Below are positions 1-64,000 of a stretch of DNA of 64,000 bases, piece after piece; positions within the stretch are counted from its first letter, which is position 1; each line of letters opens with the position of its first letter. The translations under genes were made by a program, and so were the position numbers. This DNA is from Thozetella sp. PMI_491 (taxonomy: Eukaryota; Ascomycota; Sordariomycetes; Chaetosphaeriales; Chaetosphaeriaceae), in assembly GCA_021432635.1 (NCBI GenBank), contig MU270079.1, forward strand, positions 124,001-188,000. The letters run 5' to 3'. The notes under the pieces were generated by a model that was not told the DNA's origin, searched no databases, and saw nothing but the letters and a program-made list of their open reading frames with translations.

Positions 1-257
1 GCTCGGGAACCGGTGGCGGTGGTGGACTTACCACAGGGCAGTTGGTGGCAGCAATAGTTGCTCCTGTTTGCACTATGCTTGCCACCATCCTAGTTGCCTG
101 GATAAACAGAGCCAGGCTTCCAGGGATACGGAAGTTATCGAATCCTGAAACCAAACCTCGTTCCGACGTTGAATCCGCTCCTCCAACCGGGGCTAACGTG
201 GTTGCTGCCGGCAAACTTGACAAATCGGTTGTGGCCGACAAAGTCGTCGCGGACTAG
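1..257 (+). CDS. C-terminal end of a putative single-pass membrane protein (partial)
   Basis: The frame is open from the first bases of the window and ends in TAG at 255-257. It encodes a glycine-rich stretch (SGTGGGGG), one strongly hydrophobic segment (VAAIVAPVCTMLATILVAW) followed by a basic stop-transfer sequence (INRAR), and a polar tail of about 45 residues ending in a valine/aspartate-rich run. The layout (small-residue linker, one helix, short cytosolic tail) is common at the C-terminus of fungal membrane proteins. No start codon is expected because the gene enters from the left. I do not recognise the family. It could also be part of the decayed material next to it, so confidence is low. 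Confidence 0.35.
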   Translation, partial: SGTGGGGGLTTGQLVAAIVAPVCTMLATILVAWINRARLPGIRKLSNPETKPRSDVESAPPTGANVVAAGKLDKSVVADKVVAD

Positions 258-291
258 TGACGGAGTGATCTGGCGCTGCTCGCTAGTAAGG

Positions 292-465
292 GGTTACTAG
301 CATATGGTTCGGGGGAGTGGTGTCATTCTCTCGCTTTCACGATCTGGCTGGCTACGTAGGGCTTGGTTACGGGATCAGTACCGGTTCTGGCGATAAGCAG
401 CAGGGCAGCTACCCGTAAGGCCGTGTTGCGTATAGCACTGGCTATACAGCATCATTTATCGCGTC
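292..465 (+). repeat. Diverged direct repeat, copy A
   Basis: About 150-170 bp align by eye with 1959-2130 in the same orientation. Shared blocks include GGTTACT(A/G)GCATAT, TTCTCTCGC, CACGGGATC/TACGGGATC and CCGGTTC. Many differences are C/T or G/A transitions, the pattern expected of repeat-induced point mutation, although the direction was not tested. No coding capacity is evident. Confidence 0.55.
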
Positions 466-1297
466 ATAGCCATCGCCCGTCCACCCTAGGCACTCCCTGC
501 GCTCCTGGAGTCGCCTCTTGCCTATACTCTAACACGTTAAAGAAATTACGACGATAGTGAAGTATAGCTTTAAGCAGAAAGGTATAGGTAATACTATATT
601 CCAGTAGTTATTGCGAGCCGGGCGGTGGGAGGACGATGGCCGTACATTTCGGCGCGACGTAGCGTCGCGAAAATCGGCGAGGCGCGTGGAAGGATATGTC
701 AGCGGCTAAAGGGCTTTACAGGCCGTAAGGGCGTAAGACAGATATGAAGCTGTCGACGTTTGGGAGAGTGTGTAAAGGCATCTAAGAGGAACTCGGGCCA
801 GATCTGCCACAGGCGATCGTGGATACGCATGTGTGATGAAACCTCTGATCAGGCAGTCGGTAACAGAAGCGCAGGTAGAGTCAAGACGCCTTGAGAGCGA
901 AAGAAATCCATGTACACGTGGTCGCTAGACAGAGGCCGCATAAACGGTGGAAGCTCACCAGAGCATGGAGTCAGGTCCAGATCTAGAGAGTCCGGGCGCA
1001 CGCAGAGCGACAGCAGCCGCGGACGTTCTCGTGGGGCCGGCTATGTCGGAAGCCGGGACACGCTTTGTTAGTGCCCCATGTCTGATGCTGCTGATCGAAG
1101 CAGTCTATCAAGCCCATTAATGTGCACAGGAGTAAGGCTGCGGTAGCAGTCCTTTTATTGGCTGTTTAGCAACATGCAATAGCGCCGCAGTGAAGCACAA
1201 TATTTACCACAATAGGAATACGATTCCACATCCTGACGTGTATTAGCCAATTAAACTGTGCGGCTGAAGTTTTCAGCCAGCCAAAATCACTGTATCG
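466..1297. other. Gene-poor stretch between repeat A and the AAA-ATPase remnant
   Basis: I see no convincing gene. Short frames have no recognisable domain, no splice pairs join them, and stops occur often in all frames. It is probably decayed repeat or intergenic DNA. Confidence 0.5.
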
Positions 1298-1869
1298 TCA
1301 GCGCGCCAAAGGGCCTGACAAATAAGTGGCACTCGCGGCACTCAGAGAGCACACAAAGACCCGGGGTGGCAGTAGGGCCAAGTCGTCTCCTTCAGGTGGC
1401 TGGCTTGTCCGTGTGCTCTGGCGGAGATACGAATCTTTTTCGACGAACTCAGCATGCTGCAGCACATGGCAGTCGTTGTTGATTACGATCTCTTCATCAA
1501 CGGCGGACCAGGCCTTGAAGCCAGCATCGCGCCTCTCCAAGATAGGATAGGGACTTCTTACGGTCTGGCTCTAGATTTACTGATTCTTCAGCTCTATGTG
1601 GGCAAAATTTTGTTTGTGGGCGGGGTGCGAGTTGAAAGCCTCCACGAAGTCGACAATCACCTGCCCCTCGATGTGTTCAGGCTGTTTATGGCGTGGATCT
1701 CTTGAGAATCCATGCCGGAGCTCGACAATGGGTAGGCCGGTTGGGTCGGTGGCGAAGCTCCAGCCGTCGTATGTTAGGTGCCACTGGGAGACTGCTTTGG
1801 TGAACCTGCGGCCTTGGTCACGCGAGTCATACAAAAGCTCATCCGCGTCTTGGGCAAACCTAATCTTCG
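1298..1869 (-). pseudogene. Fragment of a DUF7025-type AAA-ATPase
   Basis: Two frames on the minus strand together resemble the N-terminal DUF7025 region of large fungal AAA-ATPases. The first (1869-1577) contains DQGRRF, corresponding to the RGRKF step of the family, and then IEGQVIVDFVEAF, matching the usual SQV(V/I)VDF motif. The second (1540-1298) contains QHAEFVEKDSYLRQ and DDLALLPPRVFV, matching the family's DDLLLLPPxVxGF step. A TGA lies directly before the first piece, and TAA and TAG lie between the two without a good intron. No ATPase domain follows. I read it as a truncated, broken copy; an exon pair of a badly degraded gene would look the same. Confidence 0.5.
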
Positions 1870-1958
1870 GTCAGGCGGATAGCCCCCGTATCGCCGTAAT
1901 GCAACAGACGCATGACACAAGGCGTGGATCCGCACAACGCGGCGGTCGAGAGGAAGTG

Positions 1959-2130
1959 GTTACTGGCATATTGGTTGGGGAACGGTGTCGTTCTCTCGCC
2001 TTCTCGATTCTGCGAGCCGCGCGGGGCTGGGTCACGGGATCGGAGCCGGTTCCAGCGATAGGCAACAGGCTAGCCACCCCTGTGAATGCGCTGCGTAAAG
2101 CCCAGACGCTACACAACATAAGACAGGCAA
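1959..2130 (+). repeat. Diverged direct repeat, copy B
   Basis: This is the same-orientation partner of 292-465, about 1.67 kb away. This copy is richer in G and C at the differing sites, so it may be closer to the ancestral sequence. The pair could be old LTRs of a collapsed element or two independent insertions; no internal reverse transcriptase is visible between them. Confidence 0.55.
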
Positions 2131-2479
2131 GGCATCCCTCCTATCGGAGATTGCTCCTGTCAGTCGGGCCCGCGTAACGGCGGCGCGACAGGAATCGCTC
2201 ACTCCACGCCTCTTCCCTCCGTTTCGAAAGTTATCTGCCGTCTACGAAGGCTGCTGAGAAGGGCCTCCGGAGTGGATGCAGCGATTGGTATCTGGACCGA
2301 AGACACGATACGTAGAAGTAACAAATGCGTCACGGTGCCGCCGCCCGCGCCGTTGTCTACAGGGCTTGTAGCTGTAGACGTTGAAACACCCTCGCCGCTG
2401 GTTTGGGGCACAATTCGTTCGTTTTGGCGTGAAGTGTTAGTAAACGTAGAACGTGGCGAACTTCACGAAATATGAAGGG
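2131..2479. other. No supported gene
   Basis: Short frames occur on both strands, but none has a recognisable domain. The stretch leads into the helicase remnant and may be more of the same degraded gene. Confidence 0.4.
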
Positions 2480-2761
2480 CCTCGAACCCGAGATCGATGA
2501 AGTGCAACCCATGTTCTTTTTTGCCAACGCCCAGCAGCGGCCCGGCCTCGTCACGACGACGGGCGCGTGCGGCGTTGGCGTCAAGAGTATGCAGAAAGCC
2601 AGGTACAGTGTGTCCTCTCCTTCTCTGAGTCCGGCCTCGAGCAGGCCAAGGGCTGCATCTACCGGGCGGGGCAGAAGCACCACTCGCACTTCTACATGCT
2701 GTGGTCTAGCGACAGTGAGGCGGAAGAGCTTCTCCACCAGCGGTATATCACACTGTTCTAA
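2480..2761 (+). pseudogene. Fragment of a SNF2-type helicase C-terminal domain
   Basis: The frame from about 2480 reads PGLVTTTGACGVGV followed by MQKA, which resembles the conserved SNF2 motif V (LLTTxAGGVGLNL..A). The thread then continues one frame over (about 2600-2761) with VQCVLSFSESGLEQAKGC and IYRAGQKH, resembling the R.xRxGQ motif VI region, and ends LLHQRYITLF before TAA. The shift near position 2600 has no plausible intron, and motifs I-IV are absent. It is a 3' remnant of a Swi2/Snf2 ATPase gene. It overlaps the last bases of the convergent regulator gene by 4 bp. Confidence 0.5.
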
Positions 2762-4017
2762 GCCGTCTCCAAGCCATGTTTAATAGTAAAATCTTGTCCC
2801 AACCATGTCCGCGTGGCCTCAGGCCCCCATAGCATCGTCATAATTAGCACACCGAGCTCCTCTAGATCCATTGGCTTCGCCTTTGCTATCGCCTCCTCCC
2901 AATGCGTGACTGGTATCTCGAGTCGCTCCTTCTCTTCTTGCGCCCTACGCCAACCGATATCAGATTGCGCACCCCAAAGCGCTGCTTGTGCAGTGAAGTA
3001 TACACGTCGTTCCGTGGGGCAGTCGTAGCCAAATTTCAGAAAACTGTACACACCTTTCAGTATCAATGTGGTTATCACCGTGCGTCGTATGCTCTCGTCA
3101 ACGAGCCAGGACTGCCAGTCCGACTCGCAGTCTATTGTCACAATACTCGTGCCTGTCGAACCTGGTGCAGCCAATGTTGCCTGTGCTTCGTTGCACGTGC
3201 GAGCTCTGAGTTGGCTGGCCCATAGGCTCACAATCGGTTCATCGGCCTCCGCATGGGCTCTGAGACGAATGTCGCCATCAAAAAGTCGCATTATCTGGTA
3301 AAGTAGGAGCGCTTGCAGAGCCGCAAGGAGATCTATTTTGGAGGTGAGTGCCGCATTGGTGCTTGCAATCAGCTGCTGACATCTATGCTCCAAATTCTGA
3401 AGTACCAATGTCTGGTTTGCCACGCCCTTCATGCAGTACAAGGCGCATGCGCTCATTGCGTCCTGCAAAGCCGGAGAACATCTCTGTTGAAACTGCATCC
3501 GGTGGATGAACATCGTTTGCCCTTGCTCTACGAAGGTCCTCGGGATTGTTGCTAGTCGCTTCGCCACGAACTCCACACGAGCCTGAAGTCTTGCGTCCGA
3601 AGTGGTGGCTCGTATGATGTTTGGATCAGCACCGCTCGGCACCTGCTGTGCGACGTTGTCTTGGATGCCATCGAAGATGAAGGTGTTATCGTCTGGCATA
3701 ACCCCAAGGTTGAAAGGATGATTGTGGAATTCGAACAGAGCACTATCCGGCCATGTTGTGAGCAACGACGTTGGTTCCACGTGATATTGCTGTAGCTGCC
3801 AGTTGCTAGATGGCTGTCCAACCAAAGGCTTTGAGACAGGAACGGATTGATCCACGTCGGAATCAGTACTCCGCTGTGGTCGATGCCGATTTCGGCCAAT
3901 GTATTGACATTCAGAGCCTCTTGCGACGCACCGCTGGCATCTGGGCAATGTTCGGTCGCACCTTCGCTTAGTCTGGATGCATACGAGGCACGACTTATGG
4001 CGTGATGTGCTCAACAT
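2758..4017 (-). CDS. Zn2Cys6 fungal transcription factor (419 aa)
   Basis: Single-exon gene. Residues 10-38 form a binuclear zinc cluster of the form C-x2-C-x6-C-x6-C-x2-C-x6-C, with CLVCIQTKRRCDRTLPRCQ giving the first half and RC..GSEC the second. This motif binds CGG-type half sites in fungal regulators. The remainder (about 50-419) is a helical, Leu/Ala-rich region without a domain I can name, as in many short regulators of secondary-metabolite clusters. The start ATG precedes a short basic lead (MLSTSRHKS) directly in front of the first cysteine, as is usual. It is 1.6 kb upstream of the divergently read P450 gene, so control of that gene is plausible but unproven. Length is shorter than the 600-800 aa of regulators carrying the full Fungal_trans domain. 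Confidence 0.85.
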   Translation of the reverse strand: MLSTSRHKSCLVCIQTKRRCDRTLPRCQRCVARGSECQYIGRNRHRPQRSTDSDVDQSVPVSKPLVGQPSSNWQLQQYHVEPTSLLTTWPDSALFEFHNHPFNLGVMPDDNTFIFDGIQDNVAQQVPSGADPNIIRATTSDARLQARVEFVAKRLATIPRTFVEQGQTMFIHRMQFQQRCSPALQDAMSACALYCMKGVANQTLVLQNLEHRCQQLIASTNAALTSKIDLLAALQALLLYQIMRLFDGDIRLRAHAEADEPIVSLWASQLRARTCNEAQATLAAPGSTGTSIVTIDCESDWQSWLVDESIRRTVITTLILKGVYSFLKFGYDCPTERRVYFTAQAALWGAQSDIGWRRAQEEKERLEIPVTHWEEAIAKAKPMDLEELGVLIMTMLWGPEATRTWLGQDFTIKHGLETA

Positions 4018-5601
4018 TTCGGCGCATCGTTTCCGGCATGAAAGTGTCAGATTTGATAACTAATGGTCAAAGTCGATCGTCGGCGGCGTTTGCGCGCGCA
4101 TCCTTGACAGTTGTGAGAAAGCTGCGGAAGAGGGATTACGGTTGGGTGGAAAGTCCGCTAGCTTTATAATTCTCCGCTAGTTGCGGGGACTAGCCTCAAG
4201 CACAAAGCGGCAATTGCTGTCTTAGCTCATCAAAGCCCCACATACTAGTTACGTGAATGCAGCCGAACGAAAAGGGTTGTACATACACCCCACCCCCCCA
4301 CGCGACCACAAATCTACACTCTTTCTTCTACACTCTATAACTTCTTCAATTTTCGGCCAGATACGCGCATAGGGCATTTCTCCGACCCCGTTAGCGGCCG
4401 CATTTGGCGTTGATAATTTAGGCAGGTGAGATTCCGACCAACCTCGACCAAGTTGGTCCCCACCTGAAACACAGGGGGTACTTGAGGGACCCAGGATCCT
4501 TCGATATGACATCCATCCCATGGAGCTCTGGTGTAGATGGATGGATTATGTAACGCCAGGTCCATGGAATGGATCGCCAGCCTGTAAATTCTGTTCCTTC
4601 ACCCACTTATCTACATCGCAGAAACAACTACTTCATTGCAACAAGACCTTGAAGATAGTTGCACGGAAGTTCTCATAGCTTACCGTCCTAGATTCCCGTA
4701 AGATTTTGATCCGCACTTGTACAGGAAACAGACGAGCCAAGATTGCACACCACAGATAAAGTTAGACAACTCATAGGTGGATAGAGAAGGAGGCTAGAGG
4801 CTGGTAGTGGTAGGCTATGCTCCAAGCAGAAGGGGACAGAAACCAACTCACCTCCATGGTGAAGGGAGTTACGGGGGCGAGGTACACTACCACACTCGGA
4901 TCGGTGACCGCTAACGACAATGGTGAGGAAGATGCAAAAGCGAGACTAGTGGTAGGTACTAGAGCGACAAGGCTGTTGTCCTGCGCGTCCTGCGCTTCCA
5001 AAATGCCGACGAGGGTATTGGACCATATACAGACGCAGTTGGGAGTTAAGTCTGTCACTAATGCTGTTGCTTGGTTCCAGTAGGTGCACTTATGTCCCTA
5101 TCGAGATAGCGTGAGCAGGACGGGAGGACTTTGTCACAGCCTTGCCTAGCCTCGACACAGGTAAAACAGGCTGTCTGCTTCGACTGACATCTTATACTAG
5201 CTGCTTAAGTATAAGACTGGATCTACATATATACTATATATATTGTATATTAGAGATAAATTCCTAAAGGTAATAAATACAACCCTTTGATACGTAAATT
5301 GCCCGCAGATCACTAGCGGAGTTGTTGCGGAGTTGTTGTGGAGTTGCTGCGGAGTTGTGTATGCTTTGTGTGCAACGGCTTTATAAGCACGGAACCTAAT
5401 TGAGTCCGCATGGCATGCCACCCGAGTGTAGCTAATCAGAATAAGGGGCGGCCCATTAACATCTGATCAGGGACTATATGACCAACGTTATGCTTAAATC
5501 CATTAGACGCTCCATTCCTAAAACTCGCTAGTAGACTGCAGCGACCTCACCGTAGTTTCCCATCACTCTCACGTCGAATAGTTTCTGCCGCAAGTGGGGA
5601 A
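4018..5601. other. Divergent intergenic region between regulator and P450
   Basis: About 1.6 kb with no supported gene. It should hold the promoters of the Zn2Cys6 gene (minus) and the P450 (plus). It contains AT-rich stretches (around 5200-5280) and the short tandem repeat at 5316-5359. Frames such as 4771-5058 lack any recognisable domain. Confidence 0.5.
5316..5359. repeat. Short tandem repeat, 11-12 bp unit GCGGAGTTGTT
   Basis: Four imperfect copies of (G/T)CGGAGTTG(T/C)T lie head to tail in the P450 upstream region. The core GCGGAGTTG also appears in the 22-bp tandem repeat at 9616-9680. Confidence 0.7.
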
Positions 5602-7340
5602 ATGGAGTCTCTTTTATACACTGTTAAATACCTACCCAGTAGGGACAGGTTTCTCGGTGCTCGAGACGCATTGTCTCTAGTCCCCATCTTCATTGGCTTC
5701 GTAAGTGTCTTAAAACTAACCGCCTTCTCTCGATTCTTCCTGCAGCGATGTCGCTGTGAAATGCTGACGGTCGTAGACTGTTTTGTTAGTAGTGACAAAG
5801 CTAGTTTACAATGCTTTCTTCCACCCGGTCTCTAAATTTCCTGGCCCCGTCTACGCCACGGCAAGCGGGCTGACTTTCTATGCTGTCGTTGCCTCCGGAA
5901 ACATGGTAACATGGCTTCGAAGTCTCCATGATCAATACGGAGACGTGGTGCGCATTGCTCCCAACATGCTCAGCTTCATCAATCCTCAAGCTTGGAAGGA
6001 TATATACGGTCATCGGACCAAGGGGAAGAAGCCAAATTCTAAGGACCCAATGGCTATGTCTCGCGATTTCAATGGCGTGACGAGCCTTTTCTCGGAGCTG
6101 GACGACGACGAGCATGGCCGTATGCGACGCATATTCTCCCATGCCTTCTCTGACAAAGCTTTACGAGATCAGCAGGTCCTCTTCACGCAGTACATAGATC
6201 AGCTGGTCGACAAAATCCGTCGGGACGTGGCGGCCGACACAAACCGAGAGTTTGACGCTGTTAGGCTCTACAATTTTACTACGTTTGATATCATGGCAGA
6301 TTTGACCTTTGGGGAACCCCTGGGGCTTTTGAAAACATCAAGCTATACGGATTGGGTGCGGAGTATCTTCGAAGGTATGAAGGTGGCAGCGATTCTACAA
6401 ATCGTGTTCGATCATCCCACCCTGGCGTGGCTTTTCCGCATCTTCGCGCCTCCCTCCATCCAGAAGGCGGGAAGATTGCACTATCAGCACTCAGCCCAAC
6501 GCGTAGACAACCGCTTGAAGGCTCAACGCGAGCAACCCGACATATGGAACCTGGTGCTCGGCCAGCCCGAAGGACGACGCTTGACAGTTGCACAAATGTA
6601 CGCTAACGCCGACCTCTTTATGCTAGCTGGCACCGAGACGACAGCCACTCTTCTCAGCGGCCTAACTTACTACCTACTCAAGAACCCAGAAAAGATGAAG
6701 AAACTCGTCGAAGAGATCCGAAGCTTCAAGTCGGAGGATGAGCTCACCGTCGATACCCTCCCCAAACTGAAGTACCTGGCAGCGTGTGTCGAAGAAGGTC
6801 TCCGCTGCTATCCGCCCGTTCCTCAATCTGGGGCACTACGCCTCACTCCTGAAGGGGGTAATGTCATCTGTGGAGAATGGGTTCCTGGAAAGGTACGCAA
6901 TGTTTGGTCGAAAGCCGCCCACCCGTAGATATAACTAATGAGTCCCCCTCAAACGAAGACTCGGCTTATGGTGCCCCAATATCCGGCCTACATGTCTCCA
7001 ACCAATTTTAAGGACCCAGAGTCTTTTGTTCCCGAGCGCTGGCTCTCAGGATCAGACTACGACAGTGACCGCAGGGAGGCCTTGCAGCCCTTCTCCCTCG
7101 GTCCGCGGAACTGCATTGGAAAGAAGTGTGTTATATCCCCCCCGATCATGGCGGAGAAAACGTGTCGCTCACTCTGTTAGTCTCGCCTATCATGAGATAC
7201 GACTGATTTTGTCCAGAGTACTGTGGAACTTTGACCTAGAGCTCTGTCCGCAGAGTGAGAACTGGGCAGACCAAAAGGTCTTCATACTGTGGCAGAAACA
7301 TCCGCTGATGGTGAAAATGAAGCCAGCCAAAGGGAATTGA
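5602..7340 (+). CDS. Cytochrome P450 monooxygenase, CYP65/isotrichodermin-hydroxylase-like (505 aa)
   Basis: Four exons (5602-5700, 5801-6892, 6959-7125, 7181-7340) join in frame to 505 residues, the usual length of a fungal microsomal P450. The N-terminus has a hydrophobic anchor and a proline-rich hinge (FHPVSKFPGP). The oxygen-binding I-helix reads AGTETT (309-314), the K-helix ExxR is E365-R368 (EGLR), the PERW motif is at 422-425, and the haem loop FSLGPRNCIG places the axial cysteine at 449. All key residues are intact. Sequence flavour (NAFFHPVSKFPGP, GPRNCIGKNLAYHE) is that of the CYP65-type enzymes that hydroxylate trichothecenes and polyketides; the substrate cannot be read from sequence. 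The first intron is 100 bp, the others 66 and 55 bp. It sits between regulator and reductase genes, suggesting an oxidative tailoring role. Confidence 0.92.
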
Positions 7341-8028
7341 TACAAAACGAATGGTCTTCATGTGACATGACATCGTCCTCCGTGTGTGGTGGGTTCCAAA
7401 GTGCCTGCCAAATTTGGTATGTGACTTGGGATCAGGGTATAAATCAGCTAGAGCGGTAGATCAAAATAAGAACATTAGAAGTATCCCAAAGCTAGCAAGT
7501 AACGAACGATGTGTCGATAAAAGATCGAAGAGCACATATAGGTAGCTTTTGTAGAATAGATAACTCTTCCTTAATAAATAATTTAATCACACGTAACTAT
7601 TGCGTTTATATATGTATCAGAGAACGTGTTTCCTACTACCGTACTATCTCAACCCTTAGGGCTACGTGTTACAGACTGGGCTAGCATGGCTGGACTTGAT
7701 CAGCGTATGTTGTGTATTGTTGGATTGTGGGATGACTACAGCAACAGAATATTTACTCCCTGTAATACCGAAAGGGGTGTATGAATTATATTTTGCCATC
7801 AATGACGTTTGAAAATCAGAAAATTGGTGATCAGGGAGGCCTATATGTCGTGGTCGTCCCTGCCGCCGAAGGTTGCACATGGCGATACACAAGATGAGCA
7901 ACGTATGTTAATGGGGATTGTGCCAGGAAAAGTATCTTCTACAATTAGGGTGCGGACAAAGGAGTGATAGAACCAAGTACAATCTTTATCTCCTAGCTTG
8001 AGTGATGCATTGTCTAGCGTTCCTGATC
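7341..8028. other. Convergent intergenic region after the P450
   Basis: No gene is supported. It is AT-rich (7440-7660) and would hold the 3' ends of the P450 (plus) and the NmrA-like gene (minus). Confidence 0.5.
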
Positions 8029-9099
8029 TCACGACTGTTTCCACGCCTCAAAAAGCAGCTGCTTGACGCCTCGTGTTTTGATCTCTGGGAAAACGTCGTT
8101 AAGTGGGCGTGACGGCTTCAGATCGAAATCTCCCTCCTCGAACATACGGCCAAAGGCCGCGAAAAGGCCGCGCAACGTCTCCTTCGGGAAGAAAGGATAA
8201 AGATGCTGATGAGAGGGTAACTCGGTGATCTCGCCAGCTTTCAACTTTTCAACAGAGTCATATGTGACCGTGAACTTGAAACCTCTCGCCTCTTCCGCGA
8301 ATTTCACGAACTGATTCCACGTCACTTTATCGCCGATAACATACGACTCCTTTTCCCATCTTGGGAGCGTTAGGAGAGCCGGGACAAAGCAGGCAATGTC
8401 CCAGGTGTGTGTGAATGTGATTGGTACATCACCGGAACCGGGGATGGCAGCGATGTTGTTGGGCATGTCAATGACAAGGGGTAGTGGGTCGAAGTAGGAC
8501 TTGACCTTTGGCAAGACCCAGTAGTCCAGGAAAAACCCGTTCAGAACCGCAGTATACTCGAGGGAGGTGGTAGATTCGAGCGCCTCGAGAACTGTTATCT
8601 TGGCTTGCGCGTGGGGGAAAAACGAAGCAAGGCTAAAATGCCAATCATTATCAGACCCCTTTCCTGCTTCAGGGAGAATGCTAAAAAGGGTCGTGCTCAC
8701 CGAGGTGTGTACTTAACGCCCCAAATGTTAGGTATGTAACGCTTGGTGACTGGTGACTTGTCGGCTGCTTTGATGAGTTTCAGTTCAGGTTCGATATCTG
8801 CTATCCCACTTATGGCGGATACGACAACCTCGACATTGTTGGTCCGAAGCTGGCTGGCGAGTTTATCGACGTTGTCATAGTCTACATGGACGAGGCGGGC
8901 CCCCGTCGGTGTTTCCTTTGCTTCGCTTCCCTAATCGATGGCAAAGGGGTGGCGTGAGATGGGCAAACACACCAGAGGGTGTTGCGTCGCTTACCTGACG
9001 AGCCAAAACGAGGACATCGTGTCCACTTTTGGTAATCAGCGCGTCAACAATCGCCCGACCCAGCTTACCACTCCCTCCAGCTACCGCAACGACGACCAT
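8029..9099 (-). CDS. NmrA-like / isoflavone-reductase-like NAD(P)-binding protein (312 aa)
   Basis: Three exons (9099-8995, 8930-8701, 8632-8029) with 64- and 68-bp introns splice to 312 residues, the normal size for this family. The N-terminus MVVVAVAGGSGKLGRAIVDA is the Rossmann nucleotide-binding loop (GGxGxxG). Later blocks VVVSAISGIADIEPE, KRYIPNIWGVKYTP and EYTAVLNGFFLDYW are typical of NmrA/PCBER-like atypical short-chain dehydrogenases of fungi. Family members are either small-molecule reductases or redox sensors acting on regulators; sequence alone does not separate these. No Ser-Tyr-Lys SDR triad is expected. It is convergent with the P450 and may act with it. Confidence 0.88.
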
Positions 9100-10028
9100 G
9101 GCGACGAGGTTTTAAAGTTTGAGAAAGGGTGCAGATATAGAGATACATGGGTTTCTCGTATCTACCCAAGGCAGTAATCTCTATTACAGCGCTTTTATAG
9201 TAGGCCGAGATACAACGGGTCCTATACCAGACATGGCGCAAGCATGATTATCCAGCGTTTGCCTGATGCTCGGCCCGGATGCAAACTGATCCCGCCATGA
9301 CAGTCGGACATTTCCAGGGTGGGGAAATGCACCCACCACACACGCTTCACTAATCTAATTTATAAGTCCGCCGCTACTCCAATGGTGGACTCTTGGTCGT
9401 ATGATCGTGGCCCGGGAGAAGCTGGAGAGTCCAGACGGCGGTATAACGGGAACCCTGCCGCGGGGCTAAGAGTATTGTCATCCCCTGGGGCTCACTAAAT
9501 CACGTTGGTAGGGATCCCCCTCCATTCGGGCTTTCGGGTGACAGAGAAAAGGCCAAAGGTACTGCGAGCTGCAACTTAAGGTTTACTTAAGGTTTGGAAG
9601 CTGCCCGGCCTTTGGGGAAGGACTGCGGAATTGCGGCGGAAGGACTGCGGAGTTGCGGCGAAAAGACTGTGGAGGAGTGGAGCATGTAACGGAGCAGCGA
9701 TGGAGCAGGTCATGGACGCCCGGAAGTCCACGTCTAAAGCCAACTTCTCGCGAAAGCAGCTCCAAGCAGGATAATCTTGAAGCGTGGAAAGATTCCGGCC
9801 AAGGACATGCTAGTGGCATGATTGATATTCCCCTAACTCATCGCTGATCAAATATGGCTTCGATGATCATCGATAGCGGTCGATAGCCAATCAACTATGT
9901 TCAGTTTGCAGCCCAAAAGGGACGAGATCCCCCCTCCTCGGCCGAGGCGATGAGACTCGACAGCAAACGCACTATACTCTTCATTTCTTGTGTCCACCTC
10001 GAAGCACATATCAGCCGAGCTACAGACA
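9100..10028. other. Divergent intergenic region between NmrA-like and SDR genes
   Basis: About 930 bp without a supported gene. It serves as shared upstream DNA for two genes read outward. It contains a direct duplication of ACTTAAGGTTT near 9573-9596 and the 22-bp tandem repeat at 9616-9680. Confidence 0.5.
9616..9680. repeat. 22-bp tandem repeat (two full copies and a diverged third)
   Basis: Two copies of GGAAGGACTGCGGA(A/G)TTGCGGC lie back to back (9616-9637 and 9638-9659), followed by a decayed partial copy. The core GCGGAGTTG is shared with the repeat upstream of the P450. Confidence 0.7.
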
Positions 10029-11132
10029 ATGGCTATGGCAGAACCTTCTAGGGATGCGAATGAGATCAACAGTAACCTGGCCCTGACTGCGCCACCACTT
10101 GTTCCCACGATTCACAAAAAACCCTATGCGAGTTTATCACCTCTCCGCCCCGAGTTGAGCCAGGCTGGGAGGACCATCCTCATCACGGGCGGTTCGGCCG
10201 GCATAGGGTTCGCGATTGCACGGGCGTACGCCGCGGCCTCACCTTCGACGATCATCCTGACTGGTCGCCGCAGTGACGTGCTTCAACAGGCAGCGTCCAG
10301 GCTCTCAGACGCCCATCCCAACGTCAAAGTAATCCCTCGAGTTTGCGACGTCGCAAATGCCGAAGAATCTGCCAAGCTGTGGTCTAACCTTCACGACGAG
10401 GGTATCGTTGTCCATGTCCTCGTCCTGAACGCAGCCAACTTCGGGGACATGCAGCAGGGCCTACTCGATATTGATTTGAACACGGTCTGGGCCATGTACC
10501 AAACAAATGTGTTCTCCCTTCTGGATTTCAGCCAGCGACTGAACAAACAGAAAGGAGCCGAAGACCAGAAAAAGGTATGTGGAGGGCGCAACCCGCCTAG
10601 GTTCCCGGGAGGAGGGACTTCTAATATAGGATCTTAGTACATCGTATATGTGTCGACGGCCGCTATCCACAGTCGACCCATTGCCGCGGTCTTGCCGGGA
10701 TACTCTTTAAGCAAGGCCGCTGGCCATTTTTTGATCCAGAAGATTGCGGAGGGGGCACACCGTGAAAAGCTGCAGATTGTCAGCTTCCATCCGGGCCAAA
10801 TCCTTTCTGAAACTGCCCAGAATTCAGGTCTTGATGCGAACAGTTACGACTTTGATGATGGTGCGTTTAGAACCCTGCATCCGATACTTTATCCACGCTG
10901 CTGTGTGCTCGTACCACAATCCAAGGCCCGGTATGATTGTATATGTTAACCAATGTTCGCAGAGAACCTGCCAGGACGTTGGGCTGTTTGGGCAGCAACC
11001 AACGAGGCTGCGTATCTGCATGGGCGCTTTGCTTGGGCAGCGTGGGATGTGAATGAGCTGGAAAATGGAAATGTCAAACAGCGCATAAATACTGACCCTG
11101 ACTTCCTGACCCTGGGCTTTATAGGCTTCTAG
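10029..11132 (+). CDS. Short-chain dehydrogenase/reductase (312 aa)
   Basis: Three exons (10029-10574, 10638-10860, 10963-11132) give 312 residues. After a polar N-terminal lead of about 50 residues comes the cofactor loop TILITGGSAGIGFAIA (TGGxxGIG). Downstream are VLVLNAANFG (the NxAG-like strand), VYVSTAAIHS (catalytic serine) and GYSLSKAA (YxxxK), so the Ser-Tyr-Lys triad is complete. The C-terminal part (ENLPGRWAVWAA, RFAWAAWDVNEL) is typical of fungal classical SDRs that oxidise or reduce ketone/alcohol groups on secondary metabolites. The start ATG at 10029 was chosen because the frame upstream has only a GTG. It is read away from the NmrA-like gene and towards the next regulator. Confidence 0.9.
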
Positions 11133-11370
11133 TCTAGATTCTAATAATTGAAGGAACGCAAGACGTTTACGTGGAACGACATATAGTAATCACTTCTCCT
11201 TCTTCTTTTTGCCAGATCCAGCCACTTGGCCAGACCTGATAATGGCAGTGCCTGCTAGGCCAAATGCCGTAGTTACTGCATATGGTCTAGTTGCGGGCGA
11301 TTTAACGATAAGGTGCGAGCAAAATATCGACCTCGGAGAATGAGAGTGTAGATCTGAAACACCGCACCCT

Positions 11371-13131
11371 CTAAGCACTCTTACCCATGACAGAGGACTC
11401 TTCGGAATCACCCCTCCCCAACCAACTCATGGCCCTCACGCGGGACGCCTCGAACCCGTCCACGTCGACGAGCTGCTTGCTAGGATCCTTATGGAGGCGC
11501 TGGAGGCTCTGGAGGAAGTCGGCGAGCCGGACGCCGCCTTTACGGTACATGAAGAAACGATGCAGCCGTTTGTAGTCATCGTTCTTCACCCCAGAAGCAG
11601 CAAGATACTGCATAGCAACGCCCGTGGAAAAGGCGCTGCTGATCTGGCCCCACCACCCACTGTTGTCGTTGAAGAAAATGGCGGTGGAAAGGGCAATACT
11701 GTGGCTATAGAGAGCCGGGTTGGTTCGCGGGGGCAGGTCTGCCTTCTGGTCAGAGACCTGGTGCAGCGTCCCGTATACAAGTAGGCAGACAGTCCAGTAC
11801 AAATTCATAAGATGAGCCGTCGCCAGGTCGTTTGTCGGCACGTCACAGTCCAAGTTCAAGTCAAAGGACTCGGCGCTTCTGCCGGGCTTCATCGTGGCGG
11901 ACCACGCCCGGAGCGCAGCGTCGAGTTCCCAGCAGTTCCGTTGCAATAGAAGCTGCCGCTCGCGTTTCTCTTCCAAGTTCCCGCATGCTCGCATGTCATC
12001 TACCTGTTCCAGAAGGCCTGGTATGTCGACGAGGATGTCGACTAGCATGTCTCTGCTGTTTTTGGGTGTCAGAGTCCATGGGATAGTCTTCCATTCCGGT
12101 GTGCTTAACGGCGACTTTTTCCGCCTTTGCGCGTCTGGAATCGCCTTCGAAGAACCGGTAAGCATGCTTCTTGTAAGTAGCGGTTGCTACTACTACTAAC
12201 CAGGCTGTGTCGGGCATCGGCAAAGATACGATGCGCAAGGCCGCTGACGTGCGCTTCGGGGCCCCTGTCAAGCACAAGAGAAATCTCGCCGCCCATGTGG
12301 CCCATGTAAGCACGCGCCTGGGCGAGCCTGTTCTGAGGGTCCCCTCCGTGAATTATCTAGCAGCACATGGAATTAGCATCAGTGGAGCATCGGTGGAGAT
12401 GCGTGCTTGCCTCGAAGACATTCAGCATCCTTATTGCTAACAGAGCCCCCTCCCCCCTGGCAGCCGAAGGAGTCTGTAGGAGTTTCCGCATCGAGACCAG
12501 CGCGCTGCCATACATCTTCAGTCCCTCCTCCCGCATCCATTGGATCCCATCTCGCCTGCCGATGCTCACAAGGCTGGTTGCGAGCAGCGCCTGGCGAAGT
12601 GTCGCGTCTTGTAGATAGAGTTGTTGAACGGCATTGAGCCATACCCCAATAGAGCACCAAGCCTCGGAGGTTGGTAACTGCCGGCCGCGAGGGAGATACG
12701 AGTCCCAAAAAAGACCCAGCCATTTCGCTTCGTATGCAGACCCTGCGAGGGCGTGGGGTAGGGTGATGTCGGGCGCTTCGTCGCCTCCCCAGCGGGAGTC
12801 TGCTTTTGTGGCTTGATAAGGTTGAGTTAGGGGTGTGCACGACGGTACCAGGTGCGGCAGACATACCTGCCTCATCTTTTAATCGGTAGCTTTTGGCGGC
12901 CTTGTTGGGAGTGCTGTTAACAAACACGCGCTCGCTTTCATAGCAGCAGTCGAGGCAGGCCCGCCGGCACTGACCACACCGTGGGCGCCCAAGGTCGCAC
13001 TGCGGGACGTATTAGCCAGACTAAGGAGGACCAACGGTTCAGGTTGAATCTCTATCGGGAAGCTGATATACCCCTTTTCTTCTGCGACGACAGGTTTGGC
13101 AGCCCTTCGATCGCCCGGGAACCCCAACCAT
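11371..13131 (-). CDS. Zn2Cys6 transcription factor with fungal-specific C-terminal domain (507 aa)
   Basis: Five exons (13131-13072, 12999-12867, 12811-12411, 12356-12201, 12144-11371) join in frame to 507 residues. The zinc cluster is split by intron 1: MVGVPGRSKGCQTCRRRRKG, then CDLGRPRCGQC..ACLDC, giving C-x2-C-x6-C-x6-C-x2-C-x6-C. The C-terminal region with TPEWKTIPW and a long helical domain matches the DUF3468-type (Fungal_trans_2) regulators that are frequent in biosynthetic clusters. Intron 3 (12410-12357) needs a GC-AG boundary (GCAAGC...TGCTAG); reading through meets a stop. Intron 4's acceptor was chosen by frame and by the resulting DAQRRKKSPLSTPEW motif. It is convergent with the SDR gene. 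Confidence 0.85.
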
Positions 13132-13702
13132 TGTACGGGTCCTACTAGAGTTTGCGAGCACTTCAGGATTCTAGCAGCTGAGGCAGGAAGCCAGGAACCA
13201 CCGCAGGATTTTCCTGCTCGTAAAAGATGCTTGTGCTAATTATTCGAAACCCTTGATGGTCTACGGACCTAGCGGTGTAGCCCTATGCCCTTGTTCTGGC
13301 ATAGATTGGTTTTACATAGGAGTCATGTTGCAGGGGATCGCATGCAGGGTCCGTAACACCGGTTCCCCGGGCTCGGAGTCCGCTGCCGACTGTCTCAACT
13401 CCTTCGCCGCAACTTGAACCCGAATGCGAATCTAGCGCGACCCGCTTTCAGAGGCGCAGAGTTCGATGACCACCACACTCTTGCGCGGCCGTTTGGCTTG
13501 GCCGTGCTTTAGCCGACCTGAGACTACGACATCACGGATCCTTTGGCGAGACCTTTAGTCAGCCCCTAACACTATAAGGGGGTCCCATAAACCGACGGGA
13601 CCCGTCGATTTAATATTTCACGGGGCCCGTCAATATTATGTAAGCCTGGACTCTAACCCTGGGATCCCCATACTGTATGGGGGGGGGGGGGGGGCTATAT
13701 CT
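13132..13702. other. Intergenic DNA 5' of a regulator, running into a transposon remnant
   Basis: No gene is supported. It holds the promoter of the minus-strand regulator. Its right part (13560-13700), with GGGACCC/GGGGCCC-type words and a G run, may be the terminal part of a decayed DNA transposon. Confidence 0.4.
13679..13694. repeat. Homopolymer of 16 G
   Basis: Uninterrupted G16 just before the transposase remnant. It may be an assembly weak point. Confidence 0.9.
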
Positions 13703-13909
13703 ATGCGAACGCGTCGCGTAAAAGATCTTGAACCTAAGCAACGCTATACAAGCTTGATCAATATGCCTTTGTTTCTAGCCGACTGCCTCCCCTCTGAGGG
13801 CGAGTTTAGCTCTCGAGAGGAGCTGCTTCGTTCAATCAACCAATGGGTATTAACTAGAGGATATGCTTTTATCACTAGCTGGTCTTGTAAGGAGAACTCC
13901 GGAAAATAA
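13703..13909 (+). pseudogene. N-terminal remnant of a Mutator-like (MULE/Hop) transposase
   Basis: A 68-residue frame contains PLFLADCLPSEGEFSSREE, LLRSINQWVLTRGYAF and SCKENSGK. This matches the start of fungal Mutator-like transposases: a short lead, PPEG-x-YxSREEaxxxIN-xW-AxxxGYAF, then the FAR1-like zinc-binding region. The frame stops at 13907-13909 exactly where the CxxC zinc-binding part should follow, and nothing of the DDE catalytic core is present in the next kilobase. It is a truncated dead copy. Confidence 0.6.
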
Positions 13910-14197
13910 GTAGTTCTATATGCTTGTAGTTGAATAGGTTAACCACTAGACTTAACTACTCTGTATATGAGATACAAATATATGTAAGACTGGTTGCTAG
14001 TTCTGCGGCACAAGAACCAACCAACAGTAAGCAGCCAACACGATTTGAGACAGAACCTCCTGGTGGCGCAGTAATTTTGGCCCATAAATCCGGCACTTTC
14101 AAATAGCCAACATCCCCGCGCTCCAGAATGTCACCAACACAATACACTTGTTAGTCAACGCGCTTTTTATCCAGCCTCGCAATTCTCGCCCTGCGAC

Positions 14198-15565
14198 ATG
14201 GCTGCCGCGCTCCTCCCATCAGAGCTCATTGATCACATCGTATCGGAACTTGCAGGCCCACCACAAGACATGGGCACTTTTGTCGGACCAGATCACTACA
14301 AGCGATACCAGCCTCTCGCGACCTATGCTACGATTTCCAGGGCTTGGCAGCAAGAGGTCGAACGATATACCTTTTGGAACCTCTACCTGACCACCCAGCG
14401 GCTGGCTGCCTTGGTGGATCGAAATATCCTCGCTCCTCGACGGCTGTTATGTGTGCGCATGGTTCAGCTCCTTACAGGCAACCGCGTCGGAGCTGGTCCT
14501 GACGTCGGCACTTGGGATGCCTCGGACAAAGTTGCCTTTGAATATTCAATTCGGGAACTGTTTCGTATCCTCAAGCCTCTTGACTTTACTCCGCAAGTCC
14601 CAGTTTACTTCGCATTAAGTAGTAGGACACAATATTGCTACTCTAAATTGCAACTGGAGTTCGACGACGAAGCAAATCCCCTACCGCAGCTTGATATATT
14701 CTCTTCTCTAAGATCAAGCTGGGATCAGTGGGAAATCCCGCCAGCAATGTTCTGTCGTTTGGCTTCTAGATTTAACCGATTGGAAGACCTCGCCATCTGG
14801 TTCCCACACGATCAAGTACGGAACGTAGCACATCGCCGGCGGATACGCGGGGACCTCGCACGAGCTATCGCGTTACTCCCGCGTACTCTTGATAATTTTG
14901 TTTTATCCTCCAACTACACATTCACAAATCATTATCTCATACCACAATCACTCCTTTCTATCGGCGTAACTATTGATCCTCTAAGTGCTGCGTTAGGCGC
15001 CAGGTCTCAGCAGTTGCGCGACCTATGTGTAATTGGACTCTGCCTCGACGGTATCGACTTCTTCGACGCCTGGCTATCGCATGGCGGTCAAACCCCCAAT
15101 ATGTCACGAATGGAGGATTTCTATTTCAATATACCCGCACACACCCCTGCAGGGAGTTGGCTGGTCGACTTCGATCCTCACTCTGGAGATTCATCATCCT
15201 CTTCCTCTGACACTAGCATCGAGTCCGACGACGATGAGAGCGATAACCCGAGGGATCCTATACATCATTACTCATCACGCCGGCGTCGGTTGCCAAATCT
15301 ACTAGTTAAAAGACTTTTTCTGGCAGCTGCAAAGGCAGTTGAGGGGATGCCATCCCTAAAGCGGTTTATCATCATCCTTGATGACGATACAGGGGGCGGG
15401 GACGGTTGTCTGATAGACTTTAGAGTGGAGAAAAAGGAGTTGGAGGTCTGCTCCAAGATAGAGTACGTCTTCGACGACGAGCTTGTGGATGCCTGGAAAC
15501 GATCGGCTAGAGTAGCAATTGGCGAGTCTGTGCAGTTAGCAATAAGGTATAGAGTTCTGCCTTAG
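14198..15565 (+). CDS. F-box-like hypothetical protein (455 aa)
   Basis: Intron-free. The N-terminus LLPSELIDHIVSELAGP resembles a degenerate F-box, the Skp1-binding motif of SCF ubiquitin ligases, followed by TYATISRAWQQEVERYTFW, typical of the large fungal family of F-box-like proteins with variable C-termini. Residues about 325-350 are a serine/aspartate-rich acidic run (SSSSSSDTSIESDDDESD) before a last structured part with LKRFIIILDDD. No catalytic motif is visible. These proteins are numerous, fast evolving and often near transposons and HET genes. Function is unknown; a role in substrate recognition is inferred from family membership only. Confidence 0.7.
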   Translation: MAAALLPSELIDHIVSELAGPPQDMGTFVGPDHYKRYQPLATYATISRAWQQEVERYTFWNLYLTTQRLAALVDRNILAPRRLLCVRMVQLLTGNRVGAGPDVGTWDASDKVAFEYSIRELFRILKPLDFTPQVPVYFALSSRTQYCYSKLQLEFDDEANPLPQLDIFSSLRSSWDQWEIPPAMFCRLASRFNRLEDLAIWFPHDQVRNVAHRRRIRGDLARAIALLPRTLDNFVLSSNYTFTNHYLIPQSLLSIGVTIDPLSAALGARSQQLRDLCVIGLCLDGIDFFDAWLSHGGQTPNMSRMEDFYFNIPAHTPAGSWLVDFDPHSGDSSSSSSDTSIESDDDESDNPRDPIHHYSSRRRRLPNLLVKRLFLAAAKAVEGMPSLKRFIIILDDDTGGGDGCLIDFRVEKKELEVCSKIEYVFDDELVDAWKRSARVAIGESVQLAIRYRVLP

Positions 15566-16513
15566 TAGCCTCGAAAGTGTAATGAGACATTGCGCTCTTT
15601 TCTTCCTCATTTCTTTTACTCGAAGTGATTCCTAACTTGCATCATTATTCCCGCAGAGATCAGTTTCTTAACCGTCAGTCATTTGATAAATTTGATAATT
15701 AAGTTGGCTCTAGCTTGCGGTCTTAACAGGAAAGGTGTGTTGGTTAGATAAATAAACCTGGAGCCGTGAGTTCCAGTATAAAACGTGTTCGGTTATTAAC
15801 CCGTTATTTACTTTTAAACCCGGTTTTATGCCACCACTAGCCAGGGTGTGTGGAACCGGCGCGAGGGTGTGTGTATAAGGCCGATGCTCAGCCCCTCAAA
15901 GTGGCAAGGACAACCGGGGGGTAGGATGATTGGATTCATCTTTTATAACAACACGGAAGCGCGGGTGCGGCGCTGCACGTGCCGACGCTAAAGCCTAATC
16001 GAGCTCGAATCCACGCGCCGTGCAGCGACCGGGCTCCAGGCTAGCCTCCAAGTAGGTAAGACTACGGTGGAGGCTGGCCAACGGCCGGAGAGTGCGCTCG
16101 CATAGGGATTACCTATTTCGTCTGAACATGCACACCGTGGGCGGCGTCATTCAATACACCGCCCGGCGCACCTAGTACGTGATGATTGACACTTCGGGGC
16201 TACGATCGCCCGACTAGGTCCTTGAGCCCACCATGGGCCCTATCGCACTCGCACAGGGGACTCCGCCAGATAGAGTCAGACAGAGGCTGCGCAAGTCTCT
16301 GGAAATGTCTATAAGTATGGGCAAAGACCTCTGTTAGCAGTTGTCGAAGGTGGACAAAGAAGCATCATTACCACGTTATAACCAACCCATTCTTCACTTC
16401 TTATACCCAAGCCGGCACAATTAGCAACCTTTTTCCCCCATCCAAGGCGTGGAGTGCCGTATACCAAAACTTCTCTGACCTGGGTATCTCAGCACAGCTC
16501 TACACCCTCCATC
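15566..16513. other. Intergenic, no gene seen
   Basis: About 950 bp holding the 3' flank of the F-box-like gene and the promoter of the DUF2306 gene. No coding frame with a domain is seen. Confidence 0.5.
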
Positions 16514-17710
16514 ATGGCCGTTCCTACCCGCCCACCAGCAAATGGCTTTGTAGCCGCGATGCGGAAAGTGTATAACCCGCTCGGTTTCTCCAAGGGCTAC
16601 AACTTCACTCTGTTCTTCATCTTCTGGGGCGCTTTGATGGGCTTCACTCTTGCGCGTCTCCAGTACATGAGCATCTTTGGCGTCTTTTGCGGCCCCAATG
16701 GCAGCAGCCACGGCGCTCCCGGCGAATGCTTCTATTACAGCTCTGGTCACGAGAAGATCGGCATCACTCTGCACCTGGTCACGATCCTCCCTGCGTCATT
16801 CCTGGCGTGCTTTCAGTTCGTGCCCGTGATCCGTCACAGGGTGATCCTCTTCCACCGCATAAACGGCTATGTTGTCATTATTCTAGGCGTCGCTTCCACC
16901 GCCGGTGCCTTCATGATTGCACGACATGCGTTCGGTGGTGGCCTGGACACGCAGATCGGAGTAGGACTTCTTGGCATTCTCTTCCTTTTCTCGTTGGCCT
17001 TGGCATACTACAACGTCAAGAAGCTTCAGCTTGAGCAGCATCGCGCCTGGATGCTTCGGGCATGGTTTTATGTGAGTGTATTCCCTTGTCGTCTGGCGAA
17101 CGGCAGGCGGTGTTGGACGTTCTAAGCTAATGACTGCACTCGCTCCAGGCCGGTTCGATCATCACCCTCCGTCTCATCCAGATCATAGCGACCGTGATCA
17201 TTTCGGGCGTCGGCGGCTACTATAGTGCCAGACCTTGCTCGGAGATCGCATACGTGCTGAAAGGACAAAAAAAGGTGCTGGCCGACTACCCGGAGTGCGG
17301 CGCATATTACAATGGCTCAAGCCCAGGCCAGAATGCTCTCGTCTTGGCAAATTACAAGAGCAACAATCCAGTCGAGATCGCGGCGGCGCTGGGGATTAAT
17401 TTTGGGCCGGCTTTGTGGTTGGCTTTTGCGATCCACGCGATTGGCATCGAGCTCTACGTAAGGAATCCTTCGCTTCGATTCCTGTACCAAATGTGAGCTG
17501 ACAGTTGCATAGCTTCACCTTACACCGGCGGAATCTGAGCGCTTGCGCAATGTCTCATACCAGCGACAGATTGAAGCAGGCATGAGAAATCCCGGTAACG
17601 CTGGTCTTACTGTCCAGCGTCTTGGCGACGCGAAGCCGTGGATTCCGGATCGTCCGGAGGCGAAGCCGGAGGCCAGCTCTGACCCGGCGCTTACACCAAC
17701 CACGAGCTGA
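16514..17710 (+). CDS. DUF2306 multi-pass membrane protein (354 aa)
   Basis: Three exons (16514-17071, 17149-17457, 17513-17710), all joined in phase 0, give 354 residues. At least six hydrophobic segments are visible, including FTLFFIFWGALMGFTLARL, LHLVTILPASFLACFQFVP, NGYVVIILGVASTAGAFMI and VGLLGILFLFSLALAYYNV. Conserved polar residues typical of DUF2306 lie between helices: the HRINGY loop and EQHRAWMLRAW. The tail (HLTPAESERLRNVSYQRQIEAG) is cytosolic and ends in a Pro/Glu-rich segment. DUF2306 is widespread in fungi and bacteria without an established function. The start ATG sits in a good context (ATCATGGCC). No sign of damage. Confidence 0.88.
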
Positions 17711-17967
17711 GACTCGCGATATTGAAGCCATTTCGGGGGTGCTGTGCGGTCAGTGTGCAAGCTTGACTTGTTGGAGAGCTGGGTTTCTGGGATCAGTTTT
17801 TTATGAGAGCATGGCTCGCCGTGAGAAACTCAACAAGTGGGAGCTCAAAATGGGGCTACGGTACCGCTGATTAAAGATTAAATAGATCTATAAGTTACCT
17901 AGTTGAGCCAGCTAATCCAGCGAAAGCTAATCGGCTCGCGAAGTAGTTATATATTTAGCCGTGCAGT

Positions 17968-20287
17968 TCAATATATTACAAATTCTTGCTCGGGGAAAGC
18001 CATTCTATCCCAGATCTCCTCAAACCACTTCTTTCTTTCTCCCCTGTGATGATTTGTAAAATAGACCACTCCTGTTCTCTCAAAACCACTGCCTCTGCCC
18101 TCAGCACCTATATTTTTTAAAACCATAAAAGTGTCCTTACTACACTCCTGCGTAGTCCGTTGCTCCATCCGTAGCAAGTATACCCTCGCTATTCCGCACG
18201 GAACCGAGCCCTTGCATGTCTTAAATGGCTCGAATGAAAAGGTTCGCGCTGGAGGAGTGTCCGAGAGCAAAGTCATGACAGCACCTTGCAGGTCGAGGCC
18301 CTCTTCTGGCGGGATACATTCATCTCTAGTGCCGAGCTCTCTCTTGTATATTTTATAATTCTGCTGCCTCCCTGTCGTCCTAGACGCCATAAATCCGCAG
18401 AAGCGACGCACGTGGCATGGAAACAATTGGGCGCTCATCCTTAGGTATCCAGACTTCAGCTTGCCGAAGGGTGCTACATCTGGTGCTACGGGCTCACATC
18501 GTATATCTCGGATAGAAGAACGAAGAAAGTTAGTGATCGTCATTCCTTTGCCGGAGTTAATTTTGGAGAATTGAACGGGCTGTCCGGGGGGCAAGGATGC
18601 CCACGACCATGTGGGTGCTGTCCAAGGTTCATTACGCCGGGTCGGGCCCGTCTTCGGTCGGATGTTCGTCCAAAGTAGATCGTGCTCAATCGTGCGCCTC
18701 CACATGCCGGCGACATACTCACCCCGGGTAAGGCCCTTGATCACACTTGCACAACCCGAAAGAGCAGGTAGGATATCATCGTTGTGCGTGAGATTAAGCG
18801 TCTTGTAATTCGTCACCATCTTGCGCCACTCGTCCGCGAGGGTGCCATGCAGCTTTTCACGCTCCTCTTTGGGGTTGTTGAAGAAATACGGGTATGCAAC
18901 TGCCATGAGCAACCGTTCTTGGCGAAATCCGGCGACCCGCTTGAAATGAGAGAATGCACTGCTCATAGGGTGGGGAGCGCCAAGTGCGTTGCCGCACTCG
19001 CAAGACCTGGTTTCTAAACAATCGAAGCTGAGCTCTTCTGAATTGAAGAAGACAACACGGCGGGACAAGAGGCGTTCTTGGAAGACCCACCCCCGGAAGA
19101 AGATGGGATAGCGATCTCGGAAGGCGTCGGGGCTGGCGGGGCCTTGGCCCGACATGCGCACACCGATGAGGCGCGTATCCCCCCGCGGAACGGCGGAAAC
19201 TGCGAGGCATAAATCTGGTTCACTCAAAGAAAAGCAACCCCCAGTCGAATTAGGAGACGAGACAGCAGCAATTGTGAGCTTGGCATGGCGGTAGATGTCT
19301 GCCATCTTGGCGGATTCGCGCTTCCAGTCTTCCGGGTTCCCCTGGATGATGCAGAGAGAGTCGATCCAAATGTAACGGACACCTAATTTGCGGGTGATAA
19401 CAATTGCATCGCGAAAGTTCTTGGGTAGGAAGGTAAAGTCTAGAAAGTCCAGTGCGTCGCCGAGGGTCTGATCCGTGGTGCAGCACTGGATAGGATCGGA
19501 GCCCCAGCAGTGACTGAGGCACAAGTACGCGCCAGTCTGGCCAGGGCTTGTTTCAACGATCCTAACTCCACAATTTCCAGCCCTAAAAATCTCGGTCGTG
19601 TCGACAAGTCGCGTAGGGAGGGGGTGTGGGCTGGTGAAGGCGCAAGTCTTGTGGCTTGCCTCACATAGCTCGAGCCATCTGGAGAGCCGGCCCATCGAGA
19701 CATCTGAAGCCGTATTGCCCGACAGGAAGTTACTCACAGGCATGCATTCTAAAAGTTCCGAACTACCTGTTGTCTGTGTAAGCCGAGGACCGCTCTAATT
19801 ACTGTGAAGAGTCATGAGCCGGGCACAAACTTTTGGGCTGGAATAAGGGGATCTCGGTCATCTTGCTCAACGACTTCCCTCGAGAGGAGTTACTGCCACT
19901 CTTAATTTCCCATCTAGTGACGATAAATCTGGCCGATATAGCGTAGCAATATTCGACCATCTTGTGTCCAGAAAATATCGTCTCTAAGACCCCCCTCAGG
20001 ACCTCACACGATCCACATCCATTTGCAGCTGACCCTGCCAGATCGTCCCAGAAAAATGCCAGACGATCGAACTCTTTTTCCAGCTCTACTCCGTTGACGC
20101 GCCACCCCTTTGGATCTTGAGCATATTTCGTGATCCCTTCTTGCAGGGCACGCCGCTGGTGACAGTGAAGCAGGCAGCCTGTCAAGCCAAAGATGTTGTG
20201 AAAATTACACACTCTGATTTTCGTGGGGGCACATTGGGCTTCGGTTGCGACGCTAAAAAGATCTATGGCCGTTATAGAGACAGACAT
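17968..20287 (-). CDS. HET-domain protein (about 730 aa)
   Basis: Two exons, best modelled as 20287-19894 and 19766-17968 (127-bp intron, in frame). The N-terminal exon has the cysteine pairs often found before HET domains (CNFHNIFGLTGCLLHC, CGSCEVL). The HET domain (about residues 200-360) shows its three conserved blocks: AYLCLSHCWG, LPKNFRDAIVITRKLG..YIWIDSLCIIQ, and DWKRESAKMADIYRHAKLT, then RGWVFQERLLSRRVVFF. HET proteins act in non-self recognition and heterokaryon-incompatibility cell death; this gene's specific role is unknown. The C-terminal half ends in WFEEIWDRMAFPEQEFVIY. The splice acceptor is not unique, so the ten residues around the junction are uncertain. Confidence 0.85.
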
Positions 20288-21100
20288 GATAGGTAATATT
20301 ACAAGTGTGGGCGGAGTAAGGCTAGCAGCCGTCGGTTGGTCAAAGAGTTGTCTGGATCAGCCAAGTGATATGGTTGACAAGGGCTGAGCTTTTATTCTCA
20401 GAAATTGATGCCTGATCAGTCAACTTTGTCTCAGATACCTAGGTATATGTCGCATCACGTGGCAGTTCCCTTTTCGTGACCTATAGTATTCATCGCCGGG
20501 TAAGTGTGGCTGACAGTAGCCTGTCGCGGTGGCTGCTGGGCCTCCCAAGGACAGGCTGCAAGGGTGGAATGTTAATGGTAGCAGCCTTCTCAGGCATCAG
20601 AAAGGACGTCACCATCGAGAATCAGTATCATTGGCCCAAAAATACAACAGAATTCTAATACACCACCGTACTTCGAGCCAGCACTGGGCATGGCGCACTT
20701 GCCTCGTTGTGTAGGTTCGACAGCTCTTGAATGGGCATTACCTGTGGGCCAACTTATCCTTGCTGTCCGACCAGGACTGCACAACACATGGACCCCTACC
20801 TTTCCCCATCAGGAGGCATGATACTTTGGAGGAGTTGAAGAAAATTTAAAAGTAGCCAAGGGATTATAAGATCATCCTGTTTTGAATTCGGAGCTCTATC
20901 TCATCCTGGAGCAGTTCGCTAATCCTATAACCTGTTCCGCCTTCCCAATTTTTTACCTAGGAGTAGCATGGCTCTCTTCTCCTGCCTTGACTTGCTTAGC
21001 TGGTCCAATAACAGCTACGCGATACCAAAACTTTTTTTTCTTCCGATATTTGGGCAATATCACCGCTGAACTAGTGTATATCGAACGCCAGTCCGTACAC
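20288..21100. other. Intergenic, no gene seen
   Basis: About 810 bp between two minus-strand genes: promoter of the HET gene and 3' flank of the fasciclin gene. No supported frame or RNA gene. Confidence 0.5.
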
Positions 21101-22480
21101 CTACAGGTCCGACCAAAAATTGTTGGAATGCTTGCCTTCGCTCTCGACATACGGAGCCAACCTCGCCTGCAAATCCTCCACTTCCAGCTCCCCATCATCG
21201 CGGTCCTTGTCGCCATCGCCCCTGTGTGGCGGGATGAGGACGTGGTCAACCACTTGGATGACGCCGTTCTTTGCGATGCCGTCCTCGACGGTGACATCAG
21301 CGTAGCCGTTGACACGGAGCTTGATCCAGCCGCCCAGGCGGCTGAAGTCGACAGCAATCTTGGCCCCTTCCAGCAACGATTCGAGTTCGACGTGGTAGTG
21401 CTTGGGCTTTTGGGATAGATCCTGCTCTCCCTCGGGCGTGTAGAATGCGTCGCTGTACAGCGTGGCGTTCGCGACTGTCGAGTATTTCAACAGCGCCTTG
21501 AGGTACCTCAGACCCCTCTCGGTGTTGAACAAGAAAGCGTTGGCGCGGGGGCCAAGCCGGGCGAAGGCCCGGTTGCTCGGGGCAAAGACGGTGGTTCCCT
21601 CGGCCTTGACGTCATGGATGAAGCTCACGTAGTCGGTCTTCTCCATGGCGAGCAAGTAGGTAGAGAATACCTCGGGGAAGAGGTTGAGCTCTTTGCCGAC
21701 ATAAGGAGGCGGGAAAAGAATCCTCCTCACGCCGTGGATGATGCCGTTGGAAGCTTGCTGAGGACGCTGTTAGCTCACAGACCAGAGGTAGGATTGAGGA
21801 GGTAGTCGTACAATGTTAGCGGTGATAACTTTGTTGTAAAAGTTGAGCCGGATGCCGCCTAGACCGGCCCGCGTCCGCAGGCGCTGAGGCTCATCGCCAA
21901 GCAGCTGCTCCTCCAGTGCTGTCGGGATCGTGTGCGAGGCCAGCAGCCGGCGGGTGGGGTAGAGACCCTGCCCGATGTGGTAGCGCAGAACCTTCTCAAT
22001 AAACTCGGGGCTGGGCCTCCTGTCATCGGGAAGGTTGTCGAATGCAGCATCCACAGGGACAAAGAGGGTGTTTTCTGCTTGTGTGTCGTTCAGAAGATCA
22101 ACTAGCGCTTGATTCTCCGAGACCAGCTTGGCAAAAGTAGTCGTGTAGTTGCTCTGGGAGATGATTTCATAGATGGTCAGGTTGGAAAAGTTATGGTCGT
22201 GCCGGCCTACGCGGCCGCCGAACAGATCGGCGCCCTCATCTTCGTCGCCAAAGATCTGCTCGATGCCGTCAAACAGCTTGGAGTCTATGGCGGAGATGGC
22301 ATCGGCGATGCGGGAAGAAAGAGATCCGACGGAATCCTTGATTGCCGAGGCAGCGTCTTCCTGGATCCGAGCTGATTTGCCACGATTGTCCTCCAGCGGA
22401 ATCTGGCTGAGCGTCTCCAGGTCCGGGAGGCGAAAAGCGGCCGCAACCGGTGCGGCGATAAGAATGGTGGTGAACTTCAT
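21101..22480 (-). CDS. Secreted protein with two fasciclin (FAS1) domains (441 aa)
   Basis: Two exons (22480-21812 and 21757-21101, 54-bp intron, phase 0). The start MKFTTILIAAPVAAAFRLP is a secretory signal. The first FAS1 domain (about 110-240) shows TIYEIISQSNYTTTFAKLV, ENTLFVPVDAAFDNLP and VLRYHIGQGLYP with the YH motif. The second (about 245-420) shows TTVFAPSNRAFARLG, LKYSTV and the closing NGVIQVVDHVLIPP. FAS1 domains mediate adhesion at the cell surface or wall. A charged C-terminus ends in NNFWSDL without an obvious GPI-attachment signal, so it is probably secreted or membrane-associated by other means. Potential N-glycosylation sites (NLT, NYT, NDT) are present. Confidence 0.9.
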
Positions 22481-23541
22481 CGTCACTGACACTTGGTAAT
22501 TGATGAAAGGTAGGCTATGTGCAGAGAGAGAGCCCTGGAACCTCGCATTCCATATGGTATAACTTGCCAAGCTGCTTATCTTTATTTTTCTGGCTCGCCA
22601 TTGAAGCAGGCGATCCTGTCAGACACTTTAAGTGGCTTGGGGTTTAGCGCGTGGCGTGACGTCCGGTGTCGATGCCATTGGTTATGCTCCATATGATGAC
22701 GAAATGTGAGTGGCTTCCACGCAAGCTCGTTCTTTGACAAGCTCCGACCCCGACCGTCTCAGAGCTTAGGTCGGAGGGGACGGCGCCACAAAGTCCGACA
22801 AGCCGCCGGTCGTATTTCGCAATCGGCCTCCTAGGTCCATCCAACAACCCTCCACCGTCGGGCACAATATCCTCAAGCACATCGTAGGGCAGCCGGCTCG
22901 ACGGATACTTTGGCTCCGGTGACGCCAAAAAAGCTTCCGTATCTGCACGTGCTCCTATGCGAGTAGTCGTCTTGACAGGCTCGTCTGGACCAGGATAACG
23001 CCATCCCGCCCTTCTCCATATAACCTTCGCCTTATGCACTGTTTCTTCGTTTCAGTTTCAGTCCTGACCATTTTTAGATTTAGTTACCTTTTTTAAGTAT
23101 TTATTGACAGTCCGCGCAAGGGCTATAGCTCATAGCATCGAGGTCTATGTGGGCCAGCTATGGTGCAGGGGTCCGTATATGGGGGTGCTCCCCCGCCTTG
23201 TATGGATAAGGCAAGGTACCTTAGGTTTAGTCCTCGGCAGCTAGTTCTATGGCGCGGCACAGGCTATGAGAAAGTCTTCAAGGGACGGGCCCGACCTGCA
23301 AGTCACAAACACAAACCAGCGTATGGTACCATTAAAGCAATCCATTACCTAAGATAGTTCGGTAGCTTCTGCCAAGCTCCAAGGCACCGGGAGATGCCGA
23401 GCATGTTAATCGTCAAGATGAGCCAATCCTGCGGGGGGTATCAAGTCGTCCGATGGACCAACCTCCAACCGTCCTCATGACCTATCGTACACGCCACTCC
23501 ATATGTGCAGTGGCCGTACCCACGTTGTCGGCGGCGGAAAC
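22481..23541. other. Intergenic, no gene seen
   Basis: About 1.06 kb between two minus-strand genes. It holds the promoter of the fasciclin gene and the 3' flank of the MFS gene. A 131-codon minus-strand frame (22644-23039) has no recognisable domain and no signal peptide, so it is not called. Confidence 0.45.
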
Positions 23542-25464
23542 TTAAAGCGGGTAGCGGAAGGACTTGTTCTCCTTATCCGTAAGGTCCTCGAGGCCGTGCT
23601 CGATGGTGGGCACGCCATACTTAGCGTCTCGCCGCGTGTTTTTCTTCTGCAGGAGGAAGCGCACACCCTGAGACAAAAAGAAGCACAGCGCGAAGCAGAC
23701 CATGATGCCCGTGAAGCTCTCGTTGTATCGCGGGCCGAATTTCCTATGCACCCTGGCGTCAGCAACTACAGTTACGACCAACACCGAGAGACTTACGCAT
23801 CGAAGAGAAGAGAGCCCATGATGTTGCCCAGCGAGTAACCGATGAAAGTTCCCGCGGCGTACACCGTCTTCTTGGTGTAGCCAGCCGTGTTGGACGTCCC
23901 CAGACCGATGCACTCTATACATGACCCAGTGTTAGTAATCTCCTAGAATGGATGTTACTGTAGCTACCCGGAGCATGTGTATCAAGAGCAGGCCCCCAAA
24001 TGCTCCCGATATTCGACGAAAATGGCAAAAAGGAGCATGGGGGAGACGTACGAACCCAAGCAGACGAGAAAAAGTTCAGCATATAAAAACCAAAGATTCT
24101 CCCGCCAGGCTTGTCGTTGCCGAGCTGCCACCTATAGGGCATCATCAATATTTTAGCAGAGTGGCGGGAGCGCAGCTTTCAGACTTACACCAAACAGCAG
24201 CCGAAGATTACAGGGAGGCAGGACAGCGAGATGATGTGGAACCTCGAATTGTTCCAGTGGCGCGCCAGGTAGCCGGACCCGAGAATGCACACAAAGGCCA
24301 TGAACCCGGTCGGTAGGTTCAGCAGCAGAGAAGTGTAGGCATCGAAGCCCATGCCGCTGAAGACGATCGAGGCGAACTGGGTGGCAGTGCTCGACCCCGT
24401 GCAGGACAGCATGGACAGAAGCATTATCCCCCAGAACTGGTACTCGAGCAGAGCCTCCTTTATCTGGTAGAAGCGCACGTACTTGTTTTCAGTCCCCGCG
24501 TTGTTAACCCGGACGCGCTCCACCAGCAGGCGACGCTCCTCCTCGGAGAAGCCGCGGGCGCGCTGCGGCGAGTCGGGGAAGATCCAGAGCAGCGCGATGC
24601 CCCAGAGGAACGAAATGGACCCGGCGAAGTAGTACATGATCTGCCATGGGCGCACATGGGAGCTCTGGATGTGGGCCAGGCCATAGTTGATCAGCGGCGA
24701 GACGAGGAGAGACCCTCCCGAGAAGCTGTACCAGATGCTCGACCGCAGCACCTGCTCGTCGTGGGTGTACCACAGGCCCACGATGAGCATGAACACAGGG
24801 CTGACGCCGGCCTCGACGATGCCGAGGAAGAAGCGGTTGACTAGGATGCCGGCGTAGCTGTGGCAGGATGGCGTCGTGAGCACGATGACGGCCCACACGA
24901 TGGTCAGGGTCGAGCACACGCGTCGCGGGTGGAAGCGCTGGGCGAGCAGCGAGCAGGGGTACATGCCGACGATGTGGCCAAAGTAGAAGATCAATGACAC
25001 CCAGGAATAGGAGTAGCCCTGGGTCAGACCCAGGTCTGTCCGCAGGCCGAAGACGGCGGCTTGACCGAGTAAGCCTTTGTCGTAGTACTGCAGCCGCCTG
25101 TTAGTCACTCACATCAGAAGCACATACGGGTTTGAAGGCCGAGCAAGAGTGTGGCGTCATCGCCTGCCCACGGCACCCTAGTCAGGTCTAGGGCGGCGAT
25201 GGCAGCTCTTGGGTGCAATAGGAGCTTACCTGGATGGCATAGGTAAAGCACAGCTGAGGAGTCCATGTTAGTGGCCGTCCCAGGCAGAGCGATGGTGAGG
25301 GATAGGGGAGCTAAACATACAACGGGCATCAGCCGCCAGTCGATCTTGCGCAGCAGCCTCCGGTTTGTCGCTGGGTCGATGGCCACGGGCTCGAAATGCG
25401 TGGCCACATCCTCGTCGCTCTTCTCGCCCACCTTCTCGGGCGGGGGGGTTGATGTCGCCTCCAT
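23542..25464 (-). CDS. MFS transporter, allantoate permease / anion:cation symporter family (488 aa)
   Basis: Six exons (25464-25321, 25253-25230, 25087-24189, 24131-24052, 23914-23797, 23743-23542) splice in frame to 488 residues, close to the usual length of 480-520. Hallmarks of the Dal5-like family are present: a charged N-terminus with RRLLRKIDWRLMPV, then TYAIQYYDK leading into helix 1-2, FFLGIVEAGVSP, the YTHDEQVLRSSIWYS loop, FPDSPQRARGFSEEERRL, NIMGSLLF and RYNESFTGIMVC. About 12 helices are expected at the plasma membrane. Family members import allantoate, nicotinate, biotin-like or related organic anions. Exon 2 is only 24 bp (LCFTYAIQ) and is needed to complete the first helix. 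The gene is intact. Confidence 0.9.
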
Positions 25465-26170
25465 GATGAGCCGGATGGAAATCCCAGATGCGCTTCCAGC
25501 AGAAATCTCGGGCCGTTGGTATTTCACACAATGAGTTTCCAGAAGACAGACAGACGATCGAGTCAGAGGGCTAACAAAATTTTGCGGCTCCAAGAGGCGA
25601 TGTCGGGGACCGGGGGAGGGCCACGAGGGCCCACGTTTCTTTATTTCATTTACGAACTACGTGGGAGCTTACTTCCAGCTTGGTTAGTGTCACCGATCGG
25701 CGCAACTTCGCTCAGTAATTCCCAAAGACACAGGACCTTCAGATTTGTCTGGGGGAAGTGAGTCAGCCTCATATTGGGACCCTGAAGGTCCCGCTCCCAA
25801 TTCCCGGGGACGGGGTCATCTGGGGGTCCTACCAATGGCAGCCCCTGCAAATGAAAACTTCGGTGCTGGAGTCGGGTCTAATGGGCGGGTCGACCCCGCG
25901 GGGTGGTCAGCGATCGGCTCAGAACAAGTGCCTTGTGTGTTTTCGCCTCCTGCCTGTGGACCCGTCCCCCGCCAATAAAACAGGGCACGTACGGCGCCTC
26001 TGCACTAAGCATTGCACCGCTGCACCGCTGACAAGCAACCAGCATAATCGGGACAACTGCGCTTTCTGTTGGATCTCTGCTTCCTGTATATATGTGTATA
26101 TATATATATTACATGCACCACGGAGCCGACCAATTCCTGGCCCTACCCGACCTTGAACCAACGATATGTC
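25465..26170. other. Intergenic, with an AT microsatellite
   Basis: About 700 bp holding the promoter of the MFS gene and the 3' flank of the dehydrogenase. A TA/TG dinucleotide run lies at about 26088-26110. No gene is supported. Confidence 0.5.
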
Positions 26171-27349
26171 TCACAGGGTCACCACCGCCTTCTGGGCCGA
26201 GAGCCCCTTCCGATAAAGATCCACGGCCGCCTGGATGCTCTCGAGCCCCTTCCCCACCACCAGCGGGTCCGGTGCCGGCACAAATGCGCCCGAACGGAGC
26301 GCCTTGGGCAAAAAGTCTTCAAACACGGCCTTCGCGACGTGGCTGTCCCGCGTGGCGAGGGCTTGCGTCTGCATGATGGTAATGCCCTCCGGAGGGTCTG
26401 GGAACCGCGGGATGGTCGTGACGATGAACTTGACGCCGTCGGTCTTCTGGAGGAACTCGAAGCAGGGCGCCCACGCCTGGCCCCCGACGCAATCGAGGAC
26501 GCCTACCAAGGTCTTCCCCTGGGCGGCTGCCACGAGGTCCGCTGCCACCGTGGGGCTGTTGTAGTCGAAGACGACGCTGGCGCCGAGCTGCTTCACGCGC
26601 GCAAAGTTCTTGGGCGATGCCGTCGTGAGGACTTCGTAGCCCGCCGCTACAGCCAGCTGGATGGCGTTGCAGCCGACGCTCGACGCGCCGCCCCACACGA
26701 GCACCGTCTTTCCGTTGGGCGCCCGCGCGGGCTCGGTCGGCACGTCGAGGTGGAGCATCTGCGGGTTGAAGAGTCCAGAGGCGGCGGTGGCACAGCAGAG
26801 CGGGAGCACGGCCGCGGCCTCGAATGAGATGCCGTTCGGGATATCGCTCGTCAGGTCCGTCTCGAGGACCGTGTAGGCTTGAAACCCTCTCTCCTGGTTC
26901 TGTTTGGTTACGAAGCCGGCCGCGACGCCGGCCACGCGGTCGCCCTCCCGGAAGCGCGTTACACCGGGCCCGACGGCCACCACCTCGCCGGCCACATCTT
27001 CGCCAAGAATGACGGGATATTGCATCGGGTAGATGGCCAGGGCCTGGAGCTTGAAGTTGATGGGATTGATGGCCAGGGCGTGGTTCTTAACGAGGATCTG
27101 GTTCTCCCCCGGCGTGCCCATTGGTGCGGCCTTCACCTCGAAGGGGTAGGCCTTCTCCGAGGGGAGCCAAGCAGCGGTATTTGAGGCCATTCTTGACAAG
27201 TTTCTGATGGAAGGGGTCGAAAGAAATGAGTTCTTTGGTCGTACTGGGGGTACAGAAGTGGAAAAGGCTGTCAGGCCGTCTGATGCACGGCGAGTCTGGC
27301 GAGGAAGTGTGCTGAGGAAGCTCTTGAGAGAAGGCATTGATGTTGACAT
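26171..27349 (-). CDS. Medium-chain zinc-type dehydrogenase / trans-enoyl-reductase-like (392 aa, or 339 aa from an internal ATG)
   Basis: Intron-free. From the internal Met (27190) the protein has the standard MDR layout: GroES-like domain with LVKNHALAINPINFKLQA, YPVILGEDVAGEVVAVGPG and REGDRVAG, then a Rossmann domain with TVLVWGGASSVGCNAIQLA and TTASPKNFARVKQLGA. This is the quinone-reductase / ToxD-LovC-like group that lacks the structural zinc cysteines. These enzymes reduce C=C bonds with NADPH, and several work in trans with HR-PKSs. In-frame ATGs upstream (27349, 27334) add 48-53 residues rich in Ser, Arg and Leu with almost no acidic residues, which resembles a mitochondrial presequence. 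Which start is used is uncertain. It is read divergently from the regulator at 28340. Confidence 0.88.
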   Translation of the reverse strand: MSTSMPSLKSFLSTLPRQTRRASDGLTAFSTSVPPVRPKNSFLSTPSIRNLSRMASNTAAWLPSEKAYPFEVKAAPMGTPGENQILVKNHALAINPINFKLQALAIYPMQYPVILGEDVAGEVVAVGPGVTRFREGDRVAGVAAGFVTKQNQERGFQAYTVLETDLTSDIPNGISFEAAAVLPLCCATAASGLFNPQMLHLDVPTEPARAPNGKTVLVWGGASSVGCNAIQLAVAAGYEVLTTASPKNFARVKQLGASVVFDYNSPTVAADLVAAAQGKTLVGVLDCVGGQAWAPCFEFLQKTDGVKFIVTTIPRFPDPPEGITIMQTQALATRDSHVAKAVFEDFLPKALRSGAFVPAPDPLVVGKGLESIQAAVDLYRKGLSAQKAVVTL

Positions 27350-28339
27350 TGACCTCAACCCATAGGCACAACTTCAGCCTTTATACTCTCTAAATCTCGT
27401 CTCCTCGCGCTTTTACACGAATTTGAAGCTCTAAACTCCGACCCGAGTGGTTCTCACGCGGTTAACACCAACGAAAGGCGGTTCCGACCTATACAGAGAT
27501 GCGCAACGCTAACCGAAAATGGCTAGCTCCCGCTTTCTGAGCCGGATGGGCTGCGATAGTATCGAATACGCTCGACTCGAGCCGTCCTGTTCCGGTTAGC
27601 GTAGCGCATCGCGCTCAGTCTGCGTAATTGAGGCCATCGCCATCATAGGTAAGTCTTGTGAGCTTCAAAAGCCGTACTGACAGAGCAGTAGCAATAAGCA
27701 GCTCGGTGATCCGACCTTGGTGCGCTGTCTCGTCTTTGCTTCGGTAATTGGACGGGCTTCGGGATTATGAACAAAGTCTATCTCTCATGCCAGAATGGCT
27801 CTTAGACGAGGACGAACCAACATGTCTACAGGGCAAAAGGATAGTTATAAAAAAAAAAAGTAAACAAATACCATCAGTATATTCCCAAAATTATCTGCAG
27901 CATCGATTCACGACCATGTCCTTCATGGGCGCGATCGTAGGAGCCGGAGGACGGTGGACGTGGCTTTGCCACAGCCGGTGCCTCGTTCCAAGCTCGGAGA
28001 TAGCCCGCCGGCAGATCCGCACAAATGGCCCGCCCCGCTGACTCGCCCTCATGCGCAACGCTAACCCGCTTTACGACGCCGCTCCCGTCGAGCCGCACTT
28101 TCTCCTTTCCAAGGCCGACTTCGACGTTTTGTCATCTCGGGACAACCTATTGCGATACGACCAGGGCTGACAAACCCGCCCCTGGAGCCTACACGTTGTG
28201 CCCGCAGAGCCTGCAGATTTTACTGCGTGGCCTCGGCTATTGATCCGGGTCTACGGCGTGGAGCGCCGCTTGCCCACTGGACTCGCACCGGCCGAAGCCC
28301 GGGTAAGATCTCCGAGTCGACATCTGGCAAGGCCACCAA
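27350..28339. promoter_or_regulatory. Divergent intergenic region between dehydrogenase and Zn2Cys6 regulator
   Basis: About 1 kb shared by two genes read outward, without a supported gene. An A-rich run (about 27848-27859) is present. The layout suggests shared control, which is inference only; no binding site was verified. Confidence 0.4.
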
Positions 28340-30285
28340 ATGGTGTACCACGGTCCGTCACGGGCGTGCCATTCGTGCAGGTATAGAAGGAGAAAGGTCT
28401 GTAAACCCAGCCCCCGCCCTTTCCCCCTCCGTGGCTGGCCAACAAGCGGGTTGTTCTTCCTCCTATTCGGCATAGACCTATCTTAATAGTGGTGCTGACA
28501 TGGGGACCGGCTGATATAGTGCGATGAGACCCGTCCAGTACGTGGATTCCCACCCTTGAAACATTGCACTAGCGCATAGCGTATATCCTACCGAGGATGC
28601 TTGCGCATAGAGCGTTGTAGAGTCGTGCCCTGCTAACCTCCCCTCCCTAACCAGTCATGCATGAGATGCGTCCGGGCAAGACGCGCCTGTGGTGGCTACG
28701 GAGATGTCGTCCATGGCTTTACCAAAGTGCCCGATACAGACATTGCCCCGTGGTCGCCCCGCGATCTAACCCCGCGGAAATGCAGCCTGCCGCGCCGGAC
28801 CACCATTCCCGGCACTAACATTGTTCCGCAAGACACTATCCCGATAGAGATGACCCAGGCCCAGAGCAATCTTCTGGCGCTAAGGGCCTTCTTCTACGGG
28901 TATTGCTTAACTTCGGCCAACCAAAACCTCTCTCGCGACTTTCTCCCCGGCCTCGAGATGGCCATCTATCGCCTCGGCCCGGGGTCGGACCTAGCGAAGG
29001 CCTGCCAGGCAGTCGAGTTTGCGAGTGGTGGCCGCTATCTGCACAGACCACAGCTTATTCTCAAGGCTGAGAGCTTCCACCAAGAACTTGTCGGGTCTCT
29101 GGGCCGATTGCTGGGGCGCAACGACGTGAAAAGGGGGCCGGAATCTACCTTGGTGTCGATGTTGCTAGGACTTGGCCAGGTATCTCCCCGCTCTCCCCCG
29201 CCCCGTCCCCCCCCCTTTGTTATTACAATAGCCACTCCTTGGCTTGAAGGCTTATTTGATAATGTAGATGGTAACAGCTAGCGAAGTTCATCACGGAAAT
29301 CACGATATCCATGCCAGAGGCTTAGCCGCACTCATGAAGATCGCCCCCGGCTCGTCTAGTTTGCCAGGCCAGACGTCAATCCCTGATACGATACACCACT
29401 TCATCAAGGTACGGCCACCAAAAAGACCTTATTATTGGCCATTTAAATGCTGATTGCACCGCAAGACATCTGGAGTCTTCTCAGTCCCTGCTCTGGATGG
29501 CCAGGATGGAAACTTGATGGGCCTGTTGCTTGACCTCCACGGCCTATGGACGAGATCTGGGGCGAGATACGAGTCCGAAGACGCGTGCTCACTCCTCGAA
29601 GATTGTGCTGCTCTCGATAAAAGGTTCAAAAAGTGGCAGAAAACTCGGGCAACGGAGGTCAAGCCCACTGCGTTGGGCCATCTCACTCCGCGCGGATCCG
29701 CATCTGCTGTCCCGGCAGGGTGCTGGCCCGGACGGGTTGATACCTACTTCGACCTCTATCTCGCTGGTGCCTGGAATGTCTTCCGTACTGCTCGCCTGCT
29801 ACTTATTACCCTCATGATCGGCCTGTCAGATGCTAGCGGTGGCGATTCCTGGGCTAGCTATCACGTCCTCCTGGGTCAAATCGTCGACGACATAGTTGCA
29901 TCGATTCCATACCACCTCGCGGAGAGCTTGCCCTCATTTATGAGCGAATACTCTGCAGGAGAAGACGCAATAAGTCCTGGTCGAGCACTTGGGGGTTGGC
30001 TTTTGATGCATCCCTTATATCTCGCGTCAAGCCTACCGTCGCTGCCGGAGGACATTCGCGGGTATATGAAGGGATGCCTAACCTGGATGGGATCGAATAT
30101 GGGTATCGGCCAGGCAGCTCTTCTGGGGAAAGTGAGTCAAGCCATTTCCGCTTTATCTGTGATGCAATTGACTGCTGGCTAACGCATGGCTATTGCCAGA
30201 CCCCGATTATCGATAGCAGCTACCTCGCAACCGGGTGGATAGTGATTTGGTCAGGATTCAGTGGCAAAATATGCTAGCTATATGA
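28340..30285 (+). CDS. Zn2Cys6 transcription factor with split zinc cluster (about 491 aa)
   Basis: Six exons: 28340-28396, 28520-28537, 28655-29179, 29268-29408, 29466-30131, 30217-30285. The zinc cluster is built from three exons: MVYHGPSRACHSCRYRRRK, CDETRP (an 18-bp microexon) and SCMRCVRARRACGGYG, giving C-x2-C-x6-C-x6-C-x2-C-x6-C. All joins are phase 0 with GT-AG ends. The rest is the helical Fungal_trans_2-type domain, including RGLAALMKIAPGSSS and MGSNMGIGQAALLGK. The last exon is uncertain: an acceptor at 30199 would instead give a tail ending at 30277; the chosen one gives DLVRIQWQNMLAI, the usual ending in this group. The start MVYHGxxxxC is typical. It is divergent from the enoyl-reductase-like gene and upstream of DUF1996. 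Confidence 0.8.
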
Positions 30286-30935
30286 CACATGAGGCCAATC
30301 TAGCTCTCGATACCAAATCACTGGGACTGTCGCACGAGTTGTTTAGAAGACAAGACGTCAACGCGCTCCTCTGCTCAGGCCAGAAGGCCACGATGAAGCA
30401 AGAAGCCAGGAGCTCCTTAAGACACAACTCGGCAACATACAGAGCCTCCGTCGGCGATCATTTTACTCGCCGAAGGTTTGGGACTAGGGACCCTATTGGG
30501 TGAGAGAACACCCAGGGCTGGCGAGGCCGCGCTTGGCGATGCAAGGCCCGGGTTAATGGAATTCATCCGCACGATCGAGATTGCGTATCAGGACAACCAA
30601 TATCAGCGCCCCGCACAATTGGATGACGAGCCGTGCCGCGCAGGGCCGACGAACCACGGCTGTTATTGAACAGCATACAGTATGGACGCATCGAGTGGCC
30701 TACGGTTCTCGAACGCAGCCCAGGCGGCCGGTAATTGCTGTCGTGGTGCGGCGGTGCTTGTCGAAGGCGGATGGAAGTGCCATGGCCTGCAGGGCAATTT
30801 GGGACATTGATTAGCATCCCGTAAGGTACCCTATAAAGACATAAAACAACCGCCCCTGGTCTCTTGACTATCCTTTCTCGAATGCTCGCAATATCGATAA
30901 TTGGCCTCACCGTACCCTCCCAACCCCTGTCCAAG
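30286..30935. other. Intergenic, no gene seen
   Basis: About 650 bp: 3' flank of the regulator and promoter of the DUF1996 gene, both plus strand. No supported frame. Confidence 0.5.
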
Positions 30936-32280
30936 ATGAAGTACGCAGCTCAGTTGCTGGCCCTCGGGCTCCTCCCAGGGGCGCTCGCGCAGTCGCAGGA
31001 CCCGCCATTTACACCTCCTGAGGGCTGCTGTGCCACGGCAGCGATGCTGCGTTTCTCGTGCTCGCAGCTTGTGATCGAGCGCATCGACCCCCTGGTGTCG
31101 CCCGGCATGGTCGGGTCGCCGCATAACCACCAGATCGTCGGCGGGAACTCGTTCAACGCCACCATGACACCCGTTGAGTACGATCCTTCGCAGCAGTCGA
31201 CCTGCACAAGCTGCACTTTTAGCGAGGACTTCTCTAATTATTGGACCGCCAACCTCTACTTCCGGGCGCGCAACGGCACCTTCAAGCGCGTGCCGCAGAT
31301 GGTCAACCTCGGCCTCGAGGGCAACGCCGGCATTACCGTCTACTATATCCCGCCGTATGACGGCAAGACGAATGTAACTGCGTTCAAGCCTGTGAGTAGC
31401 GGCATCATAACCGCACGTCTTTCCTTTCCCTCGACTCAGGACTGATGAACGCATAGGGTTTCCGCATGTTGGTCGGCGACGCTTCCCTGCGCGTGGCGGC
31501 CGGACAGCAGAAGCAGATCTGCCATCGATGCTACAGCAACATCGAGCAAAATCCCTTCGGCGGTGCGCCCTGCACGGGCAACGATACGACCTCGCTGCCG
31601 TCAAAGCCCTGCGCAGGCGGCATCCGGTCGACGGTGACGTTCCCTACGTGAGAATTCCGTGCTCACCATCACTTTCGTTGCTTGGGCGGTAGGCTGACCA
31701 ACCCTCCCTCCAGCTGCTGGGACGGCAAGAATGTAGACAGCCCAGATCACAAGAGCCACGTAGCTTACCCGAAGACTGGGACGTTCGAATCAACGGGCAC
31801 CTGCCCCGACAGCCATCCGGTCCGGCTGCCTCAGCTGATGTACGAGATTATGTGGGACACTCGCCAGTTCAACAACCCCGACGACTGGCCGACGGACGGT
31901 TCGCAGCCACTTGTCTACAGTATGGGTGACCAGTAAGTCTTACTATTGCGATCTTCTCTCCCAACCTCCGAGGCCAAAAGGGCTGATGTCTCGATCACAG
32001 AACCGGCCACGGCCAGCATGGCGACTATCTCTTTGGATGGAAGGGCGACTCGTTGCAGCGCGCCCTGGACGCCCGGTGCACTGGAAACTCGTGCAAGGAG
32101 CTCAAGTCGCAGAGTGCCAAGGATGCCGTGGCCTGCACCAAGCAGCAGGTGGTTGTCGAAGACGTAGAAGGATGTAAGCTGACCACCGATCACAACTAAC
32201 CGATTCGCGAGACGTGGATATCTAACTGCCTCCTCTTAGGGATTCCCACGCTGCCCGGCGGCATGCCGATCATGGATTAA
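30936..32280 (+). CDS. Secreted DUF1996 protein (359 aa)
   Basis: Five exons (30936-31391, 31457-31647, 31714-31932, 32001-32173, 32240-32280) join in frame. [20 protein letters not shown] is a clear signal peptide. The DUF1996 domain follows almost to the end, with [77 protein letters not shown] and [13 protein letters not shown]. The conserved His/Asp-rich motifs (SPHNHQ, CPDSHPV) are intact. Members are secreted fungal proteins, some reported as extracellular or wall-associated; their biochemical role is not settled. The protein is cysteine-rich and ends shortly after the domain. Introns are 65-68 bp. No damage is seen. Confidence 0.9.
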
Positions 32281-32894
32281 ATAGACTAAAAGGGGATATG
32301 GCACAAGGAGGCAGGAATCATGGGAGCTGGGGTAGGAATAGATGATGTCGTTGCTTGAGCAACTAGAATCAAAGGATTAACCCAACAAGTAGCCTTGGGA
32401 AGGCATGCCAAGCATCACGCACTCGAGGCCATGCTAATCCTTTGATGATACAACAAAGTAGGCCGAAGGAACACGAGGTTCAACTGCGAAGACCTGCCCT
32501 CGATCTGCTAGAGAAGGTTTCATTGCATTTGGTGTGGTGGGCCCGCGATAGACCCATGAATCTCGGCAGGCACACTCCAGGCGAGCGAGTCGTTTAGTGC
32601 GGGAGGGGCGCATTCTTTTTTGCTTTTTTTCCCTATGCAAGACCAATTGGTGCCAATTCCGATCGAGACAAAAGAGCTTAACTGAACAACACCTCCACGT
32701 CTGACAATCGGGATTCAATGGTATCAATTGGCTAGTCTAATCAGCCATGGTGCTGTACCAAGCACGCGTGGCCAGCACAGGACAACCCAAGCCTCGCTCT
32801 CCGTCATTCCACGATAGATTCTCAACTTTCAGATCATGCATTCATTAGGTATAGACTTGCCTCGTAATAGCGGGAGATCTCCCTCATGGTGTCC
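32281..32894. other. Convergent intergenic region
   Basis: About 610 bp between the 3' ends of the DUF1996 gene (plus) and the methyltransferase (minus). It contains the inverted repeat at 32368-32446; no gene is supported. Confidence 0.5.
32368..32446. repeat. Inverted repeat, 12-bp perfect arms
   Basis: ATCAAAGGATTA (32368-32379) is matched by its reverse complement TAATCCTTTGAT (32435-32446) around a 55-base loop that itself contains the palindrome GGCATGCC. It lies between two convergent 3' ends, so it could fold in both 3' UTRs. Confidence 0.65.
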
Positions 32895-33662
32895 TCAAAC
32901 GGTCTCAGTGCCCAGGTTGATCAAGACGCCCGAGTCGCCCCGGCGCGGCTTCGTGGCCCGGAAGAGGAGCGTCAGGCCGATGACCCAGGTCTCGACGTCC
33001 TCGAAGTCGCGGCGCAGGGCCTCCTCGAAGTCCTCGCGCCGGTCGTCCCAGTTGTTGAAGACGCCCCACCACTTGTTGTACCACCGGAGGTAGAAGCGGC
33101 TCAGTGGGCCGGTGGCGTGCGCGGGCCCTAGCACGGTGCAGCCGCTCAGCACGCCGTGGTCGCTCAGTGCGTCTCGGAGCGTGGAGATGGCCGCCAGCTT
33201 GGCGGGGCCACCCGGCATGCAGTGGAACAGGTTGAAGGCCGAGATGGAGTCGAACTTGGCGTCCTGCAGCTCCTTGGGCAGCGGCTCCGTCACGTCGGCC
33301 AGCACCGTCTCCACGGTCGTCTTTGTCGTCACCGACAGCACGCGCGCTTTGGTCGCGTTGAGCGGGTTCGGGTTGATGTCGACCAGCGTCAGCTCCTGCT
33401 TGCTGTCCTTGCGGAACGGCTGCGCCAGCGCGGCCGCGGGGAAGTAGCCCGTGGCCACACCGATGTCGAGGTGCCGCCGGCTGAAGTTCTCGGCGAAGAA
33501 GGGGAGCAAGATGGTGGTGGCCGGGCAGCCCCAGATGTACTTCATGTTGAAGCCCAGGACGTAGTAGTCGTAGAAGATGGAGAGGAAGGACCGGCTGTAG
33601 ACGGTGGCGTACGTCTTGTCCGGCCCCTTGCCATTGCCGTTGCTGTGGTCTTGTTCGGCCAT
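32895..33662 (-). CDS. Class I SAM-dependent methyltransferase (255 aa)
   Basis: Intron-free, 255 residues. The SAM-binding motif I is HLDIGVATGYFPAA, motif II TLVDINPNPL, and the post-motif region KFDSISAFNLFHCMPGG corresponds to motif IV/V. The stretch PLSRFYLRWYNKWWGVFNNWDDRRED is tryptophan-rich. The family contains many small fungal methyltransferases, some inside polyketide clusters, that act on O or C of small molecules; the substrate is unknown. It lies in tandem with the LaeA-like gene (1.2 kb downstream of that gene's stop) and about 6 kb from the PKS start, so a role in tailoring the PKS product is plausible. Start ATG at 33662 is the first in frame. Confidence 0.85.
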   Translation of the reverse strand: MAEQDHSNGNGKGPDKTYATVYSRSFLSIFYDYYVLGFNMKYIWGCPATTILLPFFAENFSRRHLDIGVATGYFPAAALAQPFRKDSKQELTLVDINPNPLNATKARVLSVTTKTTVETVLADVTEPLPKELQDAKFDSISAFNLFHCMPGGPAKLAAISTLRDALSDHGVLSGCTVLGPAHATGPLSRFYLRWYNKWWGVFNNWDDRREDFEEALRRDFEDVETWVIGLTLLFRATKPRRGDSGVLINLGTETV

Positions 33663-34862
33663 GGCGGCGATGATGGACGAGCTGGTTGACAGCCCGGCGC
33701 TCCGCTGGAAAAGGATTTTGTTGAAAGACCGTCTTCCTCGGCAGAGATGGCGAGGGCAAGGGCGAGCGAGACGGCGGGAACGGCGACTACGGAGACGACG
33801 GAGACGACGGCGGCACAGCTAAGAGCTCCTCAAGGTACCTGCCAGCGGGGATCTCGACCTAGACCGCGAATAAGCATCGGCAAAGGTCCATCACGCAGAC
33901 CCCGAGCTTATCATTGCTGCCTCAATGCCTGGCAATGGGAGCATGGAATGGGGTGGTGGGTTGAGTACCATTGCAGCTATCAAAGTAGTATAGATCTGCA
34001 CAGTTGAGGGGTTAGACGGGGAGCGTAGGAGTCCATCGGCTGAGGGCAGCACGGCGGACTTGTCCCTTCTCGGAGCACATGGAGGGCACGTTGTGGGTTT
34101 ATTTTGGGGCGATGCAGCGCGTCCAGATGTGGCAGTATCCTTCGTTGTAGCGCCAGCCCCCCTCATGTACCCGAAGGTAGTTGTGTACTTTGGCTGGCAG
34201 CTTGCAATTCTGATTGGATTCCGGGACGTTGGACATTGGTGGATAAGAAGGGCCGGTGTGCATGGAAAACCGGGGTCCTGGCACGCCCAGGTGGGGGAAA
34301 GGGGGGGAGGGGGGGGGAGGGGCTGATGCGGTGTTGTACAACTCATCCTGCCTCTGAACCGCATGCAATGCCATTCTACTGCATGGCACATGCAGCCCCT
34401 AGCGCGAACTGGCCCTCAGCTGATACTGGACGGGCAGGCAACTTGCTCTCGCCACCACCGCGGAAGCTTGCCTTTCCTCGCCTTGCTATTTTTGCTGGCG
34501 AGTTTCTGTCCTGCCAATAGTGTGCTCTCGGCAATTCCCTCGCCCGCCCGGCAGGCAGGCAGGCACCACGGCGAATGGCGCGTGGCGAACAGCTTGCCCT
34601 AGATACGTGCTCGCGCGGCGAGTGGCTCGTTCTCGCGCGAGGACATCATGCCTTGTCTGCTGCCGCATTGTCATCGCGTCAAGCCGCAGGCGGGCCGGGT
34701 ACCGCTCCAGGTCCCGTCATGTGGACCGACGAAGACGACGCTGATCCCGACATGGATGCCGTAGAGGACCCGTCCTTGGGCTTGCGGCCGTAAACCGTCA
34801 ATCTTTGATTCTCGCGTTAGTGGACCCGCCCCCTCGAGCCGAACAGCGACAAGGAAAGGGCC
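33663..34862. other. Intergenic, GC-rich, with purine run
   Basis: About 1.2 kb between two minus-strand methyltransferase genes. It includes a G-rich purine run at about 34290-34323. The frames seen are compositional artefacts of GC-rich DNA; no gene is supported. Confidence 0.5.
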
Positions 34863-36699
34863 TTACAGTGTCATGTACGAGTGGTAGTGCGTGTCCCCTA
34901 TCTCGCTCTTCACCTCGGCCAGCAGCTCATGCGTCCGGTCCGGGGTCCAGCCCAATGCGCTCGTGAAGACGGGAATCGTGAGGGGCTCGATGATGGCCAG
35001 CCAATTGTCCGTCATCATGGCACCAACCCGCTGCAGACTCTTGCCCGGGTAGCAGGCGTTCGTCGGGGCGGCATTCTTGGTCACCACTATCCTCTCGAAC
35101 CCGCCCTTCTCGAGCAGCGACTTGTAGTGCCTGACGTAGCGGACCGAGCTGCCAAGCCTGCGTAGGCCGGTGTGCAAGAGGCGGTTCCATTTGTGAAACG
35201 CGCTGCCCTGGAACGTGTGGTTGGGCGACTCTAGCCGCACGATCCACTCGGTGAACTCCACCCAGCCGCCCGGGTTCAGATTGTCGTAGATGGACTGTAT
35301 CAGCTCCACCTTCTTGGGTATGTCACCAAGCATGCGCACGTGGATGAAGTCGAACTTGGTCTCGAGCTCCCAAGGCTCTGTGGCATCCATCGTCATGAAG
35401 CGACAGTTGCGCTCCTTGTAGGGCGGCCGCACTGGCTCGATATCGACCCCGAGCACGGCCGTTCCCGGGTTCTTCTGGGCTAGGATCTAAAGTTAGAATG
35501 CCTGCGAGCCCGAGACACAGGAATGCCTTACCATATTCCTGAAGCCTTAGTTAGCAACGAGGCAGGTTGTGGGACAGAGCAAGGACGGGTGAGACTTACT
35601 AAGGCCCAGAGGCCGGGGCCTGTGCCGACATCGAGCACCCTCCTCGCCCTGGTGACCGGGGCGAGGTGGAGCCTGCCCTCGAAGATCTCGGATATAATGT
35701 TGTGCTGAAGCTCGTTTCTGTTTTGCTCCTCCTGTAGGAAGAGAAAGTAAGCCCCCGCCTAGGCACATGCCCGATGGCTCGCCGGACATACCTTCGTGTT
35801 GGGGATCGAGCCATAACCTGCGCATGCATTAGCCAGGGTGTCTCGTGCGGGCTGGGGGAGGGGCCGGGGGGAGGTGGATGTGTACTCACGCTTGTATGTT
35901 ATGCCGAACTTCTTCATCAATGACCGGAAGAAACGGCCAGAAGACGAGCCTGCCGGCTTGGTACCGCTCCTGCATTGGCCATGGCGTGTGAGTAGAGTGT
36001 TCGGGTGTCGCACTGCACCACCGTACGCGAAAGCTGCGCCAAGACGAGCTACCACGGAGGAGAGCAGCGGGCAGGATGGAACGGAAAGAGGGAAGCTTAC
36101 CGCTTAGGCGGAGGCACGGGGGCCTTCGCCGTCCCATCTTCGTCTGAGCTATCGGATTCCGTCTTGGGCCAGTAGTTGCCCGAGTCGGATGCCGTGCTGG
36201 ATCGATCGTCCTCGTCCGCCTTCTGTTTCCTCGCCCCTCAAAGTCAGCTGTCAAACACGCAGGAGTGTGTGGGTTCGGGTTTGGGGGCTTGGCCGGGCCT
36301 GCATGCCGCCAGCGTGCAGCCGGCTATCGCGGGGGGGCCGTTTGCTGCAGTTGGACGCACCTCTTGATGGGTCAAGAGGATCTGGTGGTCCCAGGCTTCG
36401 GAGCGCCTGCGCGATGACGACGACGGCCGTCCGCTCTCGCTGGAGTTATGGGTGCGGGGCAGCTCCGAGGTCGAAGAGGCGGTGAGCAGCGACGCAGCGG
36501 CCGACGACGAGGTCCTAATCGTCGCACTGGAGCTCCCGGGAGCGCGCATCCCCAGCGGGAGGTCGGTGATGTGCGATGCGACCCCGCCTGCACCGCTCGC
36601 CGCTCCTCTGTCGAAAGGGGGCACTTGGCCGCTGTGTTGGTGTTGCCCGTGGCCAGTGGCAGCGACGCGCTTGCCGCCGCTGCGTTTTGGGGGATCCAT
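34863..36699 (-). CDS. LaeA-like (UMTA-type) SAM-dependent methyltransferase (440 aa)
   Basis: Six exons (36699-36361, 36222-36101, 35969-35890, 35817-35792, 35731-35600, 35486-34863) give 440 residues. The N-terminal 175 residues are Ser/Arg-rich and disordered, with an acidic TESDSSDEDG patch. The LaeA-like core follows: RYGSIPNTKEEQNRNELQHN, LHLAPVTRARRVLDVGTGPG (motif I), LGVDIEPVRPP (motif II) and FDFIHVRMLGDI. Family members include the global secondary-metabolism regulator LaeA and cluster-located paralogues. This one is divergent from the PKS across 3 kb, so it is a candidate cluster regulator or tailoring enzyme. Exon 4 is a 26-bp microexon; skipping it would shift the frame. The usual YxxPND motif of LaeA proper is replaced by YGSIPNTK. 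Confidence 0.85.
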
Positions 36700-37231
36700 G
36701 CAGGGAGTGCCTGGAGGAGCAAACCAACAGCGCGGAGCCCAGCCAAAAACACGTCTCCTCCCCTATTTTTTTCGGCCCGCTCCGAGCCCACGGGAAGCCG
36801 GTAAGTGTGAGCGATACCGAGCTGGCTTTGTGTGTCGTCCTTTGTGGAAACTATCGCCGTCGGGCTCTTTCATGCCTGGGATTCCCGGTCCAGACGATGT
36901 GGATAAAGGTTTCTGAGAGGCGGATGTTTTTTTCGGGAAGGAATCTGTCGCTTCCGGCGTCTCCCCTTTTTCTTTTTTTCCTCCCCTGTGTCCCTCCCTC
37001 TGTGCTTGCGCCTCCCGCAAGCTGCCGACGGCACTGGCTGGCCACGGAAAACCATCCGCCCCCTGCTGGGAAAAAACACCGAGGCCCCCTGGTCGATATC
37101 ACCATTAGGTAAAGGTTAGCACTCATCCCACTAGGCCAGCCAGGGTGATCGATCTACATGTTCCTCCGGCGTCGCTCGCGCTCCCTTTCCGCCCAGCCAG
37201 CGACTTGCGTGCGAGGTTGTGAGGGGACGAG

Positions 37232-37234
<3 letters not shown>

Positions 37235-37266
<32 letters not shown>
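37235..37266. repeat. Homopolymer of 32 G
   Basis: An uninterrupted G32 tract preceded by GGGAG. It is a potential G-quadruplex site and a likely source of read dropout. Confidence 0.95.
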
Positions 37267-37267
<1 letters not shown>

Positions 37268-38542
37268 GCCGGCCGGGGCAATCGCCGCTTGCTACCCACG
37301 CCGGGGGGCAGGGGTCCCAGACCCGCGATGGCTCCACGTTTGCGCGGGACCCCCACCCCAAGGCAAAGCTTGACAACAACGGACGCTATCGGCCGCAGCG
37401 CTTGGCCGGCATTTCTGTATGTAAAACGGGACGAGAACCCAGTCGTGAGCCAGCGGCCTAGCCTGGTTGCCTGGGTCAGGGGAGTTGGCTTCGCGCTGCT
37501 GCAGCGTTCCGCGGCCCGCGGGAGTCGATGTCACACGCCCACGGCAGGATTGCGAGCGACACCTTCTGTCACAACACGGCAGGGTTGGGTGCTGTTCATG
37601 GGTGATGGGTGAGGAAGAAGAGGGGGGGAAGAAAAGTGACAGATAAGTCGAGACAGAGGCGAGAGTGGCAGGCTCGCGCGCGTCCTCGCTAGCCCCCCGC
37701 TTTCCCGGAGTTGATATCTTTCCGGACTTGCAACTTTTTTTTTTTTTGGTGGCATTGGTCCCAGTTTCGTCCCACTCGTGTGACCGGTTTGGGACTGTCG
37801 AAGTCTGGGACTAGCGAAGCAGACAGCGCGTCCAGGATTTTCAGTGGCCACGCCCAGTGAGCCCTAGGAGCTTAGCTTCAACGGCAGCCATTAGCTTGCT
37901 GATCGCATCGGGCTGAAGCTAGTCCGGAACCACCTGCCAAGGCTCCCGCTCGTGTAGTGGAGATGTTTTGGCGGGAAACTGGCGGGAAAACGGCCGGGGG
38001 CTAGGGCGCGGTCCGCAATCCGCACGGACAGAAGAGGAGACTTCCGCACCTGCCAAGGCAGGCTGGCAGACAAGCAGGTTCGCGAGCTAAGCTAGGGAGG
38101 CTTGCTTGGTCTGCTGGGTTTCCCTGGCTTCTCGCGTTTGCTGGGTTACTTAATTACCTTGGATTAGCCTCTCACCGCACGGTCGCCTCAGTGGTCGAAA
38201 GGGTAGATCCGAGGCGCACGTCGTGCTTGCAGTCCAGATATGCAGTGGTCTATCTGGGAGGCTTGCCGCACGTGTTTTTTTTTGTATCTCGGGGTTTTTT
38301 GACGTCTGTATTTAATTAGAGCCGCCGGCATACCATATCGGGAGCAGGTAATCTCGGAGAGTAACCCGTCAGAGCCTCCGTCACCTGATCCTCCCGTGAC
38401 GCTCGCCAAATTTGCGAAAATGTCCCGTGGCTAATTCCGACTGCCGAGCGACCCTGCTGAGCCACTCGGGCGCCTTCCTCGGATACTGTGGTGCTCTGGT
38501 GGTGTGTCTCTTCGCAGGGGCCACACACCATCCTCGTCTTTT

Positions 38543-38847
38543 NNNNNNNNNNNNNNNNNNNNNNNNNNNNNNNNNNNNNNNNNNNNNNNNNNNNNNNNNN
38601 NNNNNNNNNNNNNNNNNNNNNNNNNNNNNNNNNNNNNNNNNNNNNNNNNNNNNNNNNNNNNNNNNNNNNNNNNNNNNNNNNNNNNNNNNNNNNNNNNNNN
38701 NNNNNNNNNNNNNNNNNNNNNNNNNNNNNNNNNNNNNNNNNNNNNNNNNNNNNNNNNNNNNNNNNNNNNNNNNNNNNNNNNNNNNNNNNNNNNNNNNNNN
38801 NNNNNNNNNNNNNNNNNNNNNNNNNNNNNNNNNNNNNNNNNNNNNNN
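38543..38847. other. Assembly gap (305 N)
   Basis: Unresolved bases, followed immediately by a C run (38848-38855). Missing sequence is likely another GC-rich simple repeat; no gene on either side runs into it. Confidence 0.98.
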
Positions 38848-39747
38848 CCCCCCCCTCCTCGGCAGATCTTGGCGCCTCCTCCACCCCCATCCCCTCCTTA
38901 ATTCAACCACTCAAACCCGGTGAGTTCCGCAGGGAGGAACTACAGCCTAGGCAGAGTTCGGCTGTTACCGCTTGGCTTGCCGTGCTTGCACACCCGGCCG
39001 ATTGTCACTCAGTACCAAGCAGTACATGGGTCCCAAGTCCATGCACGCGGCCACAGAACCACCGCTCGTCCTCTAGTTCCCCCGGCCCGCACACGGCCTT
39101 GCACTCGGGGCATCGCGTAGCCTAATACACAACCAACTGCATCAAACCCCCCGGCCAGCCATGCATGCGCCGGCGGCCAGAAGCAAGGGGCTCTAGATCG
39201 TACTTCGACTAGTAGCTATGGCGCACTGCAGAGCATGCCAACTTGGGCGGCCGTCGTTGGCGCAGGGCAGCAGTCGGCAGTACGATGTGCTGTCCTGACT
39301 CCCACATTCCCCTCCTCGGTTCGTTCAACTCGTGAGCCGTTGAGGGCCGTACGATGGGGCCTGGCCAATGGCGGGCCATCTGTCTGTTGTGTCCTGCCCA
39401 TCCATCGACCAAGGAACTAAGAGCCACGCATGGTATCGATATGGCTCCCCGCGAGGCGATGGTGCTGGGATCATCGTTCCTCCCCTCTCCTCTCTCCCCT
39501 CTCCCCGCTGCTGGGCATATGCGAGATAGGAACCGGATGGGAGGGTGTGGAGAGCAGGATTAGAGGCCATACATGTAGCCGCATTCAGGGTCTCCTGTTC
39601 TCCAGAATGAAAGACCCATCGTAGGCGCTTCACTCGGAGTCTTGGTTCTCCCCCCCAAGCTTCGCTATCGTAGTTCAACACTGCATCCCATCTTCCTCCC
39701 CCCCCTCAACGAGGTCTCTGGGGAGCATCTCAGTCCGTTCCAGCACC

Positions 39748-42700
39748 ATGGACGAGCCAATTGCCATCGTCGGCCTGGACGCCCGCCTTCCGGGAGACGG
39801 AGACACGGCCGAACGCTTCTATGAGTCCCTCCTCGCTGGGCGCTCCGCCAGGGGGCCAATTCCGTCCGAGAGATACAATGTAGATGCCTTCTGGCACCCA
39901 GACGGGGAGAGAGGCGGCGCAGTATGCTCTATCCTCGCATGAAAATGGTTGGAATAGGGAGATCCGGCAGCTGACTCTGACTTTGGCAAGACCCGAGCGA
40001 AATATGCCCACTTCCTCAGGGGGAGTGTTGCTGCCTTCGATGCCCCCTTCTTCTCCATCACGCCTGCTGAGGCGAGCAACATGGATCCCCAGCAGCGGGG
40101 GATGCTGGAGTCGGTTTACAAGGCGCTGGAGAATGGTATGTGGCTTTGTTTACTTTCGGGGTCTGCCGTGCTGACTTGGACAAAGCCGGAATTCCTCTGG
40201 CTGCCGCCGCCGGCTCGCAGACTGGTGTCTATGTCGGCTGTTTCTCCTCTGACTACCACGACATCACCATCAAGGACCTTGACATCCCGTCCAAGTACGC
40301 AGCCACCGGTACCGTGGCCAGCATGCTTAGCAACCGTGTTTCGTGGTTCTTTGACTTTCGCGGACCCAGCGTCACCATCGATACGGCCTGCTCCAGCAGT
40401 CTTGTTGCTGCCCACGAAGCGTGCATGAGCCTCAAGCTCCGAGAAGTGTCCATGGTAGGTCTAATTCCATACTAGCCGGCTAATGCCCATTGCTAATGGC
40501 TGGCTCACAGGCTATCGTCGGAGGCTGCAACCTCATGCTGAGCCCCGAGATGACTCTCAACCTCGACTCGGCCGGCGTCCTCGGGCCGGATGGCAAGTCC
40601 TACAGCTTCGACCACCGCGGTAATGGATACGCCCGCGGCGAAGGTTTCGGCGTGCTCGTCCTGAAGCGCGTATCCGACGCCATCCGCGACGGCGACGTGA
40701 TCCGAGCCGTCATCCGGAACTCATCCACCAATTCAGATGGCAGGTCGCCAGGCATAACACAACCGACCAAGCGGGCCCAAGCGGCGCTCATCAAGCATGT
40801 CTACGCCAAGGCAGGGCTGGACCCTTCGGTAACGCGGTTTTTTGAAGCACACGGCACCGGCACGGCGATCGGTGATCCGATCGAAGCGAGCGCTATTGCC
40901 GAGATGTTTGCCTCGCACCGGTCTCCCGAAGAGCCTCTGTACGTCGGTGCTCTGAAGAGCAACGTCGGACACCTGGAGGGTGCCGCCGGTGTGGCTGGGC
41001 TCATCAAGGGAGTGTTTACCCTCGAGTCCGGCATCATCCCCCCGAACATCTGGTTTGAGAAGCGGAACCCCAAGATTGAGGATTCGTGGAACCTAAAGTT
41101 CCCCACAGAGGCCACCGCGTGGCCGCAGTCGGGGGTGCGACGCATGTCGATCAACTCGTTCGGCGTCGGCGGTAGCAACGCCCACGTAGTGATGGACGAT
41201 GCCTTCCACTTCCTGCAGACGCACCGTCTAGTCGGTAACCATCGCACCGAGGCTGTCCCGGCGAGGGCAAAGCTGCTGAAGTTCCTCCCAGCCGGCGGTG
41301 CGCCGTCAACAAATGGGACCTCGACTCCCACTGAGGGCTCGGTCACCAACAGCTCTTGGCTTACCAATGGGTCGCATAGCCCTCCTACCAATGGCACAAG
41401 TACCCCTGCTTCATCTACGAACGGCGTATTGGCGACAAATGGCAAGTTCAGAGTCTATAACGGCAAAGCGCTGTCACTAACTAAACTAGGCATCGAAAGC
41501 CGTGATCTCCAGCCCAATGGGACTGGTGTGGAGAGCAGCGAGACGGAAAGCGACCAGTCTCCTACTTCCCCCACTCAGCTCTTCGTTCTTTCCTCGTACG
41601 ACCAAGAAGGCGTCACTCGTGTACGAGATGCCTATGCGACGTATATTGACTCCAAGGACGCGACATGCGAGTCGCAGTTCCTAAGCGACCTAGCCTACAC
41701 ACTGGGACCAAAGAGGACTCACCACTCATGGCGCTCGTTTGTTCTTGCACACTCTCACTCCTCCCTCCGGGCCGCCCTTACACAGATGCCTAAACCGGTC
41801 CGTATAAGGTCGGATCCGCGGCTGGCATTCGTCTTCACTGGACAAGGCGCACAATGGCCCGCCATGGGTATGGAGTTGATGGCACTGCCCGCCTTCCAGC
41901 AGAGCCTCCTCGCGGCGGACAACTATCTCAACGAGCTTGGCTCTCCGTGGACTTTGACTTGTAAGTGACGCCAACTCCATGCCCTCGTATTAAACAACTA
42001 TCCTGACCACATTGTTCAGATGAGCTTTCCAAGGGTGCGGACAACTCCCGCGTGAACGACCCTGAATTCAGCCAGCCCCTATGCACAGCTCTCCAGGTAG
42101 CCCTGGTTGATCTCCTTGCCACATGGAACATCCGTCCGCTTGCTGTAACCGGACACTCCTCCGGTGAGGTCGCGGCCGCGTACGCGGCTGGTGCCATCTC
42201 CAGAGAGGCCGCGTGGAAAGTGTCGTACTATCGCGGGAAGCTTAGTGCCAAACTTTCGCGAGCAGAGAGCAAACCCACATCGGGTATGGCAGCTGTCGGC
42301 CTCAACCTCGAAGAGACTAGGGCGGCTATCGATCGAATAAATGCTCTTGAGGGCGACGGTAGCCTAGAGATTGCCTGCTACAACAGCTGGAATAGCTACA
42401 CAATTAGCGGCGACATCAAGAAGATCGAGACTCTGGCCGAGACTCTCACGGAAGAGAAAAAGTTCGCACGCAAGCTCAACGTGCAGCTTGCCTACCACTC
42501 CCAGTACATGAAGGCTATTGCCGATGAATACCTTGCGGCCATGGGAGAGCTCGAGCATGGAGCTGCTGTGGGCGGCGCGGATGCAGGCCCGGCATTCTTC
42601 TCATCCACAGTCGGTGGCCTTGTCTCTCTCGACCGGCTCCGTGACCCGGCTTACTGGGTTGAGAATCTGGTGTCGCCAGTGCGCTTCTGCGACTCTGTGA

Positions 42701-45700
42701 CCGCGCTCGTCAAGGGGTCTCAGAAGGCAACTGACCGCTTCCTTGCAAGCGCCCCAACCAACGTCACCGATATACTTGAGCTTGGGCCTCACAGCGCTTT
42801 GAAAGGACCTCTGACCAACATCACCAAGGTTGCGGGCAAGAGCGATATTCAGTACCACTCCGCAATTATCCGCAAGCGCTCGGCTATCGAGACTATACTC
42901 GAGACAGCGGGATCGCTCTACTCGAGTGGCTTTAACGTCGATCTTGGTGCTGTGAACCAAGCGTCTGGTGTCTCCCCCAAGCCGCTACTCCTCACCGATC
43001 TCCCTGGCTATGCATTCAACCACTCCAAGGAGTATTGGATCGAGGGCAAACCTAGCCGAGACTTCCGCCTCCGGCCAGCACCGCGTCATGAGCTGCTCGG
43101 CGCCCCAGTGAACGACTGGAACCGGGATAATGCTGTTTGGCGCAACTATATTCGTCTCTCCGAGAACCCATGGATTGAGGACCACAAGGTGGCAGGGGAG
43201 ATCTTGTACCCTGCCGCTGGGATGCTAGTCATGGCGGTCGAGGCCAGCCGCCAACTTGCCGACAGCGAAAAAGTCCTAAAGGGGTTCAAGTTTAGGGATG
43301 TTTCGTTCCACGCGGCACTGCGCGTGCCCGAAGATACCCTCGGCGTCGAGTCACATTTCTACCTGCAGCCGTCAGCGCAGCCCCAATGGAGCGAGTTCCG
43401 GGTGAGCACGTTCCAGGAAGGGGAGTGGATAGAGCACTGTCGGGGCTTGGTCCAGACAGAATACGAATCGGACAGCCAGTCTGGTGAGCAAAGCCTGGAG
43501 GACCAGCTGGTGAAAGAAGGCTCCGACCGGTCCATCAAGCGTGCACAGGAGATCTGTAGCCGGAAGGTTGTGACAGAGAAGCTCTACCAGAACTTCAAGC
43601 AGTCGGGACTCAACTTTGGACCGACATTCCAGAGCTTGAGCGACGTACGGCTCGGTCCAGACCTGCAAATATTTGGGCAGGTGGATTCTACTGTCCCTAA
43701 GATCAAGAAGGCGATGCCTTACGAGTACATCATGCCTCATCTTGTCCACCCGGCCATGTTGGACGGGGTTGTCCATGCCAATCTTGTTCCGCTGGTGCTC
43801 GGACCCGGAGGCGCAACAGAAGCCCGAGTTCCAGTGTTCGCCCGCGACCTTTGGATATCAGCTAGCCCTCACACCGCCCACGATTCCTACTTGGTGACTG
43901 CCCAGCCAAAGGCATGCGGGCGCCAGGAATTCGTGTCATCGGTGACCGCTGTCGAGGCTTCTTCAGGCCGGCCGATGGTCTACGCCTCGGACCTTGTATT
44001 CAAGACCCTCCCTGGCTCGCAAGTGGCGCAGAGCGCCGATCATAAGAATTCCTATAACATTGAGTGGCAGCCGGATCCCACCTTGCTGACCGCCGAGCAA
44101 GCCGCGTCGGTCTTCGCGCTGCCGATGACGGCAGCGGATGACCCAGCCAGCTGGATGGACGACTGCGAGACTCTGTGCCTTGCTTACATTCGTCGCTTCC
44201 TCGCCTCCGTTCAGGACGGTATCTCTAGTGTTGACAAGATGGACTGGCACCACAAACGCTACATTTCGTGGTTCCAGCACACCGTGGGCAACTCACCCTC
44301 GGCTTCGACACCCACCGATGCAGAAATAGCGGAGATTGAGCAGAGGGTAGCCAATGGCGGCAGTCCAGAGGGTGTTTTGATTACTGCGGTCGGTCGTGCT
44401 TTGCCTGACATGCTCGGCGGCCCGCTCGATCCGCTTGAGGTGGTCTTCAAGGACGAAATCGCCAAGAATGTGTATAGTGACGGACTCGGCGCAAAGCGGT
44501 GCTACGCACAGCTGTGCGCATATGTAGATGCTCTGGCGCACAAGAACCCTGCCCTCCAGATCCTCGAGATTGGTGCCGGCACGGGTGGCGCTACCCGTCC
44601 GGTCGTCGAGACGCTGACGCGTAAGGGACGTCGGTATGCACACTACGAATTCACCGACATCTCTCCGTCTTTCTTCGAGGAGGCACGGGAGACCTTCTCC
44701 GGAGAGCTCAGCTTCATGAACTTCCGCGTCCTGAACGTTGAGAACGACCCGTCAGACCAGGGCTTTGAAGAGGCCAAGTATGATCTCGTCATCGCTGCCA
44801 ATGTTCTCCACGCGACCAAGAATATTGATGTATCGCTGTCTCACGCCAGAAAGCTCCTAAAGCCTGGCGGGAAGATCCTGCTGTACGAGATCACGAACTT
44901 AGAGAAACTGCTCAGCACCTTCTGTTTCGGTGTGCTGCCCGGCTGGTGGCTGTCTGAGGACAAGGACCGCGTGTGGGGTCCCCTGATGACCCCGGAGAGC
45001 TGGAGGAGCCATCTGACGTTCTCCGGCTTTGGTGGTCTGGATGGTGTTTTCCATGACTTCCCCGGTTCGCCTGGCCAGATGACATCGATTATGGTGTCGA
45101 CCGTCCCGAAGCCGAACGCACTGGGCGAAATTAAGACGATATACATTCTCACGGATGAGTCCTCCCCATTCCAGAGCGACGTTGCCGCGAAGCTTGTCGA
45201 TGCGCTCGGCAAGAACGTCAAAGCGGAAGCTCTCCCTTTCACATCGATTGGAGAAAAAGAACTGTCGGAAGCCACAGTGATCGTGGTACCAGAGCTCGAA
45301 GCACCGGTTCTCCAGAAAATGACTGAAGATTCGTTCCGATCTCTCCAGAGCATCGTGACCAAGTCGAAATCACTCCTATGGCTCACTCGTGGAGGAAATG
45401 CTGCCTCCCCATCCCCTGACGTGGAACTGGTAACTGGCCTGGCGCGGGCTGCTCGTCTTGAGCGGGCTGAGGGTTTCAAATTCGGGTCCGTGGCCTTTGA
45501 GCAAGAGGCCGCAGCCGAGCTTATCTCCCATAGTGCTGTTCAAGCTCTGGCTGCTGTCCAAGAGGGCTCCGACAACTCGTTCAGAGTGGTGAATGGGCTT
45601 TTCTATATCTCCCGGTTGGTCAAGGCAGACTATCTCAGTGCGCACATTCGCAGTCAGACCTCAGTCCTCAGTGCGGTGCAGATGACCCTTGAGGAGACGT

Positions 45701-47938
45701 CTGATCGACGTCTAGAACTTCAAGTCGGCACGGCAGGGCAGCTTGACGATCTTGCGTTCGCTGAGGATGCACTGGCTGAAGTGGCGTTGGCGGATGACGA
45801 GATTGAGTTCGAAACTAAGGCGACAGGTCTCAGTGTCCGCGATCTTGCCTTTGCCCTCGGAAAGGCCGATGAGGCACCCCTTGGCTTCGAGGCTGCCGGG
45901 GTCGTGACAAACGCCGGGCCTACCTCTAAGTTCGCCGTCGGTGATCGCGTGTTTGGACTCTCGCTTTCAGGAACCCTCAAGACCGTCGTCCGAACACACG
46001 AAGGGCTCGTTGCAAAGATCCCCGGGCCTGTGTCTTTCTCTGAGGCCGCCTCGCTTCCAGTGGCATTCTCTACTGCTCACGCGGTTCTTTACGAATCTGG
46101 GTCCATCAATAAGGGGGACACAGTTCTTATCCATGCCGCTACGAGTGCTGTTGGGCAGGCAGCAGTGCAACTTGCACAGCTCCAAGGTGCTGAAGTCTTT
46201 GTCACAACCCACAGCAGCGAACAACGCGCAGTGCTCGAGACAACTTACGGCATTCCTAGCGATCATATATTCTCCTACCAAGACAGCTCGTTCAAGATCG
46301 GAATTAAGAACCTTACATTGGGCCGTGGCGTCGATGTGGTTCTAGACAACCTATCCGACACACGAGACGCCGCTGCGAGAGACAACTTGGACCTGGTGGC
46401 GCCTTTCGGGCGATACATCCAGATAGGATCTGCTAGCAGCATTCATGCCTCGATCCCCGCTCATGTCCTCGCGCGAAACATCCGCATTGAATCTTTCGAC
46501 CTGCTCTTCAGGGCCACTCACGATCCAGTGCGTACTAGGGCTAGGTTCCAGCGGGCGATGGATGTCCTCGCTCACCCCGATTTCAACCTCCGCCAAATAA
46601 ACCCCGCCGTATATCCCTTCTCGCAGCTCCAAGATGCCCTCCGACAGCTGCAAACTTCAAAGGACGTTGAAAGCGTCATTCTTGAGCCTCGTCTGGACGA
46701 CGTAGTACCCGTCATTCCGAGCCGTGCGCCTGAGACTGAGTTCGACCCAGCCGCGTCTTACGTAGTTGCTGGTGGTTTGGGTGGCCTAGGCCGGTCGATT
46801 GCGCGCTGGATGGCGTCGAGAGGGGCGAAGAATCTCATCCTTCTCTCAAGAAGCGGACCTATCACCGAGGCCGCCAAGGAGCTCATCTCTGAGCTAGAGG
46901 GCAAGAACGTCAAGGTGTCAGCGCCATCGTGCGATGTTACAGATCTTGAGGTTCTTAAGAAGGCTATTTCGGATAGCTTAGAATCTATGCCGCCTATCAA
47001 GGGCTGTGTTCAGGGATCTATGGTGCTCAAGGTAAGCCTGCATGACAGAGCTGGCTTAGTATCGCATACTAAACTGAGATTAGGACAATCGACTAGAAGA
47101 CATGTCAGCAGATGAGTGGAACGCAGCTGTTCGCTCCAAAGTCGACTCCTCATGGAACTTGCACTCAGTGCTTGGCTCTAACCTCGACTTCCTCATCCTA
47201 CTCTCCTCTACTGTCGGCATCACCGGAAACCCTGAACAGTCCAACTACGCCGCAGCTGGAACGTTCCAGGACACGTTAGCACGTCATCTAACTGCACAAG
47301 GCACTAACACGTTCTCGTTCGACCTGCCAGTCATCCTCGGCGTCGGCTTTGTGGCAGAGAAGCCGGAGCTTATGGATTACATGCGGTCCACAGGGTGGGC
47401 ATACATGGAAGAAGCGGAATTCCATGCTACCCTGGACTACCACTGCCGCCCGCGCCGCCAGGACGTCCCGATTTCTCAGTCGCAGGTCATCCCGAGGTTC
47501 TGGCTACCGCAGGAGACCGCGGCGGAGGGGTATACCTTGCCATCGTGGAGGCTCGATCCTCTTTTCAGTCACCTCACGCAGACACAGGGCGCCGCAGCGG
47601 ACGATTCAAAGGCGACAGCTACGAAGGATATCAACCACGCCGCTCTTTTAGTTGCCGCGGCCTCTCCCGAAGAGGCAGAAAAGATTGTGCTTGACGCTGT
47701 GCTCCTCAAGCTATCCCGGGTTTTGAGCGTGGATCTGTCCAACTTGGATCCAGCGAGACCGCTGCACTCATATGGTGTGGACTCGCTTGTGGCGGTCGAC
47801 CTGCGAGCCTGGCTGTCTAAGCAGATGGGAGCTGATGTCTCGGTGTTCGACATGACGAACAAGGGGAGCATATTGCAGCTCGTCAGCACGATTACGGCGA
47901 GGAGCAAGCTAACGCCATTGTTCGGGAAGGAGGCTTGA
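39748..47938 (+). CDS. Highly reducing type I polyketide synthase, KS-AT-DH-MT-ER-KR-ACP (2634 aa)
   Basis: Six exons (39748-39921, 39991-40135, 40186-40454, 40511-41960, 42020-47031, 47084-47938) join in frame. KS (1-410): C175 in DTACSSS, H310 in EAHGTGT, H350 in NVGHLEG. AT (about 632-950): GHSSG with S726. DH (about 1030-1330): H1068 in [10 protein letters not shown] and D1261 in [11 protein letters not shown]-methyltransferase (about 1480-1700): [11 protein letters not shown] near 1529. ER (about 1900-2240): NADPH loop ATSAVGQAA near 2053. KR (about 2257-2470): GGLGGLG at 2264, S2391/2392, Y2405. ACP: DSL with S2584. All catalytic residues are present, so by family knowledge it should make a reduced, alpha-methylated acyl chain. 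There is no TE, reductase or condensation domain. The KS-AT linker is low-complexity. It is divergent from the LaeA-like gene. Confidence 0.96.
41312..41407 (+). repeat. Intragenic low-complexity repeat in the PKS KS-AT linker
   Basis: The linker repeats Asn-Gly-rich units: NGTSTP occurs at 41312-41329 and again at 41390-41407, with [15 protein letters not shown] and SSTNG between and after. The codons of the copies differ, so it is an old repeat under protein-level constraint or simple drift. Confidence 0.7.
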
Positions 47939-48420
47939 TTTTCCTTTGTCTTTCAAAGATCAAGCGAGGGGTCGGAGTAAATTGGGTTTCTTTTGTCTAG
48001 GGCACCAGAGATTGCTCAATTATATCCCATTTTCTTATCTAAAGGCGATACAGCAGTAGTGTTAGCATGGCGGCAGTATTCGCTTTAAATTGGCCGCAGA
48101 ATATTTAATTAATATGTGTTAATTGTAAGTTTACGGGGGTGTAAATGTCAGTGAATTTTTTAGTATACATATTGCTAAATATCATGCCTAGTTCTCGTGT
48201 ACTAAAGCTAGTCATGCTGCTGCTAGTGTTCTTAGTAACCACTTCTGCTAGTATTCGAGCCATAGGTTGTAGAAGGTATAGAGTGGTATTAGGGATGAGC
48301 AAAGTATGCAGTTGTGGTGTTCTGTCCTTCTTTACATCTTTACTTTTCGCCTTATATGTCTTATGGCTAAGACTTCATTTTGGGTGTTGCTTAGTGCCAT
48401 TGAATCCGTACATTGCTCTC
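47939..48420. other. Convergent intergenic region after the PKS
   Basis: About 480 bp, AT-rich; 3' ends of the PKS (plus) and the Cys-rich gene (minus). No gene is supported. Confidence 0.5.
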
Positions 48421-49194
48421 TTAGAGCAGAGCCCCGATGATGAGCGCCGCAGCACAAACCCCAGACACGAGAATAGAACTTGTAGCAAACTCCCCAACGA
48501 GCAACGAGGCGGCGGCGTTCTTGGTACTAGTCGAAGTTGGGGCTGACGCGGCCGATGCCCCGCCACTCGTAGCTCCAGCATCGGTAGCAGTCGCAGGAGT
48601 CGATGCAGGAGTGTCGGTGTCGCATCCAGTGACGGCGTGTGCGAGGAAGCAACCTCCACCTGCAAGGTTGCAGGCAGCATTATAGGGACAGTACCAGTCG
48701 GACGAGACGCCAACGCAAAGTTTGGATGGATGGCTACCCGAGCCGCCAGCTGTCGCGCAGCCTGCGTCGGCGGTCTAGACGGAAGAATTGGCTGTTAGCT
48801 AGCCGAAGCTATCCTTACATTGTAATGCTTCGATTGACTACCGGGGTTTTACCCAGGAAGCGACAAAAAGGTTGTGAACTCATAGGGAGAGCGAGGACGC
48901 GAGTTTGGGTAAAGATCCACTTACCGTGGCAGGAGCGGTATAGTATCCACACATCGACTTATCGCCAGCCGGGCAGCAAGCTTCGCTAGCACTACCCTTG
49001 TTGATGCACAAATCCGTTATAGGGCAACAGCCCCCAGCGCAGCAGGCGTTGTTTGCACAGCAGAGTGTCTCCCCAGGACATTGCGAATCCCCGAACACAG
49101 AGCCGCATGTATGCATGGGAAAGGGCACGTCGGTTTGGCCACTTACTATGGCGAAGAGGCTCGCGAGGATAAGAATGAAGATTTGCTCCTTCAT
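48421..49194 (-). CDS. Cysteine-rich secreted, probably GPI-anchored protein (207 aa)
   Basis: Two exons (49194-48925, 48774-48421; 150-bp intron, phase 0). MKEQIFILILASLFAIVSG is a signal peptide. Residues about 25-140 carry closely spaced cysteines (CPGETLCCANNACCAGGCC, CCPAGDKSMCG, then CVGVSSDWYCPYNAACN), a knottin or granulin-like spacing. A Thr/Ser/Ala-rich stalk (about 145-185) leads to a hydrophobic C-terminal helix (SILVSGVCAAALIIGALL) with no cytosolic tail, the form of a GPI-attachment signal. It is likely located at the wall or plasma membrane. Similar fungal proteins are common and mostly uncharacterised. It is convergent with the PKS and not obviously part of the pathway. Confidence 0.8.
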
Positions 49195-50319
49195 GGCTAA
49201 AGATGTGAGCACTGCTCTGAAATCGAGTAGATATTGCACGAAAGCTTAAACTCTGCGAGGGAACGCCCGGTTTGGTTGGTAAGGCTCAAGTTCCGAGGAC
49301 CATTTGTCACGCCCTAGTTCCTTTTGCCGCCCGCCAAAACGAAAAGTCGACCACCAATATATATAAACCCATTATCTAGAGGGGACTTTCGGAGCTGAAG
49401 CACGCTGCTTTCGGTGTGGACCATTGGTATTTCCACAGATAGAGGCGCTGGATTGAATAGTTCATTCCTGCATGTTGTGATATCGCCACTTGAATGGCCA
49501 ATAGAATTGGGTCAACTTCAGCCACGAATATTCAGCTCGAACAGGGAGAGTCCTGGTCATTGGATGCCGGGTTTTGTCTCTTCTCTCTCGCCTGAGGAAC
49601 TAAACCGGTTTAATCAGAAACAGGCGTCGAGTGCTGCGGAGTACTTTCCGCTAGTTTCCGCTACGATGCCGATCTACGCCTCTAGACCCCATGACAGAAG
49701 CGCCACGTCCCAAAAAAGCCTATCAAGATCGGCTCCCTCTGTTTATGAGGTGCTCTTACGGTAGTGTGGATGGGATATTCAGCTTGGGTCAGTGCACTTG
49801 CCACGGAACTGGCCCCATCCGTTCTCAGACTGAATGTCAGGAGCCAAGCGCCAAGACTGGCATGCATTATCTTTCTGTCTCCTTAGGCTTCCAAAATCCT
49901 TTACTGGGAGTTATACTCTACGTGGCCATTAGGTAGTTGGTGGAAGTAGCTCAGTTCAAATACTGATCGTAACTTCGACTCCAAAACTTCAATTAGGTAC
50001 CCTAGGCTGAAGCAAGAGCTCACCATCGGCAAGAACCATACTAAAATCCAGACATAGACCGCGTAATTCGTGAAAGAATTTTGCACGCCGCATTGCCCCT
50101 GATCCATATTAAAAACAAAACCATCTATAGTTCGTCCTTGGCACCGATGCTTTGCCCGCATTCCTAAAGCGTCCCTCGAAAGTGTACGCTCCGTTTCAGG
50201 GGAATATGCGCCCATCATGACCCGTATCTCTAAACACCTGTGCGCATACAGCTCCCGTAGCGTCGTGTGTTTGACCTCGCCCTTCACCTCACGCGTAGCA
50301 TCGCCTTAGCTTGGATCCT
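49195..50319. other. Intergenic, no gene seen
   Basis: About 1.1 kb between two minus-strand secreted-protein genes. Frames of 100-130 codons exist on both strands but have no signal peptide, domain or splice support. Confidence 0.45.
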
Positions 50320-50895
50320 TTAACCTAAGAAGGGAGAGGGGATAGCCTCAAGGGTAGTGCTGCTAGCGATTGAGGTTTCGAATGGAAGGATGTCGATTTC
50401 AGTAGTAGAGGCCACTTCTGTCTCAGTAACTGGTAGGATATCAGAGATAAGAATCGAAGGCTCTGCAGTCTCAGTGATCTCCACTGAGGAGGCCGATGTG
50501 GTCGTCGAGTTCAAGAAGAGCGCGGACGTAAATGCAGTAGCGGTAGAGTTCGACCATGCAACCGTTACATTGAACGACCAGGGCGGGGACATGGGAGTAG
50601 CCGAAGCTTCCGTAGGGGTAGATGAAGCCTCCACAGACTCGGACGCCGCCGAGGTAGGTACGGAGGAGTAGTTTGAGTAAGAGCTGGAGGCCTTGGGAAT
50701 CGGTAGGATGGGGACGATAGGCCCGGGAAGTTCGATAGGCTCCACGGGTCCCACGATAGGCTCGATGGGGAGAGGAAGAATGTCAGGAGTCTCCTCGGGC
50801 AAAACTGCAACGGAAGCGGCAGTGGTGGTGGAGATCGCTGCAGCCTGGACGGCGGGCAGGGCGAAGAAGAGAGCGAGAGAGATAGGGGTCTGCAT
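50320..50895 (-). CDS. Small secreted Ser/Thr/Pro-rich protein (191 aa)
   Basis: Intron-free. MQTPISLALFFALPAVQAAA is a signal peptide. The mature part has a Pro/Ile/Val repeat region (ILPLPIEPIVGPVEPIELPG, then PIVPILPIP), a Ser/Thr-rich region (SSVPTSAASESVEASSTPTE) with likely O-glycosylation, several N-glycosylation sequons (NVT, NST) and a Thr/Glu-rich tail with repeated ILP(V/F)ET motifs. There is no cysteine framework and no GPI signal. It is low-complexity and of unknown function, probably a wall or extracellular protein. The start was chosen as the ATG that opens the signal peptide; the frame extends further upstream without one. Confidence 0.65.
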   Translation of the reverse strand: MQTPISLALFFALPAVQAAAISTTTAASVAVLPEETPDILPLPIEPIVGPVEPIELPGPIVPILPIPKASSSYSNYSSVPTSAASESVEASSTPTEASATPMSPPWSFNVTVAWSNSTATAFTSALFLNSTTTSASSVEITETAEPSILISDILPVTETEVASTTEIDILPFETSIASSTTLEAIPSPFLG

Positions 50896-53800
50896 CTTGG
50901 TCGTTAGAGAGGCTAATGGTTCTCGAGCGAGAGTTGTTTGAATGAAAGCGAATGAGGCCGGTGAGTTGATGATGGTAATGAGGATTCGGGTTGGGTTGAA
51001 AAGGGCCGTGGTCCTCAAATTTATAATTCGACGAGTTGTCTTCCAGCCACTACAACTCTGTAGATGACACAAGAAAAGCTTGGAACACTGGCACGATGCG
51101 TCTCTTGATGACAGAGACATCTCCTGGCAGTGGCATGCCTCCCCCGAGCTAACGGTCGATCCCGACCTCTGCGTCCTAACCGCCCTGTGCAAGCCGCTCA
51201 CCACATAACAACATATCGTAAAGGAGTTTCAACCCTTTGAAATTGGTTTTAGAACTCTCCATTATCGCTAGAGCGTAATGGTCAGAATCCTGGTCTGGTT
51301 TTCCCGATGTTTGCACTCGCCCACGATGTTGGAGCCAGCCACCTAGTTTGCAAGCTAGCCCTAGAACCGATCTCTTATCTGCTAGGAACGACAGTACTGC
51401 GGTGAAAACGACCAGCTCTCACCCCAACCATCCCGAAGGGTAGAAGCTCGCAAATGCAACCCTGGTCGTCGGCCAAGTTCTGAAGGGTCGCCAAGGCTAC
51501 ATTCCGTCCAGGGACGGTCTGCCAGCTGCTCGGGGCTTATGCTATGGGCTTGTCTCAACGACAATCCTGTAACGGCAGCCCGACAAACGTTGATCTTTCC
51601 AGCGGCGGTGCGTTAATCGCAGATCTGCGAGAAAACTGCCCCCACGGCTAGGGAGCTCGGGCCGTTCGATGTCTCAACTCTATCCCAGGCTATCCCGGTA
51701 ACAAAATCAGGGCATGGCGTGACGTCACCGGGGCTCGCAGCAATGGTATGGACTTTTCGATGCCAAAAATATGCAATCCGTCCTAGTATGACGACAGTTG
51801 AGCAGAGAAATACCGTCAGGCCGCAGGCTATGGGAGGCCATCGCTCACAGTAATCTCGGGGAAAGGTGGCAGGCGAGTGCTGGCAAGGGCCGCAGTCGCG
51901 AACAAAGTCTGAGAGAGCTTGAAACTAGTTCGAGGAAAGACCTGAAGATCATCTGCTAAAATTCGTTCCTGGTGATCAAAGAGCCCCTTCGTTACCACTT
52001 CCCCCTCCCGCGTCGCCTTGCCAGAAGATCTGCAAGGCCACCGAATGTCCACGTCGGCCCGCCCTCGTTGGTAGAGCGACCACTTTAGTCCCAGGTTCTC
52101 CAGCACACCGACTGAGGGTCAATGAAGATGCAGATCCTCTTGTTGCGCGGCATGGCCTGCACATTGCCAAGCCTGCATCCTTTGTTTCGTTCATTTGGGT
52201 AAAACGCAAGGGATCTCGTGCCTTGTTACGGCGACCCGTGAAAACCTCCACTCCCGGGCGCTTCCGACCAAAGAGAGGTTGGGCTGTTTGGGGAGCAAAT
52301 CGTCACCTAGCAAATTGCTCGGAACCGCTCGACGGTCCCCTAATCACATACACTGGCTGGTGATTGGGCTGGCACTTGCCGGCTGCATTCTTGTCGTGCC
52401 GTGACCGTTTCGAATCGCACCGTGATCGACCTCCCGGCATTCCCAGCAGTACGAGCACTGTCCTTAGTGTGCGTAGCAAGCCCAGCCGCCCGCGCATTCC
52501 AGGTGGTCCCCAGCATGTGCTTATCCCGGACCTCCCTGGGTGGTGGCTTACGCAGCCTGTTTGGCATGGTCTCAGCCCTTCCCACGGGCCGAGCCGGGAG
52601 GCGCATTAAGGGAGATGGGAGCCTGGTGAGCAATTCCAGGCGGGGAACAAACGGTTAGGTGATCATCAGGGGACTTGTGCGGCTCATTCTTCTGTACATG
52701 CAGCTCAATTCCAACTTTGCTCCAGCTTTGGGCCTCGGGTTTTAGGATGCCACCTTGTTCCATCCTAACTGCGTCCGCTCGAAGCTGATCCAGTGCCCTT
52801 TAACCAGCAGGATCCCTGTACTCCCATCGTCGATGAGATAGCGTCTTAGATGTGCATGCAAGAGAGCCGCGGGGCATTTGTGCGACATGTCTATCTGTTC
52901 GAGGCCTCGGGGTTGGGGTTTCAGTTGGCCAGCCTTCATGTCTTCAGAGGTAGTCTACCAACGAGGAAATTCGCTTGTGAATAGCAAAGTTGCTATAATT
53001 TCTAACCAGGGAAATATAGTGCATATAGCATCTCGCTTTTCTAAAGCTTGCTCCGCAATGATAATTCTCGGCCTACCCTCTTCGGAGCTAAGGCGCTGGC
53101 TAAGTTATGCACCTGATGATGGCCAACAATTGCGAGGCCGAGTACTTGCTGTATCACAGCCATCAGCGATTGACAGTGCTCCTCCGCCACCCGTTCGCTA
53201 TCCCTGCTGCCATTGGGGACAGTCCTCTTCTCAAATGAAGCTCAAATTTTGACGCAAGAGAGTTCGACTGTTTTGTTTTGTTTTGATTTTTAGTTCTTTC
53301 CCCGATTGATTGTTCTTCTCCCAATCTAGGATGGTCGGTGCTAATCTTGGTCAGCCCGAGGAAAGCCTCCTCCCAGGATAACAATAGCAGCATTGCATAC
53401 GTGAGATTATGAATAATCGGCAGGATTTTATTTCCTTATTTATCGAAAAAAAAAAAAATTGAAAAAAGAGTTTGGGTTAAGGATTGGGTCTCTTCCGCTT
53501 ACGAGCAAAGGCGGAGGCAAACGCTCTATCCAAATAAACCACTTTGCGCAAAGAATCGTCCATATCCATATTTTGATGTAGAAAAGCCTGGTCTGGAGGT
53601 AGTCGGCGATACTACCCTTCGCGCAATAACCAAAACAGATTTAGTGCCATGGGACTATGGAAACAGATACCGCAAGGATCGTAGGATCGCGGTAGAGCGA
53701 CCACGCTTGCTTCGCTTGGCGTGCTCTCCCGTCATTAACATCGTTTTTGCAACCCCGCTATAGTTATCCTTACTGCTAAACCCACTCTATAAGGCTCTAG

Positions 53801-54423
53801 TTATATTTCATCCAAAGTTTAAAAATCCTCTTAGGTCCCCAATGTGGTTAACCTAGTCGTGCGACTTTGTTCGGATGTGTCCTAGGTGCCCTGAGCGCTC
53901 ATCGACATGGAAAGAAGTGCGCTAGTAACAGGGGATTGTTCTTGGCTTATGCAAAAGGTAAGCGCTCACGTCACTACACAATGCGTGCTCGTATGATAAT
54001 TGGTATATACTGTGATGTTGGTTCATCCACGTCTATATAAGTGCACAGCTCAGCTGCATATCTGCGGCGTTTGGGGGCGAGTGCCGCAGGGGCCGCTGGT
54101 GGCAGCTGGGGGCGAAACCGACCGGCGAATGAAGACGGCGCGCCTAAATGTGCAGCCGCGGGACGGGGCCAGTTCGCCCAATCATATACGCTGGCGCCGA
54201 TTGGTCGCTGCAACTCTGTTACAGGGCCTGAACTGGGGGCGTGAACTGCGGCCGGAATACTACATTCCTTTATCGCAAATCTAGCGGCTCGCATCCATCC
54301 AGGGTATAAACCCATCAAGGACTCCCAGTGATGGGATCATTCAAGGGTAAGTCGGCATCCGACCCGGTATTCTCAGAGCTTCACCCAAGGCATTCGTCCA
54401 TTTCTCTTCCTGCCTGATCCGAC
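50896..54423. other. Long gene-poor region
   Basis: About 3.5 kb. I can support no complete gene. It holds the promoters of the flanking genes and, at 53477-53611, a short frame that looks like the tail of a degraded gene. A12-13 and T/G-rich tracts occur near 53270-53460. Frames such as 52878-53252 have no recognisable domain. Confidence 0.5.
53477..53611 (-). pseudogene. Possible C-terminal remnant of an unknown protein
   Basis: A 44-codon frame directly after a TAG reads YRRLPPDQAFLHQ..MDMDDSL, then RKVVYLDRAFASAFARKRKR and PNP before TAA. The basic RKRKR run resembles a nuclear-localisation signal. The composition looks coding, but no start, intron or upstream continuation was found. It may be the tail of an old transposable-element protein; the family was not recognised. 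Confidence 0.25.
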
Positions 54424-56675
54424 ATGAGCTCGACGTATTCAACGGAGGGCTCTACTGTCCAATATCGCATATACCTCGGGTTTTGGACCAATTGGTCTCG
54501 CGGCTCCGTCTTCGGGAGTACGCTGACCCTCACGCGAGATAATGGAAACCTCTTGATCGCATTAACGGCGTTCTTCGTCGGATGGGTGTCCGCCCGCTTC
54601 TGGAAACTCATCTGCGTGGCTTTCCATAGGTATTACTCGACGCAAGAATCTCGCGATGGTTTCCACCACCAACGCCAGGCTATACTCCGCAACTCGGCAA
54701 CTGCTGATTCTGGCATTGTCGATTTCGGCGACCTGTACTGGACATGGCGCCGATCAGCGGGGACACCTCTTTTGCGCATACTGCCAACCCTCATCTGTGC
54801 CGTTATCTGCACCTGCGCCTTTGCTGTCGCGAGTACTTTCTCGTCTCAAGTATCCACCGGAATCGGCAACGAGGTTCTAATCGATGGCGCTCAATGCGGG
54901 TTGATAAACTCGATAAACTCCGGGACGGTCCCGGCCAACGTGTCGGCTATGTCGTCCGCACGTATTGCTCGCCAAATCAACAACGCGGCCAACTATGTCC
55001 AGCAGTGCTATACTTCAGACACCGGTAGATCTAGCGTATTCGACTGTACTTCATACGTCGCCGGCCGGCTTCCTGCCATTACCAACTCTAAAGCGACATG
55101 TCCCTTCAAGGATGGAATCTGTCGCAGCAATACTTCCAACCTTATCCTAGACACGGGATACATTGACAGCCATGTACACCTTGGTGTTAACGCACCACCG
55201 GACATGAGGATTCTATTCCGTAATGTTTATCAATGCGCCCCACTCCGGACAGATGGTTTCACCTCGGAAGAACAGGGTCAGAGAACTAATTATACGAGAT
55301 ACCATTACGGCAACGTGCTCCGTGGCCCGATATACAACCGGACTATGCTCAACTATTCCTACGAAGTCAACACGCTCGATTCTCAGTACTCAAGCCAGAG
55401 TGATAATGCTTTCCGGACTGCCAGCCTTAACTTCCGATTAGTGTGAGTACATCACCGCGAGGTTGGATTCTTAAAGAATTCTACTAACTGGATTGTGTTC
55501 TGGAGGTATCAAAATGCCGCCTACTTCAATGGCTCTTTCGACGTGGGTTCTGACTTCATTCCCATTCCGTCCCTTGATCGACCCGATGCGGAATTAAGTA
55601 TCCACTACTTATCCGGTAACGGTATCTACTTCAACAACCCTTCAAATGATGATTGGTACCGCGCCAGTGTCCCCGGACCAACGGCAATGATCTTGGGCAT
55701 CAATGGATCCACGACAGTCTATCAACCTGAAGAGGCCGCGTCTCCTTTGGCATGCCTAAGTCAGTTTCAATTCTGTAACCCCATGCTGCCAAGCGACAAG
55801 CAGTGTGGGCCACTTACAGGGCTGGGCGATGCCGTACTGGGCTCCTCTACCTTGTTCAATCTCCCCACGGACGTACTTTTATCAAGCGACAGTGCGGAAG
55901 ATAAGCGAGCAAGCCAGTACTTCTGGTTTATCAACGTCATTTCCCTTGCCGCGTTTCGCCCATCCAACATAGTTATGGCGTCCGGGGCGAAGGTCCTGGT
56001 ATCGCAACAAACACTCCAGTCAGGCTTTCAAGGGCCACTGGCCGATGACCAATGGAAGCTCGACGTCACAAACTGGTGGTCAATGTGGCTCGCTTCTTTG
56101 CAGTCAGCCTTTGTTACTACAGCTAGCGGGCCGCAAGAACCTGCTCTACAGGTGATAGGGATATCTCCCGCGGACGCGGCACAGCGAGAGATTTGTAACA
56201 ACCAGGTATATTCTAGCCCTCTTGCAGATCTTGAACGCAGAACTAAGCTCGATTCTAGATGGTTCAAAGCGCGGACTTTACTTCCTTCAGCGTTTTTGGA
56301 TTGTTCTTTATTTTCCTCACCGGCATCACGGTTATAGTCGTCTCCTACACCCTTGATCCCCTCTTCAATTATCTCGTGCGGCGTCATAAATACAAGGACT
56401 ACAAACAGCTTGAGTGGACGGCTAACGGAACCCTTGGGCTTCAACGTCTCGGGTTTCAAGTCTTGGGTCGCGGGACTTGGCCACAGTCAGCTAGTGACAT
56501 TCCCTTGGCCAAGACCGGAGATAAATTCAGGTCACTTGCCATTGAGGCGCAAAATAGACAGGGAGGCGGGAAGGAGGGCAAGATACAGTTGACATTAGTA
56601 GATACGACGACAACATCTTCTACTTCTTCTAGAAGCCAGACCTTCAACGAAAAGGTGGCAAAAGCTAAACCTTGA
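54424..56675 (+). CDS. Hypothetical fungal multi-domain membrane protein (711 aa)
   Basis: Three exons (54424-55442, 55506-56205, 56259-56675) join in frame to 711 residues. Hydrophobic helices lie near the N-terminus (LLIALTAFFVGWVSARFW; LLRILPTLICAVICTCAFAV) and near the C-terminus (FSVFGLFFIFLTGITVIVVSY). Between them is a long extracellular-like domain of about 400 residues with several cysteines (CTSYVAGRLP, CPFKDGIC) and many N-glycosylation sequons. The charged tail (HKYKDYKQLEWTANGTLGLQRLG) is typical of a large family of fungal predicted membrane proteins, often found near HET or NLR genes, with no known function. The start is the first ATG in the open frame. Confidence 0.82.
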
Positions 56676-57241
56676 AGAGTCGCTTGGGAGAGATCAACTG
56701 CTAATTTCCACTGAGTCGCGGAGTCTTCATGGCAGATACAGAATATATTTGGTTTCTTTCTTTCACAACATGTAGGCATTATCATGAGAAAACGACATTT
56801 TAGATTCGAAAACTACGAAGACGATTCCCCTAGACAGCAACTCCTTACTGTTTACCACTTTGCCTCTGCGATATTTATGTGTCTTGACATTTGCTCGGAG
56901 CTTAACTCTTTTGACCAGTACCACCTCTGTTCTTACCACAGTCACAATGGCCTGTGCCGCTACGTGGCTTAGACTAGACTTAGGACGAATAGCAGAGATC
57001 CCAAACCGGCCAACCACAGGAATGGAGCTAACGGGGCGCTATGACTCTAGAGAGTGGTCGAGTCGGGGGGCGCGGGCTGTGCAATTAGGCAGTAGCATTT
57101 GTGTAGATCTCAACCTCCAACGTTTTCTGGCACGTTGTCCAAGTGAACTTCATACACCTTATTGATCCCGCATTTGAGCATCTCGCCCAAGCCAACACGA
57201 CGAAAGGCGGTTTCAGATTCCACCACGATAGCTCCTGCAAA
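56676..57241. other. Intergenic, no gene seen
   Basis: About 570 bp between two plus-strand genes. The frame of the next gene stays open upstream to a GTG at 57143, but without an ATG. Confidence 0.45.
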
Positions 57242-58195
57242 ATGCCTTCGCGCACGAACACCGCACTCGAGTCGGTCATCCGCTTGCCAAGCCCCGACGG
57301 ACGAGCCGTAGACTTCTCGAAGAGCCACGAGAATCCCCATCCAGTCCGCATCACGGTCCCGAAAGGAAGCAGTTATACAGCCTCCGGGATGTACTGGAAT
57401 GAGGATTTTAAATCCGTCATCACTGTCATCGAAGGAAGAATTCATACTTGGAGGGGCACCGGCCCATACTCCAACTCGGACCACTTCTGGGGAGGCTCCG
57501 GGAAGCCCGATGATGAGACCTACGCGGTCTTTGAGCACCATTCCTGGCAGCGGGAGGATGTTGCTTGGTCCCGCCGCAGGAAGTCGGCATCGAAAACTGA
57601 TGCCAGCATGCCGGATCTCGAGAAGGGCGATAGCGACCTTCTCCTGGCGAGTTCAAAAGATGATGATGCGCTCAACAGAGACCTGATTGTCGAGGTCTCT
57701 CCGTCTCCGCACTACTGGGATCAACAATGGGGAGATCGTCATGAGCTATTCTATCGGACTCGCGCCAGCATGGAGCTAGATGCGGCTCTGTACCCCTCAC
57801 TCCCCACCACGCCGATAATCATCCGACTTCTGTTCCGGCTACCACGCTTCCTATTCCCGTCCGTGCTAAGAGATTACTTGATTGCGTGGTTTCTTTCGGT
57901 GCAGCTCCTGGTTCTCTACTCTGCCAAAGTCGATCACCACCCGAGCCTGGGCGCCCCTCCCATAATGTTTCTCTATGGACTCTATCATTTTCCAAAGTTC
58001 TGGATGCCCTTTGCACCGCAGATGCCGCCGTGGGTCGGTCGTTGGCAGTGGAATGCCATCCTAGTGACTAGCCATATCAAGGTTGAAATTTGGAGCAAGA
58101 TTGGCACCTGGTTCTTGGGTATGCAGCCCACGTACCCCGAATATACGCCGGATAGACTGAAGGGCGTGCTGGATGCGCGGCCTGGGGAGGCTTAG
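57242..58195 (+). CDS. Cupin-like hypothetical protein with C-terminal hydrophobic segments (317 aa)
   Basis: Intron-free from the ATG at 57242 (context AAAATGC). Residues about 30-75 (HPVRITVPKGSSYTASGMYW, then VITVIEGRIHTWRG) look like one face of a cupin beta-barrel. Residues about 195-290 contain hydrophobic segments (IIIRLLFRLPRFLFPSVL, YLIAWFLSVQLLVLYSAK, PIMFLYGLYHFPKFWMPF), suggesting membrane association. The metal-binding His motif of catalytic cupins is not evident. I do not recognise a named family with certainty. It is read in the same direction as the membrane protein 570 bp upstream. Confidence 0.7.
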   Translation: MPSRTNTALESVIRLPSPDGRAVDFSKSHENPHPVRITVPKGSSYTASGMYWNEDFKSVITVIEGRIHTWRGTGPYSNSDHFWGGSGKPDDETYAVFEHHSWQREDVAWSRRRKSASKTDASMPDLEKGDSDLLLASSKDDDALNRDLIVEVSPSPHYWDQQWGDRHELFYRTRASMELDAALYPSLPTTPIIIRLLFRLPRFLFPSVLRDYLIAWFLSVQLLVLYSAKVDHHPSLGAPPIMFLYGLYHFPKFWMPFAPQMPPWVGRWQWNAILVTSHIKVEIWSKIGTWFLGMQPTYPEYTPDRLKGVLDARPGEA

Positions 58196-58717
58196 TATGT
58201 GGTTTCGGCAAACGTTTATTGACCAAAACCCACTCGAAGCAAAAGAAAAGAAGGCTCTCTTTAGGTACACTATTATAACATTGGGATTTGTAGCGTTTTA
58301 ACCTGCAGCCTCTCCCAAAGGTGTCCGGAGGCTGCCTGTGTTAAAAATATACTTGATGGAGCAAAAGTGAAACCATAGTCAACCGACATCATTAACGGAC
58401 AAATACTGGCCACTTTTACCAACTATGTATGTTGCGCAGAGAACCCTCAAATTAGGCCATCCAATAAATGCGAATACTGGCGGGCTAACTAAGGAGAAGA
58501 CATTTTGCCAATGGTCTTGGTCGAGGTTGTGTGGGTACCTACCTAGTGTCTCTCAGAATATGTTCGCTGTATTATGTAAGCTTGCCCCTCGGACTCGTCT
58601 TGCCATGGCCCTGCCATCGGCTTTTAACAATTGCATTGCCCTTTAGCCGCCGCGCCAAATCGCGAGCCCAAGCCTGGCGACGCTCCAAGCTCTCCGAAGC
58701 ACCTCGCACCACCCACC
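58196..58717. other. Intergenic, no gene seen
   Basis: About 520 bp holding the promoter of the F-box/WD gene. No supported frame. Confidence 0.5.
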
Positions 58718-60670
58718 ATGACATTAAAGCGCCGCCGCTCCGACGAAGACGAGGGCGAGCCCCGCTCCGACGATGACACGGTCGGTGCCGGGGCTCTCCC
58801 TCTCAGCTTCCCCCGACAACGGCCGTCGCCGCACGTGCGCCCGCCGCCCGAGCGGAGGCTCAAGCGGGCCCGCCTGGGGTACGGCGCCCCGGCCTCGTCG
58901 CGCGCCGTCGCCTCGCTCCCCGTCGTGCCCCGGACCGGTCCCGACCTTCTCTCCCCGCTCTCCGACGAGCTCCTCGTTCGTATCTTGTCTTTCCTCCGCC
59001 TCGACCACCTCCTCGCCGTCTCGCCCGTCTCCCACCGCTTCCACCGCATCGCCGCCGACTCGCAGCTATGGAAGGCGCTATACTACGATCGCTTCGTACT
59101 CCCGCGCGCGATGCGGATCCCAGGGTTCCGGGAAGGCGGGGGCGCCGGCAACCGGCTTCACTACGCCGGACGCAGGGCCCTGTGGGCGGACGGGCGTCAC
59201 GGCGGTCTCGTGCGCGAGCTCGCCGAGGCGGGGATCCAACCACACAGCGGCGAGGAGGACCTGCGGAAAGAGGACTTGAACTGGAAGAGGCAATACAGGA
59301 TACGCCACAACTGGGCCAGGGGCAAGTGTACCGTGGAGGAGCTCCGCATCGGGTCCGGTGAGGCGAGCGAGCAGGACACCAAGCGCATGCTGGTCAAGGT
59401 GGTCGAGGGCATCGCCGTAACGGCCGATAAGGGGGCCGGGCTGCGCGCGTGGAACCTAAAGACACGGGAGATGCTAGCGCAGGCCAGCCTTGAAGGGGAC
59501 GACACTGGGAGCGACGAGGCGCCGAGCTGCATTGCGATAGACGACAGAGAGCTCCATCGCAAGATACTAGAGGTGTCGCTGGGCTTCGGCGACGGCAGCT
59601 TTGGGATCTGGCGGCTGGATATTGCAAAGAAGACGCTAGAAAGGCGCTACAGGCATGAAAAATCCAGCAACGGGAAGCTGATCGCCATGGCCTTCTCGTA
59701 CCCGTATCTCCTCACCGCCACCGAGGCCGTAGTAGCCTCCCTCTATACCTTCGACATTCCCGACAGGCCAGAATCGTCCGAGTCATATAGGACAGAGAGC
59801 ACGTCACAAACAGGTCGCGACACTCAAGACAGAGTGGCTGGAGCTAGTGACAGGAAAAAGAAAACCCCTGCCGCCGCCACAACAGGGAATGCTGGTCAAG
59901 CCGCCCTCCCGGCACCCTACCTGCTCACCTCGCTCACCTCGCTCAATGCGCGGTCCCCAATCGCGCTCTCCATCAGGAGAAGCGTGAGCACGATCATTGC
60001 GTCGATTGCGTTCACCTTCAACCTACGCCGTGGATGGTCGATCGGCATCCAAGACATCCACGTCACCCTGGAGAACGCGGCCCTCGGCTCCGCCCCGGAG
60101 GTCACGAGCTCCCTCATTACCTACACGGACCCGCTCCGAACCGGCCGGCCGTCATCGTACTTCAACGACGTGGCGCCACGTCAGAGCGGCATACTAGACT
60201 CCCTCTTCAACCCCCCACCGCCCTCGCCGGCCCGAGAAGCGCCCACCACGCTCCTGGACGAGCCCGGGCCGACGAACCTTTGCTACACACACCCGTACCT
60301 CCTAGCCACGTTACCGGACAACACTCTAGTCCTCTGGTTGTGCAAGTCGACGGCGTCGTCGCTAACCCTCTCCCCCGGCATACGGTTGTGGGGCCACACG
60401 TCGGGCATTAGCGGCGCTGACATCACGGCGCGCGGCAAGGCCGTCAGCGTGAGCAAACGCGGCGAAGAGATGCGCGTCTGGGAGCTCGAGGGCCGGTCGA
60501 CGAACCGCTTCGGCGGGCTGAGTGTCGAGATACGCCCGGACCAGACCGCCGGCAAAGACATCGCGTGGGACGAGCGGCGGAACTGGGTGGGCTTTGACGA
60601 TGAGATGGTCATTGTGCTCAAGGAGAAGGGGGGTGGCAGGGAGAGCCTGATGGTCTATGACTTCACCTAA
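58718..60670 (+). CDS. F-box protein with WD40-like C-terminal half (650 aa)
   Basis: Intron-free. After a basic, disordered N-terminus (MTLKRRRSDEDEGE) comes a well-conserved F-box (LLSPLSDELLVRILSFLRLD and HLLAVSPVSHRFHRIAADSQ, then LWKALYYDRF) that should bind Skp1 in an SCF ubiquitin ligase. The downstream part carries spaced repeats resembling WD40 blades: VVEGIAVTADKGAGLRAWNL, GFGDGSFGIWRLD, YLLATLPDNTLVLWL, and LWGHTSGISGADI..MRVWEL. This F-box plus beta-propeller layout recruits phosphorylated substrates. The gene is GC-rich and looks like a conserved housekeeping gene, unlike its neighbours. The start ATG (CACCCACCATGA) has a good context; the frame extends upstream without a better one. 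Confidence 0.87.
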   Translation: MTLKRRRSDEDEGEPRSDDDTVGAGALPLSFPRQRPSPHVRPPPERRLKRARLGYGAPASSRAVASLPVVPRTGPDLLSPLSDELLVRILSFLRLDHLLAVSPVSHRFHRIAADSQLWKALYYDRFVLPRAMRIPGFREGGGAGNRLHYAGRRALWADGRHGGLVRELAEAGIQPHSGEEDLRKEDLNWKRQYRIRHNWARGKCTVEELRIGSGEASEQDTKRMLVKVVEGIAVTADKGAGLRAWNLKTREMLAQASLEGDDTGSDEAPSCIAIDDRELHRKILEVSLGFGDGSFGIWRLDIAKKTLERRYRHEKSSNGKLIAMAFSYPYLLTATEAVVASLYTFDIPDRPESSESYRTESTSQTGRDTQDRVAGASDRKKKTPAAATTGNAGQAALPAPYLLTSLTSLNARSPIALSIRRSVSTIIASIAFTFNLRRGWSIGIQDIHVTLENAALGSAPEVTSSLITYTDPLRTGRPSSYFNDVAPRQSGILDSLFNPPPPSPAREAPTTLLDEPGPTNLCYTHPYLLATLPDNTLVLWLCKSTASSLTLSPGIRLWGHTSGISGADITARGKAVSVSKRGEEMRVWELEGRSTNRFGGLSVEIRPDQTAGKDIAWDERRNWVGFDDEMVIVLKEKGGGRESLMVYDFT

Positions 60671-60959
60671 GCCCATTTTAAGAGCGCTATACAGATAGAC
60701 AGCTATGGATAGATCTGCTTAGTGGCGATAGATCATAGTCTATGCATCATACCAATAGGGTACTGGAACCGATAGGCCCAGAAGGGGTTTGAGGCTACCA
60801 TTTGCATCAGTTGACACCCACAAGCAGCCCGCTCTCGTCAAAAGGACCAAGATCACCTTGGCCAGGGCGGGTCCTGACCGAGAAGAAATGGACTTGTTTT
60901 GAGCTCTGTCGCTATCATAGTATGCTCTAGACGGCCGTTCTGTTACTACACTCTGATTT

Positions 60960-62246
60960 CTAACCGGGAAAAAAGCCCGACTCCCTTTTCGCCTGTGTCT
61001 GTTCCCATTCCCGATACCACTTCGGTAATTGGTCGTCAGCATAATCCCAAGATGCTGGCACCGCAAAATCTCGCAAAGTTGATACATCAGATGAGAGCAG
61101 CGGAGCGTTTGCGAGTTGGGCAGGGCGTTTATTCGGCGCCAATTTGTACAGCTCGAGCCAGGTCCAGCGTTGTAATCTACTTGTCAAGTATAGGTTCCAT
61201 TCCGTGCTAGCAGTGATATAACTGTGGCGCAAAGCGGGCGATACCACCTCCTGAACTCGGATCTTTAGGTAGTAATCTGGCCGAAACTGGCTTTGTGCAT
61301 AACCTCGACGCTGGTCATATCGCGAATCTGTCCCTGGCACATTGAACTGAACATGCTCAATCACGAAATCTGGTGTCGAGGACCCTCGGACAAAGTCGGT
61401 CTCCAAAGGGATTACCAAAGTGGAACGATCACCAACGCGCCGAAGCCCAGAGACTTTAGAAGTTTGCACAGTTGCAAAATCAGGCCAAACAATGTCTCGA
61501 GTGGTCCAGCCTTGGTCAGCGAGCTCATTTAGTCCAGAGCCGAACTCATCATCCAAGGGTCTTAATGGGAACCCGAGGTGGGAGATAAGGGTTTGTTGGG
61601 GAAATATCGCATAAACTTTGTTCCATGTGATAACATTCACGTAAGCTGTAGTCGAGGCGGAAGTTAGGATGGCCTGGATAGGAGATACGTCCGTTGTCGT
61701 AACGCGAAGTTTGACACCCGGGCGTGAATTGTGAACAAAAATCCCGCGACTTCTATTCTATCATTTTAAGGTAGTTAGTAAAGGCGCTTCCAATGTGAAC
61801 ACAGTTAGAATCTTCAGGAACTAAGCATTCACCGTTTCGTCTTCTCCGTGATACTCGTATTTCTCCTTCTCCTCTAAATAATCGAAGAAGCCGCCTACTC
61901 CGTCTCCCTCTTTGATAAAGACGTCGAGATAAGGCACTCTTCGATGGCTCAACTCCAAGATATCGAGAGCGAAAGGGCCCGAGATCAATCCGCCACATCG
62001 TGCCATGTGGGATCGGAATGCCACTGGATCACCTAGGAAGTCTTTCAATCGAATGTTGACATTGGACACCTTCCCAAGCACCCAGTGCTTGAGTTTGTCG
62101 AGTCTCTTGCAAGCTTGACACAGCACCAAAAAGTCAGCCACTGTCAAGTACGAGGATAGTGCCTCTAGAATTGGGTAGAGTGTAGAATCGAAAATATCCA
62201 GCCAGCCCAGTTGGGGTTGGTAGCTGTCGTTGGGAGGCACATCCAT
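60960..62246 (-). CDS. F-box-like hypothetical protein (403 aa)
   Basis: Two exons (62246-61833, 61757-60960; 75-bp intron with branch CTAAC and acceptor GATAG, phase 0). The N-terminus (LYPILEALSSYLTVADFLVL, then CQACKRLDKLK) is a degenerate F-box. It is followed by LKDFLGDPVAFRSHMARCGG, LISGPFALDILE and, across the intron, DVSPIQAILTSASTTAYVNV and ITWNKVYAIFPQQTLI. These blocks mark a large fungus-specific family of F-box-like proteins whose middle region resembles a nucleotide-handling fold but has no shown activity. The gene is intact. It is convergent with the F-box/WD gene. Confidence 0.78.
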
Positions 62247-62984
62247 ACTGTTTGTGTTGTCCGGCTGAGGAATTCAAATGAGTTCTAATCTTGGCTGAGA
62301 AGTCTAAATTGCGCGAACCCCTAACAACGACGCCTACCCACGTGACTCGGCGTCATAGAAACTTACTGTGACGATGCCATTCGGGATTTCATTTGGGTTA
62401 ACTTTGATGAAAGAGACTTTAGTGTGCATGAGGTAGAAAAAATGAATAGTTTCGTAAACGAGTTAGATTGGTCCATTGTTACAGAGCTGACACCTGACTT
62501 GTCGAGGTGGAATGTTTGCTGGACTGACGATCTACCTAAGGTAGATAATAGGTAAGGCATCTAACTACTTACCTACCCTTTGTCACCGCACAGAATTTGT
62601 AGACGATCTAAGTTCTATCTAAATTAACTAATTGTTTCTTCCATTCCCATAAGCCCAAAATTGAAATATATATTCCTTTTTCAACTGCTTGATGGACTCA
62701 GGCGCCTCGCTCCTTCTTGGGCGTTGGGCTGCATCGTCTGTCAGGTGACTTATCACAGCCATCATGCAGGTAGCCAGTCAGCCACGCTGCTAAGGTAGGA
62801 AACGAGGCAGCCTCGGGCAGGCAGACTGTGGCAAATTCAGCCCATGAATCGGCCTTAAGGCCTTCTGACAACCCGCAACCTCTCTTCATCTTCCCAAGCT
62901 GCGGTAACTCCACCGCAGGACTTGTTCCTCTCAATTATCCCGGATCATGTCTGCTAGTAAGAGCTCTAGCTTAATCAAAAAGTC
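62247..62984. other. Divergent intergenic region
   Basis: About 740 bp between the F-box-like gene (minus) and the NLR (plus). It is AT-rich at 62440-62690. No gene is supported. Confidence 0.5.
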
Positions 62985-64000
62985 ATGGAGGCAGCGGGGC
63001 TGGCGGTCGGCGTCGTTGCTCTGGCCAGCCTTTTCAGAGGCTGTCTCGATCTGTTTGCTTATATCTCCGCCACAAAGTCGATAGGGTATGACTACGAGTT
63101 ACTAGACACCAAGCTCAACATCGAGAAGACAATTTTCCTCCAATGGGCCAGCCATGTCAGGCTGTTCGAGGAGAACTACATCCGGCTTCTGGATGAGGCC
63201 GGCGTCTGCAGAAGCGTGTCAACGGCCCTGCTGGCTATCCAGGGTCTTCTCAGCGATGGCAAGAACTTACAGCAGCATTATGGAGTGCGTCCAGCCGAAG
63301 CAAATGAGTTCAATGATGTGATCCCGGTTATTAGCGGACCCCGAATGGCAAGCGTTGTCCGTAGCTTCCAGGCTATGACCCTGCAGGAAGGGAAGCGGGG
63401 AGAGTTGCAAAGGCTTCGCTGGGTTGTGCGCGACAAGGACAAATTCGATGAGCTGCTTAGGCAGCTGTCTTATTTCAACTCCAAACTCAACGAACTGGTC
63501 CCGGAGAGCGAGCAGAACGTAATTCTCATGGTCCAGTCCGATCTTGAGGACCTAGGTAGTATCTGCAAGATGAAACTAGTTGCTCAAGCAGCTACCAGCC
63601 AGGAGCAGATGGTAGCCACAGTTGCTTAGAAGACCGTTACAGAAGACTGCCAACGTCGTGTGTTGCAGGCTCTCTGGTACCGAACAATGCATGTCCGAAG
63701 AGAACAAGTGGCTATAGCTCATTCCAAGACCTTCATATGGGCCCTAGAAGCGAGTAAGGATTCTATCCACTGGGACAGCCTCGAAAGCTGGCTCTATCGC
63801 GGAAGTGGCTTGTATTGGGTCTCTGGCAAAGCAGGCAGCGGGAAGTCCACGCTCATGAAATTTCTCTACGGGCACGAAAGAACGCGTAATCTTCTCAAGA
63901 TCTGGTCGGGAGACAGAGATCTTACGATCTCGAGCTTCTTCTTTTGGTCTCTTGGCGGCCCGGAGCAAGGATCCCAGGATGGATTGCTGAGAGCTTTGTT
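62985..64000 (+). pseudogene. HeLo-NACHT NLR, 5' part, with an in-frame TAG between domains (runs off the window)
   Basis: From ATG at 62985, residues 1-214 form a HeLo (prion-inhibition/propagation) domain: MEAAGLAVGVVALASLFRGC, FLQWASHVRLFEENYIRLLD and FNSKLNELVPESEQ. The frame meets TAG at 63627-63629 and continues without shift: TEDCQRRVLQALWYR, SKTFIWALEASKDSIHWDSL and the NACHT P-loop VSGKAGSGKSTLMKFL (about 63819-63866), open to the window end. HeLo-NACHT proteins are fungal NOD-like receptors that trigger regulated cell death. The TAG is the only visible lesion. It is not removed by a normal intron: the GT...AG around it (63612-63629) is only 18 nt. It may be a pseudogene, a real two-part gene, a readthrough case or a sequencing error. 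Confidence 0.75.

Follow-up and report, generated by a model that had tools for sequence, protein, structure and literature searches.

The window that we analyzed is a 64,000-nucleotide stretch of contig MU270079.1 of Thozetella sp. PMI_491, and at its center lie a highly reducing polyketide synthase (HR-PKS) gene on the plus strand (39748-47938) and two methyltransferase genes on the minus strand, one LaeA-like (approximately 34599-36699) and one small (MT2, 32895-33662). The original prediction had placed these three genes here, with the PKS facing the LaeA-like methyltransferase across 3 kb, and Pfam domains together with gene models confirm all three. The two larger genes are divergent, with 3.05 kb between the predicted LaeA-like start at 36699 and the PKS start, while MT2 follows behind the LaeA-like gene, which sits between MT2 and the PKS. 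The divergent intergenic region (36700-39747) includes a 305-base run of N (38543-38847) and a genome search returned no match to it other than its own place. Beyond MT2 is a plus-strand gene for a DUF1996 protein (30882-32280, identified by Pfam and gene model, with the 3' end at 32199 or 32280), which is probably not biosynthetic, followed by a Zn2Cys6 transcription factor gene on the plus strand (28340-30216, 3' end approximate). The latter is a candidate pathway regulator; it is split by introns (CHSCRYRRRKCDETRPSCMRCVRARRAC on splicing), and the protein scores 30 bits against PF00172, for which the cut-off is 21. Farther out on the minus strand are genes encoding a 339-aa medium-chain zinc-type reductase identified by Pfam (26171-27190) and an MFS transporter (23542-25464). 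The transporter is closest to NCBIfam subfamily TIGR00893 (D-galactonate transporter) with a score under its cut-off, and it is uncertain whether it is a cluster member. The regulator, the reductase, which is related to LovC, and the degenerate enoyl reductase (ER) domain described below were all omitted from the original prediction.

The PKS gene has six exons, and Pfam searches of its open frames recovered KS, AT, DH, C-methyltransferase (C-MT), zinc-binding ER, KR, and ACP domains, which, combined with gene models and motifs, give the architecture KS-AT-DH-cMT-(psiKR)-psiER-KR-ACP. Splicing with a 36-base first intron gives a protein of 2,645 aa, and with the 69-base version one of 2,634 aa; no internal stop remains. 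The KS, AT, DH, C-MT, KR nucleotide-binding, and ACP motifs are all intact (including DTACSSS, GHSSG, and H1079), and the combination of KS, AT, DH, KR, and ACP in a single protein is that of a fungal HR-PKS. The earlier proposal of a polyketide cluster core is supported. The best solved relative of the large PKS exon is LovB (7cpx, 1.2e-111). The protein terminates at the ACP and no release domain lies beyond it.

The synthase had also been described as complete. This holds for the KS-AT-DH-MT-ER-KR-ACP domain order only, because the ER (45718-46686, plus strand) appears non-functional. We compared it with sister PKSs presumed to be active, a reference that includes no proven dead ER, using the columns that are constant in seven of eight sisters, with the window PKS kept out of the reference set. 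The window PKS lost 17-22 of 63-72 such columns, while the left-out sisters lost 1-10 of the same columns. The KR of the window PKS was normal, having lost 0-4 of 15-37 columns compared with 1-8 for the sisters. When the window PKS was placed inside the reference set, an arrangement that flatters the sisters, it lost 17 of 62 columns versus 1-7 of 46-52. The first glycine of the ER NADPH motif is found in 19/19 sisters and is a serine in the window PKS, and overall the window ER stands furthest from the others (mean identity of 0.39 vs. 0.42-0.50). A working cis-ER is frequent in HR-PKSs without being a defining feature, and the sequence of this domain is not that of one; the ER is probably dead.

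MT2 is an intronless gene for a class I SAM methyltransferase of 255 aa, located 6 kb from the HR-PKS. The open frame that holds it matches Methyltransf_12 in Pfam (37.9 bits), and its predicted structure (pLDDT 88.3) resembles class I methyltransferase folds. At an E-value of 0.01, the protein has no match other than itself in the 72-Mb genome. It belongs to a bacterial-type family, from which 105 relatives were found, 80 kept, and 47 used for a family model. The bacterial family is large, with most of its listed records annotated as class I SAM-dependent methyltransferases, and in three bacterial records its genes lie near recombinase genes rather than PKS genes. For comparison with the citreoviridin enzyme CtvB, we used 8-residue peptides translated from published ctvB primers in place of the full protein, with 20 stop-free frames read from the ctvA, ctvC, ctvD, and ctvE primers as controls. 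Against the MT2-family profile, the reverse-primer peptide SISLMYVL scored 18.8 bits at MT2 residue 139, a value reached by 0/1,500 random peptides and by 0/329,785 8-mers from the Thozetella genome itself. The forward-primer peptide CLRKAANR matched only weakly, with its best position at MT2 residue 100 (10.5 bits, reached by a fraction of 0.0147 of random peptides), which is no better than the top control, a ctvE frame (10.4 bits, 0.0093), even though the two peptides fall in the correct order with plausible spacing. In effect, the link between MT2 and CtvB thus comes down to one peptide of eight residues. Because this ctvB peptide fits the profile, MT2 is probably in the same family as CtvB. 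The gene sizes can be set alongside: a table in PMC7077241 lists 228 aa for ctvB and, for the P. citreonigrum counterpart, 233 aa over 702 bp, so the counterpart, like the 255-aa MT2, lacks an intron. MT2 is a probable O-methyltransferase. The earlier suggestion that the free-standing methyltransferases are distinct from the PKS C-MT is supported, and of the roles it named, O-methylation suits MT2 best.

The LaeA-like gene has eight predicted exons and a 458-aa model with a long Ser-rich and acidic N-terminal part; the spliced model matches Methyltransf_23 (65.6 bits, 5.6e-18). LaeA itself carries this domain, which is common to the LaeA/Llm proteins and the window gene. However, LaeA is a single global regulator, whereas this genome has at least 46 LaeA-like genes, the window gene among them. 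To count these, matches were collapsed by hand to one row per gene, which reduced the 48 rows for the catalytic exon to 46 genes and the 97 KS rows to 51, some of which are possibly fatty acid synthases. With distances measured start to start, 1/46 LaeA-like genes lies within 20 kb of a KS, compared with an expected 1.21. The closeness of the LaeA-like gene to the PKS is therefore no more than chance, and so the proposed three-gene set may consist of two associated genes and one bystander.

The original prediction also did not recognize this combination as a described pathway; the idea that nothing like it exists is not supported. PMC12312803 and PMC7077241 describe a module that pairs an HR-PKS with a small O-methyltransferase of the CtvB type. 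In the former, AurA, CtvA, AstA, and DovA share the architecture KS-AT-DH-cMT-KR-ACP, and the pyrone is O-methylated by AurB, CtvB, and AstB, an activity demonstrated for DovB. The substrate of CtvB is the citreoviridin alpha-pyrone. The CtvA/CtvB (citreoviridin), AurA/AurB (aurovertin), AstA/AstB (asteltoxin), and DovA/DovB (deoxyverrucosidin) pairs each combine an HR-PKS having a C-MT and no working ER with an adjoining small class I methyltransferase, and by its sequence the window PKS is likewise an HR-PKS with a C-MT and without a working ER. The window differs in that its PKS keeps a recognizable, degenerate ER domain and in that the LaeA-like gene separates the PKS from MT2. The aur, ctv, and ast clusters carry a flavin monooxygenase and an epoxide hydrolase, neither of which was seen among the 40/69 window ORFs of ≥150 aa that were scanned, and a genome search for PF01494 gave none on C65 among the 18/321 candidates scored.

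Several other readings were weighed against a cluster of this kind. The LovB/LovC pair of lovastatin synthesis raises the possibility that the stand-alone reductase replaces the dead cis-ER, yielding a partly reduced chain with MT2 as a later tailoring enzyme. LovB also has a dead ER, which is served by LovC according to PMC7870829. At both loci an MDR reductase lies in the neighborhood of an HR-PKS whose ER is degenerate. Just as LovB is the best solved relative of the PKS exon, LovC is that of the window reductase (3b6z, 3.3e-29). Furthermore, more of the reductases that match a LovC fragment lie near KS genes than chance would give, with 6/40 found within 20 kb versus 1.05 expected, the window's own included (52 rows were reduced to 40 by dropping 5 PKS ER rows and 7 second-piece rows). 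However, the window reductase is only the sixth match to this fragment in its own genome at 36% identity, and five KS-adjacent reductases are closer (41-68% on the matched pieces). In addition, its own two top matches in the genome (58% and 48%) are on C125 and C93, neither of which has a matched KS, and it is separated from the PKS by 12.6 kb and four predicted genes. No thioesterase was seen among the window ORFs scanned, in contrast to LovB/LovC. The reductase is a weak trans-ER candidate and we consider this reading rather unlikely.

An equally improbable reading is that there is no cluster at all, but an orphan PKS among unrelated neighbors, with MT2 and the LaeA-like gene present by chance. 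The chance-level adjacency of the LaeA-like gene would fit, as would the surrounding DUF1996, HET, fasciclin, and F-box genes, which are not obviously biosynthetic, and the recombinase-associated settings of the bacterial MT2 relatives. It is harder to reconcile with a probable CtvB-family gene, the single match in 72 Mb, lying 6 kb from an ER-deficient HR-PKS, or with the Zn2Cys6 gene in the same stretch. Still less probable is that the polyketide is a substrate of both MT2 and the LaeA-like protein, on the model of Str2 and Str3 in the strobilurin pathway. An HR-PKS cluster with two further O-methyltransferases does exist there (stpks1/str2/str3, PMC6158276), which again counts against the claim of an undescribed combination, and both window genes adjoin the PKS on the same strand as each other. 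On the other hand, the LaeA-like family is large and not enriched near KS genes, the window PKS ends with its ACP, and the strobilurin cluster is from a basidiomycete and has the further oxidative genes str9 and str4. We give similarly low credence to an undescribed O-methylated polyketide cluster in which a protein of the regulatory LaeA-like family was recruited to serve as a dedicated enzyme or a local switch, alongside methyltransferases that came to fungi from a bacterial family carried on plasmids and near recombinases.

We therefore favor, at a probability of roughly 0.48, an uncharacterized fungal polyketide cluster of the CtvA/CtvB (AurA/AurB) kind, and the locus looks less like a new kind of pathway than like an uncharacterized relative of known ones. 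In such a cluster, the Zn2Cys6 protein would turn the cluster genes on and the PKS would make a C-methylated chain, which would be left largely unsaturated for want of reduction by the synthase's own ER. Since no release domain follows the ACP, the chain would be released either by cyclization, as an alpha-pyrone, or as an acid, and MT2 would then O-methylate the ring hydroxyl (or the carboxylate), like CtvB and DovB, with the LaeA-like gene acting as either a bystander or a regulator. The product may be an unsaturated polyketide that carries both O- and C-methyl groups, perhaps an alpha-pyrone. A possible complication is that enoyl reduction could be supplied again by the reductase related to LovC. 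In this way, an unspecific novel trio becomes a testable prediction, namely that a CtvB-type enzyme O-methylates the chain made by an ER-deficient HR-PKS, which singles out the first two genes for expression and the mass shift to seek. For the methyltransferases, the analysis suggests that fungal O-methyltransferases of proven function belong to one family with the large bacterial group.

The 72.3-Mb genome of Thozetella sp. PMI_491, of which the window is C65:124001-188000 (contig MU270079.1), contains ~51 ketosynthase places (97 match rows, collapsed by hand). Using a purpose-written spliced gene predictor, we placed the HR-PKS gene at 39748-47938 on the + strand with six exons in the stricter prediction and seven in a looser first run. 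Pfam matches in its open frames lie on this strand in the order KS, AT, DH, C-methyltransferase, zinc-binding ER, KR, and ACP. Depending on whether the first intron is taken as 36 or 69 bases, the protein comes to 2,645 or 2,634 aa, respectively, with no internal stop in either version; its motifs (48 residues not shown, plus GVDSL) are present. The KS-AT linker (PKS residues 439-568) includes an extended run of low complexity, with Ser, Thr, Asn, and Gly at 45%. In the catalytic motif of the KR, Gly occupies position Y+4, where the other PKSs of the same genome (sisters) usually have Asn; since one sister shares this Gly, we read the KR as working.

The ER is a different matter. The first Gly of its NADPH motif is found in 19/19 sister stretches (including L049) and is Ser in the window PKS. 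For the ER and KR, we left out each of eight sisters in turn and examined those columns on which the remaining seven all agree, with the window PKS kept outside the reference. The window PKS had lost 17-22 of 63-72 ER columns, compared with 1-10 of the same columns for the left-out sister, while for the KR it had lost only 0-4 of 15-37 columns versus 1-8 for the sisters. As the window PKS also has the lowest mean ER identity to the others (0.39 vs. 0.42-0.50), part of this ER column loss reflects general divergence. Measured against sister PKSs that are presumed active, the window ER is probably inactive. The synthase is complete, as the original prediction held, in its domain order only, its ER being degenerate. 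LovB is known to have a psiER of this sort (PMC7870829).

The small methyltransferase MT2 (32895-33662, - strand) is an intronless Pfam-detected gene of 255 aa and the sole match in the genome. Its AlphaFold model (pLDDT 88.3) has an ordinary class I methyltransferase fold, and no sequence relatives were found in the PDB. By tblastn, relatives occur on 757 bacterial plasmid records, with ≤37.0% identity among the 40 matches listed; 603 of these records are named Klebsiella, and Erwinia amylovora is also present. A profile scan of bacterial and archaeal genomes yielded 105 relatives (80 kept), the best being from Pseudomonas (43% identity). We know of no function for this family in bacteria, nor did we find one here. 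A recombinase-family gene lies near the MT2-family gene in all three bacterial records inspected (L061, L062, and L063).

The citreoviridin gene ctvB encodes 228 aa. In P. citreonigrum, the corresponding gene encodes 233 aa over 702 bp (excerpts of PMC7077241), which makes it intronless. We translated the published ctvB qPCR primers and scored the peptides against an MT2-family profile. The reverse-primer peptide, SISLMYVL, scored 18.8 bits at MT2 residue 139, a value reached by 0/1,500 random peptides and by 0/329,785 8-mers taken from six-frame translations of stretches elsewhere in this genome; at this site, MT2 itself scored 15.7 bits and 47 relatives 11.6-26.7. The forward-primer peptide had its best fit at residue 100; the order is correct, but the fit is weak (10.5 bits, 0.0147 of random). 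Because the best of 20 stop-free control frames from the ctvA, C, D, and E primers performed about equally (10.4 bits, 0.0093 of random), the forward peptide by itself proves nothing. Judging from these primer-derived peptides, MT2 is probably in the same family as CtvB. In PMC12312803, O-methylation of the alpha-pyrone from AurA, CtvA, and AstA, synthases whose described architecture has no ER, is attributed to AurB, CtvB, and AstB; for DovB, this activity was demonstrated.

The LaeA-like methyltransferase (about 34599-36699, - strand; Methyltransf_23, 5.6e-18) does sit in tandem with MT2 on the same strand, as originally described. A 305-N run at 38543-38847, in the divergent region between this gene and the PKS, is either an assembly gap or sequence that was withheld. 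For the LaeA-like catalytic exon, the genome gives 48 match rows (46 once collapsed), and only the window's own copy lies ≤20 kb from a KS place, versus 1.21 expected under uniform placement (≤10 kb: 1 vs. 0.62). This count is near expectation, so adjacency by itself is no argument for a functional link. That the PKS and its neighbors are unrelated and form no cluster is nevertheless unlikely in our estimation, as the window brings together an HR-PKS that is competent apart from its degenerate ER, a small methyltransferase probably belonging to the CtvB family, and a local regulator.

That regulator is a Zn2Cys6 transcription factor (28340-30216), which escaped the single-ORF Pfam scan; its zinc cluster spans three exons separated by introns of 123 and 117 bases. 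Farther out are an MFS gene (23542-25464) and a medium-chain reductase (26171-27190) whose best solved relative is LovC. With a LovC fragment as query, this reductase is only the sixth row in the genome, and five KS-adjacent reductases exceed it in identity. Since 6/40 matched reductases lie ≤20 kb from a KS place (1.05 expected), it can still be entertained, weakly, as a trans-ER candidate. In other parts of the genome, five reductases resembling LovC (C5:1287834, C8:1092273, C10:950370, C10:727431-728242, and C86:128236) each sit ~13 kb or less from a different KS place and are likely to serve other PKSs as trans-ER partners. In a scan limited to 40/69 window ORFs of ≥150 aa, the interval from 20 to 58 kb showed no FMO, P450, or hydrolase, and no acyltransferase beyond the AT domain of the PKS itself. 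At 5.8-11 kb, P450 and SDR genes are present but seem too distant to count. An F-box protein with a pof12 beta-propeller (58628-60670, 549 bits), apparently a conserved housekeeping gene, could plausibly mark the outer limit of the cluster. A HET-domain ORF lies at 17968-19794, and a HeLo-domain protein at 62985-65834, extending beyond the window (827 aa in the model, P-loop-like middle), resembles the NLR or incompatibility genes of fungi. Elsewhere, C1:520001-530000 is a strongly AT-rich block (22.6% GC, without N, vs. 50-58% for the remaining 10-kb pieces retrieved that likewise contain no N).

Our best explanation, to which we assign a probability of just under one half, is a cluster of the CtvA/CtvB kind making an unsaturated C-methylated chain that is then O-methylated. 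The PKS would yield this chain, which would leave either by forming a pyrone or as an acid, with O-methylation of the released product to follow. The exact gene set was not found in the openly licensed papers searched, an absence that carries little weight. The proposal that the trio is unlike described pathways was not supported, as the AurA/AurB, CtvA/CtvB, and AstA/AstB type is already described (PMC12312803). The three-gene observation is real and the cluster is probably a working one, an uncharacterized example of an already described kind.
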